Positions 1 to 53,045 of a stretch of DNA of 53,045 nucleotides are shown piece after piece. The stretch is from NCBI GenBank assembly GCA_020072655.1, contig JAIQGH010000015.1, positions 1-53,045 on the forward strand, given 5' to 3'. This DNA comes from Terriglobia bacterium (GTDB lineage: Bacteria; Acidobacteriota; Terriglobia; UBA7540). Numbering within the stretch: position 1 is the stretch's first letter; each line of letters opens with the position of its first letter. Position numbers and translations under genes: made by a program. The notes under the pieces were generated by a model, which was not told the origin of the DNA, searched no databases, and saw only the letters and a program-made list of their open reading frames with translations.

Positions 1-1
1 T

Positions 2-229
2 TCGGTCGTGCTGAAGGAATTCGTCCTGGAGGTGCTCCAGGCCTCGAACCTGGTGGTGGTGAAGACGCACCCCGGGAATGCCCATTCGATCGGCGTGGTG
101 CTGGACGCCGAGCACTGGCCCGAGGTCGTGGGCACCGTTGCGGGCGATGATACTCTCTTCATCGCTACCCCCGGGGAGCGGCAGGCAGCCCGGATCCGCA
201 AGCAGATCCTCTCCCTGCTGGCCTCGTGA
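2..229 (+). CDS. argR: Arginine repressor ArgR, C-terminal part (5' end outside window)
   Basis: The frame is open from the window edge, so the start lies upstream. The visible 75 residues match the oligomerisation and arginine-binding domain of ArgR: the stretch around TKTHPGNAHSIGVVLD, then the family hallmark GTVAGDDTLF, where the two aspartates of GDDT contact arginine in known ArgR hexamers, and a closing helix ending in LLAS. The N-terminal winged-helix DNA-binding domain is off the window. ArgR represses or activates arginine genes in response to arginine. Its position 78 bp upstream of argG fits autogenous control of a linked arginine operon, though no ARG box was identified here. The domain call is strong; the truncation is only the window edge. 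Confidence 0.88.
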   Translation, partial: SVVLKEFVLEVLQASNLVVVKTHPGNAHSIGVVLDAEHWPEVVGTVAGDDTLFIATPGERQAARIRKQILSLLAS

Positions 230-307
230 AGTGGAGTCTCACCCGCGGCGGAAGGCGCGGGGGCTCGCGCGGGCATGCGCCCGTCCGATCGTCCGAAAGG
301 AACAAGC

Positions 308-1561
308 ATGGGTTCTCCTCTTGAATCATTGCCGAAAGTGAAGCGGGTTGTTCTGGCCTATTCCGGGGGGCTGGATACCTCCGTCATCATTCCCTGGCTG
401 CGCGAGAACTATGGCTGTGAGGTGATCGCCATGGTCGGCGATGTCGGCCAGGGCGACGACTTCAAGGCGGTGCGGAAGAAAGCTCTCGCGACCGGCGCCT
501 CGCGCGTCTTCGTCGAAGACCTGCGCGAGGAATTCATCACGGGTTATCTCTGGAAGGCCCTTCAGGCGGGCGCCGTTTATGAAGGCAAATATCTGCTCGG
601 GACATCACTCGCCCGGCCGGTGCTGGCCAAAGCGCAAGTGGAGGTCGCTCTCCGAGTGGGCGCGGACGCCGTCGCCCATGGCTGCACCGGAAAGGGAAAC
701 GATCAGGTGCGGTTCGAGATGGCGTACAAAGCGCTCGCCCCGCATTTGCGCGTCATCGCTCCCTGGCGGGAGTGGACCATCAAGTCGCGTGAGGACGCCA
801 TCGATTACGCGCGCGCGCACAATGTGCCGGTTCCGGTCACGAAAAAGGAGCCCTACAGCCGCGACCAGAACATCTGGCACCTCAGCCACGAAGGCGGCCC
901 GCTGGAAACCAAGTTGGGCGAGCCGCCCGAAGATGCCTGGAAGGTCACCTGTCCTCCCGAGCGCGCGCCCGGCCGGGAGGCTGCGGTCACCATCGGCTTT
1001 GAGGCGGGCATTCCGATCTCTGTGGATAATCGAGGAATTAAGCCTGTAGCGTTGCTGGAAAAGTTAAACGCCATCGCCGGCGAAAACGGCGTGGGGCGTA
1101 CGGACCTCGTCGAGAATCGCTTTGTCGGCATGAAGTCGCACGGCGCATACGAAACGCCCGCGGGGACGCTTCTCCACGCGGCTCACCATGAGCTCGAAGC
1201 CCTCTGCCTCGACCGCGAGACGTTTCACTACAAGCAACAGGTGGCGCTGCGCTACGCGGAGCTCGTCTATTACGGCCACTGGTTCACGCCGCTCCGCGAG
1301 GCCCTTGACGGGTTTGTGCAGAAGACTCAGCGGCATGTCACGGGCGAAGTGACCCTGGGATTGTACAAAGGCAATGTGCGCGTGCTCGACCGGCGCTCGC
1401 CCTATTCCCTCTACGATACGAGCATCGGCGGGTTCACGATGGGCGCCGACTACGACCAGAAGGACGCCGAAGGGTTCATCAACATTCTGGGCCTGCCGGT
1501 GAGGATCGCGGCAGCCAAACAAGGCGGCGCAGCCGGCTTGCGGCAAAGGAAAAAGGAATGA
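308..1561 (+). CDS. argG: Argininosuccinate synthase
   Basis: A 417-residue protein, the usual length for type 1 argininosuccinate synthase, which joins citrulline and aspartate with ATP in the penultimate step of arginine synthesis in the cytoplasm. The ATP-pyrophosphatase P-loop SGGLDTS is at residues 19-25, and the [13 protein letters not shown] citrulline/aspartate-binding segment lies near 125-137. A C-terminal tail begins near [12 protein letters not shown] (about 373), the part that mediates tetramer contacts in known structures. ATG 308 is preferred over an upstream GTG at 275 because AAAGGA lies eight bases before it and the family starts just ahead of the P-loop strand. The TGA stop overlaps the argH start (ATGA), indicating translational coupling. 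Confidence 0.97.
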
Positions 1562-2958
1562 AGTTGTGGGGCGGACGCTTCTCGTCCGGCAAGAGAGATT
1601 CCGATTTTGAGAGATTTTCGGAATCCTTCTCGGTCGATCGCCGGCTGGTTCTTTACGATCTGCAGGTGAATCGCGCCTACGTCCGGGCGTTGGGCGCGGC
1701 GCGCGTGCTGAGTGCGCGCGAAGTGGGCACGCTGACACGCGGGCTGGATGCGATCTGTCAATACGTCGAGTCCCGCGCGAACTGGGCACAGCGTGAAGCC
1801 GCCGAAGATATTCACACCTGGGTCGAGGGGCGCCTGGAGCGGGAGGTTGGCCCTGTAGCGCGCAAGCTGCGCACGGGCCGCAGCCGCAACGATCTCGTCG
1901 CGACGGAGACGCGGCTTTACATCAAATCTGAGATCTCAAATCTCAAGTCCGCGATTGCGACGTTACTCGAAGCGTTGCTCCTTCAAGCCTGCAAGAACTC
2001 GCCGGCAATTCTGCCGGGCTTTACGCATCTCCAGCCCGCGCAGCCCATTCTCTTCGCGCACTATCTCCTTGCCTATTTCGAGATGCTAGGACGTGATATC
2101 GGACGTCTGGATGACTGCCACGCGCGGGCCGACGAGTTGCCAATGGGGGCGGGGGCGCTGGCGGGAACCCCTTATCGCGTTGATCGTGCGCGGCTGGCCA
2201 AGGAGTTGGGGTTTGCGCGCGTCGCCCGCAACAGCCTGGATGTGACTTCCGACCGAGACTTCGTCTGCGAGCTGCTTTTCGCCTGCGCCATGATCATGAC
2301 GCACTTGAGCCGGTTAGCAGAAGACCTGGTGATCTACTCCACTCCGAGTTTCGGATTTGTCGAGTTGGCCGACGCCTATGCGACGGGCAGCAGCTTGATG
2401 CCGCAGAAGAAAAATCCCGATTCCTTGGAACTCATCCGCGGCAAGGCGGCGAGAGTGGTGGGCAGACTGATGTCATCGCTGGCCATGCTCAAGGGCTTGC
2501 CAATGGCTTACAACCGCGACTTGCAGGAGGACAAGCCGGCGCTCTTCGACGGTATCGACACTACTCGCGAATCACTTGTCATCGCTGCCCGCGTAGTGCG
2601 GACGATGCGAGTTCATGCGGAGCGCATGCAGGCGGCCACCGCCCGAGGCTATCTGACCGCCACCCACGTGGCCGACGAGCTGGTCCGCCGGGGAGTTCCC
2701 TTCGCGACGGCGCACGAGCAGGTGGGCAGGCTGGTCCGTCACTTGGAGGAACGCGGCGCGACTTTTGCTGAGCTCGGTGACCGGGAGGCTCGGGAGATCA
2801 TTCCCGCGTGGGGCGTGCGCTTGCGCGCCATTGCCCTTTCTCCCGAGTCATCCGTGCGGCGCAGTAATGTTTTGGGGGGCACCGCGCCGGCGCAAGTGAG
2901 GCGACAGCTTCGCGCCGCCGAGCGCCGCCTGCGTGCTCTGCCACGCCCAGTCCGCTAG
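1558..2958 (+). CDS. argH: Argininosuccinate lyase
   Basis: A 466-residue member of the fumarase/aspartase superfamily that cleaves argininosuccinate to arginine and fumarate, the last step of arginine synthesis. It opens with [10 protein letters not shown], typical of ArgH. TGRSRNDL is near residues 107-114, TSDRDF near 230, and the superfamily signature [12 protein letters not shown] near 279-290 includes the mobile-loop serine that acts as catalytic base or acid in characterised homologues. Length and motifs are complete. Its ATG overlaps the argG stop by four bases, so the two are almost certainly co-translated. No clear terminator hairpin follows; the next gene is convergent from the minus strand. 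Confidence 0.96.
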
Positions 2959-3060
2959 GCCGGGAAGCCATACCGCTCCTGTGCTTGCGTCTAGCGTTTG
3001 TCCCGCGAATCCTCGCGCGGGCATTTTCGCCTCGGCCAGCAACCAAAGCTGCTTCCCCGT

Positions 3061-3924
3061 TCATATTTTCCTTCGTCCATAAACGGAGTGTGCGAGTTCT
3101 ATCACGTCGCCAAGATCGATCGTGACGATGTGGGGCACGCGGCCGGAGGCTCCAGGATTGACGACCACGCTCGAGCCGATGCGGTCCGAGAACGATCCGG
3201 ACATCTTTGGGCTCTCGTGGATGTGTCCGTGGAGCGTGAGCAAGGGCTGAGTGCGTTCGATCCAATGTCGGATGGCCCGGCTGCCGATATGCTCGCCGCC
3301 GTAGAGCACGTCGCATCGCGTGTTGTAGGGCGGCGAATGCAGCACGGCGATAGTCCGACTGGCCTCAGTCGCGGGGAGCCGCGCGAGCTCGTCTTCGATA
3401 CTGGGCAGGGATTTCAGATAGGAATCGAAGTCCGCGATGATCTGAAAGCCTTGTTCGGTGGCGAGGACCGAGCGCGCCGCCTGCCTTTCGAAGGGCCTTC
3501 CCTCCGGCCCATCGCGGCGCTCAAAATCCTTGAACGAGAATGGCGTCGGAGGGACGAACGCCAGACCCACCAGGGAATACGGCCCCAGCCGCGCTGAACT
3601 CTGGTGGAGGTTCTCGACGAGGCCGACAGATTCGAGCTCGCGCAGGGCCGCGAGAATGGTTCCGCAATCGTCGTTGCCGGGAATGGCAAAGACTCGCAAC
3701 GCCGGCCGGTCCCTTCTCCACGATTTGACCAACGGAGCAACGTCGTCCAGCAGGAACAGGGGTTGCGAGTGGGGGAGAGCAACGGCCGAGGCGCTGGGTG
3801 TGCCCGGACACAAATCCCCACCGAGCACGATGGCGTCCGCCTCGCATCGACAAGCGGCCTCACCGGTCGCGCGATACAACGCCATGTCGCCGTGTAAGTC
3901 CGAGCTGTAAACCAGACGGGTCAT
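3061..3924 (-). CDS. Calcineurin-like metallophosphoesterase
   Basis: A 287-residue protein with the complete metallophosphoesterase metal-ligand set in order: SDLHG (8-12), GGDL (35-38), GNDD in place of the more common GNHD (about 81-84), HSPPY (about 195-199) and HGHIHE (about 232-237). These residues hold two metal ions in a calcineurin-like fold. There is no signal peptide or membrane segment, so it should be cytoplasmic. The substrate cannot be told from sequence; relatives hydrolyse phosphomonoesters, phosphodiesters or nucleotides. It is convergent with argH and not part of the arginine operon. Replacement of His by Asp in the GNHD box is a notable variation and might shift activity toward diesters, but that is inference. 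Confidence 0.85.
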   Translation of the reverse strand: MTRLVYSSDLHGDMALYRATGEAACRCEADAIVLGGDLCPGTPSASAVALPHSQPLFLLDDVAPLVKSWRRDRPALRVFAIPGNDDCGTILAALRELESVGLVENLHQSSARLGPYSLVGLAFVPPTPFSFKDFERRDGPEGRPFERQAARSVLATEQGFQIIADFDSYLKSLPSIEDELARLPATEASRTIAVLHSPPYNTRCDVLYGGEHIGSRAIRHWIERTQPLLTLHGHIHESPKMSGSFSDRIGSSVVVNPGASGRVPHIVTIDLGDVIELAHSVYGRRKI

Positions 3925-4055
3925 GCGTCACCTTCCCTGGCGGCGATTGTAGCGTGCCGCAAGAGAGACGCAAGCCTGGAGATCAATGCGGACAGGGCGA
4001 GTCGCGCCTCCCGCCCAACCATAGGTGGCAGTTGGGAAAGGGGGAAGCAAGCTGC

Positions 4056-4589
4056 TCAGGTAGAAGGCGGCGCGTCCACCGATTCCAAAGCTCGGGAGGT
4101 GGACGTCCGCCTGGAGAGACTGGGGATCCACCCGAACGGCGGGACCAGCCGATGGTAAGGGCCGAAAAATCTGACCACCAGGAACGCGTATCCGAGCACC
4201 AGGTGAAACCGCAGCATGAGTCGCAGGAACTCCCAGCTTCCGGGAGGCTTGAGCAAGCCCCGACCGGCCGGCACGGGGCCGGGCGTCTGCAACAGCTTCT
4301 CAAATGATCTGCGGACTGCGCGCAGCCAGGCCAAGGCCATTTGGGCGCGACTGCGGCGCAGGCCTTTGGCGAGAGCCGGGAAGCCCGCTTCGTCCCGCAG
4401 CCAGAGGTAGTCGGTGCGGTCGAAGACTCGTTCGGCGAGGATCAAATCCGCGGGGCTCCACAGAGCCGCATCCCACTTCTGTTCGTCGCGGGAAGATTCC
4501 GGGGCCGGACGCTGCGCCCGGCGCACCAGCCACAGCACGACGACGACCGTCAGCAAGGCAATGATCGTATACGCTTCGAGTTGAATCAT
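4056..4589 (-). CDS. Hypothetical membrane-anchored protein
   Basis: 177 residues, not assigned to a known family. Residues about 5-23 form one clear hydrophobic helix (IIALLTVVVVLWLV), followed by a basic, then Asp/Trp-rich cytoplasmic-looking stretch. A moderately hydrophobic segment near residues 125-140 (MLRFHLVLGYAFLVVRFFG) could be a second membrane helix. Its ATG overlaps the TGA of the upstream membrane-protein gene (ATGA), so the two are translated as a pair and probably act together. The start is fixed by that overlap. No catalytic motif is visible. Nothing in the sequence allows a functional call beyond a membrane-associated partner of its neighbour. Confidence 0.6.
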   Translation of the reverse strand: MIQLEAYTIIALLTVVVVLWLVRRAQRPAPESSRDEQKWDAALWSPADLILAERVFDRTDYLWLRDEAGFPALAKGLRRSRAQMALAWLRAVRRSFEKLLQTPGPVPAGRGLLKPPGSWEFLRLMLRFHLVLGYAFLVVRFFGPYHRLVPPFGWIPSLSRRTSTSRALESVDAPPST

Positions 4590-5359
4590 CTGCCGAGTAG
4601 CCTAAACAGAACGCTATTGAACTTCTCAAGCTGATAGGCGACAGCCTCCGCGGAAGCGTCTCCGCGGCGAGCCGCCTCAAGTCGTTCCTCCGGGACAGGG
4701 TCTAACCGCCAAAGGGAGGCCGCCCAGATCGTTAGACTGAGCACGTAGCCCAGCGGTCCCACCGCGGCGAACACGCGGCCGTAAAGAGCCTGGCCATATC
4801 TTTCCTCGAGCGCCAGGTTCACGACGACGATTGCCAGATAGACAGAAAAGCCCAGAAGGATGCCGGAGGTATTTCGGCCCAAGTGAATGTGGAAGCGAAC
4901 GATCGCCGCCAATAAGACAACGATGATGATGGCTTTTGTAAAGGCTACCCGCTTGTTGAATTCCAGAATGACTGCCGCCTGTCCCTCTTGCGACACAAGC
5001 GATGGGTAGATGTAAAACACCGCGAATACGATGCAAATTCCCAGAGTCAATAGCTTGCCCAGGTGGCAAATGGCGACGTAGCGGCTGAAAATGTGATCCG
5101 AGACTTCCAACAACACCATGAACTCGAGGAGAAGTTGGATGGTGAATCGGAACCAGAAGGCGGAGGGATAATAGCTCGGCCAGAGAAGGTAAATGGGAAG
5201 CAGGATCCCTGAAGTGAGAAACAAGAACGCGATGTAAGCATAGAAGGATGGGAACTGGCTAAGATTCTTCGTCTGCCAAGCCCGTACCAACAGGACGGCC
5301 TCGAACAGCGAAGCATAGATCCAAATGATGGCGGCGAAATGATCCACGGACTCAGCCAT
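4586..5359 (-). CDS. Hypothetical polytopic membrane protein
   Basis: 257 residues from the chosen ATG, with about seven hydrophobic helices: IIWIYASLFEAVLL at the N-terminus, FYAYIAFLFLTSGILL, a helix around IQLLLEFMVLLEV, LGICIVFAVFYIY, AIIIVVLLAAIV, GFSVYLAIVVVNLAL and GYVLSLTIWAASLW. It ends in a charged cytoplasmic tail (about 35 residues). I do not recognise the family. The frame stays open upstream to 5521, but the extra N-terminus there is poorly hydrophobic and overlaps a separate short ORF with an excellent ribosome site, so the start at MAESVDHF is preferred, although its own Shine-Dalgarno is weak. It is coupled by a 4-base overlap to the following small membrane protein. Confidence 0.6.
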   Translation of the reverse strand: MAESVDHFAAIIWIYASLFEAVLLVRAWQTKNLSQFPSFYAYIAFLFLTSGILLPIYLLWPSYYPSAFWFRFTIQLLLEFMVLLEVSDHIFSRYVAICHLGKLLTLGICIVFAVFYIYPSLVSQEGQAAVILEFNKRVAFTKAIIIVVLLAAIVRFHIHLGRNTSGILLGFSVYLAIVVVNLALEERYGQALYGRVFAAVGPLGYVLSLTIWAASLWRLDPVPEERLEAARRGDASAEAVAYQLEKFNSVLFRLLGR

Positions 5360-5403
5360 GGAAGGGCAGGCGCAACCGTCTGCCCCCCAGGACTGGTTGG
5401 CAC

Positions 5404-5466
5404 TTAGGCTCTTGGGGGCCCAGGCCAAGGGGCACCGCTGTTGCCCTTCTTTGCATAGCGTAGCAT
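5404..5466 (-). CDS. Possible 20-residue leader peptide with very strong ribosome site
   Basis: A short ORF, ATG to TAA, encoding a basic, proline-rich peptide (MLRYAKKGNSGAPWPGPPRA). Its start is preceded by AGGAGGTGA (5472-5480) with a five-base spacer, a nearly perfect complement of the 16S 3' end and the best ribosome site seen in this window. It ends 45 bases before the preferred start of the membrane-protein gene, which has a weak ribosome site of its own. The arrangement suggests a leader peptide or translational coupling, or an unannotated small protein. Expression is not proven. An alternative is that the strong site serves a longer, frameshifted form of the downstream protein. Confidence 0.4.
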   Translation of the reverse strand: MLRYAKKGNSGAPWPGPPRA

Positions 5467-5532
5467 AGTCGTCACCTCCTCTCAACAGAAAGTTAATACG
5501 GCGGTATCGAAAGCTCGTCATGACTTGGCAAG

Positions 5533-5550
5533 TTTCAAATATGTTTGAAA
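5533..5550. promoter_or_regulatory. Perfect inverted repeat upstream of the leader ORF
   Basis: TTTCAAA-TATG-TTTGAAA, two perfect 7-base arms with a 4-base spacer, about 67 bases upstream of the strong ribosome site at 5472-5480 and in the 240-base stretch before the dehydrogenase pseudogene. The size and AT-rich symmetry are what a dimeric repressor operator looks like. No convincing -10/-35 pair was found next to it. The rest of 5551-5760 holds no feature that I can support. Confidence 0.35.
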
Positions 5551-5760
5551 TTGCGGTCGGAGTCAGGCAGCTTCGTCATGTCTTTTCAGCGAGATACGGG
5601 GAAATCAGCGGGGGTGACTATCCGAGCGTCGAGCACCGCTTGACAGAGTCGAGGCGTACGATTTAGCTTGATGCCTTTCTCGCTGGCTGCTGCAGGGCGT
5701 GGACACGCGTCGGGAATCACAGCTGCTCAACGTTGTGGAAATGGAAAACGAGGCTTACCA

Positions 5761-6442
5761 ATGAGGATTGCAATCGTGGGTTACGGAGTCGTCGGGCGTG
5801 CGCTGGCAAAGTTGTTCGACGGTGACAAGGGCAGCGCGGAAGTGGCTGTTTACGACAGGTTCATTCCAAGCATGAACACGGCGGACCGAAAGGCAGCGAT
5901 TCAAGCTTGCGATCTTGCCTTCATCGCGGTCCCGACGCCCGAGGGGTGCGATGGGGCCTGCGACGTCTCTGCCGTCGAGGAGGTCGTCTCCTGGGTTGAG
6001 CCCCCAATGTGCCTGAAGTCAACCGTTCCACCGGGCACGGTAGACCGATTGGTGAAAGCGACAGGGAAGAGGATCTGCTTCAGTCCGGAGGTACATGGAG
6101 AATTGTTTTCTCGCCACGAAGGTTGCCTTTGTGAACCAATTTTACGATTTGGCCCGGGCCTTCGGCGTGAACTACCACGAACTCCGAGAGATCTGGCTGG
6201 CGGACGAAAGGATCGGTCGCTCGCATACGATCGTCACTGAAGAGCGAGGCTACCGTGGTCGCTGCCTGCCGAAGGACGTGGCGGCAATCATCCAGGCCTC
6301 CAAGCCGCTCGGAGGCGCGCCGCTGCTCGAGGCGATCGATCACTACAACGACGAAGTCTGCCGGCGGGCGGATGAGGCCCGGACTCAGAACTCCTCAAAA
6401 CCGCCGTCCACCTCACAACTGAGAAGGAAGCGGCGCCATTAA
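5761..6442 (+). pseudogene. UDP-glucose/nucleotide-sugar 6-dehydrogenase remnant (internal deletion and frameshift)
   Basis: Two frames together make one damaged gene. The first starts MRIAIVGYGVVGRALAKL, with the GxGxxG NAD-binding fingerprint, and runs through FIAVPTPEG and KSTVPPGT to ICFSPEVHGE near 6105. The second frame picks up around 6095 with ENCFLATKVAFVNQFYDLAR, GVNYHELREIW, then GYRGRCLPKDVAAII, which carries the catalytic cysteine of the family, and ends at TAA 6442. In intact relatives roughly 80-100 residues separate these parts, so a deletion with a frame change has joined them. The product would lack part of the core and is unlikely to be active. It is convergent with, and overlaps by four bases, the aminotransferase gene. 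Confidence 0.8.
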
Positions 6443-7554
6443 GTCCGCGCTGCGGTTTTTGCCGTCTCGCGCACGGCCTGAGCGATGCGCGCTATGTCGC
6501 GTTCGGTTAGGCCGGGGTGCACGGGAATGGAGAGCACCGTCTGCGCGAGCCGCACGCTCACCGGAAAATCTCGGTCGTTGCCGAAGCCGCGGAAAATCGG
6601 CTGGCGATGGAGCGGCGTGGGGTAATGGACGGCCGTTTCGATGCCCCGGCGGAGCAGGGCTTCCTGGAATTCGTCCCGTGAAAGATTCAACACGTCGGAA
6701 TCGAGTCGGAGCGTAAAGAGGTTGAAGGCGTGGCCCACGGGGCCCACGCAGCGAGGCAACAGAATCCCCGGAGTGCCTTCAAGTTGGCGGGTGAGCAATG
6801 CTGCATTTCGCTGCCGGGCGCGAATGGCGGCAGGTAGCCGACGGAGCTGCTCACGCCCCAGCGCGGCCGCAAAGTCGGTCAGGCGCAGATTGAAGCCCAG
6901 GCGAATGTGCCGGTAACGACTGACTTCGCCGTGCGAGCGTGCCAGGCGGAACTCCGCGGCGAACTGCGGGTCGGAAGTAGTCAGCATCCCGCCTTCGCCC
7001 GTGGTCATGTTCTTCGAGGGGTAAAACGAATAGCAGACCACATCCGCAAATGAGCCCACATCACGGCTGCCATAGTGCGCGCCGTGAGCCTGGGCAGCAT
7101 CCCAGATCACCTGCAAGCGGTGGCGACGTGCCAGTCGCGCCAGCGCGGCGATATCAGCGGGATGGCCATAGAGATGAACCGGAGCCAGGGCGCGCGTTCG
7201 CCGGGTGATCCGACGCGCGACATCGGCCGGATCGAGTGTGAAGGTTTCCGGGTCCACGTCGGCGAAGACGGGCTTCGCCCCCACCGCCAGCGCCATGGAG
7301 GCTGTGGCGATGAAGGTGAAATCCGGCACGATGATCTCGTCACCCGGCTTGAGCAGGGCCCGGTAAGCCAAATAGAGCGCTGCGGTGCCCGAGTTGACCG
7401 CTACGGCAAATCGCGCCCCGACGGCTATCGCAAAACGCTTCTCAAAATCTTCTACTACGCGGCCGGCACGCAGATGTCCGGATTTCAAGACCCGCTCCAC
7501 GGCGGCGAGTTCTTGCCGGTCCAGCCGAACCTGGGCAATGGAGATGATGGCGAT
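6439..7554 (-). CDS. DegT/DnrJ/EryC1/StrS-family PLP aminotransferase
   Basis: PLP-dependent sugar aminotransferase fold. NSGTAALYLA and the DEIIVPDFTF strand bind cofactor and substrate, WDAAQAHGA provides the Asp contacting the pyridine ring, and SFYPSKNMTTGEGG carries the Schiff-base lysine. Such enzymes transaminate keto-sugars on UDP or dTDP. The first ordinary start codon is GTG 7500, but the frame upstream still encodes the conserved family N-terminus (IAQVRLDRQELAAVERVL). The ribosome site GAGGAGGGG (7560-7568) sits before a run of ATC/ATT codons, with no ATG, GTG or TTG between the site and 7500. I set the start at ATC 7554 to include the conserved part; GTG 7500 is the conservative choice. 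It may have lost its start codon along with its decayed neighbours. Confidence 0.75.
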   Translation of the reverse strand: MAIISIAQVRLDRQELAAVERVLKSGHLRAGRVVEDFEKRFAIAVGARFAVAVNSGTAALYLAYRALLKPGDEIIVPDFTFIATASMALAVGAKPVFADVDPETFTLDPADVARRITRRTRALAPVHLYGHPADIAALARLARRHRLQVIWDAAQAHGAHYGSRDVGSFADVVCYSFYPSKNMTTGEGGMLTTSDPQFAAEFRLARSHGEVSRYRHIRLGFNLRLTDFAAALGREQLRRLPAAIRARQRNAALLTRQLEGTPGILLPRCVGPVGHAFNLFTLRLDSDVLNLSRDEFQEALLRRGIETAVHYPTPLHRQPIFRGFGNDRDFPVSVRLAQTVLSIPVHPGLTERDIARIAQAVRETAKTAART

Positions 7555-7633
7555 TTTTGCCCCTCCTCGAGAGGATGCTGGCGGAAGTCCGCCGCTATAG
7601 GTCCCACGCGGTCAACAGGTTAGCGCTTTCCCT

Positions 7634-8809
7634 TCAGCAGCGGACGATTTTCTCGCGGTTCTCAGTCACGTCCGCGGTCGCGTTCCGGGTGTCGACTACG
7701 AGTCGCGCGTGCCGAACGATAGCGGGGTAGTCGTAGCAGGAGTGAGCGGTGGCGATCAAGACCGCGTCGTACTTGCCCAGCGTATTGGGCGTCAGCTCCA
7801 CACTCGTGAGGCCGAAATCGTAATGGCGAGTCTTCGGCAGTTGTGGGAAGTACGGGTCGTGATAATCCACCTTGACTCCGCGGGCCTGCAGCAGTTGGAT
7901 GATACGCAGCGCGGGCGACTCGCGCAGGTCGTCCACATCCTTCTTGTAGGCAATGCCCAGAATGAGAACCTTGGCGTCCAGCAAGCACTTCTGGCGCCGA
8001 TTCAGCGCCTCCACCAGCGAGGCCACGACGTGGTCAGGCATGGCCGTGTTGACTTCTCCTGCCAGCTCGATGAAACGCGTGGGGAAACCGTACTCCCGCG
8101 CTTTCCAGGTCAGGTAGAAGGGATCAATCGGGATGCAGTGCCCTCCCAGCCCGGGCCCGGGATAGAAGGCCGTGAAGCCAAACGGTTTGGTCCTCGCGGC
8201 TTCGATCACTTCCCAGATATCGATGCCCATACGCAAGCACAGGCACTTGAGCTCATTCACCAGGGCGATGTTGACCGAGCGATAGATATTCTCCAGAAGT
8301 TTGGCCATCTCCGCGGTGCGCGTCGAGGAGACGAGCACGACCTCCTTGAACACCTGCCCATAAAGCAATTGCGCGGCGGCGGCGCTCGGCCCGTTCACCC
8401 CGCCGATGACCTTGGGGATTTGGATGGTCGTGAATTGTTTGTTTCCGGGATCCTCGCGCTCCGGCGAGAAAGCCAGGAGGAAATCCGCCTGCAGTTCCGA
8501 AGCGAACTCGGTTTTGGCGTTGCAGATCGTGTAAGGGGCGATGGGGCAACGCAATCCCGACTTTTCCAGAATCGGAAGCACGACTTCCTCGGTGGTACCG
8601 GGGTAGGTTGTACTTTCCAGGACAATCAACTGGTCGGGGCGCAGCGCGGCTTCGATGGATTCCGCGGTGTTGCGGACAAAGGACAGGTCGGGCTCGCGAT
8701 GCTCGTCGAGCGGCGTGGGGACGCAGATCAGAATGGCATCCATGTCCCGGAGTTTCCGAAAATCGACGGTAAACCGGAAGTCGTGTTTGACGATTGAACA
8801 GCGGGGCAT
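7634..8809 (-). CDS. Nucleotide-sugar dehydrogenase (UDP-GlcNAc/ManNAc type), N-terminally truncated
   Basis: 391 residues from ATG 8809. Present are DAILICVPTPLDEHREPD, VLESTTYPGTTEE, LLAFSPEREDPGN, the helix around AEMAKLLENIYRSVNIALVN, the catalytic-cysteine loop GPGLGGHCIPIDPFYL, and the C-terminal UDP-binding domain starting near VLILGIAYKKDVDDLRESPA. The family normally begins with about 70-80 residues forming a Rossmann NAD-binding unit with GxGxxG; nothing resembling it is encoded upstream in any frame. The remaining protein therefore lacks half of the NAD site and is probably inactive or a remnant. The start ATG has AAGGA close by (GAACAAGGAATG), so it could still be translated. Together with the DegT gene it resembles a former amino-sugar uronate module. 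Confidence 0.75.
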   Translation of the reverse strand: MPRCSIVKHDFRFTVDFRKLRDMDAILICVPTPLDEHREPDLSFVRNTAESIEAALRPDQLIVLESTTYPGTTEEVVLPILEKSGLRCPIAPYTICNAKTEFASELQADFLLAFSPEREDPGNKQFTTIQIPKVIGGVNGPSAAAAQLLYGQVFKEVVLVSSTRTAEMAKLLENIYRSVNIALVNELKCLCLRMGIDIWEVIEAARTKPFGFTAFYPGPGLGGHCIPIDPFYLTWKAREYGFPTRFIELAGEVNTAMPDHVVASLVEALNRRQKCLLDAKVLILGIAYKKDVDDLRESPALRIIQLLQARGVKVDYHDPYFPQLPKTRHYDFGLTSVELTPNTLGKYDAVLIATAHSCYDYPAIVRHARLVVDTRNATADVTENREKIVRC

Positions 8810-8903
8810 TCCTTGTTCTGCTGCGTCTGGCGGATTTCTTCGCGGCCATGGTGCCATCCTGAGGAAAAGGGTCGAAAGCGAACCGAAAGGCAACGCATTA
8901 TAG

Positions 8904-8943
8904 CATCTCGATTGCCGCGTAATCGGTTCCAATCGCCCTGTAG
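8904..8943. repeat. 40-bp dispersed repeat, copy 1
   Basis: Begins CATCTCGATTGCCGC and continues through AATCGGTTCCAAT to CTGTAG. A second copy at 12817-12856 matches at about 36 of 40 positions. Both lie beside pieces of a second repeat family (the GGTAGCC element), so the two probably form one composite intergenic element. It sits just upstream of the truncated dehydrogenase start. Confidence 0.7.
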
Positions 8944-8944
8944 G

Positions 8945-8984
8945 GGTAGCCATGACGAGCGCCCTTCCTCGTCGTGGGTTTTTG
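8945..8984. repeat. Partial GGTAGCC palindromic element
   Basis: Left half of the GGTAGCC element: GGTAGCCATGACGAGCG, then CCCTTCCTCGTCGTGGG and a T-rich end. It matches the left ends of the full copies at 9063 and 9975 but breaks off before the right inverted arm, being followed by the separate inverted repeat at 8992-9041. Confidence 0.6.
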
Positions 8985-8991
8985 TTCACCC

Positions 8992-9041
8992 GTGGCACGG
9001 GCGGCTCCGCCCGTGGATCACCCCCCGGACGCGGGTGCCAC
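8992..9041. repeat. Nested inverted repeat
   Basis: Outer arms GTGGCAC (8992-8998) and GTGCCAC (9035-9041). Inside is a perfect hairpin CACGGGCGG-CT-CCGCCCGTG (8996-9015). The structure is GC-rich without a T-tract, so it is more likely a palindromic repeat insertion than a terminator. It lies in the 540-base gene-free stretch 8810-9353, which is made almost wholly of repeat pieces. Confidence 0.5.
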
Positions 9042-9062
9042 CTCAAGGTGCGCCGCGAGAGT

Positions 9063-9180
9063 AGTAGCCGCGCCGAGCGCCCTTCCTCGTCGTGGGGTTT
9101 TGTAATTATTCCGTCGTAGTCGTTGGTTGTTGCCTGCGCAGGACCCGCAACGAATCAAACCCCGACTCGTCGCGGCGACC
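9063..9180. repeat. GGTAGCC element, full copy 1 (MITE-like)
   Basis: About 118 bases with imperfect terminal inverted repeats: left AGTAGCCGCGCCGAG (9063-9077), right CTCGTCGCGGCGACC (9166-9180), complementary at 12 of 15 positions. The inside shares CGTCGTAGTC-TTGGTTGTT and ACGAATCAAAC blocks with the copy at 9975-10095. No coding capacity. A non-autonomous palindromic element is the simplest reading. Confidence 0.65.
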
Positions 9181-9191
9181 CGCCCGCGATT

Positions 9192-9280
9192 GTCATTCTG
9201 AGCCCAGCGAAGAATCTGCAGTTCCGGCGCACTCGGAGCAACTGCAGACCCTTCGCCCGAAGTGCGGACCCAGGGTGACA
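9192..9280. repeat. GTCATTCTGAGC-type dispersed repeat, copy 1
   Basis: Starts GTCATTCTGAGCCCAGCGAAG and ends CCCAGGGTGACA; the ends form an imperfect inverted pair. A second copy is at 10975-11052, inside a methyltransferase remnant. From general knowledge this sequence type is common in acidobacterial and some other genomes as a short non-autonomous element. Confidence 0.7.
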
Positions 9281-9353
9281 GTGTGCGGCATTCGGAAGCA
9301 TGAAGGAGGCGATTTCCGCGCCACCCGCGAGCCCTCGCCATGGGTATCAGTTC

Positions 9354-9944
9354 TCAATTGGAGTACTTGGCCAACTCGCCCTTCTTGGCTTCGAACTGCT
9401 TCTGAATTCGCTCCATGAACGACGGTCTCATAAACGAGATGTCACCGATACGGTTGTAGATCATACGTGGCGTGAGCAGCTTGCCGTCGCGGTCGAACTC
9501 CGTTCGCAGCCGCACGTGGTCAATGAAGAACTGTCGAAAGACCTCGGCATCCCCTGGGTCTATATACGAATATGCAGATATGAGAAGCTCTGAAATCCGC
9601 TCGTTGTTGTTCTTTACGGTTTCTATATATTGGTTTGCCAACGATAGTGTCTGTAATGTGTCCTTGTCGAGAGACGCTTGTGTATGGGGATCGTCGCTGA
9701 ATTTCTGATCTACATACACAGCCGAATATGCCGCATGGAACGAACGACTCAGTTCAAAAAGGGCCGCATTTTGAGACGTAAAGAAATAGAGTGGGCCATA
9801 AAGATGGTTGAGTTGGTCCGATAGTATGACTGCGCGCCTGGCCCGAGCCTCTGCCCTCGTGGAACGAACCCACTCCAGCAGGCCGGCGACCAAGCCACCG
9901 CCCAGGAAACTGAAAACTAAATTCATCACTTCTTGCGTCGACAC
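9354..9944 (-). CDS. Hypothetical protein with one N-terminal membrane helix
   Basis: 196 residues. GTG 9944 is chosen because AGGAGG lies six bases upstream; the open frame beyond it only reads through a repeat element. Residues about 7-22 (MNLVFSFLGGGLVAGLLEW) form a glycine-rich membrane helix. The remainder is soluble and helical, with an LNHLYGPLYFFTSQNAALF segment and an otherwise polar sequence ending KKGELAKYSN. No catalytic motif is recognisable and I cannot name the family. Codon use is less GC-biased than in the neighbouring operons, and the gene lies exactly between two GGTAGCC elements (9063-9180 and 9975-10095), which suggests acquired cargo. Confidence 0.65.
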   Translation of the reverse strand: MSTQEVMNLVFSFLGGGLVAGLLEWVRSTRAEARARRAVILSDQLNHLYGPLYFFTSQNAALFELSRSFHAAYSAVYVDQKFSDDPHTQASLDKDTLQTLSLANQYIETVKNNNERISELLISAYSYIDPGDAEVFRQFFIDHVRLRTEFDRDGKLLTPRMIYNRIGDISFMRPSFMERIQKQFEAKKGELAKYSN

Positions 9945-9974
9945 GGACCGCCTCCTATCACATGCTCGATTAGC

Positions 9975-10095
9975 GGTAGCCACGACGGTTGCCCTTCGTC
10001 GTCGTGGGCTTTTGCAGTTACGCCGTCGTAGTCCTTGGTTGTTCCCTTTCGAAGACCCCCACGACGAATCAAACCGCCGATTCGTTGTGGCTGCC
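9975..10095. repeat. GGTAGCC element, full copy 2 (MITE-like)
   Basis: About 121 bases with terminal inverted repeats GGTAGCCACGACG (9975-9987) and CGTTGTGGCTGCC (10083-10095), complementary at 11 of 13 positions. It is in the same orientation as the copy at 9063-9180, so the two are direct repeats bracketing the 9354-9944 gene. Confidence 0.65.
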
Positions 10096-10100
10096 ATCTC

Positions 10101-10823
10101 CTATTCTGGCAGGGCGATCCGGTGAAGGCCCCACATCTCGGCAAATTCGTTGTAAATGTAGAACAGTACACCACCGCTCGAAAACAGTACGAAGTCTGGC
10201 CGCGTATTCGCCTCCGTTTGCCCGAACTGAAAGAAGACACTGTCATCGCTCAAATCTATCAAAACGTCCCGAATGGTGCTCACCGCTGAGTGGACGTCCC
10301 ACGAGAGCGGGCCGTAGATTCCGGGGCCAGGGCCGAGGGCGCGCTCCATGGCCGAGTGGCTGAGTCCAGACCAATGATAGCGCCCCCGCTGGCGTTGCCG
10401 CCTTACTTCCGCGGACGCATTCGCGTTTCGCGACTCGAAGTCCAGGAGATTTCGGCGCAGCTTTGCCAGGTACTCACTGTCGAACTTGTCGTGATGGACC
10501 TCCATGAACTCCAGGACTTCCACCTGGGTGTTGAAAAGCACCTTGGCGGCGTTTTGACGACGATCACCAACTCTAAGGAGGTACCGCCAGTCGATCCAAA
10601 GCTCCCAAAGGCACCGCCGAACCACGCCCGCTGCCCCGTAAAGATTTTCGCCAACAAGAACCGAAACACCCTTCGCCAACGCCACGCACCTTTCCAGCCA
10701 AGACGCGGTAACGTGGAAGACCTCCACGTTTTGAGGATCGGGGCAGGGTAGGGTGGCGTTTGATGCGTGGACCTCGACTTGCCCGATCAACCAATCGAGC
10801 CGCTCAGCCTCAGACTTGAACAC
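10101..10823 (-). CDS. Hypothetical protein, possibly DUF5677-like
   Basis: 240 residues, no signal peptide or clear membrane helix. The centre, GAAGVVRRCLWELWIDWRYLL, resembles the helical core of DUF5677-type proteins of unknown function, which carry an Arg-x-x-x-Glu in a long helix. Residues 155-185 contain a YHWSGLSHSAMER motif and a run of small residues. The assignment is tentative. It ends six bases from the GGTAGCC element at 9975-10095 and is followed upstream by a decayed methyltransferase, so it sits inside the repeat-rich region. Its start ATG is at 10823; the upstream sequence offers no better ribosome site. No biochemical role can be inferred. Confidence 0.55.
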   Translation of the reverse strand: MFKSEAERLDWLIGQVEVHASNATLPCPDPQNVEVFHVTASWLERCVALAKGVSVLVGENLYGAAGVVRRCLWELWIDWRYLLRVGDRRQNAAKVLFNTQVEVLEFMEVHHDKFDSEYLAKLRRNLLDFESRNANASAEVRRQRQRGRYHWSGLSHSAMERALGPGPGIYGPLSWDVHSAVSTIRDVLIDLSDDSVFFQFGQTEANTRPDFVLFSSGGVLFYIYNEFAEMWGLHRIALPE

Positions 10824-10877
10824 GGTGCGCCTCTGCTCCCACTGGCGGCCTGTGAGAGTTCGGGCCGCCGGTGTAAC

Positions 10878-11462
10878 TCAAAAGAGCTGTGCCCGCTCGT
10901 TCTTCATTTTCCGCTCGGCTTTGGCGAAGGTTTCGACGCGGTGGGCGGGGTATTCGAGCTTCTTGCCCATCGTCGTCATTCTGAGCGGAAGCGAAGAATC
11001 CCCGCATTTAGCCAGGAAATGCCGAGACCCTTTCGCTGCGCTCAGGGTGACAGCAACCCGAGGGTAGCGGCCTGGAAAATCCTTTGACTCGTAGAAGCCC
11101 GCCGCCGCAGCTTCCGTAAGCATAGGTTTGGTGGGCTCGCGCAAGGTGATGATCCGTCGGGCGACGGACTTCTCGGGCTCGATCACGCCGTTCAAGTCAC
11201 GCACGTGGTTCACGCCCACGTAACCACTCTTCACCTGCACGATCACCTGCTTGGCCTTGCCGCCCCGACGTATCGTGTCGGGGTCGTCGAAAAAGTTGAT
11301 GTAGCCGTCGATGCCCGTGTCCGCGCCCTTCTTGTGGTCCTTGGCGGGCCGCGCGTTCACCAGGTCCACCGCCCACCACTCGAACTGGTGCGGGCTGATT
11401 TCCTTCAGCGCCTCCGCGCCCTGAACGTCCGTGGGGGCGCCGATGATTTCGTAGAAAGGCCC
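10878..11462 (-). pseudogene. C-terminal remnant of a site-specific DNA methyltransferase, with repeat inserted in frame
   Basis: The frame encodes PFYEIIGAPTDVQGAEAL, then SPHQFEWWAVDLVNARPA, DHKKGADTGIDGYINFFDD, QVIVQVKSGYVG and ITLREPTKPMLTEAAAAGFY. This is the C-terminal, nuclease-like region that follows the catalytic core in a family of beta-class DNA methyltransferases. Near 11052 the sequence enters a GTCATTCTGAGC-type repeat (10975-11052), translated as VTLSAAKGS and onward, then resumes with KKLEYPAHRVETFAKAERK, recognisable as the normal C-terminus. The repeat therefore replaced a short stretch without breaking the frame. No start codon or catalytic motif is present, and the matching N-terminus lies 1 kb away at 12505-12630. 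Confidence 0.75.
10975..11052. repeat. GTCATTCTGAGC-type dispersed repeat, copy 2 (intragenic)
   Basis: GTCATTCTGAGCGGAAGCG at one end and CGCTCAGGGTGACA at the other, imperfectly complementary. It lies inside the methyltransferase remnant and is read through in frame on the minus strand. Confidence 0.75.
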
Positions 11463-11489
11463 ACGCTTGGAAGACCCACCGAGCGTGGG
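11460..11489. repeat. Inverted repeat at the methyltransferase break
   Basis: CCCACGCTTGG and CCGAGCGTGGG, 11-base arms with one mismatch and an 8-base loop. It lies exactly between the methyltransferase C-terminal remnant and the stop of the inserted gene. It could be a terminator for the 11496-12353 gene, but there is no T-tract. Confidence 0.5.
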
Positions 11490-11495
11490 TACACG

Positions 11496-12353
11496 CTACC
11501 GTTCCTTTGATTCGGGCAACGTGAGAAGGGGCGACGATATTCGAAGCAGGTCGCGCTGCCTCTTCAGCCGCTGCTCCCTTAGCTCCCAGTAGACTTTGAA
11601 ACCATCCGTGAGGACTAGGTGTTTCTCGGTGAGATCAAGCGCCTTGCAGGCGCCTTCGTTGGACGTGGTGCTTCGAATCCCCGTAACCGACTTCTGCAAC
11701 CGGTTGAAACGGCGAACGTATCGGGCACAGCCGAACTGGAGCGGCTTCGTGGTGATTTCGACGCCGTCCCACCTTTCGATTTCGTATGTGTCGACATGAA
11801 GGGAGAGCAGGCGGTCATCGCCAGTGCCAGAAACGACCGCTGTGGCTTCGGTACAGGTACCTAGTGGGTGTTCGCACACGAGTCTCGAGGTCTGCTCAGG
11901 CTCCCCCGTCTCCTCGCCCGAGATTATCCACGTCCCGGCTGCGGAAACGTACCCACTATCCCACTGACTAGTGGAAATCTCTAGAGACGGCAGTTTTATG
12001 GAGTAGTAATGAAGGGCTTCCTGATCAGCCTCCAGCCGCTGAATTGTTTCGAAAGAGAGCGGATCGCCCGTTATCGGCAGTCGCCGAGTATTTTCGTACT
12101 CACGCAGCGCATTGCGTGTCTTCTCGTCGAGAAAGCCGTCGAATGGTCCCGTCCCGTATCCCAACTCGGCGAGTACGACCTGTGCGAGAAGCGTGGACAT
12201 TGTGCGCATTTCCCCGTATTCAGCAGGTTTCTCCCGCTTTAGCTTTTCCAGTTCTAGGTGCCATGCGGCCTTGTCACCCGTCACCTTCTTCATGTCGGCT
12301 CCCATCGCACAAACGGCGCTCAGAAAAAGTGCCAGACACATCCGAATTTTCAT
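11496..12353 (-). CDS. Secreted protein with peptidoglycan-binding-like domain
   Basis: 285 residues. MKIRMCLALFLSAVCAMGAD is a typical Sec signal peptide with cleavage near residue 19. Residues about 55-105 (LGYGTGPFDGFLDEKTRNAL then LPITGDPLSFETIQRL) resemble a PG_binding_1 repeat, with GPFDGxxxxxTRxAL in the expected place. The C-terminal 170 residues contain several aromatic strands and five cysteines; I do not recognise a domain there. AGGAGGG upstream of ATG 12353 supports the start. It should act in the periplasm or at the cell wall. The gene is lodged between the two halves of a DNA methyltransferase remnant, so it probably arrived by insertion or replacement. Confidence 0.7.
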   Translation of the reverse strand: MKIRMCLALFLSAVCAMGADMKKVTGDKAAWHLELEKLKREKPAEYGEMRTMSTLLAQVVLAELGYGTGPFDGFLDEKTRNALREYENTRRLPITGDPLSFETIQRLEADQEALHYYSIKLPSLEISTSQWDSGYVSAAGTWIISGEETGEPEQTSRLVCEHPLGTCTEATAVVSGTGDDRLLSLHVDTYEIERWDGVEITTKPLQFGCARYVRRFNRLQKSVTGIRSTTSNEGACKALDLTEKHLVLTDGFKVYWELREQRLKRQRDLLRISSPLLTLPESKER

Positions 12354-12504
12354 GGAGCCCTCCTGTTGAACACACCTGGTGCAGGTGGTGATTCAGGCAT
12401 CTGGGGCATGCATCCCGCCCTTTGGGATGTATGCGCTGCTTGGGCAGGATTATCACTCCGCTCGAAGCAAGTAAAACCCGCCGATCACACACCGGCGCCA
12501 CAGA

Positions 12505-12630
12505 AACGTTGCACGTGGCGCTGGAGTTGAACGGCGGATCGAGGTAGATCAGATCGACGCTCGCGTCCTCCACATAGTCACGGAGGATTTTCAGATTGTC
12601 GCCGAAGTAGAGCTTGTTTTTCGTGTCCAT
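12505..12630 (-). pseudogene. N-terminal remnant of a site-specific DNA methyltransferase
   Basis: Forty-two residues, MDTKNKLYFGDNLKILRD followed by SVDLIYLDPPFNSSAT. The DPPF tetrapeptide is the catalytic motif IV of amino-methyltransferases, and YFGDNL is their usual opening. After NSSATCNV the similarity stops. The C-terminal part of what looks like the same gene is at 10878-11462; the catalytic middle is missing and replaced by the 11496-12353 gene. The remnant starts two bases from the palindromic element at 12633-12702. Confidence 0.75.
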
Positions 12631-12632
12631 CG

Positions 12633-12702
12633 CTGTAGCGGCGGTCTATGACCGCCGTCTTTGAGAATTGTTAATGCCGCCGCTCATAGAGCGGCGCTAC
12701 AG
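12633..12702. repeat. 70-bp palindromic element (CTGTAGCGGCGG type)
   Basis: Opens CTGTAGCGGCGGTCTATG and closes CATAGAGCGGCGCTACAG; the two ends are largely complementary, forming a long imperfect hairpin with an AT-rich loop around TTGAGAATTGTTAATG. A related fragment (CTGTAGCGGCACCGTC) begins near 12742. It directly abuts the methyltransferase N-terminal remnant, in a gene-free stretch that runs to 13001. Confidence 0.65.
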
Positions 12703-12770
12703 AATTCGGTGTTGGCAAGAGCATAACACAAACGGGACGCGCTGTAGCGGCACCGTCCTCGCCGCCGCAA

Positions 12771-12789
12771 CGCAGAGCTACGCTCTGCG
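12771..12789. repeat. Perfect short hairpin
   Basis: CGCAGAGC-TAC-GCTCTGCG, 8-base arms and a 3-base loop, no T-tract. Part of the repeat cluster between the methyltransferase remnant and the deacetylase gene. Confidence 0.5.
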
Positions 12790-12796
12790 CCAGCCG

Positions 12797-12816
12797 GCCG
12801 ATTCGTCGCGGCTACC
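12797..12816. repeat. GGTAGCC element, right-end fragment
   Basis: GCCGATTCGTCGCGGCTACC matches the right end of the GGTAGCC elements (compare 10076-10095). It is followed directly by the second 40-bp repeat, mirroring the neighbourhood of copy 1 near 8904-8984. Confidence 0.5.
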
Positions 12817-12856
12817 CATCTCGATTGCCGCACAATCGGTTCCAATAGCGCTATAG
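12817..12856. repeat. 40-bp dispersed repeat, copy 2
   Basis: CATCTCGATTGCCGCACAAT through CTATAG, a second copy of the 8904-8943 repeat with about four substitutions, same orientation. It lies about 145 bases before the deacetylase start. Confidence 0.7.
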
Positions 12857-13001
12857 TGAGCTTGGTAGCGCCCCGATCTACTTCATCGGGGCGGCTTGTG
12901 ATCGTCCATTCTCACGAGCCGCAGAGTTGGACCCCGACTGTCGGCTACCGTGGCTACCAGCGCTGCTGAAAACACAATCCGCTGGGAGGAAGGATCATCG
13001 C

Positions 13002-13790
13002 ATGGTCTGGCTCGCCGCAAGCGCCGTGGTGCTGGCGATGGGAGCGACTGTCTTGTGGTACGCGGCCAGTGTTCCCAGTTCGCAGGTGTTCGGTCCGGCG
13101 CTGGTGCGCGGCCCGGCGGAAAGCGGAGGCGTCGTGCTGACTTTCGACGACGGCCCCGCTTCGCCCTTCACGGAGCAGATTCTGGACCTTCTTCGCGATC
13201 ATCAGGTTCCGGCCGTATTCTTCGTCAACGGGCGAAACGCCGAACGCCACGCTGGCCTTCTCCGCCGCATCGCTGCGGAGGGGCACGCGATTGGTAATCA
13301 CTCCTATTCTCACCTTTTCCCCTACTTGCTGACGCGCCGACGAATGGCGGAGGAGATCGACCGCGCGCAAGAGGTCATCGAACGAATCACGGGGCAGCGG
13401 CCGGTCCTCTTCCGTCCGCCGTACGGCGCGCGCTGGTTTGGCCTGTATCCGGCGCTCCGCGAACGGGGCCTCCAGGTCGTACAGTGGTCGGATACCGGCT
13501 ACGACTGGAAGCCGACTCAGACTGAAGACGCCATCGTCCGCTCGTCACTCGAAAAACTGAGGCCCGGCGGAATCCTTCTGCTGCACGATGGGCTCGAGGG
13601 GTACGAAGGATTCTGGCGACAGGCGTGGCGCGGCCGGAATGACCGTCAGACGCCGGCCGGATCACCCGCAGCGCCGGCGCGCACCCTGCCTGACCGGACC
13701 TGCGTCGTCAGAGCCTTGCCCCGCATTATCGAGGGTGCCCGAAAAATGGGGCTGCGCTTCGTACCCATCCAGGATTTCATTCCCGCGTAG
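13002..13790 (+). CDS. Polysaccharide deacetylase (NodB-like)
   Basis: 262 residues. The N-terminus (LAASAVVLAMGATVLWYAA) is a membrane anchor or uncleaved signal, placing the catalytic domain in the periplasm. NodB motifs are complete: TFDDGP (about 47-52, catalytic and metal Asp), NHSYSH (about 99-104, metal histidines), RPPYGA (about 138-143), the W-rich strand near WSDTGYDW, and LLHDG (about 193-197). The enzyme would remove N-acetyl groups from a chitin-, peptidoglycan- or exopolysaccharide-like polymer in a metal-dependent way. ATG 13002 is chosen because GGGAGGAAGG precedes it; an in-frame extension to 12927 has no better ribosome site. It is separate from the glycan operons but may act on their product. 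Confidence 0.88.
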   Translation: MVWLAASAVVLAMGATVLWYAASVPSSQVFGPALVRGPAESGGVVLTFDDGPASPFTEQILDLLRDHQVPAVFFVNGRNAERHAGLLRRIAAEGHAIGNHSYSHLFPYLLTRRRMAEEIDRAQEVIERITGQRPVLFRPPYGARWFGLYPALRERGLQVVQWSDTGYDWKPTQTEDAIVRSSLEKLRPGGILLLHDGLEGYEGFWRQAWRGRNDRQTPAGSPAAPARTLPDRTCVVRALPRIIEGARKMGLRFVPIQDFIPA

Positions 13791-14032
13791 TTTACTTCAT
13801 TGTCGGCGCTGCCCGTAGTCAGTGCCCGCCGTGGCCGCCCACCTTTCAACCCGCTTTCAACTGTTGCCAGCTTGAACGGGTTCGAACTCACCGGAGGGCA
13901 CGAAAAACCCTCAACTCGCGTAGGCCTTGTGCCGATTGCAAAAAGGGTGCTTGTGCGCGGCTAAGTGCACCGCATCGCGGCGGTCCCCTCGGATCGCTTA
14001 ATGAGACACCGCGCCGCCTCTGGAGGTCCACT

Positions 14033-14767
14033 GTGGGAGAAACTGTAAAGTCCCTGGCACCCCCCTTCCTCAGGGGCAGCGGAGCGGGTCTTTCAACCCG
14101 CGACTCTGATCGCCCCGGTTCCGTACTGCAGCGGGCCCGCCGGGCTTCCGGACACCTGCCGTGGGGGTATATTGCGGCATTCGTTCTGGGGGCTTCGGCG
14201 GTGGCGGCTGCCACCGCGTACTATACCCTTCAACACCAAGGCGCCGTAACAGCCATCGCAATCGTCCAGGCGGGCCTCCTGATCTCGATGTACGGAGGAC
14301 TGCTCGAGAGTTGGCGACGGATGCGAGCACTCCAGCAGAGAATGCAGAGGACGCAGGTAGTTTTGAAATTGCGAGAATACGCGGAGGACGTGCTGGAGAG
14401 CATGCCTTCCGCGCTGGTACTCCTTTCTCCTCAGCGTCGCGTCCTCTTCGCCAACTCCACGTTCCTCACCGCGTTCCGTCTCCGTAGGGATGAAGTCGTC
14501 GGACGCAGGCTGGAGGAGGTCAACGGAGCTTATGAGCTGGCGTCCGCACTCCGCCAGATGTTGCAGGGCGGCGCCCTCCGGGATGAGGTTATCCTGGAAA
14601 CTGCCACGAACCCTGCGGAGGAAAATGGGGGGCTCCGGATACTTCTCAGGGAACTGAAATCTGCCGACGAATCTCGAGAAGCGCGGCTTCTGTTGATTGT
14701 GGAGGGGGTGGTGAAGAGTGAGGAGGCATCCGTTCCTACTCTGGGCCCTCTGCGTTCTCTGCGATGA
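14033..14767 (+). CDS. Two-helix membrane protein with PAS domain
   Basis: 244 residues from GTG 14033 (CTGGAGGT nine bases upstream). A basic N-terminus is followed by two hydrophobic helices near residues 43-65 and 72-92, a coiled region (MRALQQRMQRTQVVLKLREY), then a PAS-type sensor domain from about 118: DVLESMPSALVLLSPQRRVL, FANSTFLTAFRL, EVVGRRLEEV. The chain ends about 20 residues after the PAS fold without a histidine kinase, cyclase or other output domain. It could be a stand-alone sensor adapter or a histidine kinase that lost its C-terminus. Start, PAS identity and two-helix topology are visible; the function is inference. Confidence 0.6.
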   Translation: MGETVKSLAPPFLRGSGAGLSTRDSDRPGSVLQRARRASGHLPWGYIAAFVLGASAVAAATAYYTLQHQGAVTAIAIVQAGLLISMYGGLLESWRRMRALQQRMQRTQVVLKLREYAEDVLESMPSALVLLSPQRRVLFANSTFLTAFRLRRDEVVGRRLEEVNGAYELASALRQMLQGGALRDEVILETATNPAEENGGLRILLRELKSADESREARLLLIVEGVVKSEEASVPTLGPLRSLR

Positions 14768-14800
14768 ACTGATGCCTGGTCGGTCTGAAGCAAAGCCTCA

Positions 14801-15799
14801 CTAGGAATTGATATGCTGGCCGAGTTTGGCTTGACGTGATTTCCAGAAGACCCAAGGGCCGCGCAGATAGGCCCCTATCTTGTCGAGGGGGCTTAACAAC
14901 TCAGAGGAGTCGGACAGCGCGCCTTTCAAGCTCAGCCCCCGGCGGACGCGCTTCGTCACGGCCCCTATCAGCCATCTCGTCGTAGCGAATCGAAGTTGCC
15001 TTTCCTCCACCAACAGTTTCAGCGCGAAAGCGACTGCGCCCGCGCAAAGCTGCTTGGCACGCAGCCTCCGAGTGTCGGCGCTCTCTTCATAGAAGTGAGT
15101 CACCACGGCGGAAGGGCTGTGGTGAATCCGAGATCCGTATTTCAGCACCTGAACGAACATGTAGAATTCGTCGCCACCACCGATCAATGAGCCCGCTCCC
15201 AGATCCTCAGGGAACAAGGTGTGGTTTTCCAGAAACGCCCGGCGGAAAGCCATATTGCACCCGAATCCCGCGGGGCCTCCGACTGCCTTTTGGAAGCAGC
15301 GGGGGTCGGAGGGATCGAGATCCCAAGCGCTGAGCGCTTGTTCACTGCTGAAATAGCGGGCCTGCTGTTCGGCGCTGAGGGGACAGGGCCCTTGGGGGAC
15401 GACACGTCCGGTGACGCAAGCCACTTTGGGGTCCTCGAATCCCTCCAGAAGTTCGTGAAGCCAATTGGGGTCCGCCACGATGTCATCGTCCACGAATGCC
15501 AGGATCTCGCCCCGCGAACGGGGGATGGCGTGGTTGCGGGCAACACATACGCCGCGACGCGGCTCGTTGAGTACCTGCATGGGATACCGCGCCAAGGCTC
15601 GAAAGAGGGCCTCGTCCGCTTCACCGTTCAGAACCAGAACGATTTCCGACCGCTGGCAACCCTGATCGAGAAGTGAGTCAAGGCAGCGCGCAAGGGACGC
15701 CCGCAGGCCGCGCGTGCATATGATTATGGAGACAAAGGGATGATCAGGATGCCCGGCGCAGGAATCTCGGCTATGTTGACCAGGCTGTGAGGGGGACAA
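14801..15799 (-). CDS. Family 2 glycosyltransferase
   Basis: 332 residues. The GT-A fold nucleotide-sugar site starts at FVSIIICTRGLRASLARCLD, and the metal-binding DxD box is in AFVDDDIVADPNWL near residue 100. A GGPAGFGCNMAFRR acceptor-side segment and a GGGDEFYMFVQVLK catalytic-base region follow. No membrane helices, so it works at the inner face of the membrane on lipid-linked sugars. The start codon appears to be TTG 15799; no ATG or GTG fits before the conserved strand. It follows the flippase gene by 24 bases on the same strand, so the two form an operon. Donor and acceptor sugars cannot be told. Confidence 0.85.
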   Translation of the reverse strand: MSPSQPGQHSRDSCAGHPDHPFVSIIICTRGLRASLARCLDSLLDQGCQRSEIVLVLNGEADEALFRALARYPMQVLNEPRRGVCVARNHAIPRSRGEILAFVDDDIVADPNWLHELLEGFEDPKVACVTGRVVPQGPCPLSAEQQARYFSSEQALSAWDLDPSDPRCFQKAVGGPAGFGCNMAFRRAFLENHTLFPEDLGAGSLIGGGDEFYMFVQVLKYGSRIHHSPSAVVTHFYEESADTRRLRAKQLCAGAVAFALKLLVEERQLRFATTRWLIGAVTKRVRRGLSLKGALSDSSELLSPLDKIGAYLRGPWVFWKSRQAKLGQHINS

Positions 15800-15823
15800 T
15801 AGACCAATCCAGCGTTCGATCGG

Positions 15824-17326
15824 TTATTCCGCAAACAACTTCTTAATACGCGTTCGCCAAGGCTGTCTTTCTGAGCCCGAGACTAGCCTTTGGAGCAGTC
15901 CAAAAAAAAGGAGTATACCGGGCACCGTCGAAATTGCAAGGCCGTAGGCGGTATGCGGAAGCAGCCGATAAGAGAGCAGAAACCAGGCAACCGTGGGGAC
16001 TTCTGCGAGCACGGGGGGTACGACCGCCTTTCTCAGCCACTGTGCAGGTTCAAGATCGGCCAATCTCAGAGCCTGAGAGCAGAGCAGTGGGGTGACGATA
16101 CCCTGGATGGAAGCATAGACGACAGCCAGGGCCGGCAGGCCACCTCGCGAGCAGGCCAGGGCGCCGAGGCCCACGGCGCCGGCCAGCGTGACGACCGAGA
16201 GTCCGGCACTGAAGCGTATGCGGCCCATGCCGTAGAGCAGGGTCAAAGGGCTTTCTTGCAGGCTTGCCGTCACCGCAAAGACCAGGAAGGCGCGGAAAAC
16301 CGGGATCCCCGATAGGACTTCTTTGCCCACCCACAGACGCAGAATCACTCCCGCCCAGACAAACAAAGCGCCGGCTATAGGAAGTGCCAACGACAGTAAG
16401 TTCCGGGTGGAGATCAACATGAACTTCTTCATCGCCGCCAGGTCGCCCCGCGCCGCGGCGGAAGAGACGATGGGATAAGCGACCCAGAGCGCCTGTTGAG
16501 CGAGCCTTGACACCGCCCAGGGAAAGCGCCGGGCAACCACGAGAACGGCGAGATCAGACAAAGGGAGTAGTTTGGCCACGAGGAACGTGTCGGATTGGGA
16601 GAACAGCGCGGTTGCCGTATCCTCAATAAAAGTGAGAGAGGCAAATCCGCGGATCCTTCTCAGCGTCGCCCAGTTGGCTTCGCCCAGACTCGGCCAAGTC
16701 GGAACACTTGTCCACCGGGTCACAAACAGCAAGCCGGCCAGGCGGAGCAGGGCGGCCGCGGGGAATAAGGCGGCGATGGGAAGCAAACCCAGGCCTCCGT
16801 AAACAAAGAGCAACGTCGCGAACGCGCGGGCCAATTGGCTGGCAATATCCGCGGCGTTGGCCAAGTGGAAGTCTTCCAACCCCTCCAGGAGCCCGCGAAC
16901 CGAGGCGCTAGGCAGTTGGAATGCCACGCTGGATCCGACCAGGCTGATGACGAGGAATGCGGAACCGGAGGACGCGCTCTGGAGATGAAAGAAGCTTGCC
17001 ACCAGCCCGCTGAGGGTGGCCACGAGGATTGAGGCGGCGACTCCGACTGCGAGGAAGAGGAAAAAGACCGTGCTGACCAGGCGTCTCAACTCGGCGATTT
17101 GTCCTCGGGCCGCAAGATCGCTCACGAAGCGGATCAGAGCGCTTGCCATCCCGAGATCGAGAATGGCCAGCAGAGTCGAGGCGGTAATCGCAAAGGCCAG
17201 GATCGCGAAGTTGACAGGTTGGAGATAGCGAAACAAGATCGGAGTGAGCACCAACGTGATCAACCCACTCGTGGCGACGAGTGCGTAATTGGAAGTGATG
17301 TTTCGGATGACGCGATGATGTGCCAT
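15824..17326 (-). CDS. Oligosaccharide flippase (Wzx-like, MATE superfamily)
   Basis: 500 residues with 12-14 predicted membrane helices spread over the entire length, starting near YALVATSGLITLVLTPILF and ending GLAISTVPGILLFFGLL. The order and the internal RIRGFASLTF and YPIVSSAAARG segments are typical of polysaccharide biosynthesis proteins that flip undecaprenyl-linked repeat units to the periplasm. I set the start at ATG 17326 (MAHHRVIRNITSNY); an in-frame GTG at 17377 would add 17 polar residues. Transcribed divergently from the GT2-deacetylase fusion and followed at once by a glycosyltransferase. A second flippase of the same superfamily is at 27787-29334. Confidence 0.82.
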   Translation of the reverse strand: MAHHRVIRNITSNYALVATSGLITLVLTPILFRYLQPVNFAILAFAITASTLLAILDLGMASALIRFVSDLAARGQIAELRRLVSTVFFLFLAVGVAASILVATLSGLVASFFHLQSASSGSAFLVISLVGSSVAFQLPSASVRGLLEGLEDFHLANAADIASQLARAFATLLFVYGGLGLLPIAALFPAAALLRLAGLLFVTRWTSVPTWPSLGEANWATLRRIRGFASLTFIEDTATALFSQSDTFLVAKLLPLSDLAVLVVARRFPWAVSRLAQQALWVAYPIVSSAAARGDLAAMKKFMLISTRNLLSLALPIAGALFVWAGVILRLWVGKEVLSGIPVFRAFLVFAVTASLQESPLTLLYGMGRIRFSAGLSVVTLAGAVGLGALACSRGGLPALAVVYASIQGIVTPLLCSQALRLADLEPAQWLRKAVVPPVLAEVPTVAWFLLSYRLLPHTAYGLAISTVPGILLFFGLLQRLVSGSERQPWRTRIKKLFAE

Positions 17327-17571
17327 ATCCCGGCGCCGGTCAGTTCCCCTCGACTCGGCAAAACCCGTCGTCCTCACGAAATGCGCCCAGCTTGCCCCGG
17401 GAAGCCAAGAGCGTCAAGCTCTTTGTAGCGGCACTGGTGGTTGATTTCGACTTGAGCGTTGCATAGACTTTGACAGACTTTGGCTGCAGCCTCTTCGAAG
17501 TCATAGGATTGCGTCGAGAAAGAGCCTTGACTGAAACTGAGGATAAGGGATTTCAGCAGGTCGGTGCCAGG

Positions 17572-19239
17572 GTGAGAACATCCCCGCTCGTCAGCGTCAT
17601 CATCCCCACCCACCAGCGCCCCCAGGCTCTGGCCCGCGTGCTTGAGGGCCTGCGCTGTCAGACTTTCCCGGCCAGCGACCTGGAGGTTGTCGTCGTGCTG
17701 GATGGGCCCTGCCGAGAGACGCAAGCGCTGCTGGAAAGTGGGGCCTTCCCCTTCGCGCTTCGGTGGTTCGTCGAGCCCGCGCGAGGCGCGCCGGCAGCCA
17801 GAAACCTTGGCGTTGCGCAGGCTCGAGGAGAAGTGCTGCTGTTCCTGGATGACGACATCATCCCGGTCCCAGAACTGATCGACCTCCACCTGCGGGCCCG
17901 CGATAGGGAAGGCGTGGTGGTCTTTGGCGGTTTCAAGCCTGCCCCGAATTCCCCGGAGCGCTTCGTGCAAGAAACCGTGGACTGGAGTCACGTACATTAT
18001 GAGCGGTGCTCGGCACCGGGCTACAATCCGACTCATTCCGACCTCCCGGATGGGAATATGTCGGCAACGAAGGGTGACCTCATACGAGCCGGACTGTGGG
18101 ATGAGACCTTCTCTGGGGTGGGCGGAGACGACGATCGTGAGCTCGCCCTCCGGTTGCTCAAGCATGGGATTGCACTCAAGTTCGACAAACAAGCCATCGG
18201 CTACCACTACTACGCGAAGAGTTGGTCGGACCTCCTTTACGACCAGCGGCATATCGGCTGCGCGCACCAGTATTACATGACGCTCCACCCCAGGCTCGTT
18301 CGAGAGTATGAGCTTCTGCGCGCCCTGGCTGGTACCTGGTGGGGCCGGGCGGCATTTCGGGCCATCGAGTGCATCCCCGAGGTCTTCTTTCAAGCGTCCA
18401 TGGGTTCGGTCCGCCGCTGGGGCAAGGGGTTGAACCCGAAGTTCGGCAAGGCAATCCTCCGTTTCCTGGTCAGGCGGTCAAAGACTCTCTTTTACATTCG
18501 CGGCCTTACAGACACGCCCCGGACAGCCGACCTGCTCTTCCGCCAGTCGAGGATCAGGGTGCCAATCCTCGGCTATCACCACGTCGTCCGGGACGCTACC
18601 GGGGATCCCGAACTCATGATGGACCTGGCACACTTCGAGCGCCAGATGCGGACGCTGGTTTTCCTGGGTTTCAAGACGGTCTCGCTCCGAGACCTCTGCG
18701 GGTGGCTGGATGGCCGAGTCACTCTCCCCCCGAAACCCGTCGTCCTGACCTTTGACGATGGCTACGAGGGCTTCCTGCCTATTGTTGCGCCCGTTCTCGA
18801 ACGCTACAACCTCACGGCCACGATCTTCTTGATAGCCGGGAAAGTCGGCAGGGAGATCCAATGGAACGGGCAGCCGCCGCTGCGCATCATGAGTGCGGAC
18901 GAGGCCGCGAAGTTGGCGCGAATGGGTTTCGACATACAGAGCCATGGGCTGACGCACCTTGATTCGCGGCAAATTGATGCGGCGACTTTGCGCAGTGAAT
19001 TACTCGAATCCAAGCGACTCATCGAGCAGGTCACTGGAAAGCCGGTGCGCTTCTTTGCTTATCCGCATGGCCGATGGAGCCGGGAGGTCCGCGATGCGGT
19101 CGAGCAAGCGGGATTTGCTGCGGCGTGCACGAGTCGCCGCGGCAGGAACGGCTTCAACCAGGATCGCCACCTTCTAAACCGAAGCTTCATCCTGAGGGAC
19201 TGCGAACCCTGGCGGCTGGTCCGTGAGCTTTACAGGTGA
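17572..19239 (+). CDS. Fusion of family 2 glycosyltransferase and polysaccharide deacetylase
   Basis: 555 residues from GTG 17572; in-frame TTG starts at 17527 and 17470 are alternatives. The N-terminal ~300 residues are a GT2 domain: VSVIIPTHQRPQALARVLEG, the AARNLGVAQARGEVLLFLDD region with DDD, and GVGGDDDRELALRLLKHG. After a basic helical linker comes a NodB-like deacetylase: ILGYHHVV, TFDDGYEG, IQSHGLTHLDSR and FFAYPHGRWS, carrying the metal Asp and His residues. No membrane helix is evident, so both domains would be cytoplasmic. That suggests a sugar is added and then N-deacetylated on the same lipid-linked intermediate. Both halves keep their key residues. Separate genes are the usual arrangement. 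Confidence 0.85.
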   Translation: MRTSPLVSVIIPTHQRPQALARVLEGLRCQTFPASDLEVVVVLDGPCRETQALLESGAFPFALRWFVEPARGAPAARNLGVAQARGEVLLFLDDDIIPVPELIDLHLRARDREGVVVFGGFKPAPNSPERFVQETVDWSHVHYERCSAPGYNPTHSDLPDGNMSATKGDLIRAGLWDETFSGVGGDDDRELALRLLKHGIALKFDKQAIGYHYYAKSWSDLLYDQRHIGCAHQYYMTLHPRLVREYELLRALAGTWWGRAAFRAIECIPEVFFQASMGSVRRWGKGLNPKFGKAILRFLVRRSKTLFYIRGLTDTPRTADLLFRQSRIRVPILGYHHVVRDATGDPELMMDLAHFERQMRTLVFLGFKTVSLRDLCGWLDGRVTLPPKPVVLTFDDGYEGFLPIVAPVLERYNLTATIFLIAGKVGREIQWNGQPPLRIMSADEAAKLARMGFDIQSHGLTHLDSRQIDAATLRSELLESKRLIEQVTGKPVRFFAYPHGRWSREVRDAVEQAGFAAACTSRRGRNGFNQDRHLLNRSFILRDCEPWRLVRELYR

Positions 19240-19281
19240 CGCGATGTATGAGAGGCAGGGGGACGATTCGCTGAGGTAGAA

Positions 19282-20028
19282 GTGACGGTTGAAGCAGGGA
19301 ATTCCAGAGAAATGGAGCGAGTTCCACAAATCCCGGCACCGCAGAGCTGGCAGTCCCAGGGCAAGAAGCTTGCCAAGCGGCTGCTGCTTCCTCTGACGCT
19401 GATCCTTCGGCGCAGGGTGATTGCGCGTTATCTGGCCCTTGAATCGCAACCCAAACTGCATGTGGGCTGTGGCAGGCATCTCTTGGAGGGCTGGTTGAAC
19501 ACCGACCTTTCGAGCCTCAACCGCCGAAAGATTGTCTACCTGGACGCCCGGCAAAAGCTCCCATTTCGCGATAACCAGTTCCACTTTATTTTCAACGAGC
19601 ATTTCATTTCGACTGTGACTCTTGAGGAGGCAGCCCGATTCGTCGCCGAATGCTACCGAGTTCTGAAGCCAGGCGGGGTCTTGCGCACCGCGACTGCCGG
19701 TCTGCCTTTTCTGCTCGAGCTCCTCGAGAGCCGAGATCCCCGTTGCCGCGACTACGTGCGCTGGGCCGCCGACGAGTTTCTCGGGGTCCCCGATTACTCT
19801 CCCTGCTTGGTCATCAACAATCTGTTCTACGGCTTCGGATGTAAGTTCATTTATGACCCCGAGACTCTTACCTCAATGCTCTATCGGGCCAGGTTTTCGC
19901 GCGTTGTCCCGGCGAAGGTCGGCGAAAGCAGCCATCCTGAGCTGCGCGGCTTGGAGGGGCACGGGAAGTGCATTCCAAGCGAATTCAACGAGCTTGAGAC
20001 GTTCATCCTCGAAGCAAGCAAGGAATGA
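19282..20028 (+). CDS. SAM-dependent methyltransferase
   Basis: 248 residues, class I Rossmann methyltransferase. PKLHVGCGRHLLEGWLN is motif I for SAM, with NTDLSS as the acidic motif II position; FRDNQFHFIFNEHFI and AARFVAECYRVLKPGGVLR are motifs III and IV. The N-terminal 45 residues are basic and may bind membrane or partner. GTG 19282 has GAGGTAGAA just before it; ATG 19312 is an alternative. It follows the glycosyltransferase-deacetylase fusion by 42 bases and is probably co-transcribed, which points to O-methylation of a sugar in the same glycan. The acceptor is unknown. Confidence 0.8.
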   Translation: MTVEAGNSREMERVPQIPAPQSWQSQGKKLAKRLLLPLTLILRRRVIARYLALESQPKLHVGCGRHLLEGWLNTDLSSLNRRKIVYLDARQKLPFRDNQFHFIFNEHFISTVTLEEAARFVAECYRVLKPGGVLRTATAGLPFLLELLESRDPRCRDYVRWAADEFLGVPDYSPCLVINNLFYGFGCKFIYDPETLTSMLYRARFSRVVPAKVGESSHPELRGLEGHGKCIPSEFNELETFILEASKE

Positions 20029-20071
20029 CTGAGGCTTCGGGCGACTCGCCGACCGGACCGTGGGCTGGACG

Positions 20072-20995
20072 TTACGAGACCTGTTGGCCTTCCGGAAGGG
20101 GCTTCACCTTCTGCCACCGCTGCCCCATCTCAACTACTCCCCGCGAGGCCACAAAGAAAGTCTTCCGGAGCTGAAAGCAGTCTCCAAGCCACTTGCCCAC
20201 TTGTGAAGGTGGGATGGGCACGTGGTCCGTTTGTACCCCGGGGGGCACACGAGAAGAACGCCCTGGCCACCATTTGAAGAAGGCGCTGGCGAGGCTCATC
20301 TTCAAGACTTGCCGGCCCGCAAGATAGCAAAAAGGGAGGAGGGAGGGGACGTCCTCCAGCGTGAGCACAAGATCCCCTCCCGGCTGAAGGACCCGATCGA
20401 TCTCTTGAAGCACTCGTTGGGGGTTGCTCGCGTGGTTCAACGTGGCCAAGCAGAAGACGGTCCGGAAGGCTTCCTCTCGGAACGGGAGATACTCACCGGC
20501 CCCGCGCAGGAGCAACGGTGGCGGAATTTCTGGCGAGCTTTCGAGGGCGGAACCCCATCTTGATCTCCGCAAGGGATATTCCTCGGGGTCCAAGCAAACG
20601 TAGTGCACGTCCTTGGGAAGCCAGTGCTTCAGGTAGCTGTCGCCACCTCCCACGTCAAGGGTTGCGCCTTCGATCGCGGTGGCGGCGCGGGCGCAGACAG
20701 CGAAGAACTCGGCGTCTCCGCGCGGCCCTTCTTTCTGATCCTGACCTTTCAGCCACTGCTGAAAATAGCCGTGGCGTCTCGACCAGTAGGTTCGATCGGC
20801 GGCAAGGAATGTGTCGCGGGGGAGAAAATCAACCCCGGGCGCATCTTGGTGGCAAAGGAACATTCGCCTGCAACCCTTGCAGGCAAACCCCTCTGCCTGT
20901 TCGCTCAGCCCTGCGTGGCATACAGGGCAAGCAAGCATCACAGCTAACCAGGAAGGAAGAGGCTCGTGCGTGGTCAGGGGGGAGTCCGCGTTCAA
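20072..20995 (-). CDS. Methyltransferase with N-terminal zinc ribbon
   Basis: 307 residues. Residues 20-45 hold two CxxC pairs (Cys23, 26, 39, 42), a Trm112-like zinc ribbon often found at the front of such enzymes. A class I methyltransferase follows: GATLDVGGGDSYLKHWLP for SAM, YVCLDPEEYPL, PFREEAFRTVFCLATLNHA, then VLQEIDRVLQPGGDLVLTLE. The start is TTG 20995; the TGA of the upstream FAD-protein gene is within the same TTGA, so the two are translationally coupled. A methyl transfer to a sugar or lipid carrier in the glycan island is likely by context. The basic helix at the C-terminus (VEMGQRWQKVK) could dock to membrane. Confidence 0.78.
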   Translation of the reverse strand: MNADSPLTTHEPLPSWLAVMLACPVCHAGLSEQAEGFACKGCRRMFLCHQDAPGVDFLPRDTFLAADRTYWSRRHGYFQQWLKGQDQKEGPRGDAEFFAVCARAATAIEGATLDVGGGDSYLKHWLPKDVHYVCLDPEEYPLRRSRWGSALESSPEIPPPLLLRGAGEYLPFREEAFRTVFCLATLNHASNPQRVLQEIDRVLQPGGDLVLTLEDVPSLLPFCYLAGRQVLKMSLASAFFKWWPGRSSRVPPGVQTDHVPIPPSQVGKWLGDCFQLRKTFFVASRGVVEMGQRWQKVKPLPEGQQVS

Positions 20996-22320
20996 GCCAG
21001 GAAATCCGGAACCTCTACCGGGCCCGGTTGAGAGATTTGTTGGGCTACTTCCAGAGCCTGCACGATGGCATCATCGATGCTGGAATATCGCCAGGACCCA
21101 AACCGGCCAACAGACCACACGTCCCGTGACCTGAGGAATTCGAGGAGGCGCTCGACCAGCGCCTCTCGCTTGAGGTCGTGCACGGGATAAGCGTGATCGA
21201 GATAGGTGCAGCTGGTCGAAACGATGTCTGAAGGGCGTTTGACCATCCCCAGGCTTACGAGCAGCTCGCGGGTCTGGAGTTCCAGTTCATCTCGCCGGGT
21301 GAGGTCGGGATTGGAGATTTCCGCGCACACCAGGCTGCAGTTTTCCGGAACCATCGCCGGAGAGATGTTGGCCGGGAAGAGCAGCCGGAAGAAGGGGAAC
21401 TCGGGCTCCGGGAAGTAGACCCAATGGTAGCGGTGAGGCAAAGGATGACAGACGCAGCAAGTGACATTCAACAGGGAAGTGCTGCGCAGCTCCGCTGCAG
21501 CCCGGCGGAGATCCTCCGGAATCCCGCGCGCGCTCAAGACCAGGGCCTTGAGCGGAATCGTGGACACGAGCCGGTCGTAGGGAACCGTCTCCCCGGTCTG
21601 GAAGAGAACGGTCTTGCGGTCCAAATCGACTTGGACGACCTCCCTCCCCAGGGAAATTCCGTGGGTGTGCGATGCAAGGCCGTTGACCAGGGCTTGAATT
21701 CCGCCACTTTCCGGATAGTAGAAAGAAGAGTTGTAGCCCATTTCATTGTTGCGCTTCGAGAGCCATCCCGCCACGGCCTGCGAGAAAGAAATGCGGGGCA
21801 CAAATGGGCTTACCCAATCGGCGCTCATTTCCTCTGGTGGCAGACCCCAAAGTTTCGTGTTGTAAGGAATCATGAAGCTCTGGGCGATTCCCGCGCCAAA
21901 GTGCTGTCGGATCCAGGCGCCGAAGTTCGCAGGAGGGCGGGCTCCATTGAACTGCCGGTCGACCCAAGCGCGTGCATAGCCCCACAGGCAACTGGCCTGC
22001 TCGCCCGCGGGGAGGAATCCCAGGTGGGTCTGAAACGGATATGGGACATAATGGCCGCGGAAGAAGATCCAGGCGTTGCGTACGATGCGCTGGAGGTGGC
22101 CATCAAGAATGGCGTGCACAAACTGCTCGGCCGCCGCAGTTCGGAAGTGAAGGACATGAGAGACGACGTCGAACGTGAAGCCGCCCTGCTGTCGCGTTCG
22201 ACACAACCCCCCTATTTCCATCTCCTTTTCATAAAGATTGTAGGTCTCTCCACGACGCTGGCCAAGGGCATAGGCACTGCTCAGACCGCTAATACCGGCC
22301 CCTAAGATTACGGTGTGCAC
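20992..22320 (-). CDS. FAD-dependent amine-oxidase/protoporphyrinogen-oxidase-like protein
   Basis: 442 residues. The opening VILGAGISGLSSAYALGQRR is a dinucleotide-binding fold with the GxGxxGL signature and a following acidic residue (NLYEKEMEIGGLCRT). Downstream, SMIPYNTKLWGLPPEEMSADW resembles proteins annotated as protoporphyrinogen oxidase or UDP-galactopyranose mutase-like in glycan clusters, and the C-terminal FAD loop is in WSVGRFGSWRYSSIDDAI. Genuine UDP-galactopyranose mutases are shorter, so the substrate is open; nucleotide-sugar or lipid-sugar oxidation are candidates. It is the first gene of the minus-strand pair with the zinc-ribbon methyltransferase and diverges from the exopolysaccharide operon across a 450-base region. 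Confidence 0.75.
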   Translation of the reverse strand: MHTVILGAGISGLSSAYALGQRRGETYNLYEKEMEIGGLCRTRQQGGFTFDVVSHVLHFRTAAAEQFVHAILDGHLQRIVRNAWIFFRGHYVPYPFQTHLGFLPAGEQASCLWGYARAWVDRQFNGARPPANFGAWIRQHFGAGIAQSFMIPYNTKLWGLPPEEMSADWVSPFVPRISFSQAVAGWLSKRNNEMGYNSSFYYPESGGIQALVNGLASHTHGISLGREVVQVDLDRKTVLFQTGETVPYDRLVSTIPLKALVLSARGIPEDLRRAAAELRSTSLLNVTCCVCHPLPHRYHWVYFPEPEFPFFRLLFPANISPAMVPENCSLVCAEISNPDLTRRDELELQTRELLVSLGMVKRPSDIVSTSCTYLDHAYPVHDLKREALVERLLEFLRSRDVWSVGRFGSWRYSSIDDAIVQALEVAQQISQPGPVEVPDFLA

Positions 22321-22664
22321 TCGCCGCCCCTTATAGTTACACCAATTCGCTTGCGCCTCTGGTCGGAGGGGGTCGAACGTCTAGCCCAGAGGGCGCGTTC
22401 GCGTCGTGGCCGCGCACTGTCCCAAGTCGCGGTATTCTATCACCCTCCAGCATGGCTGCAAGGAGCAAAACGCTTTGGGACCGCCAGGGGGCATCGCATC
22501 CCCCTGAGCGGCCGGTGTGCTCGGCTTGGATGCGGAGAGAACAGATGACGGGCCAGCTCCTCCTAGTAAGGCCGTCATTGCCCCTCCTTTCATCGGGCGG
22601 AGGCACTTGGACTCTAGGAACGGCGATGCGGTTTACGCGCGCGATTGGGGCGTGAGAAGCGTCC

Positions 22665-22694
22665 TTGACATTGCAGTAATGTCTCAATTATCGT
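22665..22694 (+). promoter_or_regulatory. Candidate promoter and operator of the exopolysaccharide operon
   Basis: TTGACA (22665-22670) followed after 18 bases by TATCGT (22689-22694), a plausible but imperfect sigma-70 type pair. Overlapping the -35 box is a perfect inverted repeat, GACATT-GCAGT-AATGTC (22667-22683). A repressor dimer there would cover the -35 box. The predicted transcript start is about 70 bases before GTG 22773. The remaining part of 22321-22772 contains no gene that I can support. Confidence 0.4.
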
Positions 22695-22772
22695 GGGAGC
22701 CCCTGACAGGTCTGAACTGGTCCGCAGGGAGATTTTGTCCCTCCAAGAGGGTGTTGGGGATTCACGAGGTAG

Positions 22773-23906
22773 GTGAGACAAGCCTTGCGGTTCTCTCCTT
22801 CCGGATTCCATCGCATTCTCGTTGTCATTCTGGGGGTGTTCCTCGTTGGCATGACATCGAACCGGCGCGCGCAGAGCCAGGAAAGTGAGCCCGCGCGACC
22901 GAGACCTACTGACTCCAGCAACGGACGGTTGGGCCCTGACGACTTGCGGGTCGCCCCGGCCGTTCAGCGTATCGAGGGAACGTCGGCCGCAGCGGCGCTC
23001 CCGGATTCCGCGCCTCAGCAGGAGCCGCTCGGGGGCAACTACATTATTGGCCCCGAGGATGTGCTTGATATTGATGTCTTCAACGTTCCCGAACTTGCCA
23101 AGTCCGTCCGAGTGGCGAATGACGGGACGATCGTGCTGTCGCTGATCGGGCGGGTTAAGGCGGCGGGCCTGACTTCCGAGCAACTTCGCGAAGAGCTCGA
23201 GACGCGCTACCGTGAAACCTATCTCCAGAACCCCCAAATTAGCGTCTTTATCAAGGAATTCCATGCCCAGCCGGTCTCCATCATCGGCGCCGTGGAGAGG
23301 CCAGGCCTTTATCAGCTCACCGGCCCGCGCAGCCTGATCGAAATGCTCGCCATGGCGGGGGGGCTGGCTAAGAAGCAAAGCGCGCCTGCCGGGCGAACAC
23401 TTTTCGTCACCCGCAAGGGGGGCTTTGAGGACGCGCCGTTGGCTGAGGGGATGAACCTTGTAGCCCCGGACAAGCTGGAGATCAATATCCAGCGCCTGCT
23501 CTACTCGCGTGAGGGCGCCCTCAACATTCCGATCCGCCCTGCCGACACAATCAGCGTGACCAAGGCCGACATCGTCTATGTGGTGGGATCCGTCAGGAAG
23601 CCCGGGGGATTTGTTCTGGAAGATCGAGAAAAAGTGACTGTCCTGCAGGCTTTGGCCATGGCGGAAGGTCTGTTTGGGAGCCCGTCCAAGAACTCGGCGC
23701 GAATCATCCATAGGGCCGAAGACGGGGGGCGGTCTGAGACCCCAGTTGACATCGGCAAGGTCATGAAAGGCCGGGCGCCCGACATCGAGTTGGCGCCCAA
23801 CGACATCCTCTTTATTCCCGAGAGCGGTGGCAAAATGGCTGCGAAACGAGGCGCCGAAGCTGCCATCGCAACGATAACCGGCGTCATCATCTGGCGCCGT
23901 CCGTAG
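22773..23906 (+). CDS. Polysaccharide export protein (Wza-like, SLBB domains)
   Basis: 377 residues. A hydrophobic segment near residues 14-28 (ILVVILGVFLVGMT) is a Sec signal without an evident lipobox cysteine. Then the export domain NYIIGPEDVLDIDVFNVPEL, and at least two SLBB beta-grasp repeats: VSIIGAVERPGLYQLTGPRS and VYVVGSVRKPGGFVLEDREK. The final residues AAIATITGVIIWRRP form an amphipathic helix with Trp, comparable in position to the outer-membrane helix of E. coli Wza. It would form the channel for export of the polymer. GTG 22773 has GAGGTAG upstream. First gene of a ~15.6 kb plus-strand operon; a paralogue sits at 44443-45471. Confidence 0.9.
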   Translation: MRQALRFSPSGFHRILVVILGVFLVGMTSNRRAQSQESEPARPRPTDSSNGRLGPDDLRVAPAVQRIEGTSAAAALPDSAPQQEPLGGNYIIGPEDVLDIDVFNVPELAKSVRVANDGTIVLSLIGRVKAAGLTSEQLREELETRYRETYLQNPQISVFIKEFHAQPVSIIGAVERPGLYQLTGPRSLIEMLAMAGGLAKKQSAPAGRTLFVTRKGGFEDAPLAEGMNLVAPDKLEINIQRLLYSREGALNIPIRPADTISVTKADIVYVVGSVRKPGGFVLEDREKVTVLQALAMAEGLFGSPSKNSARIIHRAEDGGRSETPVDIGKVMKGRAPDIELAPNDILFIPESGGKMAAKRGAEAAIATITGVIIWRRP

Positions 23907-23940
23907 CGGACGACCAGCCGGCTCTCCTCCGCGGAGCTTA

Positions 23941-26253
23941 ATGGAAGAAAACGAATTTCGACATCCCGAAACCACTCAGAGCCTGGCGAAGGCAGAAACC
24001 CAGGCCATTCATGAGCAAGTCGTCCTGGACGCCTCTCCAGAGGAAATCTGGCAGCTGCCTGATTACTGGCGCATCATCGTCAAGCGGCGCTGGGTAGTCC
24101 TGACCTGCCTCCTGGTTGTCTTTTCCACCATAGCGATTGGAACCTTGAAGCAGAAGGCCATTTACCAGGGCAAAGTCGTGGTGGAGATCAACCCGGAGCA
24201 ACCGAACGTCCTGAACTTCAAAGAGGTCCTGCAGGTCAGCACGGTGGACGTGGATAGCTACCGCGAGACGCAGTACAAGATTCTGCAGAGCCGCACGCTG
24301 GCCGAGCGCGTCACGCAGACGCTGCAACTCTATAAGAGCCCAGAGTTCTATCAAAACCGTTGGCCCTTCGGGTTAATCGAGACTGACCCGGCTAAGATTC
24401 CTTCGGCCTCCGACCCCGGCCCGCCGGATACCTCTGCGGACTACTATCGCAACAGCGTGAAGCACTTCCTGGACGCGGTGGATATAGCTCCGGTGAGGCG
24501 CAGCAATCTTGTTGAGGTGTCGTTCTATTCCGAAGACCCCAGGGTCGCCGCTCGCGTTGCGAACCAGCTTGCGGCGGACTACATCGACCAGAACCTGCAG
24601 GTGAAGTGGGACGAAACCGTTAAGGCTTCGGAGTGGCTTCAGGACCAGCTCGTGGGCCTCAAGGCCAAGCTCGAGAAGTCCGAAGACTCTTTGCAGGCCT
24701 ACGCCCAAGCCAATTCCATCCTCTTCGTGGAGGAGAAGAAAAACCTGGTGAATGAACGCTTGGCGCAACTGCAGGAAGCCTATACCAAAGCGCAAGCGGA
24801 CAGATTCCAGAAAGAGTCCTCGTACAGCTTGGTGCAGGCCGGCAAAGTTCAGGACTTGCCCGGGTTCCTTTCAAACCGGTTGATTCAGGATTTGTCGGTT
24901 CGCCTCTCCGAACTCGAGCGTGACTACTCTCAATTGACGGCGACGGTGAAGCCCGACTACCCGAAGGCAGTGGCACTCAAGAGAGAAATCGACACCGTGC
25001 AGTTGGCGCTGGATCGCCAAAAGGGAGCCCTGGCCCAGAACATTGTCGATGAGTATCGGTCAGCAGTCGCCAATGAGAAGTACTTGGCCGGGGCGCTTGA
25101 GCAGCAGAAGAAGGAAGTCAATGAGATCGCCGAGAAGTCCATCCAATATAACATCCTGAAGCGTGAAGTGGACACCAGCAAGCAACTCTACGAGGGCTTG
25201 CTCCAGCGACTTAAGGAGGCCCAAGTTTCGGCGGGACTGAAGGCTAGCAACATCCGCATTGTAGACGCGGCCGAGGTGCCGAAGCGCCCCGTAAAGCCTC
25301 GCGTGGTTTTGAACCTGGCCCTGGGCGTGATTCTGGGGCTGGGGTTGGGTATGGGGCTGGCGTTCTTCCAGGAGTATCTGGACAACACGCTCAAAACCCC
25401 CGATGAGGTGGAAACCCTGCTGCGGCTACCTTCGCTGGGCGTGGTTCCGGTCTTTTCCTTGGACGGCGCTGACAAGGCCGCGGAGGAGAAGCTGGTCTCC
25501 ATTGCCCCGGGCATGGACAAGCCCATCGGCCCGGCGATTCAAACCAATCCTGCCGCCGTGGAAGCTTTCCGCTCCCTCCGCACGTCGATCTTGCTCTCTG
25601 CCAATCCCGTGCCAAAGATCCTCCTGATTACCAGCGCCCTCCCTGGGGAAGGGAAAACCACCGTCGCAGCGAATTTGGGAGCTACCTTGGCCAGCTTGGG
25701 CAGTAAGGTTTTGATCCTGGATTGCGACATGCGGCGACCAGCCTGCCACCGCGCGACGGGCGTGAAGAACAGCCCGGGGTTTGTCCAATGCCTGACGGGT
25801 CACGCTGAGCTGGGGGAGGCCGTATTGCCCGTGCCGGGGGTGGAGAACCTGAGTGTCATCCCCTGTGGCCCCATTCCTCCCAACCCGGCAGAGGTTCTTT
25901 CCTCTACGCTCGCGGGTGAGTTGCTGCGGAGACTTCGTGGGGAGTTTGAGTATGTCCTGGTAGATTCTCCGCCCTTGTTGAGCGTTGCCGATAGCCGCAT
26001 CCTTGTCACGTTGACGGATGCGGTGGTCTTGGTCGTGCGGGCTTATGAGACGCCCTATGATGTGGTTCGTCGGGCCCGCTCGTTGCTCTACGGTGCCGGG
26101 GCACGCATCTTGGGGGTCGCGCTGAATGACGTGGACATCCGCAAGGACGGCTACGCGTACAACTACTATTACCGTTATGGGCATGGGTACGGGTATGGGT
26201 ATGAACCCGGCACACGCACTGAGGGGAAAACTGCGCACCACGAAGAGACTTAG
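23941..26253 (+). CDS. Polysaccharide co-polymerase and tyrosine autokinase (Wzc-like)
   Basis: 770 residues, the usual BY-kinase layout. Basic N-terminus, first membrane helix near 55-75 (WVVLTCLLVVFSTIAIG), Wzz chain-length domain, long periplasmic coiled coil to about 440, and proline-rich second helix VKPRVVLNLALGVILGLGLG near 450. The cytoplasmic kinase follows: Walker A ALPGEGKTT (about 564-572), Walker A' LILDCDMRRP (about 592-601), Walker B LVDSPP (about 673). A tyrosine/glycine-rich tail lies at about 735-757 (YNYYYRYGHGYGYGYEP), the expected site of autophosphorylation. It controls chain length and export by pairing with the Wza-like protein directly upstream. A second full-length paralogue is at 42106-44397. 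Confidence 0.93.
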   Translation: MEENEFRHPETTQSLAKAETQAIHEQVVLDASPEEIWQLPDYWRIIVKRRWVVLTCLLVVFSTIAIGTLKQKAIYQGKVVVEINPEQPNVLNFKEVLQVSTVDVDSYRETQYKILQSRTLAERVTQTLQLYKSPEFYQNRWPFGLIETDPAKIPSASDPGPPDTSADYYRNSVKHFLDAVDIAPVRRSNLVEVSFYSEDPRVAARVANQLAADYIDQNLQVKWDETVKASEWLQDQLVGLKAKLEKSEDSLQAYAQANSILFVEEKKNLVNERLAQLQEAYTKAQADRFQKESSYSLVQAGKVQDLPGFLSNRLIQDLSVRLSELERDYSQLTATVKPDYPKAVALKREIDTVQLALDRQKGALAQNIVDEYRSAVANEKYLAGALEQQKKEVNEIAEKSIQYNILKREVDTSKQLYEGLLQRLKEAQVSAGLKASNIRIVDAAEVPKRPVKPRVVLNLALGVILGLGLGMGLAFFQEYLDNTLKTPDEVETLLRLPSLGVVPVFSLDGADKAAEEKLVSIAPGMDKPIGPAIQTNPAAVEAFRSLRTSILLSANPVPKILLITSALPGEGKTTVAANLGATLASLGSKVLILDCDMRRPACHRATGVKNSPGFVQCLTGHAELGEAVLPVPGVENLSVIPCGPIPPNPAEVLSSTLAGELLRRLRGEFEYVLVDSPPLLSVADSRILVTLTDAVVLVVRAYETPYDVVRRARSLLYGAGARILGVALNDVDIRKDGYAYNYYYRYGHGYGYGYEPGTRTEGKTAHHEET

Positions 26254-26277
26254 CAGCCGGGGCCGCGCCTTCCGCAA

Positions 26278-27678
26278 ATGCACACTCAGGCGGCTCGGTT
26301 GGTTAGGTGGAAAATCCAGTCTCTCATCAACATGCTGAGATTTAGCTGGGTCTTTTACGATCTCGCAGGATTGGCCTGCTCCGCGTATCTCAGCCACACG
26401 CGGTATTTCCATCTTAATCCCGGCCCGGCGATCCACTTCAGTCGTTCTCTTTGGTGTGTAATATTTGTGGCATTTGGAATCGTCCTCAACTACCTCTGGG
26501 AGCTTTACGAACCCGAAATATTGGCTGATGCGAAACAGATCACCACACGTTTGTCGTTCGCTGGGTTGACCCTTGGCATCCTTATCGTCCTGGTCAATTA
26601 TGTGCTTTTCTTCCCGGGAGTGGGCCGAGTCATTCTATCGTCAAGCGTACTCGGCGCACTGGGTTGGGAGTTAGGCTGGCGTTCGGTCCGCGCCCGGCAC
26701 TTTCGCAGCCGGGGTCGCCAAAAAGTGCTCATCGCGGGAAACGGAGAGTTGGTCGACGAAATTTGCTCTCTCCTCGCGAGCTCCAACCATTACCCCTACG
26801 TCGTCGCGGCCATTGCGAGTTCCGACGGGTCTGGCCAAAGCTCCACAGACATTCCACTGATCAACCTGTCTGAAGTCAGCCGAGCGGTCGAAGAGAACAA
26901 CGTGAAACACATCCTCATGGCTCCTGGTGACAGACCCGACGGTCACACGCTTGATCGTCTCATCGACTGCATGAGACTCGGGGTCCGTTTCCATGATGCT
27001 TGTACCTTCTACGAGCAACTGACGGGCAGAATCCCCATCCGGTATGTGGATCACGGTTGGTTCCTCTCCCAGGTTCAGTCCATCGGAGAACCTCTTTTTC
27101 GGCAGGCCAAGCGTACGGCTGACTTTCTCCTGGCTTTGCTTGGGATGGTTGTGACTCTGCCACTCGGACTGATTATTGCCTTGGCGATCCGACTGGATAG
27201 CCCGGGGCCAGTTCTTTTCCGTCAGCGGCGCGTGGGTCTTAATGGAAGGGTCTTTAATCTCGTCAAGTTTCGCACCATGGTGGTCAACGCAGAAAAGACG
27301 GGCCCGGTCTGGGCGGCCTCGAAAGATCTGCGGGTGACGCGCGTGGGGAGTGTCTTGCGTCGACTGCGGCTCGACGAACTTCCGCAATGTTGGAACATCC
27401 TCACCGGCGAGATGTCATTCGTGGGGCCCCGGCCCGAGCGTCCGGAGTTCGTGGAGGTACTTCGGGGGGAGATCCCGTTCTATGGCCGGCGCCACCTCGT
27501 GCGACCAGGCCTTACGGGATGGGCGCAAGTCCGCTTTCCGTATGGGGCCAGCATTGAAGATGCCCGACACAAGTTCGAGTACGACCTCTATTATGTGAAG
27601 AACCAAAGCTTGGTTACCGATCTGCTCATTCTGGGCAGGACCGTTTCGGTCGTTCTGGGAAGAAGGGGCTCGCGATGA
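26278..27678 (+). CDS. Polyprenyl-phosphate sugar phosphotransferase (initiating glycosyltransferase)
   Basis: 466 residues. The N-terminal ~110 residues hold four or so membrane helices. A Rossmann-like CoA-binding-type domain follows (KVLIAGNGELVDEICSLL, residues 145 on). A further helix near 285-305 (FLLALLGMVVTLPLGLIIAL) leads into the catalytic bacterial sugar transferase domain: DSPGPVLFRQRRVGLNGRVF, KFRTM, RLRLDELPQCWNILTGEMSF, VGPRPERPEF and RPGLTGWAQV. It transfers a sugar-1-phosphate, commonly glucose or galactose, to undecaprenyl phosphate and so starts the repeat unit at the inner membrane. ATG 26278 is used, although its ribosome site is weak; ATG 26332 is an alternative. Lies 24 bases after the Wzc-like gene. 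Confidence 0.9.
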   Translation: MHTQAARLVRWKIQSLINMLRFSWVFYDLAGLACSAYLSHTRYFHLNPGPAIHFSRSLWCVIFVAFGIVLNYLWELYEPEILADAKQITTRLSFAGLTLGILIVLVNYVLFFPGVGRVILSSSVLGALGWELGWRSVRARHFRSRGRQKVLIAGNGELVDEICSLLASSNHYPYVVAAIASSDGSGQSSTDIPLINLSEVSRAVEENNVKHILMAPGDRPDGHTLDRLIDCMRLGVRFHDACTFYEQLTGRIPIRYVDHGWFLSQVQSIGEPLFRQAKRTADFLLALLGMVVTLPLGLIIALAIRLDSPGPVLFRQRRVGLNGRVFNLVKFRTMVVNAEKTGPVWAASKDLRVTRVGSVLRRLRLDELPQCWNILTGEMSFVGPRPERPEFVEVLRGEIPFYGRRHLVRPGLTGWAQVRFPYGASIEDARHKFEYDLYYVKNQSLVTDLLILGRTVSVVLGRRGSR

Positions 27679-27786
27679 AATCCTCCAGCTTGGGTGGCAG
27701 CCGCCGGCCTGCTCCGGGCTGCGACGGTGGGAATCAGGAACGAACGTGCGCAATCCAACTTGGCGTGCACGGAGCGGAAGTGTGAG

Positions 27787-29334
27787 ATGGGAGATGCGCC
27801 CACGATTCGCGGCGCGTTGGTGGTTCGCAACACCGCCCTCAATTTCGCGGGCTACATCATTCCCCTCCTGGTGGGGCTGGCCACGATCCCCTATGTTATT
27901 CGGGGGCTTGGCCAGGAAGGGTTCGGAGTTCTCTCGATTGCCTGGGTCTTGCTCGGTTATTTTGGCCTGTTCGATTTGGGTCTGGGCCGCGCCACGACGA
28001 AGTTTGTCGCCGAATGTTTGGGCCGCGGGGAAGAGGATCGACTTCCGGGGTTGGTTTGGACTTCACTCGGTTATCAATTGATCTTTGGGAGTGTGGGGAC
28101 GCTGCTCGTCGCCGCCTTCGTTCCCGCCCTTACCGGCCGCATCCTCAAAATTCCTCCCGCCCTGATCCCCGAGACGAGGCTCAGCTTTTACTTGTTGGCT
28201 TTTTCCTTGCCGATCGTCCTGGCCACCACTGCCCTCCGCAGCGTCCTGGAATCAGCGCAGCGGTTTGATTTGGTGAATTACGTCAAGGTCCCGGCGAACG
28301 TCTCTGTCTTCCTCCTGCCGGCCATAGCGATAGCTTTGGGACTGCATCTTCCCGGAATCATCCTCCTCCTGATTCTGTCCCGGTTCTGTGCGACGGTAGC
28401 CTATCTCTGGCTCTGCTTCAGAGTGTTCCCGGCCCTCGCCCGGGGCTTCTCGGTGGATTCGAGAATGCTTCGTCCGCTGCTGGCTTACGGTGGCTGGGTT
28501 ACGGTGTCGGGCGTGATCAGTCCTCTTCTGGTCAACGTCGATCGGTTCGTAATCGGCGGGATGGTTTCGATGGCGGCCGTGGGTTACTACACCGCGCCCG
28601 CGGAGATTGCGATTCGCTTCTCGATCTTCCCCGCCAGCCTGGTCCTGACGCTCTTTCCCGCTTTCAGCACTCTAGACGCGCGGGGCGCCAAAGAAAAACT
28701 GGAAAGACTCTACGCACTATCCGTCAAGTTCCTGCTTCTGACGCTGGGGCCGGCTCTCATTTTACTGATCGTGTTCGCGCGGGATATCGTTCGGCTCTGG
28801 CTGGGCAATGATTTCGCCGCTAAAAGCACGTTGGTCATTCAAATTCTGGCCGTCGGCGTGCTCTTGAATTCTTTGGCCTTCATCCCTTATGCCCTTATCC
28901 AGGGGCTTGGCCGGCCCGACGTGACGGCAAAATTCCACTTGTTGGAACTCCCGCTATACGTCGCGCTGGTGTGGGTCTTGGTGAAGAGCATGGGAATTTC
29001 GGGAGCGGCCCTGGCCTGGACGTTGCGCCTGGGTCTCGACGCTCTCCTGCTCTTTGGAGCCGCATGGCGCCTCAAACTCGCGTCGCTTCGGGCGTTCGCC
29101 GAGAACGGCCTGCTGCGGAGTTCAGTGGCGGTTTCGGTATTTGCCTTCGCGCTAGTCGTGGCCTTGCCCGCGGGGTCCGCACTACTGAGTCAAGCTGCCT
29201 TGACGCTGCTCCTGCTTTCCCTCTTCGCCGTTGGGACTTGGAGTTTCGTTCTCGATAGCCGCGACCGCAGTTTTCTCACTGAAACCGCCGGGCAATTCTT
29301 CTGCGCGCTGCGGGAATCCCAACGACTGTCCTAA
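27787..29334 (+). CDS. Flippase (Wzx-like, polysaccharide biosynthesis protein)
   Basis: 515 residues from ATG 27787 (GGAAGTGAG upstream); the open frame extends to 27694, but the added sequence is not helical. Twelve or more membrane helices, from LVVRNTALNFAGYIIPLLVGL to SFVLDSRDRSF, with the flippase-typical GLGQEGFGVLSIAWVLLGYF loop and the FDLGLGRATTKFVAE motif after helix 2. It should move undecaprenyl-linked repeat units across the inner membrane for the polymerase at 30737. Its family is similar to, but not the same subgroup as, the 15824-17326 flippase, so two lipid-linked glycans may be made. Confidence 0.85.
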   Translation: MGDAPTIRGALVVRNTALNFAGYIIPLLVGLATIPYVIRGLGQEGFGVLSIAWVLLGYFGLFDLGLGRATTKFVAECLGRGEEDRLPGLVWTSLGYQLIFGSVGTLLVAAFVPALTGRILKIPPALIPETRLSFYLLAFSLPIVLATTALRSVLESAQRFDLVNYVKVPANVSVFLLPAIAIALGLHLPGIILLLILSRFCATVAYLWLCFRVFPALARGFSVDSRMLRPLLAYGGWVTVSGVISPLLVNVDRFVIGGMVSMAAVGYYTAPAEIAIRFSIFPASLVLTLFPAFSTLDARGAKEKLERLYALSVKFLLLTLGPALILLIVFARDIVRLWLGNDFAAKSTLVIQILAVGVLLNSLAFIPYALIQGLGRPDVTAKFHLLELPLYVALVWVLVKSMGISGAALAWTLRLGLDALLLFGAAWRLKLASLRAFAENGLLRSSVAVSVFAFALVVALPAGSALLSQAALTLLLLSLFAVGTWSFVLDSRDRSFLTETAGQFFCALRESQRLS

Positions 29335-29441
29335 CGAGGTCCGCGAAGGCTAACGGTATGGAATGCAATCGCGGCAAAGGCTCTTGGCCGATCGGGGAAT
29401 CGAGCAGGCATTATCAGCGGTGTTGCTCCTGAAGGGAAACC

Positions 29442-30632
29442 ATGAGGATCGGAATTGACGCACATCCCCTTTCACGGTTGCATACGGTGGTTCCGCGGAT
29501 CCTGGGAAATGTGATCCCAGAGCTGCAACGAATCGATCGGGAAAACGACTACTACCTTTACTCAGATCGGGATTTTCACGTTGGCGTGGAGAATCCCCGC
29601 TGGCGCAAGCGAGTGCGTTCACGGTGTGCGTTCCTTCCCGGCACCTTTTGGCTCCAAACCGAGGGGAAGAGAATGATTGCCGAGGATGGGCTGGATGTCT
29701 TTTGGGCCACGGGACACGTACTCCCCTCGGGCCTTGGTTCGTCCGTCGCTACGGTGATCTTGGTTTGCGATTTGGTTTGGCGTCTCTACCCGGCGACTAT
29801 GGGTTACTTTAACCGCATCGTGCACTGGCTGTTTGCCGAGCGATCGGTCCGCGAAGCCGATATGATCATAACAATCTCCGACTCAACGCGGAGAGACCTT
29901 GAAGCGATGCTGGGGGTGTCCCCCAAGAAGATTCGCGTGATCTACCCGGCCGTGAGCGCACCTTACGATCGACTGCAACCCGCTGCTGCTGCCGGGTACA
30001 TTGCTCGAAAATATCACGTTTCAGAGAGTTATATCTGCACCGTGGGGACAATCGAGCCCCGGAAGAACCTAGCGACCTTGGTAGATACCGTCAGGATTCT
30101 TCGGGATCGAGGTGCCCTTCGCCACCAGTTCTTAATTGCCGGGGCAGCGGGGTGGAGGGACTCGAAAATTTACGAGAAAGCGAAAAGGCTTGGACTAACC
30201 GATCGGGAGGTCAGGTTTCTTGGCTATGTGGCGGAGGAAGACCTACCCTTTTTTTACTCAGGCGCCTCACTGTTCCTGTTCCCGTCTCTTTACGAGGGGT
30301 TTGGTCTTCCACTTGTTGAGGCGATGGCTTGTGGTGTTCCGATCGTTGCCTCAGACACGTCCTCAATTCCGGAGGTTGTGCAGGGCGCGGCGATCTTGGC
30401 TTCACCGGACCGCCCCGAAGATTTTGCCGACGCTGTTACTCGGGTTACCACCGATCGCGATCTCAGGGACGAGATGATTAAGAAGGGACTCGAAAGGGCT
30501 CGTTGCTTTCGCTGGGATCAGACAGCTAGCCAGATTCTGGAAGTTCTGAAGGAGGTATCGCAAAGTGGTCATGAGAAGCGACCCGCCGATGGAGCGTTTG
30601 ACAAACCGACCGGTGGTCCCGCTTGGGATTAA
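29442..30632 (+). CDS. GT4-family glycosyltransferase
   Basis: 396 residues, GT-B fold. N-terminal acceptor domain starts MRIGIDAHPLSRLHTVVPR. The C-terminal donor domain carries YICTVGTIEPRKNLATLVD, FLGYVAEEDLPFFYSGASLF and the family's EX7E box in [20 protein letters not shown] with the two glutamates seven apart. Retaining transfer of a sugar such as mannose, rhamnose or glucose to the lipid-linked chain is expected. The gene begins about 107 bases after the flippase and is followed, after 104 bases, by the polymerase. Closest relative in the window is the 33054 gene, which shares its opening MR(I/V)GIDAHxL. Confidence 0.85.
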   Translation: MRIGIDAHPLSRLHTVVPRILGNVIPELQRIDRENDYYLYSDRDFHVGVENPRWRKRVRSRCAFLPGTFWLQTEGKRMIAEDGLDVFWATGHVLPSGLGSSVATVILVCDLVWRLYPATMGYFNRIVHWLFAERSVREADMIITISDSTRRDLEAMLGVSPKKIRVIYPAVSAPYDRLQPAAAAGYIARKYHVSESYICTVGTIEPRKNLATLVDTVRILRDRGALRHQFLIAGAAGWRDSKIYEKAKRLGLTDREVRFLGYVAEEDLPFFYSGASLFLFPSLYEGFGLPLVEAMACGVPIVASDTSSIPEVVQGAAILASPDRPEDFADAVTRVTTDRDLRDEMIKKGLERARCFRWDQTASQILEVLKEVSQSGHEKRPADGAFDKPTGGPAWD

Positions 30633-30736
30633 GGTGCCGAATGCGGCTGGGGTGCTGACGGCGAGTTGATTGCCAGGCCGCTCGCCCAAATCTTATGCCA
30701 GAAATGTTCCTAGGGGGCTAATGGAAGGGTCAAGGA

Positions 30737-32182
30737 ATGCTTAGGGTACCGGTCGAGCATGCCCGCCCCCCTCGGGTTTCCCTGCTGAAGCTCGCCGTGA
30801 TCGTGCCTGCGACAGTAGCCCTGGCTGGCGCTGCGGTTCTATCAGGTTTTTTTCAGGGTGAAGAAACCCAGCTAGCAGCGTTGGCAGCGGTCATCATTGG
30901 CGTTATGACCCCATGTTTGTGGCTGGTCAAGGCTGAGGCAAGCCTCGACTTTTTCGAGTTTCCTGTCATGCTGTACGGCCTCCTGGTAGTCTTCTTTCCT
31001 CTCCGGCTGATTCTTGCGGTGTTGCTGGGCGAGGAACTGTTCTACCTGCCGCCGGCTGCTCTGCGGTTGAGCCTACTAGCTTGCCTGACGGGGTTCCTGG
31101 CATTCGCCGTGGGCTATCGAAGTAAGGCGGGGATGCGCCTCGCCGAACGCTTCAACCCCTTGATTTCTCGGTTCGACGGCGAGTGGGATGTTGGCCGCAC
31201 CAATTTGCTGGCGTTGGCACTGATGATCGTCTCCCTGATATCTGTTTATCTGGTCTATTCGGCTACAGGGTCCCTCTTTTATTTCCTTCGTCTCGATCCC
31301 CTGACCAAGAACCCCTATGAGATTGCCTACTGGTACTACTACGCCACCTGGGGGATAAAGTGTCTGGCCGTAGGCGCACTTTTCCAGGCGGTAATTTTTC
31401 TCCGCTACCGACAGCAACCCCTACTTACTGCGGGGTATTTTCTGGCGGCCGCGCTTACGGCTGCCCTGGTCTCACGGGGAACCCTTATCATGTTGCTCTT
31501 GCTGGTCTTCGGGTTATTCAACTACCTGCGGAGAAAGGTAGGGCCGGTTTTGCTGGCTTGGCTCGGGGTGCTGGTCCTGGCATGGCTGGTTTTGGGCGGA
31601 ATGCTCAGATACAGGGCCTCGCTCGCCTTCACGCCGACAGGTGTCTCCGATTTGCTGAGGCTCCACGTGCTGCAGGGTCTTGACCATTTGCCTACGCTAG
31701 CCATTGTGATGCAGAACGTGCCCGATGTGCTCCCCTGGCAGCGGGGCAAAACCTTCCTCGTGCTCCTCTACAAGCCGATCCCCCGATCCGTCATGCCGGA
31801 TAAACCCTTGGGTGCCTCGGGAATCCTCAACAGCACCCTGTTCCCTCTAAGTTATGAAGCGGGGTACGCCTTTTCCTCTACCATCATCGGCGAATGGTAT
31901 CTGAACTTCTCATGGGCTGGAATCATATTGGGGATGGCCTTGATAGGCGTCGCTGCCTCCATGGTCTGGCACTTGAGGGCAAAAAGCCGGTCTCCCGGCC
32001 GGGTGCTGATTTACCTCGTGTGCGTGTTTGGGCTGGTTTCGTGGGTGAGAAATGACTTCCAAGTCGCGACCACTGATTTCTTTTTCCTTCTGCTGCCGAC
32101 GCTGGCGGGTGTCCTTTTTGCACGCCGCCCGGAACGCTACCGCAAACGCCTGCTGGTGGGTGGTGGTCACTTTTTGATTTAA
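30737..32182 (+). CDS. O-antigen/exopolysaccharide polymerase (Wzy-like)
   Basis: 481 residues with about 11-12 membrane helices. A large loop between later helices, residues about 300-400 (YRASLAFTPTGVSDLLRLH, LHVLQGLDHLPTLAIVMQNV, KPIPRSVMPDKPLG), resembles the periplasmic loop of oligosaccharide repeat-unit polymerases; TIIGEWYLNFSWAG is a typical return segment. Helix density and position between flippase and glycosyltransferases make a Wzy-type polymerase the best reading, although such proteins share little sequence. The start ATG 30737 has GGAAGGGTCAAGGA upstream. It would join repeat units in the periplasm, followed by Wza/Wzc export. It is unrelated to the O-antigen ligase genes at 39361 and 48197. 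Confidence 0.75.
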   Translation: MLRVPVEHARPPRVSLLKLAVIVPATVALAGAAVLSGFFQGEETQLAALAAVIIGVMTPCLWLVKAEASLDFFEFPVMLYGLLVVFFPLRLILAVLLGEELFYLPPAALRLSLLACLTGFLAFAVGYRSKAGMRLAERFNPLISRFDGEWDVGRTNLLALALMIVSLISVYLVYSATGSLFYFLRLDPLTKNPYEIAYWYYYATWGIKCLAVGALFQAVIFLRYRQQPLLTAGYFLAAALTAALVSRGTLIMLLLLVFGLFNYLRRKVGPVLLAWLGVLVLAWLVLGGMLRYRASLAFTPTGVSDLLRLHVLQGLDHLPTLAIVMQNVPDVLPWQRGKTFLVLLYKPIPRSVMPDKPLGASGILNSTLFPLSYEAGYAFSSTIIGEWYLNFSWAGIILGMALIGVAASMVWHLRAKSRSPGRVLIYLVCVFGLVSWVRNDFQVATTDFFFLLLPTLAGVLFARRPERYRKRLLVGGGHFLI

Positions 32183-32208
32183 GGGTCTTTCGGCAAAAGG
32201 AAGCTCGT

Positions 32209-32913
32209 ATGACAGGGGTTCGCAGGATGCTCTCCCGGATCAAATTCAGATTATTGGCGCCGGTCCGGCAGCGGGCGTATTGGAACTTGATGGCACTGTA
32301 TGACCCCGTTCATGCGGTCTGCTCCGAGGCCGAGGACGAACGGGATTTGTATGAATCAGGGACGGTCCAAGTCTCGATGATGAAGGATCTCGGACTCCTC
32401 GGCCGGGATAAGGACGCTCTGCACATCGGCTGCGGGATCGGGCGCATTGAATTGAACATCGCCGGCCACGTGCATTTCGCACTCGGGATTGATGTTTCCG
32501 AGAGGATGGTGAAAATCGCGCGGCGCAAAGTGCAGGCTGAGAACGTCGGGTTCGCGCTCGGTTCTGGGAGAGACCTCAGCCCACTCCGAGATCACTCGTT
32601 CGATTTGTGTTACTCTTTTATCGCTTTTCAGCATATGCCCAGGCCGGTAGTGGCCAACTACTTTCAGCAAGTCACGAAGAAACTGAAACCCGGTGGGCGT
32701 TTGTTTTTCCAAATACCTATCGACGAAACGGGCTCTCGCCGTGAGCCGCCTCCGGATCACCCCTACGGGCTCCGCTATTACTCCTCGCGTGAAGTGTCTC
32801 GCCTTTTGGAGCAGGCCGGGTTACGACTACTCGGCCGATATGATGACAAGGGCGAACGCTTTAGTGGAAGTGGAGATGGGTCGGACGCCCAATACTTTCT
32901 TGCCGGAGTCTAA
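32209..32913 (+). CDS. SAM-dependent methyltransferase
   Basis: 234 residues, class I. ALHIGCGIGRIELNIAGHV is the SAM-binding motif I, LGIDVSERMVKIARRKV carries the acidic residue for the ribose, LRDHSFDLCYSFIAFQHMP is motif III, and VTKKLKPGGRLFFQIP is the typical post-motif. There is no membrane helix. By position between the polymerase and two glycosyltransferases, O-methylation of a sugar or of the chain end is likely; end-capping methylation controls chain length in some O-antigen systems, but nothing in the sequence shows which applies. ATG 32209 has AAAGGAAG upstream. Confidence 0.8.
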   Translation: MTGVRRMLSRIKFRLLAPVRQRAYWNLMALYDPVHAVCSEAEDERDLYESGTVQVSMMKDLGLLGRDKDALHIGCGIGRIELNIAGHVHFALGIDVSERMVKIARRKVQAENVGFALGSGRDLSPLRDHSFDLCYSFIAFQHMPRPVVANYFQQVTKKLKPGGRLFFQIPIDETGSRREPPPDHPYGLRYYSSREVSRLLEQAGLRLLGRYDDKGERFSGSGDGSDAQYFLAGV

Positions 32914-33053
32914 TTGCTTGATGCTGTGCTTTACTGATCTATTTTATTATCCGCTTGGCTACAGCCCGCCCTGCCAACCGCTATCGCGGTCAAGCAAGCG
33001 GCTGACGGTACCCTCTGGACGGCGCGGCTAGGTCAGCCTGAGAATCTCCCCCC

Positions 33054-34193
33054 ATGCGGGTTGGCATCGACGCACACATTCTGACAGGGGACCGAAGGGG
33101 GATGGGGCTCTATGCCTTGCGGTTGGTGGAGGGCTTACCCGCGGTCGATCGGGAGAACACTTACATTGTGTATGGTCCGGCGAAGCAGCTATCTTCAGTG
33201 TGCGGCAAGCCGAATTTCCTTCTCCGCCCCACGCCGTCCCTTCCCTCTCCGATCTGGGAGCAGTGTGTGCTCCCGCTGTGGGCATCCAGGGACCGTCTGG
33301 ATCTTCTTCACTGTCCAGCGAACACAGCGCCTCTCCGTTTGCCCAGGCAGGTCAAGTTGGTTCTGACCTTGCATGACGTAATGTTCTTGCTGCCGCCTGC
33401 ACTTATCCCTGGCGTCGGCACATGGCGCCAGCGTATCGGAAGGAACTACCGCAGGATGGTGGTTCCTCGCGTCGCGGCCCGGGCCGATCGCATATTAACC
33501 GTTTCGGATTGTTCCAGATCGGATATTTTGAAGTATATCCGAGTTGATCCGTCGAAAATTCGGGTGATCTACGAGGGTGTAGGCATGAATTCAGATCCAG
33601 CCTCCGACGGCGCTGGGATGCCCGAAAGTTTAGCGAGAATAGGCGCCGGAACGAATTTCATTCTGGCGTTAGGTGGATATGATCCGCGCAAGAATACGGC
33701 AGCCGTGATCCAGAGTTATGCCTCGCTTCGCCGGAGCCGAGCCATCAGCGAGAAACTGGTGGTCGTAGGCCTGCCGGGCTGGGAATCTTCCCCGTTTTAC
33801 CGGACCGTTTGCCAGTTGGGATTGGCCGAGGATGTGGTTCTTACTGATTACGTAACGGACGGAGTCTTACGATGGCTCTATCGGTCGGCGCGCTGCTTCT
33901 TGTACCCTTCGCTTTACGAGGGATTTGGATTCCCCCCTCTGGAAGCGATGGCATCCGGTACGCCGGTGGTCACGTCTCGCGTGGCGTCCGTCCCCGAGGT
34001 GGTCGGGGACAGCGCCTTGCTGGTTGATCCGACTTCGCAGCAAGCGATCCAAGAGGCGCTGCTGCAAGTTCTCAGTGATGATGCCCTGCGAGGGAGTTTG
34101 ATTGAGCGAGGTTGTGTTCGAGCAGCCAGCTTTCGCTGGGAGTCTACGGTGGAACAGACGCTGGCGGTTTACAGAGAGCTGCTCGGAAACTAA
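33054..34193 (+). CDS. GT4-family glycosyltransferase
   Basis: 379 residues, GT-B fold. [20 protein letters not shown] opens the acceptor domain; HCPANTAPL and [12 protein letters not shown] are conserved in mannosyl/rhamnosyltransferases of this type. [20 protein letters not shown] starts the donor domain, and the EX7E motif is in [19 protein letters not shown]. Its stop at 34193 is followed after 17 bases by another GT4. The gene resembles the 29442-30632 transferase, so duplication within the operon is probable. Acceptor and donor are not deducible; rhamnose donors made by gmd/rmd or the Rml enzymes are candidates. Confidence 0.85.
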
Positions 34194-34210
34194 TACCAGC
34201 GCAGAAAGTG

Positions 34211-37400
<3,190 letters not shown>

Positions 37401-37476
37401 CAGCCTAGGTGGCCGGCCTGGGCCGTGGGCAGACATGCCTGTGGCATTAGGGTCACCGAGCTGACGAGGAAACGGT

Positions 37477-38325
37477 ATGAACGAACGGTCAACAATGAAG
37501 GGCGTGATTCTCGCTGGGGGGCTGGGAACGCGCCTCCTGCCGCTGACACGTGTGACGAACAAGCACCTGTTGCCCGTTTACGACAAGCCGATGGTCTTCT
37601 ATCCGATCCAAACGCTGGTAGACGCGGGGATGAGAGACATTTTGCTTGTGACGGGAGGGCAGGATGCCGGCGATTTTCTGCGTCTACTGGGCGACGGAAA
37701 AGACTTCGGCCTGAAGCATATCAACTACACGTACCAGGAAGGGGAAGGCGGAATTGCCGATGCGCTGCGCTTGGCGGAACATTTTGCGGACAAGCAGAAG
37801 ATCTGCGTTGTGCTGGGCGACAACCTGATTGAGACCAACATCCTGGCGGCTCGCGAGAGATTCGAAAAGCAGGAGCGCGGCGCCCATGTCATCCTCAAAG
37901 AGGTGTCCGACCCTGAGCGGTTCGGCGTTCCTGTTTTTGACAGCGACCGAATCATCCGCATCGAAGAAAAGCCGAAGCAGCCGAAATCGCGTTACGCGGT
38001 GACCGGGATTTACATGTACGATGGCACGGTTTTTGACCGCATCAAGAAGTTGAAGCCTTCCGCCAGGGGAGAATTCGAGATTACTGATGTCAACAACCAG
38101 TATCTGGAGGAGGGTACCCTGACCTACAGTATCCTGGACGGCTGGTGGACGGACGCCGGGACGTTCGAGTCTCTCCTGCGCGCCACGAATCTGGTCGCGC
38201 AAGGCGGTGCCAACAAACTGGGCTCCTTGCCTGCGAAGGCCGACACCCTCCCCGCAGCCACATCGAAGGGTTTGCGGGTGAGAACGCCGCGCAATCAGAA
38301 GTCAGGAGGGGGCCCTTCGATCTGA
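37477..38325 (+). CDS. rmlA: Glucose-1-phosphate thymidylyltransferase (RmlA-like)
   Basis: 282 residues. The nucleotidyltransferase signature GVILAGGLGTRLLPLT is at residues 8-23, then KHLLPVYDKPMVFYPI, GEGGIADALRLAEHF, the metal-binding VVLGDN, and the sugar-site segment GEFEITDVNNQYLEEG with GWWTDAGTFESL. It makes dTDP-glucose, the first step toward dTDP-L-rhamnose. It has a short RmlA core plus a ~30-residue basic extension (SKGLRVRTPRNQK) absent from most relatives. Start ATG 37477 has GAGGAAA upstream; ATG 37495 would remove six residues. It is the last gene of the plus-strand operon; its pathway partners rmlB and rmlD lie at 46232-48115, and no rmlC is present. Confidence 0.88.
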   Translation: MNERSTMKGVILAGGLGTRLLPLTRVTNKHLLPVYDKPMVFYPIQTLVDAGMRDILLVTGGQDAGDFLRLLGDGKDFGLKHINYTYQEGEGGIADALRLAEHFADKQKICVVLGDNLIETNILAARERFEKQERGAHVILKEVSDPERFGVPVFDSDRIIRIEEKPKQPKSRYAVTGIYMYDGTVFDRIKKLKPSARGEFEITDVNNQYLEEGTLTYSILDGWWTDAGTFESLLRATNLVAQGGANKLGSLPAKADTLPAATSKGLRVRTPRNQKSGGGPSI

Positions 38326-38395
38326 GGCGAAGCAGGGACAGGGTGATGGGTCTCGGAAGGGGCGGAGGCACGGTACAAATCGAGGGGTCCGTTAA

Positions 38396-38458
38396 ATGAG
38401 TAACAACGAAGTTGCGCCGGACCTCAAATGGATGGGAGTGAGCGTGCAGGCGAGTTGA
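38396..38458 (+). CDS. Possible 20-residue ORF after rmlA
   Basis: MSNNEVAPDLKWMGVSVQAS, ATG to TGA, with GAGGGG eight bases before the start. It lies alone in the 155-base gap between rmlA and the convergent FecR-like gene. The length and a good ribosome site are the only support; it could be chance. No homology can be stated. Confidence 0.25.
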   Translation: MSNNEVAPDLKWMGVSVQAS

Positions 38459-38480
38459 CCGCCGCGCCGCAGCGTGATGG

Positions 38481-39254
38481 TTATCGGGTCGGGCTTACCG
38501 TTCCACCGCCGCCGCCCCCCCCTCCACCTGCCAGTGCCGCCGCGGCCCCAGCTAGGCCGCCGCCCGCTACCGCCGCTACGACGGCAACCGAGGCTCCGGG
38601 GGACATCGTACCGATATGCCAGGGAGGCTTGGGCGGAGGCGCCGACACGGGTGGACTGGGTTGGTCGGGCGCCGGCCTGCTCTCCTCCTTTTCCTGGCCT
38701 GGAGTCGCGGGGACGCCCACTGCCGCGGCTGAGAGGGAGGCATACTTGCCTTCTTGAAGCTCGTACCGCAGGCCAGAAGCTTTTTCCGTAATCAGCACAT
38801 TCCCAAATCTCGCCGCCACTGTGGTCGATCGGTCAGGAAGCAGCGCCACCAGGTAGAGGGATTTCCCGCTCTCTGTGGGCTCGACGCGGTACTTCGGCGT
38901 TTCGACGCGAAGGGCGGCGCGTTCCTGCTTCAGAGTGATCACCGTCCCAGAGTCAAGATTGGCGACCAGGTGCCCCGCCGTATTCCGGAATCGCACTTGG
39001 GTTTCCTCACCTACGGCGGTGCGAACGCTGCCGGCGAAGTCCACGACCGCCCGGCCATCCTTCTCGGTGCGCACGAGGTCGTTGTCCAGCAGCGTGCCTT
39101 CAGCCGGCAGGGGAACGTCGCCCACCGAAGCTTTTGAGCAAACAATAACGTGGCCGAGCACGGGGGCCCCGCCCGGCAAGGCCATTCCTCCTCCCACGGC
39201 AAGTTGCATGGCCAGCACCGTTGAAATGATGACCTTTCCAATCGCTCTTGGCAT
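38481..39254 (-). CDS. FecR-domain protein with polyglycine C-terminus
   Basis: 257 residues from ATG 39254, with GGAGG seven bases upstream; the longer open frame is not coding. N-terminal signal/anchor (IGKVIISTVLAMQLAVGGGM), then a FecR-like beta domain about 35-160: GTLLDNDLVRTEKDGRAVVD, VRTAVGEETQVRFRN, then HLVANLDSGTVI. A Pro/Ala linker (RPAPDQPSPPVSAPPPK) and a hydrophobic Gly/Ala segment VAVVAAVAGGGLAGAAAA follow. The tail is nine glycines in a row followed by TVSPTR. The glycine tract is encoded partly by a run of eight G. The protein is probably exported, with its C-terminal segment in or near a membrane. Whether the SPTR end is a sorting signal is unknown. Confidence 0.7.
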   Translation of the reverse strand: MPRAIGKVIISTVLAMQLAVGGGMALPGGAPVLGHVIVCSKASVGDVPLPAEGTLLDNDLVRTEKDGRAVVDFAGSVRTAVGEETQVRFRNTAGHLVANLDSGTVITLKQERAALRVETPKYRVEPTESGKSLYLVALLPDRSTTVAARFGNVLITEKASGLRYELQEGKYASLSAAAVGVPATPGQEKEESRPAPDQPSPPVSAPPPKPPWHIGTMSPGASVAVVAAVAGGGLAGAAAALAGGGGGGGGGTVSPTR

Positions 39255-39360
39255 GGTGCCTCCTACAGTGAATCCTCGATAATGCCCCCGCCAAGCGAAG
39301 CTTGCGCAGCGTGATTCCCCGCGGCCTGGGGCATCAACTGGGATCCGCAACGCATTCCGC

Positions 39361-40672
39361 TTATTGCACTCCGCGTGATGACCTTTCCCCAGCAGGCCAT
39401 GCCTCCCGAGTACTGGCTGATGAACAGCGGGAAGCGACTGGCTGGGTGGCAATCGCCGCGCAAACCGCGAACCACGCGGCATTGGCAGGTATATGAAGAT
39501 TGAAATCACCCACACTATGAACGAGAAGCCCGCAGCACCCGGCAGCCGCGCCCAACTGGATCCAACCGACCTCGTTCGCCAGTCGTTCGCCAAGCCGACC
39601 GAATGCCAGGCGGGAAAACATGGCGAGCGCCGCTGCGATCAGGATCCCCCCCACCGCTCCCGTTTCCGCAAGCGCTTCGGCATAGTCGTTGTGGGCGTGA
39701 TCCCACAGCAAATCCGTGGCAAAACTTTGATACCGGGGATAGGCAACCGCAAAACTCCCCAGCCCAACGCCCATCCAGGGATGATCCGCAATGATGCGGA
39801 TCGAATCACGACTCACGAGCCATCGCTCCGCGAAGGTTGCTTCGGGGTGGGTGGAGATCTCGGCCACAGTCGCCAGTCGTTTCGCCACCTGGCCCGGATC
39901 GATTAGGAAGAACAATGCCGCCGAGGCCGCCCCCCCTAGCACAATCGGCGCCCACAGGGAGAGGGCTTTTCCGCGGGGCCGACCCCGGGCGAGGATCGCG
40001 CCCAGGATCACGGTCTCAGCGAGCAGGGCGAGGAAGCCGCCTCTCGACCCGGAAAGCCGCCGCAATCGGGATCAGCATCTCCATCAGGCCGGGGTAATGA
40101 TTGCGGTTCGCGTAAGGGCCGAACGGGGACATCGAAGCCGTTTGGACTTCCCAATAAATCAGCCCCCCGCTTGAGAAGTACTGGATGATGGCGAGCACGG
40201 ATAACGCGAACATGAATACGGTGACCACTGCCACGAATCGTCGCCAGGCTGACTTGGTGGCTTCGCTGAAAACCTGCACCGCCGCGAAGAACAGCAGAAC
40301 ATCTGTCGCCAACTTAATGAGGGCCTCTCGCGACGAAATCCTGTCCATGTTGTGGCCCGAGTAGAATTGAACCGCCGCCAGAGTAAGGAAGAAGGTGCAG
40401 GGCAAATAAAGCGGAGACCACGCGATCTTCACACGACGGCCTTTGACCTGTTGCCTTCCCCAAAGAATCAGCAAAACGACGGCAAGCACCGCCAACCCGC
40501 CCCACGCCCAGGGCAGCACTCCGCCGAGAGGCAGCGGAGCAGCCAGAAGACCGGCCAACAGAACGACTCGCACAGAGGTACTATTCCCTGGGTTAACTCG
40601 AGCCGCTTGAATCCCGGCTGGAAGCTCGTGACGAATTTCAATTGTGTTTAGAGCGCTTGTCATTGCATGCAA
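39361..40672 (-). pseudogene. O-antigen ligase family gene, frameshifted with internal deletion
   Basis: Two overlapping frames make one gene. The first (40672 down to about 40040) starts MHAMTSALNTIEIRHELPAG, has five to six membrane helices and reaches YANRNHYPGLMEMLIPIAAA before ending at TGA. The second continues with SGSRGGFLALLAETVILGAI, DHAHNDYAEALAETGAVGGI and HSVGDFNLHIPANAAW, ending at 39361. In the intact relative at 48197-49588 the two parts are joined by more sequence, so a deletion plus frame change near 40040-40060 has broken the gene. The periplasmic HxxNDY loop and the helices otherwise look like a ligase/polymerase of the WaaL type. It overlaps the TPR gene by 13 bases. Confidence 0.8.
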
Positions 40673-42066
40673 ACCTGGCGTGTCGAATCCATTCCGCTGT
40701 GCGGCCCTGTGACGACCAGGGAAACAGCGTCAAGCCAGAATCGTCCGGAGATTTCCATCGGGAATACGCGGCTCCGCGCACGCCACACGGCAAGCCGGAC
40801 CAGGCGGGTGTCACGCCCAGCGGAGAACGTCAACCCGACGGGGTGCCAGTCGGTTGTGCCAAGCACCGGCGGGGTTGAGATATTCAGGCGTTCCGGTGAC
40901 TCGGCATCGACAATCCTCAGGCGTGGGCCGCTGTCAGAAGTAATGCCTTCGGACCGGACGAAGGCCTCAAGCCGGTATTCGCGGCACGGCTCGACCGGAA
41001 CCAACTGATAAAGAATTTCATATTCCTCGTTGTGCTTTACGGTGAAGTCGACTCGAGCCGATTTCGCGCCATGGAACGCTGCGGGCGCCTGAGAATCCGT
41101 GACAACGAAAGGCATCTGCGTGAGGCGCCAATCGAAACCCGCGTTGAGCGGAGCTTGCTCAAGGTCCCCATTAAAGACTGCATTGTCGGGACTAGGCGAG
41201 GTAGGACGCGCGATAACCTGCCATTTCAGCAGGTCCCTCCAGACTGAAATCGCCTCATTCACGCGGTTACCTGCAATCAGTCCGTCGATATAAGGCTGCA
41301 CGGTGGGAAACGTGATTTTGGTTTTTGACGCCTTCGATTCGAATTGTCGCCACATTTTGAAAGCGTCATCGTATTCGCCGCACCGGCGGAGGAAGTCAAC
41401 ATAGGCCAGCACCAGCCCCGGCGAAGCATCGAGCGGCATGACATGTTCTGAAACCAGGCGAAAATCACCCGCAGCCCGGAGGCAAAGCCGAAAGACGGGT
41501 TCGGAACGGGTTGGGCTCAGTTCGAGCACGCGTCGAAAATGGTTCCATGCGGCCTCGTTTTGCCCGGCACGCAAGTAGAAGTTCCCGGCTCTCCACCAAT
41601 AGTCGGGGCTCATGGGGCGCCGTTCGAGGGCGTGGTGGAAGGCGTCCTGCGCTGCGCGGGTTTCTCCCCTGCTCTCCAGGGCGGCAGCCACTCCCAGCCA
41701 GTATGGGCCGCTGTTCGGACTCAACTCGGCAGCCTTGCGCAGATGTTCGATCGCCATTGCCGAATCTGCTTTCTCCAAAGAAAACAACTGCAGGACCCCG
41801 AGCCGGAAGTGCAGCGCAGGGTGAGATGGGTCGAGTCCAATGGCTCTTACAAGCCATAGGCTGTTTTCGGAATTAGCAAGCGTTTCTGCGGCTGCGGCTT
41901 TTCCACCAATGTAGAGCAGCGGCAGGCCCGCGAGCGCTAGCGCCGCCAGGAAGACGCACGCATCAATCTTTGTCTTCAGCTCAAACTCTATGCCGGCTGG
42001 TGAGAACACTCGAATGAGGCGGCGCCTGGCAGCTGACGAAAACTCTTTTACAGTCTCGAACTTCAC
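40660..42066 (-). CDS. Membrane-anchored TPR protein with jelly-roll C-terminus
   Basis: 468 residues. A basic N-terminus and a single helix at about 35-53 (ACVFLAALALAGLPLLYIGG) anchor it in the inner membrane. Tetratricopeptide repeats run from about 65 to 200 (DPSHPALHFRLGVLQLFSL, AELSPNSGPYWLGVAAALES, RPMSPDYWWRAGNFYLRAG). From about 302 a beta-sandwich of carbohydrate-binding type begins: NGDLEQAPLNAGFDWRL, ITSDSGPRLRI, WLDAVSL. The soluble parts should face the periplasm. It overlaps the broken O-antigen ligase by 13 bases and follows the Wzc-like gene. The paralogue at 49630-50934 also neighbours a ligase, so a supporting role in ligation or polymerisation is plausible, but it is inference. 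Confidence 0.75.
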   Translation of the reverse strand: MKFETVKEFSSAARRRLIRVFSPAGIEFELKTKIDACVFLAALALAGLPLLYIGGKAAAAETLANSENSLWLVRAIGLDPSHPALHFRLGVLQLFSLEKADSAMAIEHLRKAAELSPNSGPYWLGVAAALESRGETRAAQDAFHHALERRPMSPDYWWRAGNFYLRAGQNEAAWNHFRRVLELSPTRSEPVFRLCLRAAGDFRLVSEHVMPLDASPGLVLAYVDFLRRCGEYDDAFKMWRQFESKASKTKITFPTVQPYIDGLIAGNRVNEAISVWRDLLKWQVIARPTSPSPDNAVFNGDLEQAPLNAGFDWRLTQMPFVVTDSQAPAAFHGAKSARVDFTVKHNEEYEILYQLVPVEPCREYRLEAFVRSEGITSDSGPRLRIVDAESPERLNISTPPVLGTTDWHPVGLTFSAGRDTRLVRLAVWRARSRVFPMEISGRFWLDAVSLVVTGPHSGMDSTRQVCMQ

Positions 42067-42105
42067 AAAGATATCTCGTGCTCGGCAGGTTTGGCCGCGC
42101 CGTGG

Positions 42106-44397
42106 CTATATTTGAGGGTGCGCACCATTGTTCCCCCCGCCATTCGACGGTGGGACCAGCGCCGAAACCTCGTCTTCCTCGTAGTGTTCGTAGTACCCCG
42201 AATCGTAGGAACCGTAATAGTAGGAGTCTGTGTTGCGAGAGTTAGCACGGTTCAGAACCACGCCCATGATTTTCGCGCCCGCACTTTCCAGTGTCTTGTG
42301 GGCGCGGGTAAGGGCGGTGCGGGTCGTAATCCCGAGTTGAGCGACCATAATCGTGGCGTCAACGAGCGTCGAGAGAATCGTTGCATCCGTCACCAGCAGG
42401 GATGGAGGGGAATCCACGATGACGTGGTCGAATCTGCGCCGCAAGCGGCGCAGCAACTCCTCCATACAGGACGAGGAAAGCAAGTCGGCGGGGTTGGGAG
42501 GGCGCGGGCCGGCGGCCAAAACGGACAGGTTGGGCAGCCCCTCGACTTGAGAAAGTGATTCGTCGAGGCTGCTGGTGCCAGTCAGAACACTGCTCAGGCC
42601 CTTGTCCCCTGTCAAGCCCAGCGGGCGGGCGATGCCTGGCTTGCGCAAATCTGCATCCACCAGCAGCACGCGGGCGCCGCGCTGGGCCAGCGCGAAGGTA
42701 AGATTCAAAGCGGTGCAGGTCTTGCCTTCTGCGGGCTGCGGACTGGTGACGAGGAGCACCTGCGGCGGGCGGGGCGCCATCGACAGCAGTACGGCGGTGC
42801 GAAGTGAGCGATAACACTCCGCCACCAGCGAAGTGGGCTGGTGTAACACGGCCAATTCCACGTGCCCGTTTGGCGAAGGCTTCGATCCATTCTGTTTCAA
42901 GCTCCGGGCTGGGCGAGTGCCGTTTAAGGGAGCCTCGGGTATGATCGCGAGCGCCGGGCATGCCGTGAGCCTTTCCACGTCGTCGGCACTCTTCACCGAG
43001 GTGTCAAGCTCCTCTTGCATGAACACCAGCGCGATCCCCAGAATCAGTCCGGCGATCAGTCCGACAATGATGTTCAAGAGCTTCTTGGGGCGGGCGGGAA
43101 TCGAGGGCGGCAAGGCTGGATCCACAATGTGGATGTTCGTGGCCCGCAGGCCGGAGGACACCGTCGCATCCTTCAGCCGCTGCAACAGGCTTTCGTAGAG
43201 TTGCTGATTGGTTTCGAATTCGCGCTTGAGGATATTGTGTTGGATCAAGAGCTGATTGAGTTTGCCGACTTCCGCCTTTTCCGCAGTCACAGCCTCTTCC
43301 AGTAATCTCTGCCGACCCTGTGCGGCCGTGTAATCGTCGCAGATTCTGCTGACCACCCGCTTCCGCTCGCGATCGATCAGGGATTGCATTTCGTTCACCT
43401 GATCGCGCAGTCGTACAACTTTGGGGAAGTTAGGCCCGTACTGGCCCAGGGCATCAACGTACCCGGACTTGAGATCAGCCTGCTTTTCTTCCAGCCGCTG
43501 CAGGAGTTGGTTCTGGGCAAGCAAAGCCGCCTGGTTCTCGTTGGTGCGGACCAGTTCGTAAAGAGATTCCTTCTCCAGGCGGTCGCTCTGGGCAACGGTC
43601 AGATCGCGCGTAAGGTCCGCCAGCCTCTGCTCCGCCACATTTTGCTTGTCGCCGACATTGACAATCGACGATTGCCGCTCATAATCGACCAGAGCCTGCT
43701 GCGATTCTTCGACTTTGGCCTTCAGCTCGTCCAGTTGCTGTTCCATCCAGCCAGACACCTGCCGGGTGGCGTCGTACTTTTTCCGGAAGTTATACTCGAT
43801 GTAATTGTTGATCAGATTATTCACGACCTGCGCCGCGAGCTGTGAATCGGTGCTCTCGAAGCTCACTTCGATGAGGCGACTGCGGGCCACGCGGTTGACC
43901 GTTAAATCACCGTCGAAAGCTTTGATCTGGTTGGTCTCGAGTGCGAGGCGAGGATCACCGCTTTTGCGGTCCGGGGGATGTACATTGCGCGAGAACGCCA
44001 GATTATCTCCCAGCCGAAGCTGCTGGATCGTGCGCCAGGCCAGTTGATCGCTCTGGATGACCTTGACCTGTGTTTCGACGAACAGTTCATCGGTAGGAAG
44101 GGTTCGGTCGAAATCACTGAGCGACTGGATGGTGGGGGTCTCGGTTTCGATCTCGACGCGCCCTACTGCCCGGTAAACGGGCTCCATCTTGAACGAGATG
44201 ACCGTGACGAGCGTCGTGACCACGATGAGCACGGTCAGCACTGGCCCGCGGCGCTTGCGAAGAACATTCCAGTAAGCTCGCAGGTAGGCGTAGCCATCCG
44301 ACCTCTCAGGTTCGATCGCAACCGCCGCACTGCTCCTGTACGTCGGCGCTAAGGGGTCACGAGGTTCGATAGGCACGATTTCTGAGTTGTCAGACAT
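42106..44397 (-). CDS. Polysaccharide co-polymerase and tyrosine autokinase (Wzc-like), second copy
   Basis: 763 residues, same architecture as the 23941-26253 protein. First membrane helix near residues 55-70 (GPVLTVLIVVTTLVTVI), Wzz domain, coiled coil to about 430, second helix after PARPKKLLNIIVGLIAGLIL. Kinase motifs: Walker A QPAEGKTC (about 555-562), Walker A' LLVDADLRKP, Walker B VIVDSPPSLL. The C-terminal tail is tyrosine-rich (TDSYYYGSYDSGYYEHY) followed by an acidic and asparagine-rich end. All residues needed for activity are present, so it should phosphorylate its own tail. It lies between the Wza-like gene (45 bases upstream) and the TPR gene and forms a second export unit. Confidence 0.93.
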   Translation of the reverse strand: MSDNSEIVPIEPRDPLAPTYRSSAAVAIEPERSDGYAYLRAYWNVLRKRRGPVLTVLIVVTTLVTVISFKMEPVYRAVGRVEIETETPTIQSLSDFDRTLPTDELFVETQVKVIQSDQLAWRTIQQLRLGDNLAFSRNVHPPDRKSGDPRLALETNQIKAFDGDLTVNRVARSRLIEVSFESTDSQLAAQVVNNLINNYIEYNFRKKYDATRQVSGWMEQQLDELKAKVEESQQALVDYERQSSIVNVGDKQNVAEQRLADLTRDLTVAQSDRLEKESLYELVRTNENQAALLAQNQLLQRLEEKQADLKSGYVDALGQYGPNFPKVVRLRDQVNEMQSLIDRERKRVVSRICDDYTAAQGRQRLLEEAVTAEKAEVGKLNQLLIQHNILKREFETNQQLYESLLQRLKDATVSSGLRATNIHIVDPALPPSIPARPKKLLNIIVGLIAGLILGIALVFMQEELDTSVKSADDVERLTACPALAIIPEAPLNGTRPARSLKQNGSKPSPNGHVELAVLHQPTSLVAECYRSLRTAVLLSMAPRPPQVLLVTSPQPAEGKTCTALNLTFALAQRGARVLLVDADLRKPGIARPLGLTGDKGLSSVLTGTSSLDESLSQVEGLPNLSVLAAGPRPPNPADLLSSSCMEELLRRLRRRFDHVIVDSPPSLLVTDATILSTLVDATIMVAQLGITTRTALTRAHKTLESAGAKIMGVVLNRANSRNTDSYYYGSYDSGYYEHYEEDEVSALVPPSNGGGNNGAHPQI

Positions 44398-44442
44398 GCG
44401 TTCAGCTCGCTAACTTCTGCCGGCACGACTCGTCCTGGCAGA

Positions 44443-45471
44443 CTAACGGTGCCAGATGATGATTCCGGTGGTTGCCTGCACCGCCGCTTCCGCGAGGCGG
44501 CTCAACGCCTTCTGGCCCGGGCTGTCGGGAACGAAAAGAATATCGCCTGGCTGCATCGAGGGGTCGAGCGCGCGGCGCGCGAGAACCTTTTTCAGATCTA
44601 CGGGAATCTCTTCGTGGCCTTCCGGAGAACGCGGATTCTTTCGAATGATGACCGCCTTGCCGCGAATCGCCGTGGACTTCAGATCCTGCGCCAGCGCCAC
44701 GGCCTTGAGCACCGTGATGTCTTCATGATCATCGCTCATCGGAAACCCGCCGGGGCGGTTCACCGCGCCGACTACATAGATGACTCCGGCACGCTGGACC
44801 GTGACCCGGTCGCCGGGGTAGATCTCCACATTGAGCGCGGGGTCACCGGTTTCCATCAGACCCTTCAGGTCCACGGCCGTGGTCCGAAGCGCGGGATCCG
44901 CTGTTTGCTCGCCTCCCGCAGAAGGCTGCAACAGGAGCCGGCGCAGGGCAATCTCCCCTCGCGTGATGATGACGGTGTTTCCCGCTTCCGGTGCCAAGCC
45001 TTCCGCCTGAGAAAGAACATCCAGCAGAGTGGTCCGACCGAAAACCTGGTAGATTTGTGGTTTCTTGACAGCGCCCGTGACCGCGACGGAGTGCAATCGT
45101 GATTCCTTCACTTCCACATTGACCTGCGGGTTGCTCAGTATTCCCGCGCTGCGCAGTTCTGTGGCGATAGCTTCTGAAAGCTGCACGGGCGTCATGCCCG
45201 CTGCCTCGATGGGCTTCGGCAGCAGTGGGAACACAATGAATCCACTCGGGCTGACTCTATACGGGCGCGACATCTGGGGAACGTCGAAAACAACAATTTC
45301 CAGCAGATCATCGGGTGTGATCAAGAAGTCGGAGTTGGCCGAAACGGCATTTGCGCCTGTATTGGAGAGAGTGCCGCCGGTAGGCTTCACGGCTGCGCCT
45401 TGGTCTGAGGCAGCATGGAGATTCAGTGCCAAAATCACTCCGGCAATCCAAAACATGCGTCGCATACTCAT
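44443..45471 (-). CDS. Polysaccharide export protein (Wza-like), second copy
   Basis: 342 residues from ATG 45471 (MSMRRMFWIAGVILALNLHA), which gives a signal peptide of about 20 residues; the longer open frame is low-complexity arginine-rich readthrough and is not coding. SDFLITPDDLLEIVVFDVPQ is the export domain; the SLBB repeats are HSVAVTGAVKKPQIYQVFGR and VIYVVGAVNRPGGFPMSDDH. The C-terminus AAVQATTGIIIWHR matches the end of the 22773-23906 protein in pattern (A-A-x-x-A-T, then GIIIW and a basic end). It is paired with the Wzc-like gene 45 bases downstream. No lipobox cysteine is visible. It follows the PilZ gene by 113 bases. Confidence 0.9.
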   Translation of the reverse strand: MSMRRMFWIAGVILALNLHAASDQGAAVKPTGGTLSNTGANAVSANSDFLITPDDLLEIVVFDVPQMSRPYRVSPSGFIVFPLLPKPIEAAGMTPVQLSEAIATELRSAGILSNPQVNVEVKESRLHSVAVTGAVKKPQIYQVFGRTTLLDVLSQAEGLAPEAGNTVIITRGEIALRRLLLQPSAGGEQTADPALRTTAVDLKGLMETGDPALNVEIYPGDRVTVQRAGVIYVVGAVNRPGGFPMSDDHEDITVLKAVALAQDLKSTAIRGKAVIIRKNPRSPEGHEEIPVDLKKVLARRALDPSMQPGDILFVPDSPGQKALSRLAEAAVQATTGIIIWHR

Positions 45472-45584
45472 CCTGCCATTCGAATGTCCATGGCCATTGC
45501 GCTGGAGAGGGTCAGCCGAGCGCCGACCCGTTCCTCCGCCCAGCCGCGGCAAATATCTCTTGGCGTACATTCTCCGCCTTGTGC

Positions 45585-45983
45585 TTAAGAAGCGCCTCCG
45601 CCTCCGTTGCCGTTTCTCGAAGGCGATGCCGTCGGCCGCAGAGTGAGAAGCTCTCCCATATCTTGCCGGAGAATCCGGCCACTGCGCCGGAACTGCACCG
45701 CCACCTCGTAAACGGGCTGGTCGTCCGCCCGTTGCACGATGCCCTCGAACTGCACGGTCGTAACCTTCTGCTTCGCGTCGCGGAAGTGGGCGTGCAGCAC
45801 GACCCGTGAACCTTCTGCCAGATGTTGTCCCACTTGCAGCCTGGCGCCGCCCATTCCGATGTCGAGCAAGTGACCGGGAACCAGTGACCCGACGCGTCCA
45901 CGGCTGGATATCTTGAGCATAACGGGACAACCAATCCTTAACCGCTTCCACTCCCGCTTTTCATCAGCTTTTGAAGAACCCAT
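45585..45983 (-). CDS. PilZ-domain protein
   Basis: 132 residues from ATG 45983 (MGSSKADEKREWKRLRIGCP); the open frame further upstream lacks coding character. The c-di-GMP-binding PilZ pattern is visible: REWKR supplies RxxxR and DIGMGG the D/NxSxxG position, with Gly in place of Ser. Remaining strands VQFEGIVQRADDQPVYEVAV and the basic, glycine-rich tail fit a single PilZ beta barrel. It should bind c-di-GMP and relay it to a partner. It is first in a minus-strand unit with the second Wza/Wzc pair, which suggests control of export by c-di-GMP. Affinity may be altered by the Ser to Gly change. Confidence 0.75.
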   Translation of the reverse strand: MGSSKADEKREWKRLRIGCPVMLKISSRGRVGSLVPGHLLDIGMGGARLQVGQHLAEGSRVVLHAHFRDAKQKVTTVQFEGIVQRADDQPVYEVAVQFRRSGRILRQDMGELLTLRPTASPSRNGNGGGGAS

Positions 45984-46110
45984 TAGTTCGACTCGCAGTC
46001 TTGGATAAGCCGAAATTCTGCGGGACGGTGGCGGTCGCTGACAATACGCTGTTGGTATGAATCCCCGGCAACCGTTCGGAGGAGGCGGGTGAGAAAGACC
46101 GGGTGGGAAA

Positions 46111-46120
46111 GGGTTAACCC
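46111..46120. promoter_or_regulatory. Perfect 10-base palindrome in the divergent region
   Basis: GGGTTAACCC, fully symmetrical, midway between the divergent PilZ and rmlB genes. Could be an operator; too short to be certain. Confidence 0.25.
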
Positions 46121-46156
46121 ATTCCGCCGATGTCGGCCAATCCTGGCAACTACTTG

Positions 46157-46186
46157 TTGAAATGCGAACCAACGGATGTATATTAT
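46157..46186 (+). promoter_or_regulatory. Candidate sigma-70 promoter for rmlB
   Basis: TTGAAA (46157-46162) and, after 16 bases, TATATT (46179-46184), or after 18 bases TATTAT (46181-46186). Both spacings are acceptable and the hexamers are close to consensus. The start codon TTG 46232 is about 40 bases downstream of the expected transcript start, with CAGGA between. Confidence 0.45.
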
Positions 46187-46231
46187 CCGGCGATAAGCAG
46201 TCTGATGGATTTACACAGGACGTGAAAAGTA

Positions 46232-47260
46232 TTGAGGCTTCTCGTCACAGGTGGCGCCGGGTTCATAGGTTCGAACTTCATCCGCTTCCTTTTCCGTCTG
46301 CACCCGGATTACCGGGTTCTCAATCTCGACAAACTGACGTATGCCGGAAACCTCGCGAACCTTTCTGAAGCAGAGACGAGCCCCAATTACTCGTTCCAGA
46401 AAGGTGATATCTGCGATGCCGGGCTCGTCGAGCGTCTGATGCGGACGGGCATCGATGCGGTAGTGCACTTCGCGGCAGAGAGCCACGTGGATCGCAGCAT
46501 CGCCGGCGCACGGGCATTTATAGAAACCAATGTTCTGGGTACCTACACGCTTCTCGACGCGGCACGGCGCCTAAAGATTCCACGCTTCGTGCACGTTTCC
46601 ACTGACGAGGTCTATGGCAGCATGGCCCCTGGTGAGAGCGCCACAGAACAGACGCCGCTCGCGCCCAATAGCCCTTATGGTTCCAGCAAGGCCGCTTCTG
46701 ACTTGGTTGTCCGCAGCTTCTGGAAGACCTTCCAGTTTCCCGCCATCATTACGCGCGCTTCCAACAATTACGGGCCGCATCAGTTCCCTGAGAAATTGAT
46801 CCCGCTGATGATTACGAACGCATTGGAAGGGAAGAAGCTTCCCGTTTACGGTGATGGGATGAACGAGCGGGACTGGATTTATGTGGAAGACCATTGCCGG
46901 GCGATTGATCGTGTCTTGCACGACGGTCGGCCCGGCGAGATTTACAACATCGGGTCCGGCAAGCCGTCGCCCAATCTGGAGATCGTCCGGCGGCTGTTGC
47001 AGATTCTCGGCAAGTCTGACGATCTCATCGAGTTTGTTGCTGACCGGCCGGGGCACGACCGGCGGTACGCTCTCGCGACGGGGAAAATCACTTCCGAACT
47101 GGGTTGGGAACCGGAAGTGGATCTCGCGACAGGCCTCGTTAAGACCGTCGAGTGGTACCGCGATCATTCTGACTGGGTGCAGAAGGCCAAGAGCGGTGAA
47201 TATCGCGAATACTACGACCGCTTCTATGTGAATCGCGGCACCTCTCTTTCCCAAATCTGA
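46232..47260 (+). CDS. rmlB: dTDP-glucose 4,6-dehydratase
   Basis: 342 residues. NAD-binding MRLLVTGGAGFIGSNFIRFL, VHFAAESHVDRSI, STDEVYGSM, the catalytic YGSSKAASDL (Tyr-x-x-x-Lys), NNYGPHQFPEKLIPLM and GDGMNERDWIYVEDH are all typical of RmlB. It converts dTDP-glucose to dTDP-4-keto-6-deoxyglucose. The start is TTG, supported by CAGGA and by the glycine loop lying at residues 7-13, as in all homologues. It is followed six bases later by rmlD. It should use the dTDP-glucose made by the RmlA at 37477-38325. Confidence 0.95.
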   Translation: MRLLVTGGAGFIGSNFIRFLFRLHPDYRVLNLDKLTYAGNLANLSEAETSPNYSFQKGDICDAGLVERLMRTGIDAVVHFAAESHVDRSIAGARAFIETNVLGTYTLLDAARRLKIPRFVHVSTDEVYGSMAPGESATEQTPLAPNSPYGSSKAASDLVVRSFWKTFQFPAIITRASNNYGPHQFPEKLIPLMITNALEGKKLPVYGDGMNERDWIYVEDHCRAIDRVLHDGRPGEIYNIGSGKPSPNLEIVRRLLQILGKSDDLIEFVADRPGHDRRYALATGKITSELGWEPEVDLATGLVKTVEWYRDHSDWVQKAKSGEYREYYDRFYVNRGTSLSQI

Positions 47261-47266
47261 GGGCCC

Positions 47267-48115
47267 GTGCGGATTCTCTTGACAGGAAACAAAGGCATGC
47301 TCGGGCAGGATTTCACGGCCTGGGCATCTCCGCGCCATGAGATTGTGCCTCTGGATCTTCCGGAAGTGGACATCACCGACGCCGACGCTGTAGGCCGGTA
47401 CGCCGCTAGCGCCAAGCCAGAGGCGGTCATTCATGCCGCCGCCTTCACTGCTGTGGATGAGTGCGAACGGCGGCCGGAAGTCGCCTTCGCGATAAACGCG
47501 GAAGGAACGCGCAACGTCGCGCGGGCTACGCGCCTTGCGGGAATCCCCATGCTTTACATCAGCACAGACTATATTTTCGACGGCGAAAAGCCCGCGCCCT
47601 ACGTCGAAACCGACTCGCCCAACCCCATGGGCGTCTACGGCCGCAGCAAGCTGGAAGGTGAGCGACATGTTCGCGAATTGCTTGAGGCCTACTGGATCGT
47701 CCGCACGTCCTGGCTTTTCGGTCCGTACGGGAAGAACTTCGTCGGCACGATTCTCGAGCGGGCACGAGCCGGCGCGACGCTGCGCGTGGTGAACGATCAG
47801 CTCGGTTCTCCAACCTACACCGTGCATCTGGCCGCCGCGCTTGAACAGATCCTTGCCCGAGGGGAATACGGCGTTTACCACGCCACGAACCAGGGCTCCT
47901 GCTCATGGTTTGAGTTCGCGCAGGCGATCGTGCGCGAAGCGGGAATGGACGAATCCATGGTCGCTCCGATTCCCACGTCGGCTTCCGGCCGGTTGGCGCC
48001 CCGACCGCGGAATTCGCGGCTTGCCAACACGCATCTGGAACAACAGGGGCTGGGACTCCTTCCTCCCTGGCAGGAAGGCTTGCGGTGCTATCTCCTTCGT
48101 GAGCGCAGTGGGTGA
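47267..48115 (+). CDS. rmlD: dTDP-4-dehydrorhamnose reductase
   Basis: 282 residues from GTG 47267. ILLTGNKGMLGQDF is the NADPH loop, DAVIHAAAFTAVDECE and STDYIFDGEKPAPYVE lead to the catalytic YGRSKLEGE, and RTSWLFGPYGKNFVGT and QLGSPTYTVHLA are conserved in RmlD. It reduces the rhamnulose intermediate to dTDP-L-rhamnose, but that substrate needs the 3,5-epimerase RmlC, which is not encoded in the window. The gene is in an rmlBD unit, 81 bases before the ligase gene. Confidence 0.93.
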   Translation: MRILLTGNKGMLGQDFTAWASPRHEIVPLDLPEVDITDADAVGRYAASAKPEAVIHAAAFTAVDECERRPEVAFAINAEGTRNVARATRLAGIPMLYISTDYIFDGEKPAPYVETDSPNPMGVYGRSKLEGERHVRELLEAYWIVRTSWLFGPYGKNFVGTILERARAGATLRVVNDQLGSPTYTVHLAAALEQILARGEYGVYHATNQGSCSWFEFAQAIVREAGMDESMVAPIPTSASGRLAPRPRNSRLANTHLEQQGLGLLPPWQEGLRCYLLRERSG

Positions 48116-48196
48116 TGCTGAGCGGAAGAGGCGCGAGCCAGATTCCCCACGCGCCCTTCGCACCGGACCCTAGACTCTGCACCTAGGACCACGCTG

Positions 48197-49588
48197 ATGA
48201 ACAATCGAATGGAAGTCGTTCTGGCTCTGGTGATCGTCGGCGCCACGCTCGCTTTCGGAGGCGTCCAGGTCATTACCTATTCGCTCATGGAGGTCGTGCT
48301 GTTTGCTCTCGCCCTGACTCTCTTGTGGAAGCAAGCCCAGCGCGGCGAAATCCGTCTAGCCCTTCCGGTCTGGCCGATCCTGTTTGTGCTCCTCGTGGTT
48401 CTGCAAGTTGTCCCGCTGCCCACCGCTCTGGCGGGTCGCCTTTCTCCGGGCCGGCTTGAAGATTTCAAGCTCGCCGGGGCGACCCCTTCTTGGACCACGC
48501 TGAGTGTGTACCCCCATGCGACCCTGGTGACCTTGATGCGCCTGCTCGCCTACCTCTGTGCCTTTGTGCTTGCGGCCTCCGCCTTCGACTTCCGCAAACG
48601 CCGGAGCACTTTGCTGCGTGTCCTCATTCTGCTGGGTTGCTTTGAGGCTGCCTACGGAATCGTGCAGTACGTCACCGGCTGGCAGAAGATCTTTACCTAC
48701 ACGAAGAAGTTCGATTTGGAGGAAGCCACGGGGACCTTCATCAACCGCAACCACTTTGCGGGTTTTCTCGAGCTGGTTCTGCCTTTCGTGCTGGCTTACG
48801 CGTTCTACCACTTCCAGGCGTGGTCACTCCGCCGTTATTCCGGGGAATCGGGCCGGTCGTCAGGGCGCGGTGGACCCGCCCAAGTTCTCTTCTTCGCCTT
48901 CCTCACCGTTTTCCTGGTCGTCGCCGTGATTTTTTCGCGATCCCGCATGGGAATCCTAGTGACGGCCTTCGCCCTCATGGCAGTGGCTCTGCTGGCCCAG
49001 CTGCGCGTGGGGGGCAGAGTTTGGGTGCTGGGGATATTGCTCTTTATCGGGTGCGTGGTGGGATACGGCCTGTGGATCGGGCTAGGTCCGGTGCTGGCGC
49101 GATTTGAGTTGGTGGGCGAGCCGGGCTATCTGCGCATCGAAGGAAGGCTCTCGATCTGGGCGGATGTCTTGCGGCTGATTCGGCAATCTCCTCCGCTGGG
49201 ATTCGGACTCGGAACCTTCGAGGTCGTGTATCGTGGGTACCAGACGGCAACGGTCAACTTCAGTGTCGAGCACGCGCACAATGACTATCTCGAATTTGTC
49301 TCGGACACTGGGATTGTCGGGGCCGTGCTGCTCTTCCTGCCTATTTTCTACCTCTTGGCCAGGATGGTCATTTCCTTCCTGGATGACCCGCGCACCTACC
49401 GGCGCGCCGTGACGCTGGGGTGTATCGGCAGCACTCTGGCGATCCTGCTGCACAGTGTGACGGACTTCAACCTGCAGATTCCCGCCAACGCCCTTGTCTT
49501 CGCTGTGGTTCTTGGCATCGGCTATAAGGTGGCCTGCCTCGACCGGCACGTGGACTCGGACGCGGGGCAGGAGCCAATCGGCCGCTGA
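48197..49588 (+). CDS. O-antigen ligase family protein
   Basis: 463 residues with about 11 membrane helices. The features shared with WaaL-type ligases and polymerases are NRNHFAGFLELVLPFVLAYA, the periplasmic-loop region EHAHNDYLEFVSDTGIVGA and HSVTDFNLQIPANALVFAVV near the end. It is the intact equivalent of the pseudogene at 39361-40672 and shares its HxxNDY loop and the NRNH motif. It should transfer or join lipid-linked glycan in the periplasm. It is preceded by rmlD and is convergent with the second TPR/jelly-roll gene, whose stop lies 41 bases beyond its own. ATG 48197 lies in a run of AT-rich leader with no strong ribosome site. Confidence 0.85.
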   Translation: MNNRMEVVLALVIVGATLAFGGVQVITYSLMEVVLFALALTLLWKQAQRGEIRLALPVWPILFVLLVVLQVVPLPTALAGRLSPGRLEDFKLAGATPSWTTLSVYPHATLVTLMRLLAYLCAFVLAASAFDFRKRRSTLLRVLILLGCFEAAYGIVQYVTGWQKIFTYTKKFDLEEATGTFINRNHFAGFLELVLPFVLAYAFYHFQAWSLRRYSGESGRSSGRGGPAQVLFFAFLTVFLVVAVIFSRSRMGILVTAFALMAVALLAQLRVGGRVWVLGILLFIGCVVGYGLWIGLGPVLARFELVGEPGYLRIEGRLSIWADVLRLIRQSPPLGFGLGTFEVVYRGYQTATVNFSVEHAHNDYLEFVSDTGIVGAVLLFLPIFYLLARMVISFLDDPRTYRRAVTLGCIGSTLAILLHSVTDFNLQIPANALVFAVVLGIGYKVACLDRHVDSDAGQEPIGR

Positions 49589-49629
49589 CGGCATTGCCGG
49601 TTCTGCAAAAAGAGGGGAGCGGGAGAAAC

Positions 49630-50934
49630 CTATCGCGCGCGGGCTACTTCGGTCGGGAGGGGCGTTAAGGAGACGTCGTCCACCCAGACCTTGCCGGCGA
49701 TGAGGTTATCGAGCTTGGTGCTCGGCAGGCGGACGACCCCGACCACGACCAATGCAGTCTTCGGGCCCGTCGAGAAATCCAGGATGACCTGCGACCACCC
49801 GCTGCTCGTGCCCGTCAACGCCTCCGAAAACTTCATGAGTGCGGAGGGGTCGTAGGCGTCGCGGACCTCCAGTCGAGGCCCGCTGTCGGTGGTGATCCCG
49901 TCCGTCTTAAGGAAACCGGTCAGCCGATAGGAGCGCCCCGGGGAAACCCGCACATACTGATAGGCGTTCTGGTAATTCACATTTTCCTTCCCGGAAAACA
50001 CGATCAGCAGGGCGCGGCTGGGGGAATGGAAGTTGCTTCCTTCAAGGCCCGCATAAATGCCTTCGCGCGGGTAGACCCGCCAGTCGAAACCCATGTTCAG
50101 CAGGTCTTCCTCGAAGTCGCCGTTGACGATGAGGTTGTCGGCACGGGGCTGGTAGATGGGTTTGATCAAGCCCTTCTTTTGAAGGTCCTTCCAGACCAGG
50201 GCGGCCTCCTCGGGCAATCGCGCGACGATCAAGCCGTCGAAATAGCCCCCCACACTGCCGGGCGGAAACTTCTCGGGGCTCGCGGCGATCCGCCTCCAGA
50301 CCTCTTCCGCCTCCGGGTACTGCTGTTGGGAGAGCAGGTAGTAGAGGTAGTCCATCTCCGTCCCGACTTTTTCCGGAATCAGCTCGCGCAAAATCTTCGC
50401 CCCATCGTCACTGGCCTTCCAGGCCGTGCTGAAGAGAATCCGGTTGTACTCCCCGCTGCCGGCCAGCACCGTCTTGAAGTGACGGAAGGCCTCATCGACA
50501 TCGCCGTGCAGCAGAAAGAAATTGCCGATGACCCACTGCACGGCGGGCAAGTGGGGGGCCAAGGAATCGGCGCGGCGCAAACTGGCCTCGGCGGCCATGG
50601 AGTTGCCCTGGAAGCCCTGCGCCGCGGAGAGCTCCAGCCAGGGCTGCGGGTCGCGCGGATTCAAGCGTGCGCTGACGAGCAGTTGCGCCATCGCCAGGTC
50701 GGGGTTCATCTCTTCCAGAGAGTATTGTGCCAAGCGGGCGAGGCGCAGATGGTATTCCGAATTGCCGGGATCGAGGCGAACGGCGAGCCGCAGGCTCTTG
50801 ATTGTGGGCCGGCGTGCAAGCTGGTCGGCGATGCACGCCCTCGTCACCCAGACGGAGAGATAGAGGAAGGCCACCAGCCCGGCGAGCACCACCACCCGCC
50901 GGCCCAGGAGACTGTTCAGAGGAAGGTGCGCCAT
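49630..50934 (-). CDS. Membrane-anchored TPR protein with jelly-roll C-terminus, second copy
   Basis: 434 residues. Membrane helix at about 11-29 (RRVVVLAGLVAFLYLSVWV), then tetratricopeptide-like pairs: RLDPGNSEYHLRLARLAQYS, NPRDPQPWLELSAAQG and LAPHLPAVQWVIGNFFLLHG. The C-terminal beta-sandwich from about 265 shares with the 40660-42066 protein NGDFEEDLLNMGFDWRV, GITTDSGPRLEV and WVDDVSL; the two are paralogues. In carbohydrate-binding modules this fold binds glycan, so the protein could hold the nascent polymer at the ligase. Both copies adjoin an O-antigen ligase gene. ATG 50934 has GGAAGG twelve bases before it. Convergent with the intact ligase. Confidence 0.75.
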   Translation of the reverse strand: MAHLPLNSLLGRRVVVLAGLVAFLYLSVWVTRACIADQLARRPTIKSLRLAVRLDPGNSEYHLRLARLAQYSLEEMNPDLAMAQLLVSARLNPRDPQPWLELSAAQGFQGNSMAAEASLRRADSLAPHLPAVQWVIGNFFLLHGDVDEAFRHFKTVLAGSGEYNRILFSTAWKASDDGAKILRELIPEKVGTEMDYLYYLLSQQQYPEAEEVWRRIAASPEKFPPGSVGGYFDGLIVARLPEEAALVWKDLQKKGLIKPIYQPRADNLIVNGDFEEDLLNMGFDWRVYPREGIYAGLEGSNFHSPSRALLIVFSGKENVNYQNAYQYVRVSPGRSYRLTGFLKTDGITTDSGPRLEVRDAYDPSALMKFSEALTGTSSGWSQVILDFSTGPKTALVVVGVVRLPSTKLDNLIAGKVWVDDVSLTPLPTEVARAR

Positions 50935-51064
50935 GGAATGATCCCGCTCGGCTTAAGTTCGCGGGCGGCGCGCAAGCAATTTGCCCGTTCGCCTCGAGCG
51001 CAAGGGACCGAGCGCGCTATCCTAGCAGAATGGCGGCGGGAAAAGAACCGCCGCACTGCGGAGG

Positions 51065-51793
51065 TCAATTGATCCACCGCCCCCGGTCGTCCCGGCGCTC
51101 GTGGTTGCGCATGAAAGTCTCGAATTTGCGACGCAGCCGGGCTCGCCGCCAATCGTGATACCGAAGCTGCAGGTGGAAGGGCAAACCGGCGCCGCGCAGG
51201 TAAAGGAAGCCCACCAGCATTCCGCCCAGGTGGGCGACGTGGCTGACACTGGATCCCGGCGTCTGAAATGAGCTGACGAATTCAATCAGGCCCATCACCA
51301 GCACGAACCATTTTGCCTTGACTGGGATCAGCATCCAGAGGTAGATGGGCCGATTGGGAAACAAGAGGCCATAGGCGAGGAGGACGCCGTACACCGCGCC
51401 GGAATTGCCGATGGTCGTCGTGATGGCGGCAGGTTGCAGGAGAACGTCGAAGACGCCGGCGCCGACGCCCGTCAAGAAGAAGTAGGTCAGAAAGCGCCGC
51501 GAGCCCCACGTACGCTCGAGGTCGGCCCCGAACATCCAGAGCGCAAACAAGTTGAAGATGATGTGGAAGAAACCGGCATGCAGAAACAGGTACGTAACCG
51601 GTTGCCACAAATAGAGTCGATGCGTGACAAAATAAGGCCGGAGACCGAACACCTGGTAGGGAAGCACAAAGCCGAAAATCTGCGCGGGAAGATACGTTAG
51701 CAGGAAGATCGCCGACGTGATGATGATGAGATAGCGCACCATCCACGTCAGCGGCGGGCCGAACGATACTTGCACGTCGCGATAACGGGGCAT
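51065..51793 (-). CDS. Rhomboid family intramembrane serine protease
   Basis: 242 residues from ATG 51793 (MPRYRDVQVSFGPPLTWM); the open frame extends into a repeat upstream and is not coding. Six membrane helices. The rhomboid marks are WQPVTYLFLHAGFFHIIFNL in the first active-site region, WG..RFLTYFFLTG, GNSGAVYGVLLAY with the catalytic serine in GxSx, and SHVAHLGGMLVGFL with the catalytic histidine. The Ser-His dyad is intact. It cleaves membrane-spanning substrates within the inner membrane. The C-terminal tail is basic and arginine-rich (LRYHDWRRARLRRKFE). Lies 130 bases from the TPR gene start and is not obviously part of the glycan units. Confidence 0.85.
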   Translation of the reverse strand: MPRYRDVQVSFGPPLTWMVRYLIIITSAIFLLTYLPAQIFGFVLPYQVFGLRPYFVTHRLYLWQPVTYLFLHAGFFHIIFNLFALWMFGADLERTWGSRRFLTYFFLTGVGAGVFDVLLQPAAITTTIGNSGAVYGVLLAYGLLFPNRPIYLWMLIPVKAKWFVLVMGLIEFVSSFQTPGSSVSHVAHLGGMLVGFLYLRGAGLPFHLQLRYHDWRRARLRRKFETFMRNHERRDDRGRWIN

Positions 51794-51835
51794 CCCTTCC
51801 AGACTACCACAGGAGGGACGGAGGAAGGCAGAGGG

Positions 51836-51944
51836 GTAGATGGTAGAAGGTAGATAGCATATGGGGAAAGGCCGCGCCGAACCAGAACCCTCATCTTCAC
51901 GGCATACCGTCTCGCGGGAGCCCCGTATGCCTTCTACCATCTAC
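51836..51944. repeat. Long inverted repeat upstream of the rhomboid gene
   Basis: Perfect 15-base arms, GTAGATGGTAGAAGG (51836-51850) and CCTTCTACCATCTAC (51930-51944), enclosing a further pair GGCATAC (51901-51907) and GTATGCC (51925-51931). The arms contain the GGTAGAtgGTAGA motif repeated. It fills the 160-base gap between the rhomboid and OPT genes and would form a cruciform or terminator-like structure, but there is no T-tract. Confidence 0.6.
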
Positions 51945-51956
51945 CATATTCCGGAC

Positions 51957-53045
51957 TTACTCCAGCTTCCTCCGTCCGACGGCGAACAGCGCTGAAGCCA
52001 TGGCGATGAAGACCACCAACCCGAACAGGCTCGAAGCGGACAGTGCGGGCCAATACCTGGTTCCGATGGCCATTTTGCGCTCGAGTTCGAAGCCGACGAT
52101 GGCGGCCAGGGTCAAACCGCCGATCGATCCTCCGGCAATCAGCCCGGCGGCAAAGAGCGCGCCGCTCGACACCTCGCCCTCCTGCCGCTTGGTGATCCAT
52201 TGCAGCAGCCAGTTCACGACGCCCCCGCAGAAGATCGGCGCCGTCGTAGCGATCGGCAGATAAGACCCCACGGCGAAGGCCAGGGAGCGCACACCGCACA
52301 ACTCCAGCACTACCACAATGAAGACCCCGAGCAGAACCAGGCCCCAGGGCAGGCTTCGGCGAAGGATGCCGTTGATGACCGTGCTCATCAGCACCGCTTG
52401 CGGGGCGGGGAGGCGGTCGGAGCCGATCCCCACGCGCTGCTGGAAGTCGATGCGCTTGGCAGCTGGGTCGTAAAGATACCGCCCGTCGGGAATCGTATGC
52501 GAGCCGATCACGTTGATGAGTTGGTAGGTCTTTCCCGCCTGGACCATGTCGCCCACAACGCGCATCTCTGGAGTGATTTCTACGTTCGCAATGGACTGCG
52601 GAATAACGCGCGTGTAAGCGCGATTGAGAAGCACCAGCGTGAAGCCGACCACTAGCACCGAGGTGAGCGCCCCAACGATCATGCCGATCTCGGCGTTACG
52701 CGGTGTAGCTCCCACCAGGAAGCCGGCCTTGAGCGATTGCGATGTCGCTCCGCCGACCGCCGCCGCGATGCAGACGATGGCGCCCACGGAGAGAGCCACG
52801 GCGGGATACGCGCCGGAGGTCCAACCCGCCGCCACAAAGAGCAGCGCGGTGAGCATTAGGGTGGCGATCGTCATGCCCGAAATCGGATTGGCCGACGCGC
52901 CGATAAGCCCCACGATGCGCGCTGAAACGGTGACAAAGAGAAAGCCGAAAATGACCACCAGGATCGACGCGAAGAAGTTCCCGCTTACGCCCGGATTGAC
53001 GCGGAAGGCCAACAGCGCCCAAACGATCAGAATCATCACCAGCGA
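51957..53045 (-). CDS. OPT-family oligopeptide transporter, partial (5' end outside window)
   Basis: The frame is open through the right edge; the visible 363 residues are the C-terminal part. Around eight membrane helices separate loops with the family signatures NPISGMTIATLMLTALLF, GATSQSLKAGFLVGATPRN and CGGVVNWLLQWITKRQEGEV near the end. OPT transporters import small peptides or metal chelates with protons at the inner membrane. The central loop VGDMVQAGKTYQLINVIGS and the IPDGRYLYDPAAKRI stretch are of the type in bacterial OPT proteins. Substrate unknown. Truncated only by the window edge. Confidence 0.82.
   Translation of the reverse strand, partial: SLVMILIVWALLAFRVNPGVSGNFFASILVVIFGFLFVTVSARIVGLIGASANPISGMTIATLMLTALLFVAAGWTSGAYPAVALSVGAIVCIAAAVGGATSQSLKAGFLVGATPRNAEIGMIVGALTSVLVVGFTLVLLNRAYTRVIPQSIANVEITPEMRVVGDMVQAGKTYQLINVIGSHTIPDGRYLYDPAAKRIDFQQRVGIGSDRLPAPQAVLMSTVINGILRRSLPWGLVLLGVFIVVVLELCGVRSLAFAVGSYLPIATTAPIFCGGVVNWLLQWITKRQEGEVSSGALFAAGLIAGGSIGGLTLAAIVGFELERKMAIGTRYWPALSASSLFGLVVFIAMASALFAVGRRKLE

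Follow-up and report, generated by a model that had tools for sequence, protein, structure and literature searches.

A conserved Ser-Pro tail behind a C-terminal hydrophobic segment on two families of predicted exported proteins in Acidobacteriota

Sortase, exosortase, rhombosortase, and myxosortase systems were all discovered by way of C-terminal tags on exported proteins. Does the unusual end of a small FecR-like protein from an acidobacterial genome point to another addressing system of this kind? The gene lies on a 53,045-nt stretch of Terriglobia bacterium DNA (contig JAIQGH010000015.1), which we analyzed as a whole and refer to as the window. A preliminary description had noted a Gly/Ala-rich hydrophobic segment, nine consecutive glycines, and the end TVSPTR, and had suggested that a short motif at the extreme C-terminus could be a sorting or processing tag.

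A FecR-fold protein with a Ser-Pro end

The gene is a minus-strand open reading frame of 257 codons and a stop, and the plus-strand frame across 38481-39254 is broken by stops (Table 1). The protein ends in ...VAVVAAVAGGGLAGAAAALAGGGGGGGGGTVSPTR, with the three elements of the tail present as described. Gene calls came from a simple hexamer script and not from a standard caller, and the signal-like N-terminus was assigned from the sequence and a modelled helix only.

Against the Pfam FecR family (PF04773) the protein scored 19.8 bits, under the 24-bit cut-off, and a sequence search of the PDB returned weak, unrelated matches only. An AlphaFold model (mean pLDDT 69) reached ∼89 over residues 31-174, with low confidence in the C-terminal helix. 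It matched PupR (6ovk_R; Z 16.2, rmsd 2.3, 137 residues aligned) and a second FecR-type anti-sigma regulator (4m0h_A; Z 15.9, rmsd 2.6, 139 aligned); the next structure, a cell-surface anchoring domain (5ix9), came in at only Z 5.4. The FecR label given in the preliminary description is correct at the level of the modelled fold, despite the sub-cut-off Pfam score. A two-domain relative (L063, 8952-10451) showed a weak likeness to the LapA retention module (NF033682, 29.6 bits, cut-off 50).

FecR-type anti-sigma regulators begin with an anti-sigma domain in the cytoplasm, and a transmembrane helix comes next. The window protein shares the fold of their periplasmic domain (Z ∼16) but differs in layout: the cytoplasmic anti-sigma domain is absent, a signal-like stretch directly precedes the beta domain, and the helix is C-terminal, whereas theirs is N-terminal.

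Table 1. Coordinates of the SP-tailed gene, its parts, and its polysaccharide-type neighbors in the window
Feature	Position	Strand	Basis or remark
SP-tailed FecR-like protein gene, 257 aa	38481..39254	-	ORF, Pfam, tail-free profile, AlphaFold model
Signal-peptide-like N-terminus, residues 1-27	39174..39254	-	Basic start, hydrophobic stretch; modelled helix 3-20
FecR-fold beta domain, residues 31-174	38733..39164	-	AlphaFold model, structure matches
Pro-rich linker, residues 176-211	38622..38729	-	Sequence, model; low model confidence
WHIGTMS, residues 212-218	38601..38621	-	W[HR][IV]G[ST][LM]S kept in closest relatives only
Hydrophobic Ala/Gly segment, residues 220-242	38529..38597	-	Alignment, tail-free profile
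Nine-glycine linker, residues 243-251	38502..38528	-	Length and sequence both variable
TVSPTR C-terminal tag, residues 252-257	38484..38501	-	Ser-Pro conserved phylum-wide
Wzy_C / O-antigen ligase-like gene	39361..40672	-	Two overlapping frames, 39361-40065 and 40016-40672
TPR protein	40660..42066	-	Neighbor annotation
Wzc-type polysaccharide co-polymerase / BY-kinase	42106..44397	-	Neighbor annotation
Wza-type polysaccharide export protein (Poly_export, SLBB)	44443..45570	-	Neighbor annotation

A tail shared by two families

Twenty-one of the 61 related genomes, that of the window among them, encoded relatives of the window protein, although counts of relatives lean towards tailed proteins because search profiles A2 and A7 held tail columns. 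Their ends read VSPSTP, ASPSMP, ASPSSP, VSPTVP, ASPSQP, ESPSRP, VSPVTPGP, and the like, with some relatives lacking such an end, and their bodies were ∼19%-40% identical to the window protein, the closest relative excepted. S254 and P255 were two of only four invariant columns in a 15-row full-length alignment with rows picked for the tail, and Ser-Pro was invariant in the tail alignments A1 and A6, whose rows were picked for having SP. A profile of the beta domain only, run on all ORFs of the fetched loci, retrieved 68 distinct members, 53 of them with a C-terminal hydrophobic segment. SP lay within the last six residues of 47 of these 53 Acidobacteriota relatives (33 of 38 with the 15 training rows removed, by hand count) and of none of the 15 relatives without the segment (0/15), showing that tail and segment are coupled. 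An end of SP plus four or fewer residues was present in 31 of 43 family members, against eight of the 524 other genes called in the fetched loci.

The segment-less FecR-like paralogues (L011, L017, L070 10842-11696, L135 9810-10751, and L136 3404-5299, the last two from the window's own genome) carry long Ala/Thr/Asn-rich ends or another, Cys-containing end (PSPYIPPTGFTCP, ELSPIFPSCQQ).

Fifty FecR-type proteins carried SP among their last 12 residues, and their 44 distinct tails had V before the serine in 23 cases and A in six, S or T after the proline in 23, and a final P in 25 or R in 15. In a 77%-identical orthologue, GGGGEGG plus a two-residue gap takes the place of the nine glycines, and VSPTR is kept with zero amino-acid and three synonymous changes across its five codons. 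Judged from these alignments, the glycine run is a variable linker, and Ser-Pro is the conserved part of the tail. We ruled out a DNA-level element at the gene end because proline codons (33 CCG, nine CCC, eight CCT, one CCA), stop codons, and downstream bases all vary.

From 41 genomes and 662 random genes we had at first concluded that the tail was limited to the FecR family, a view reversed by a broader profile (A6; 26 tails, 199 Acidobacteriota genomes), which found the helix and SP end also on proteins unmatched by the FecR profile. Ten of 11 such proteins were scanned, and all 10 matched Pfam CarboxypepD_reg, six above the cut-off. A tail-free CarboxypepD_reg profile collected 49 small proteins, 47 of them with a C-terminal hydrophobic segment, and SP lay in the last nine residues of 33 of these 47 (23 of 37 with training rows removed, by hand count). 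The other 14 of the 47 had different endings, several of which were near-variants such as SSSTP and SNSTP. The tail common to both folds is [VA]SP[ST]x(P/R)-COOH behind a hydrophobic segment.

Serine codons set the two families apart. AGY encodes the tail serine in 45 of 51 FecR-type tails, compared with 385 of 1182 other serine codons in the same genes, and in 16 of 33 CarboxypepD-type tails. Because of this difference (45/51 vs. 16/33), the codons fit one ancient tail in the FecR family and separate, independent origins in the CarboxypepD family, with codon turnover as an alternative.

Background frequencies were low. Of 622 random genes, 25 had SP among their last nine residues; the corresponding count for random genes with a C-terminal hydrophobic segment was four of 68, and those four include the window protein. 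A random draw of 662 genes across three genomes contained 12 that ended in SP plus four or fewer residues, and only the window protein was a small exported-type protein with the helix and tail layout; this draw gave no sign of a general tag spread over many proteins of each genome. A class search gave 18 rows that combined SP with a hydrophobic end; 16 of these were FecR-like, and the remaining two were an Ig-type protein (L314) and an apparent non-gene (L325). The enrichment at C-termini of exported proteins on which the preliminary description had staked its reading is therefore present (47/53 and 33/47 tailed vs. 25/622), since the motif is conserved, its carriers have signal-like N-termini, and two folds share it. 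The SP tail is a shared tag on predicted exported proteins, in line with that first guess.

Our tail searches covered Acidobacteriota genomes and one plasmid collection, and phylum-wide conservation is meant within that scope; the plasmid collection yielded no relatives. Pfam and NCBIfam scans returned no model for the tail and no NCBIfam match for the window protein, and we found no account of such a tail in the literature searched, which lay mostly outside subscription journals.

Tagged genes in polysaccharide loci

In the window, the genes run Wza-Wzc-TPR-Wzy_C-FecR, all on the minus strand, and the orthologue's contig likewise has the order Wzc, TPR, Wzy, FecR. A polysaccharide-type gene was present within five genes in 24 of 31 FecR-type loci, compared with two of 35 random windows (Fisher 1e-9). 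A locus entered this count when one of its family members had SP followed by eight or fewer final residues; the 31 loci are partly related and include the loci of the seed genes. The other seven of the 31 had no polysaccharide-type neighbor. Around the members of family f30, sugar-nucleotide genes stood alongside housekeeping genes, and export genes were absent.

The CarboxypepD-type genes were found in similar company. They adjoin Wzc in two genomes (G121 and G116), BBP2_2 porins in two more (G226 and G078, the latter also having Wzy_C nearby), and in another (G235) a UDP-sugar dehydrogenase homologue. Others stand beside different genes, for example, a GGDEF regulator or a peptidase. We found no neighbor common to every locus. 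A Pfam summary of the neighbors (73 aligned proteins, nearly all from 101 listed neighbors) had no sigma factor among its 25 commonest families listed.

Several features of these loci are worth recording. The window holds two separate Wza and Wzc pairs (22773-26253 on the plus strand and 42106-45570 on the minus strand), and a PilZ-domain gene (45585-45920, minus strand) lies directly upstream of the second Wza gene, a possible sign of cyclic-di-GMP control of the locus. The split of the Wzy_C gene may reflect a frameshift or an assembly error, its relative in L059 being a single frame (3456-4799). In one family of the phylum, SP-tailed FecR-like genes occur as tandem pairs (L138 4016-5388, L139 8815-10178, and L154 8795-10170), which adjoin UDP-glucose/GDP-mannose dehydrogenase and epimerase genes.

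Possible roles of the tail

The explanation that we favor, tentatively and at a little under even chances, is that the window protein is a tethered accessory subunit of a polysaccharide system with an uncleaved C-terminal docking tag. It would serve Wzx/Wzy-type polysaccharide assembly and export. The N-terminal signal sequence would export the protein, the FecR-fold domain would act in the periplasm, and the C-terminal hydrophobic helix would tether it to a membrane. Behind the helix, a flexible linker (nine glycines here) would present the docking tag, [VA]-S-P-[ST]-x-(P/R)-COOH, which would stay on the protein and bind a polysaccharide-machinery partner common to Acidobacteriota. The same tag would also serve the small exported proteins of the unrelated CarboxypepD_reg family.

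A different reading takes the helix and SP tail as a processed sorting signal, which a membrane peptidase or transpeptidase would remove while attaching the domain elsewhere, as exosortase and rhombosortase are thought to do. The occurrence of the tail on two unrelated exported folds would suit such a signal, and so would the linkage to polysaccharide loci, PEP-CTERM being tied to exopolysaccharide genes in the available text of its description (PMC1569441). The build of the tail argues against it. As far as the available text of three reports goes, known C-terminal sorting signals consist of a motif, a helix, and a basic cluster, in that order (PMC3237569, PMC11980579, PMC1569441), with GlyGly-CTERM and MYXO-CTERM having a Gly or Cys motif ahead of the helix and Arg/Lys behind it (PMC3237569, PMC11980579).

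Comparison with each system bears this out. The tag shares with PEP-CTERM/exosortase (EpsH) a short one-helix C-terminal region, exported carriers, and exopolysaccharide genes, but its SP motif stands behind the helix at the very end, a basic cluster is absent, exosortase is absent from many SP-tagged genomes, and SP-tagged proteins are few per genome. GlyGly-CTERM/rhombosortase and MYXO-CTERM/myxosortase likewise combine a C-terminal tag and one hydrophobic helix on unrelated exported proteins. Unlike in GlyGly-CTERM, however, the Gly run of the window protein is a variable linker behind the helix and the end is not basic, and unlike in MYXO-CTERM, where an invariant Cys precedes the helix and the end is Arg-rich, the tail has neither a Cys nor a basic cluster (one terminal Arg). 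LPXTG/sortase signals are also short, C-terminal, and on exported proteins, whereas the window protein has no LPXTG-like motif ahead of its helix and many tagged genomes have no sortase. In build the tag is unlike LPXTG, PEP-CTERM, GlyGly-CTERM, and MYXO-CTERM, because its SP motif follows the helix and it has no terminal basic cluster; for the first two, this had already been noticed in the preliminary description.

The distribution of candidate enzymes points the same way. Of 199 genomes, 68 had an exosortase (PF09721) match and 37 a sortase (PF04203) match. Exosortase was missing from seven of 21 FecR-type and 17 of 23 CarboxypepD-type tagged genomes, sortase was missing from most of the FecR-type ones, and 19 of the 44 tagged genomes (21 plus 23, by hand count) had a match to neither. 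The window's own genome, which carries an exosortase, a sortase, and a rhomboid, would accommodate a processed signal. The rhomboid gene in the window (51065-51793, minus strand) lies 12 kb from the tagged gene and scored 42.3 bits against the rhombosortase model (TIGR03902, cut-off 84); apart from it, no exosortase or rhomboid homologue was found in 41 loci. We rejected exosortase and sortase as partners and, as far as these 41 loci and the window's rhomboid go, a rhomboid too, with no match to the tag in distribution or neighborhood, and we consider a processed signal unlikely. The earlier idea of a sorting or processing tag thus survives in one half: the extreme C-terminal motif is conserved, on two folds with signal-like N-termini, whereas the linked peptidase gene that it called for was absent from the commonest neighbor families listed. 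M20 and M42 peptidases, which are soluble types, lie beside two loci and are not recurrent.

The charge around the segment raises the possibility of an alpha-helix that spans or lines the outer membrane, with the SP tail exposed at the cell surface. Wza has such a C-terminal alpha-helix in the outer membrane, and the likeness extends to a polysaccharide locus and a short end behind the helix; the domain is different. Mean net charge changed from +0.8 ahead of the segment to -0.04 behind it among 50 FecR-type proteins, and from +1.6 to -1.7 among 33 CarboxypepD-type proteins. Taken at face value, these calculated charges are at odds with a simple helix whose tail lies in the cytoplasm, the residues behind the CarboxypepD-type segment being acidic, not basic. 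A helix in the outer membrane would also agree with the Gly/Ala-rich composition, with GxxxG and small-residue spacing in 23 of 50 FecR-type segments, and with the position of the genes beside Wza/Wzc and BBP2_2 porins. Several segments are nevertheless hydrophobic enough for an inner-membrane stop (mean hydropathy up to ∼2.5) and the C-terminal helix is modelled at low confidence, making this placement rather improbable in our view.

We give still less credence to a cytoplasmic, regulatory tail, perhaps modified at Ser/Thr, in a protein resembling a FecR anti-sigma regulator turned end to end, with the FecR domain sensing polysaccharide traffic in the periplasm and the tail signaling inside the cell. 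The fold equals the cell-surface-signaling domain of PupR, and Ser/Thr follows the proline in about half of the distinct FecR-type tails. That residue is not invariant, however, the cytoplasmic part would span only ∼10-25 residues, the C-terminal side of the CarboxypepD-type proteins is acidic, and sigma factors are missing from the commonest neighbor families listed. Least probable of all is a functionless tail inherited neutrally inside one protein family, for which the relatedness of the members, counts inflated by profiles with tail columns, and the mostly AGY serine codon of the FecR family, as from a single origin, might speak, but S-P is kept while bodies fall to ∼20%-40% identity, proline codons vary freely, relatives without the hydrophobic segment are also without the tail, and a second fold carries the tail with mixed serine codons.

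We therefore return to the uncleaved docking tag, favored because the motif comes last, the charges bear no cytoplasmic mark, 19 of the 44 tagged genomes have neither an exosortase nor a sortase match, and no exosortase or rhomboid is linked. A bolder proposal, possible but on balance doubtful, is that Acidobacteriota have an addressing system of their own for envelope proteins of polysaccharide secretion, in which a helix followed by SP[ST]x(P/R)-COOH was gained at least twice, by unrelated beta domains, and is read, outside the cytoplasm, by a receptor or peptidase. If true, its layout would be inverted relative to all C-terminal sorting signals compared here. A phylum-wide tag with another layout, on two folds and in polysaccharide loci of a major soil phylum, points to a new receptor or enzyme, and the SP tag offers a concrete handle for finding it.

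Finally, small Ig-type exported proteins (L307, L326, L327, L319, L314, and L092) also have a hydrophobic segment and a linker, followed by another short conserved end (PTISIGKP, PTITVGKP, PLITIGKP, TVGSPTVGGPQ) that is possibly a second tail type. Judging from these ITIGKP-like ends, several such tails may be in use in Acidobacteriota.

Follow-up and report, generated by a model that had tools for sequence, protein, structure and literature searches.

A membrane-anchored TPR/jelly-roll protein as a candidate periplasmic subunit of Wzy_C-family enzymes in Acidobacteriota

Known systems close to the one considered here include the O-antigen ligase WaaL and the PglL-type O-oligosaccharyltransferases, in which the Wzy_C enzyme is extended at its C terminus by a further periplasmic region (Wzy_C_2). 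How Wzy polymerases and O-antigen ligases hold the glycan chain and set its length is poorly understood, and no WaaL or Wzy is known to us to depend on a membrane-anchored TPR/CBM protein as a separate subunit. In the synthase-dependent systems AlgK, BcsC, PelB and PgaA serve as TPR scaffolds, with the TPR of PgaA being reported to bind its own polymer, and the Wzx/Wzy systems have been described with PCP and OPX partners across the periplasm (PMC9384988).

The window, i.e., the whole stretch of 53,045 nucleotides that was analysed, contains two copies of a TPR/jelly-roll gene, with the gene and its protein abbreviated here as TPRJ (Table 1). The original prediction described two paralogous TPR proteins, each with one membrane anchor and a C-terminal beta-sandwich, and this description holds: the two copies share 34% identity over 414 aa (E 5e-63), TPR models match both, hydropathy predicts a single membrane helix, close to the N terminus (aa 36-54 in copy 1 and aa 13-31 in copy 2), and none elsewhere, and the C-terminal domain is of CBM type by profile and fold. 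From the N to the C terminus the architecture is a single membrane helix, a TPR superhelix and a jelly roll. Of the two sequence signatures that had been noticed, GFDWR and GIT-DSGPRL, both are present in the two window copies, while across 43 relatives the F.W of GFDWR is kept and the GIT..GPRL string is not. Identification of TPRJ with the XrtA/PEP-CTERM TPR protein PrsT is rejected, with TIGR02917 giving 24-27 bits versus a cut-off of 312 and the similarity being at the TPR level only; an exosortase/PEP-CTERM system is likewise rejected for the window, all matches being sub-threshold.

Table 1. Features of the window around the two TPRJ copies
Feature	Position	Strand	Remarks
Partner Wzy_C ligase/polymerase (type 1), broken, C-terminal part	39361..40065	-	Wzy_C domain and HAHND motif
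Same broken type 1 gene, N-terminal part	40016..40672	-	45-55% identity to residues ~1-215 of intact relatives
TPRJ copy 1	40660..42066	-	one N-terminal membrane helix, TPR domain, CBM-like jelly roll (40663-41199)
Wzc-like polysaccharide co-polymerase, tyrosine-kinase-type domain	42106..44397	-	upstream of TPRJ copy 1
Wza-like outer-membrane polysaccharide export protein	44443..45951	-	true start probably well inside ORF
rmlB, dTDP-glucose 4,6-dehydratase	46232..47260	+	TIGR01181; upstream of intact ligase, same strand
rmlD, dTDP-4-dehydrorhamnose reductase	47267..48115	+	TIGR01214
Intact partner Wzy_C ligase/polymerase (type 2)	48197..49588	+	WaaL-type residues R250, R317, H361
TPRJ copy 2	49630..50934	-	convergent with intact ligase; jelly roll 49633-50151

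A ligase gene had been claimed beside each TPRJ, one co-directional and broken and the other convergent, and the coordinates, strands and split frames agree with this. Copy 1 lies upstream of, and co-directional with, a frameshifted Wzy_C gene, the two halves of which are in different frames. Relatives align to this gene at residues ~1-203 and from 231 on, so that the gene has lost ~28 codons, a gap of about 80 bp whose length is not divisible by 3; given the 209-contig assembly, the frameshift may be an assembly error. The intact ligase ends 41 bp from the stop of the convergent copy 2. In the wider setting copy 1 is accompanied by Wza-Wzc and copy 2 by rmlBD, with the order of the copy 1 locus (Wzc upstream of TPRJ) being repeated at loci L061, L062, L183, L184, L193, L194, L196 and L197.

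The partner enzyme belongs to the Wzy_C family, with PF04932 scoring 62.5 bits for the intact gene and 76.9 bits for the C-terminal half of the broken one (cut-off 31.7). It matches the WaaL structure 7tpg (E 7e-20), and in the alignment the WaaL key residues R191, R265 and H313 (7tpg chain) fall on its R250, R317 and H361; among the partner ligases R250 is present in 33/35 and R317 and H361 are present in 35/35. The name O-antigen ligase that was given to both genes stands as to family, and both may instead be polymerases. A polymerase role fits the gene context at least as well as the ligation to lipid A-core by WaaL sensu stricto. The neighbours at the pair loci include Wza, Wzc, flippases, undecaprenyl-phosphate sugar transferases and glycosyltransferases, which also speaks for the subunit reading proposed below. 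Note also that protein ligases occur among the Wzy_C enzymes, so that the pair could be a two-part protein O-glycosylation enzyme, comparable to PglL, with the ligase glycosylating secreted proteins that the TPR arm presents to it as acceptors. We regard this as clearly unlikely. The TPR partner in one sister-group locus (L236) weakly matches Wzy_C_2 (16.7 bits, E 0.008), and type-2 loci are often without a Wza/Wzc neighbour; however, neither the window ligase nor the TPRJ proteins nor the scanned fusions L158 and L159 contain Wzy_C_2 (PF11846), so a PglL-type O-oligosaccharyltransferase is rejected, the exosortase-linked O-glycosylation ligase model TIGR03097, the only such match, reaches 20.8 versus a cut-off of 188.1 bits, and many loci lie inside capsule/EPS operons.

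The pairing of TPRJ with the ligase is real and holds generally in Acidobacteriota. Among 49 TPRJ genes sampled across the phylum, 40 lie <1 kb from a Wzy_C gene, 38 of these being ordered TPRJ then ligase on one strand, and a further 4 of the 49 lie within 6 kb; the gap between the two genes, measured in 62 adjacent pairs, has a median of -3 bp. The predicted co-occurrence is borne out, with a ligase matching the partner profile being present in 64/67 TPRJ-bearing genomes. At E <= 1e-100 such a ligase is found in 54/67 TPRJ-positive versus 2/329 TPRJ-negative genomes, a contrast in score that is partly circular because TPRJ-linked genes were used to build the ligase profile, and in both of the 2 TPRJ-negative genomes the ligase has a plain TPR neighbour. 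On the ligase tree the linked ligases cluster, with 5 changes needed versus 31 when shuffled, and the mirror-tree correlation between TPRJ and ligase, uncorrected for shared ancestry, is r 0.85. Genomes with TPRJ and no ligase, which in large numbers would have counted against the original prediction, are few: nearly all hold a partner-type ligase, though in the window's own family often not adjoining, with 17/36 sampled loci being without a ligase within about 4 kb and the convergent pair often being split. Nearly all genomes with a split pair in this family hold the partner ligase elsewhere; in 17 genomes of family f1 an orthologous ligase is kept apart from any listed TPRJ neighbour, and orphan TPRJ genes are matched by orphan ligases, as in G037 and G132. 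Among the sister ligases, a plain TPR protein often takes the place of TPRJ as partner, and many work without a jelly-roll partner. A degenerate DNA pattern search for relatives in named genomes returned one locus only (L059, Terriglobia bacterium SRVP_28), and searches beyond Acidobacteriota, made in the plasmid collection, yielded either a TPR-level match in Azospirillum or no match.

Moreover, the two genes occur fused. At least four single ORFs join the ligase, an extra membrane helix, the TPR and the jelly roll (L158, 877 aa; L159, 896 aa; L160, 856 aa; L161, 770 aa), and the ligase tree places them in two distinct lineages. Chance neighbourhood is rejected on account of the adjacency, the tree clustering and the fusions. 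It is very improbable that TPRJ is an unrelated envelope protein merely travelling in gene-dense polysaccharide regions, as the dispersed copies of family f1 sitting among unrelated genes might suggest; the repeated fusions, which already disfavour it, the overlapping genes, the clustered partner ligases and the orphan-with-orphan matches stand against it. On sequence grounds, a partnership of TPRJ with the ligase is well supported, and the claim of a dedicated helper of the ligase or polymerase is strongly supported by the conserved adjacency, the near-obligatory co-occurrence, the clustered ligases and the fusions.

For the jelly roll, the CBM-type assignment comes from profiles (CBM70 4d0q, E 8.8e-10; CBM4 1gui, E 2.4e-6) and from fold comparison by Foldseek with an AF2 model (3 sequences as input, pLDDT 72). 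PF02018 (CBM_4_9) is matched by 30/43 jelly-roll members, with 7e-10 as the best, while the window copy alone scores below the cut-off (13.1 versus 25.9 bits). Apart from the F.W of GFDWR, only scattered core residues are kept across the 43 relatives; all of these seem to belong to the fold core, and residue conservation across the relatives identified no conserved binding cleft; from the homology to CBMs, the jelly roll would bind glycan. Alternatively, TPRJ could be a structural connector, with the TPR arm tying the Wzy_C enzyme to Wzc/Wza and the jelly roll binding protein instead of sugar. The Wza-Wzc-TPRJ-Wzy order at many loci, the structural character of the conserved jelly-roll residues and the precedent of other polysaccharide export systems, where AlgK, PgaA and similar TPR scaffolds act as hubs (PMC9384988), are consistent with this. 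However, Wzc lies within 3 kb of only 7/49 phylum-wide TPRJ genes versus a ligase within 1 kb of 40/49, the fusion partner is the ligase rather than Wzc, and the homology to CBMs is sufficiently specific to speak for sugar binding, so that we consider such a connector rather unlikely.

We propose, with somewhat more confidence than doubt, that TPRJ serves one branch of Wzy_C-family (Wzy/WaaL-type) enzymes as a dedicated periplasmic subunit. The domain anatomy, the conserved pairing, the fusions and the WaaL-type residues of the enzyme are shown by the sequences; what follows goes beyond them. Based on this proposal, the enzymes would be O-antigen ligases or Wzy polymerases that act on undecaprenyl-linked glycan by transferring it, the product being either a polymer or a glycan attached to an acceptor. 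The membrane helix of TPRJ would pack against the membrane bundle of the enzyme, in direct contact also in the unfused pairs, the TPR superhelix would extend across the periplasmic loop that carries out catalysis, and the CBM-like jelly roll would keep hold of the glycan chain as it grows or arrives, an arm for processivity or for presenting the substrate; in Wza-Wzc operons it might hand the chain on to the export channel. Points against the subunit reading are the 17/36 split loci, the jelly-roll-free sister ligases, the conservation of fold-core residues only and the one broken window ligase. More tentatively, an entire branch of the Wzy/WaaL family in Acidobacteriota could possibly consist of two-component enzymes, fused or split, where the periplasmic TPR arm holds the chain under synthesis by its C-terminal, sugar-binding-type end domain and thereby determines processivity or chain length, with this end domain differing by lineage to suit the polymer.

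No prior description of a TPRJ-ligase partnership was found in the open-access papers searched, and the analysis suggests that TPRJ is an undescribed second subunit in one branch of the cell-surface polysaccharide polymerising or attaching enzymes of soil Acidobacteria. If this is true, a glycan-binding-type subunit would offer a direct experimental handle on chain length, and two gene families spread across a major soil phylum would gain names.

Finally, we compare the pair with known systems. Some Wzy_C proteins, for which no characterised function was found, carry a fused TPR after Wzy_C in one chain (e.g., L121, L229 and L230, as well as L027 from the genome of the window) and, unlike the TPRJ fusions, have no jelly roll; an extra membrane helix before the TPR was seen by eye in L121 and L027. 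With WaaL (PDB 7tpg/7tpj) the partner enzyme shares the Wzy_C domain and the aligned key residues, whereas the PglL-type enzymes carry a Wzy_C_2 region that the pair does not. The C-terminal domain of TPRJ resembles CBM4/9/22 and CBM70 by profile and fold, but the matched CBMs sit in secreted glycoside hydrolases or lyases, while that of TPRJ is TPR-tethered beside a biosynthetic membrane enzyme. With AlgK, BcsC, PelB and PgaA, TPRJ shares a periplasmic TPR superhelix serving a polysaccharide assembly machine; by contrast, those proteins are outer-membrane associated and belong to synthase systems, while TPRJ is predicted to be anchored in the inner membrane, ends in a CBM-like jelly roll and has a Wzy_C partner.

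In the window genome (4.36 Mb in 209 contigs), two TPRJ proteins, i.e., members of a family with one N-terminal membrane helix, a TPR superhelix and a C-terminal CBM-like jelly roll, lie beside Wzy_C-family genes, copy 1 being co-directional with a broken ligase gene and copy 2 convergent with an intact one, just as the original prediction had read the layout. As compared with intact relatives, the broken gene has about 28 codons absent at the joint and a frame shift, which may be a real defect of the gene or may stem from misassembly. The profile built from TPRJ-linked ligases (the partner ligases) matches WaaL 7tpg at E 7e-20. R191, R265 and H313 of the 7tpg chain, which we take to be the WaaL key residues, align to R250, R317 and H361 of the intact protein, and these are kept in 33/35, 35/35 and 35/35 partner ligases, respectively.

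Features of the window, with the evidence or remark for each
Feature	Position	Strand	Evidence or remark
Second, separate polysaccharide cluster	22773-38325	+	own Wza, Wzc, flippase, sugar transferase
Wzy-like polymerase of second cluster, a different Wzy	30737-32182	+	PF14296, at its cut-off
Weak FecR-like protein, glycine-rich end	38481-39593	-	directly after broken ligase
Broken Wzy_C gene adjoining copy 1	40016-40672 and 39361-40065	-	aligned to intact relatives
TPRJ copy 1	40660-42066	-	TPR matches, hydropathy
PilZ-domain protein	45585-46172	-	just upstream of long Wza ORF, overlapping
Intact Wzy_C protein	48197-49588	+	62.5 bits vs cut-off 31.7
TPRJ copy 2	49630-50934	-	TPR matches, hydropathy, AF2

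Copy 1 lies within a Wza-Wzc cluster, and rmlBD precedes the intact ligase on the same strand. Across the loci the TPRJ-ligase neighbours are Wza, Wzc and, by Pfam, flippases, WecA/MraY-like undecaprenyl-phosphate sugar transferases, GT4 glycosyltransferases, sugar-nucleotide enzymes and asparagine-synthase-like proteins; in this setting the partner enzyme may be either a polymerase or a ligase. The second cluster, which further holds glycosyltransferase, epimerase/dehydratase and nucleotidyltransferase genes, has no TPRJ. The PilZ protein possibly places the Wza-Wzc cluster of copy 1 under c-di-GMP control, and its overlap hints at a Wza start codon located deeper within the long ORF.

The pairing extends through Acidobacteriota, in which relatives were searched for. 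Among 49 TPRJ loci read from a phylum-wide sample, a Wzy_C gene lies no more than 1 kb away in 40 (38 with TPRJ then ligase on the same strand, 1 reversed, 1 convergent). Since each genome carries 1-10 Wzy_C genes, about one such locus or fewer would be expected by chance. The other nine comprise four with Wzy_C within 6 kb, two at a contig edge and three orphans, and two of the orphan genomes (G037, G132) also carry a partner-group ligase that is itself unpaired. The median gap over 62 adjacent pairs is -3 bp, which means that in many pairs the two genes overlap. The mirror-tree correlation between TPRJ and ligase, uncorrected for shared ancestry, is r 0.85 (permutation maximum 0.13). The co-occurrence that the original prediction proposed to check was read from 396 genomes, with profile searches that scored few candidates per genome: at E <= 1e-40, TPRJ is present in 67, and a partner-profile ligase in 64/67 of these versus 128/329 TPRJ-negative ones. 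At E <= 1e-100 the contrast, which is partly circular because the profile was made from TPRJ-linked ligases, is 54/67 versus 2/329.

In a Wzy_C tree of 94 sequences from the phylum-wide sample, 44 TPRJ-linked ligases group with 4 unlinked ones, and the linkage label changes 5 times, as compared with a mean of 31 after shuffling (0/500 shuffles as low). To call them one clade is fair but not firm, the deep branches being weakly supported and several rows long. Four loci encode ligase and then complete TPR and jelly roll within one open frame (L158, L159 and L160 of family f22, with 877, 896 and 856 aa; L161 of family f3, with 770 aa), and L158-L160 and L161 occupy two separate places on the tree. 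An additional membrane helix lies behind the ligase part in L158-L160 by hydropathy and in L161 by eye. The fusions tie the ligase and TPRJ parts to one function and probably place them at the same site. Note also that in f22 loci L078, L084, L086, L091-L093, L104 and L105 a TPR-like protein of ~860-1150 aa is convergent with the TPRJ-ligase pair.

In the window's own family, f1, a TPRJ match is present in 35/37 genomes sampled, the window's included. Among 36 f1 loci, 11 resemble copy 1 (TPRJ then ligase, same strand, often behind Wza-Wzc), while copy 2-like TPRJ is convergent with the ligase in 8 and stands alone in 17. The genomes with stand-alone TPRJ mostly still hold partner ligases elsewhere, and 17 such distant ligases form one fully supported clade with 9 convergent ones, including the window's intact protein. 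Among genomes checked, a strong partner ligase is missing only in G223, G224 and G235, each <90% complete.

Twenty partner-profile ligases were also read from TPRJ-negative genomes. A TPR region accompanies 13/20, next door in 10 and fused in 3 (one, L235, weak), including neighbours (L239, L240) in the two strongest TPRJ-negative exceptions, G022 and G048. Those neighbours that were inspected carry a single membrane helix at the N-terminal end, L247 showing a second hydrophobic stretch as well. The TPR partners of these sister-group ligases lack the CBM-like jelly roll, and in L241, L242, L247 and L231 the partner has another type of C-terminal domain, apparently beta-rich and with a motif like FFNGRVVWEEYL, which gave no Pfam match in the three scanned. 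The general theme thus appears to be a periplasmic TPR arm, anchored in the membrane, that goes with a Wzy_C enzyme either in the same chain or as a second chain and has variable end domains. Separately, L121 and L027, the latter from the window's own genome, are Wzy_C proteins with a fused TPR region and no jelly roll.

The window's two TPRJ proteins share 34% identity over 414 aa, and each has TPR repeats, a C-terminal beta domain and, by hydropathy prediction, a single membrane helix, which lies close to the N terminus. The AF2 model of copy 2, shallow with its 3-sequence alignment and mean pLDDT of 72, gives helix 9-40, TPR helices 45-253 and strands 285-425. With Foldseek its TPR part matches designed TPRs, OGT and PilF, and its end domain matches hyaluronan-binding CBM 4d0q and CBM4 1gui. 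Consistently, a profile of 43 jelly rolls matches 4d0q at E 8.8e-10 as well as xylanase CBMs and CBM4 1gui; Pfam CBM_4_9 is matched by 30/43 (best 7e-10), with the window jelly roll on its own scoring under the cut-off. The original prediction named two jelly-roll signatures, where F.W of GFDWR is family-wide whereas GIT-DSGPRL is not. The positions kept in >=90% of the 43 members (F13, F22, W24, Y75, W119, R141, G153, in domain numbering) look like fold-core residues, so that the sugar-binding site is a putative one, predicted from homology.

Beyond the observed anatomy, pairing, fusions and conserved key residues, we propose that TPRJ and ligase would both be inner-membrane proteins, the TPR and jelly-roll parts lying on the periplasmic side, that the unfused proteins would be in direct contact, and that the jelly roll would grip the glycan, by which TPRJ may affect processivity or length. 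We hold the partnership to be very likely and give the glycan gripping an even chance, so that the statement as a whole is somewhat favoured.

Finally, we note that this is a known enzyme family with an accessory subunit that is apparently undescribed, as originally suggested; searches of the open-access literature yielded no TPR protein reported to partner WaaL, Wzy or PglL. Synthase-dependent systems have known TPR scaffolds, namely PgaA, AlgK, BcsC and PelB, with the PgaA TPR reported as a binder of its polymer, whereas for Wzx/Wzy systems the partners described are PCP and OPX (PMC9384988).
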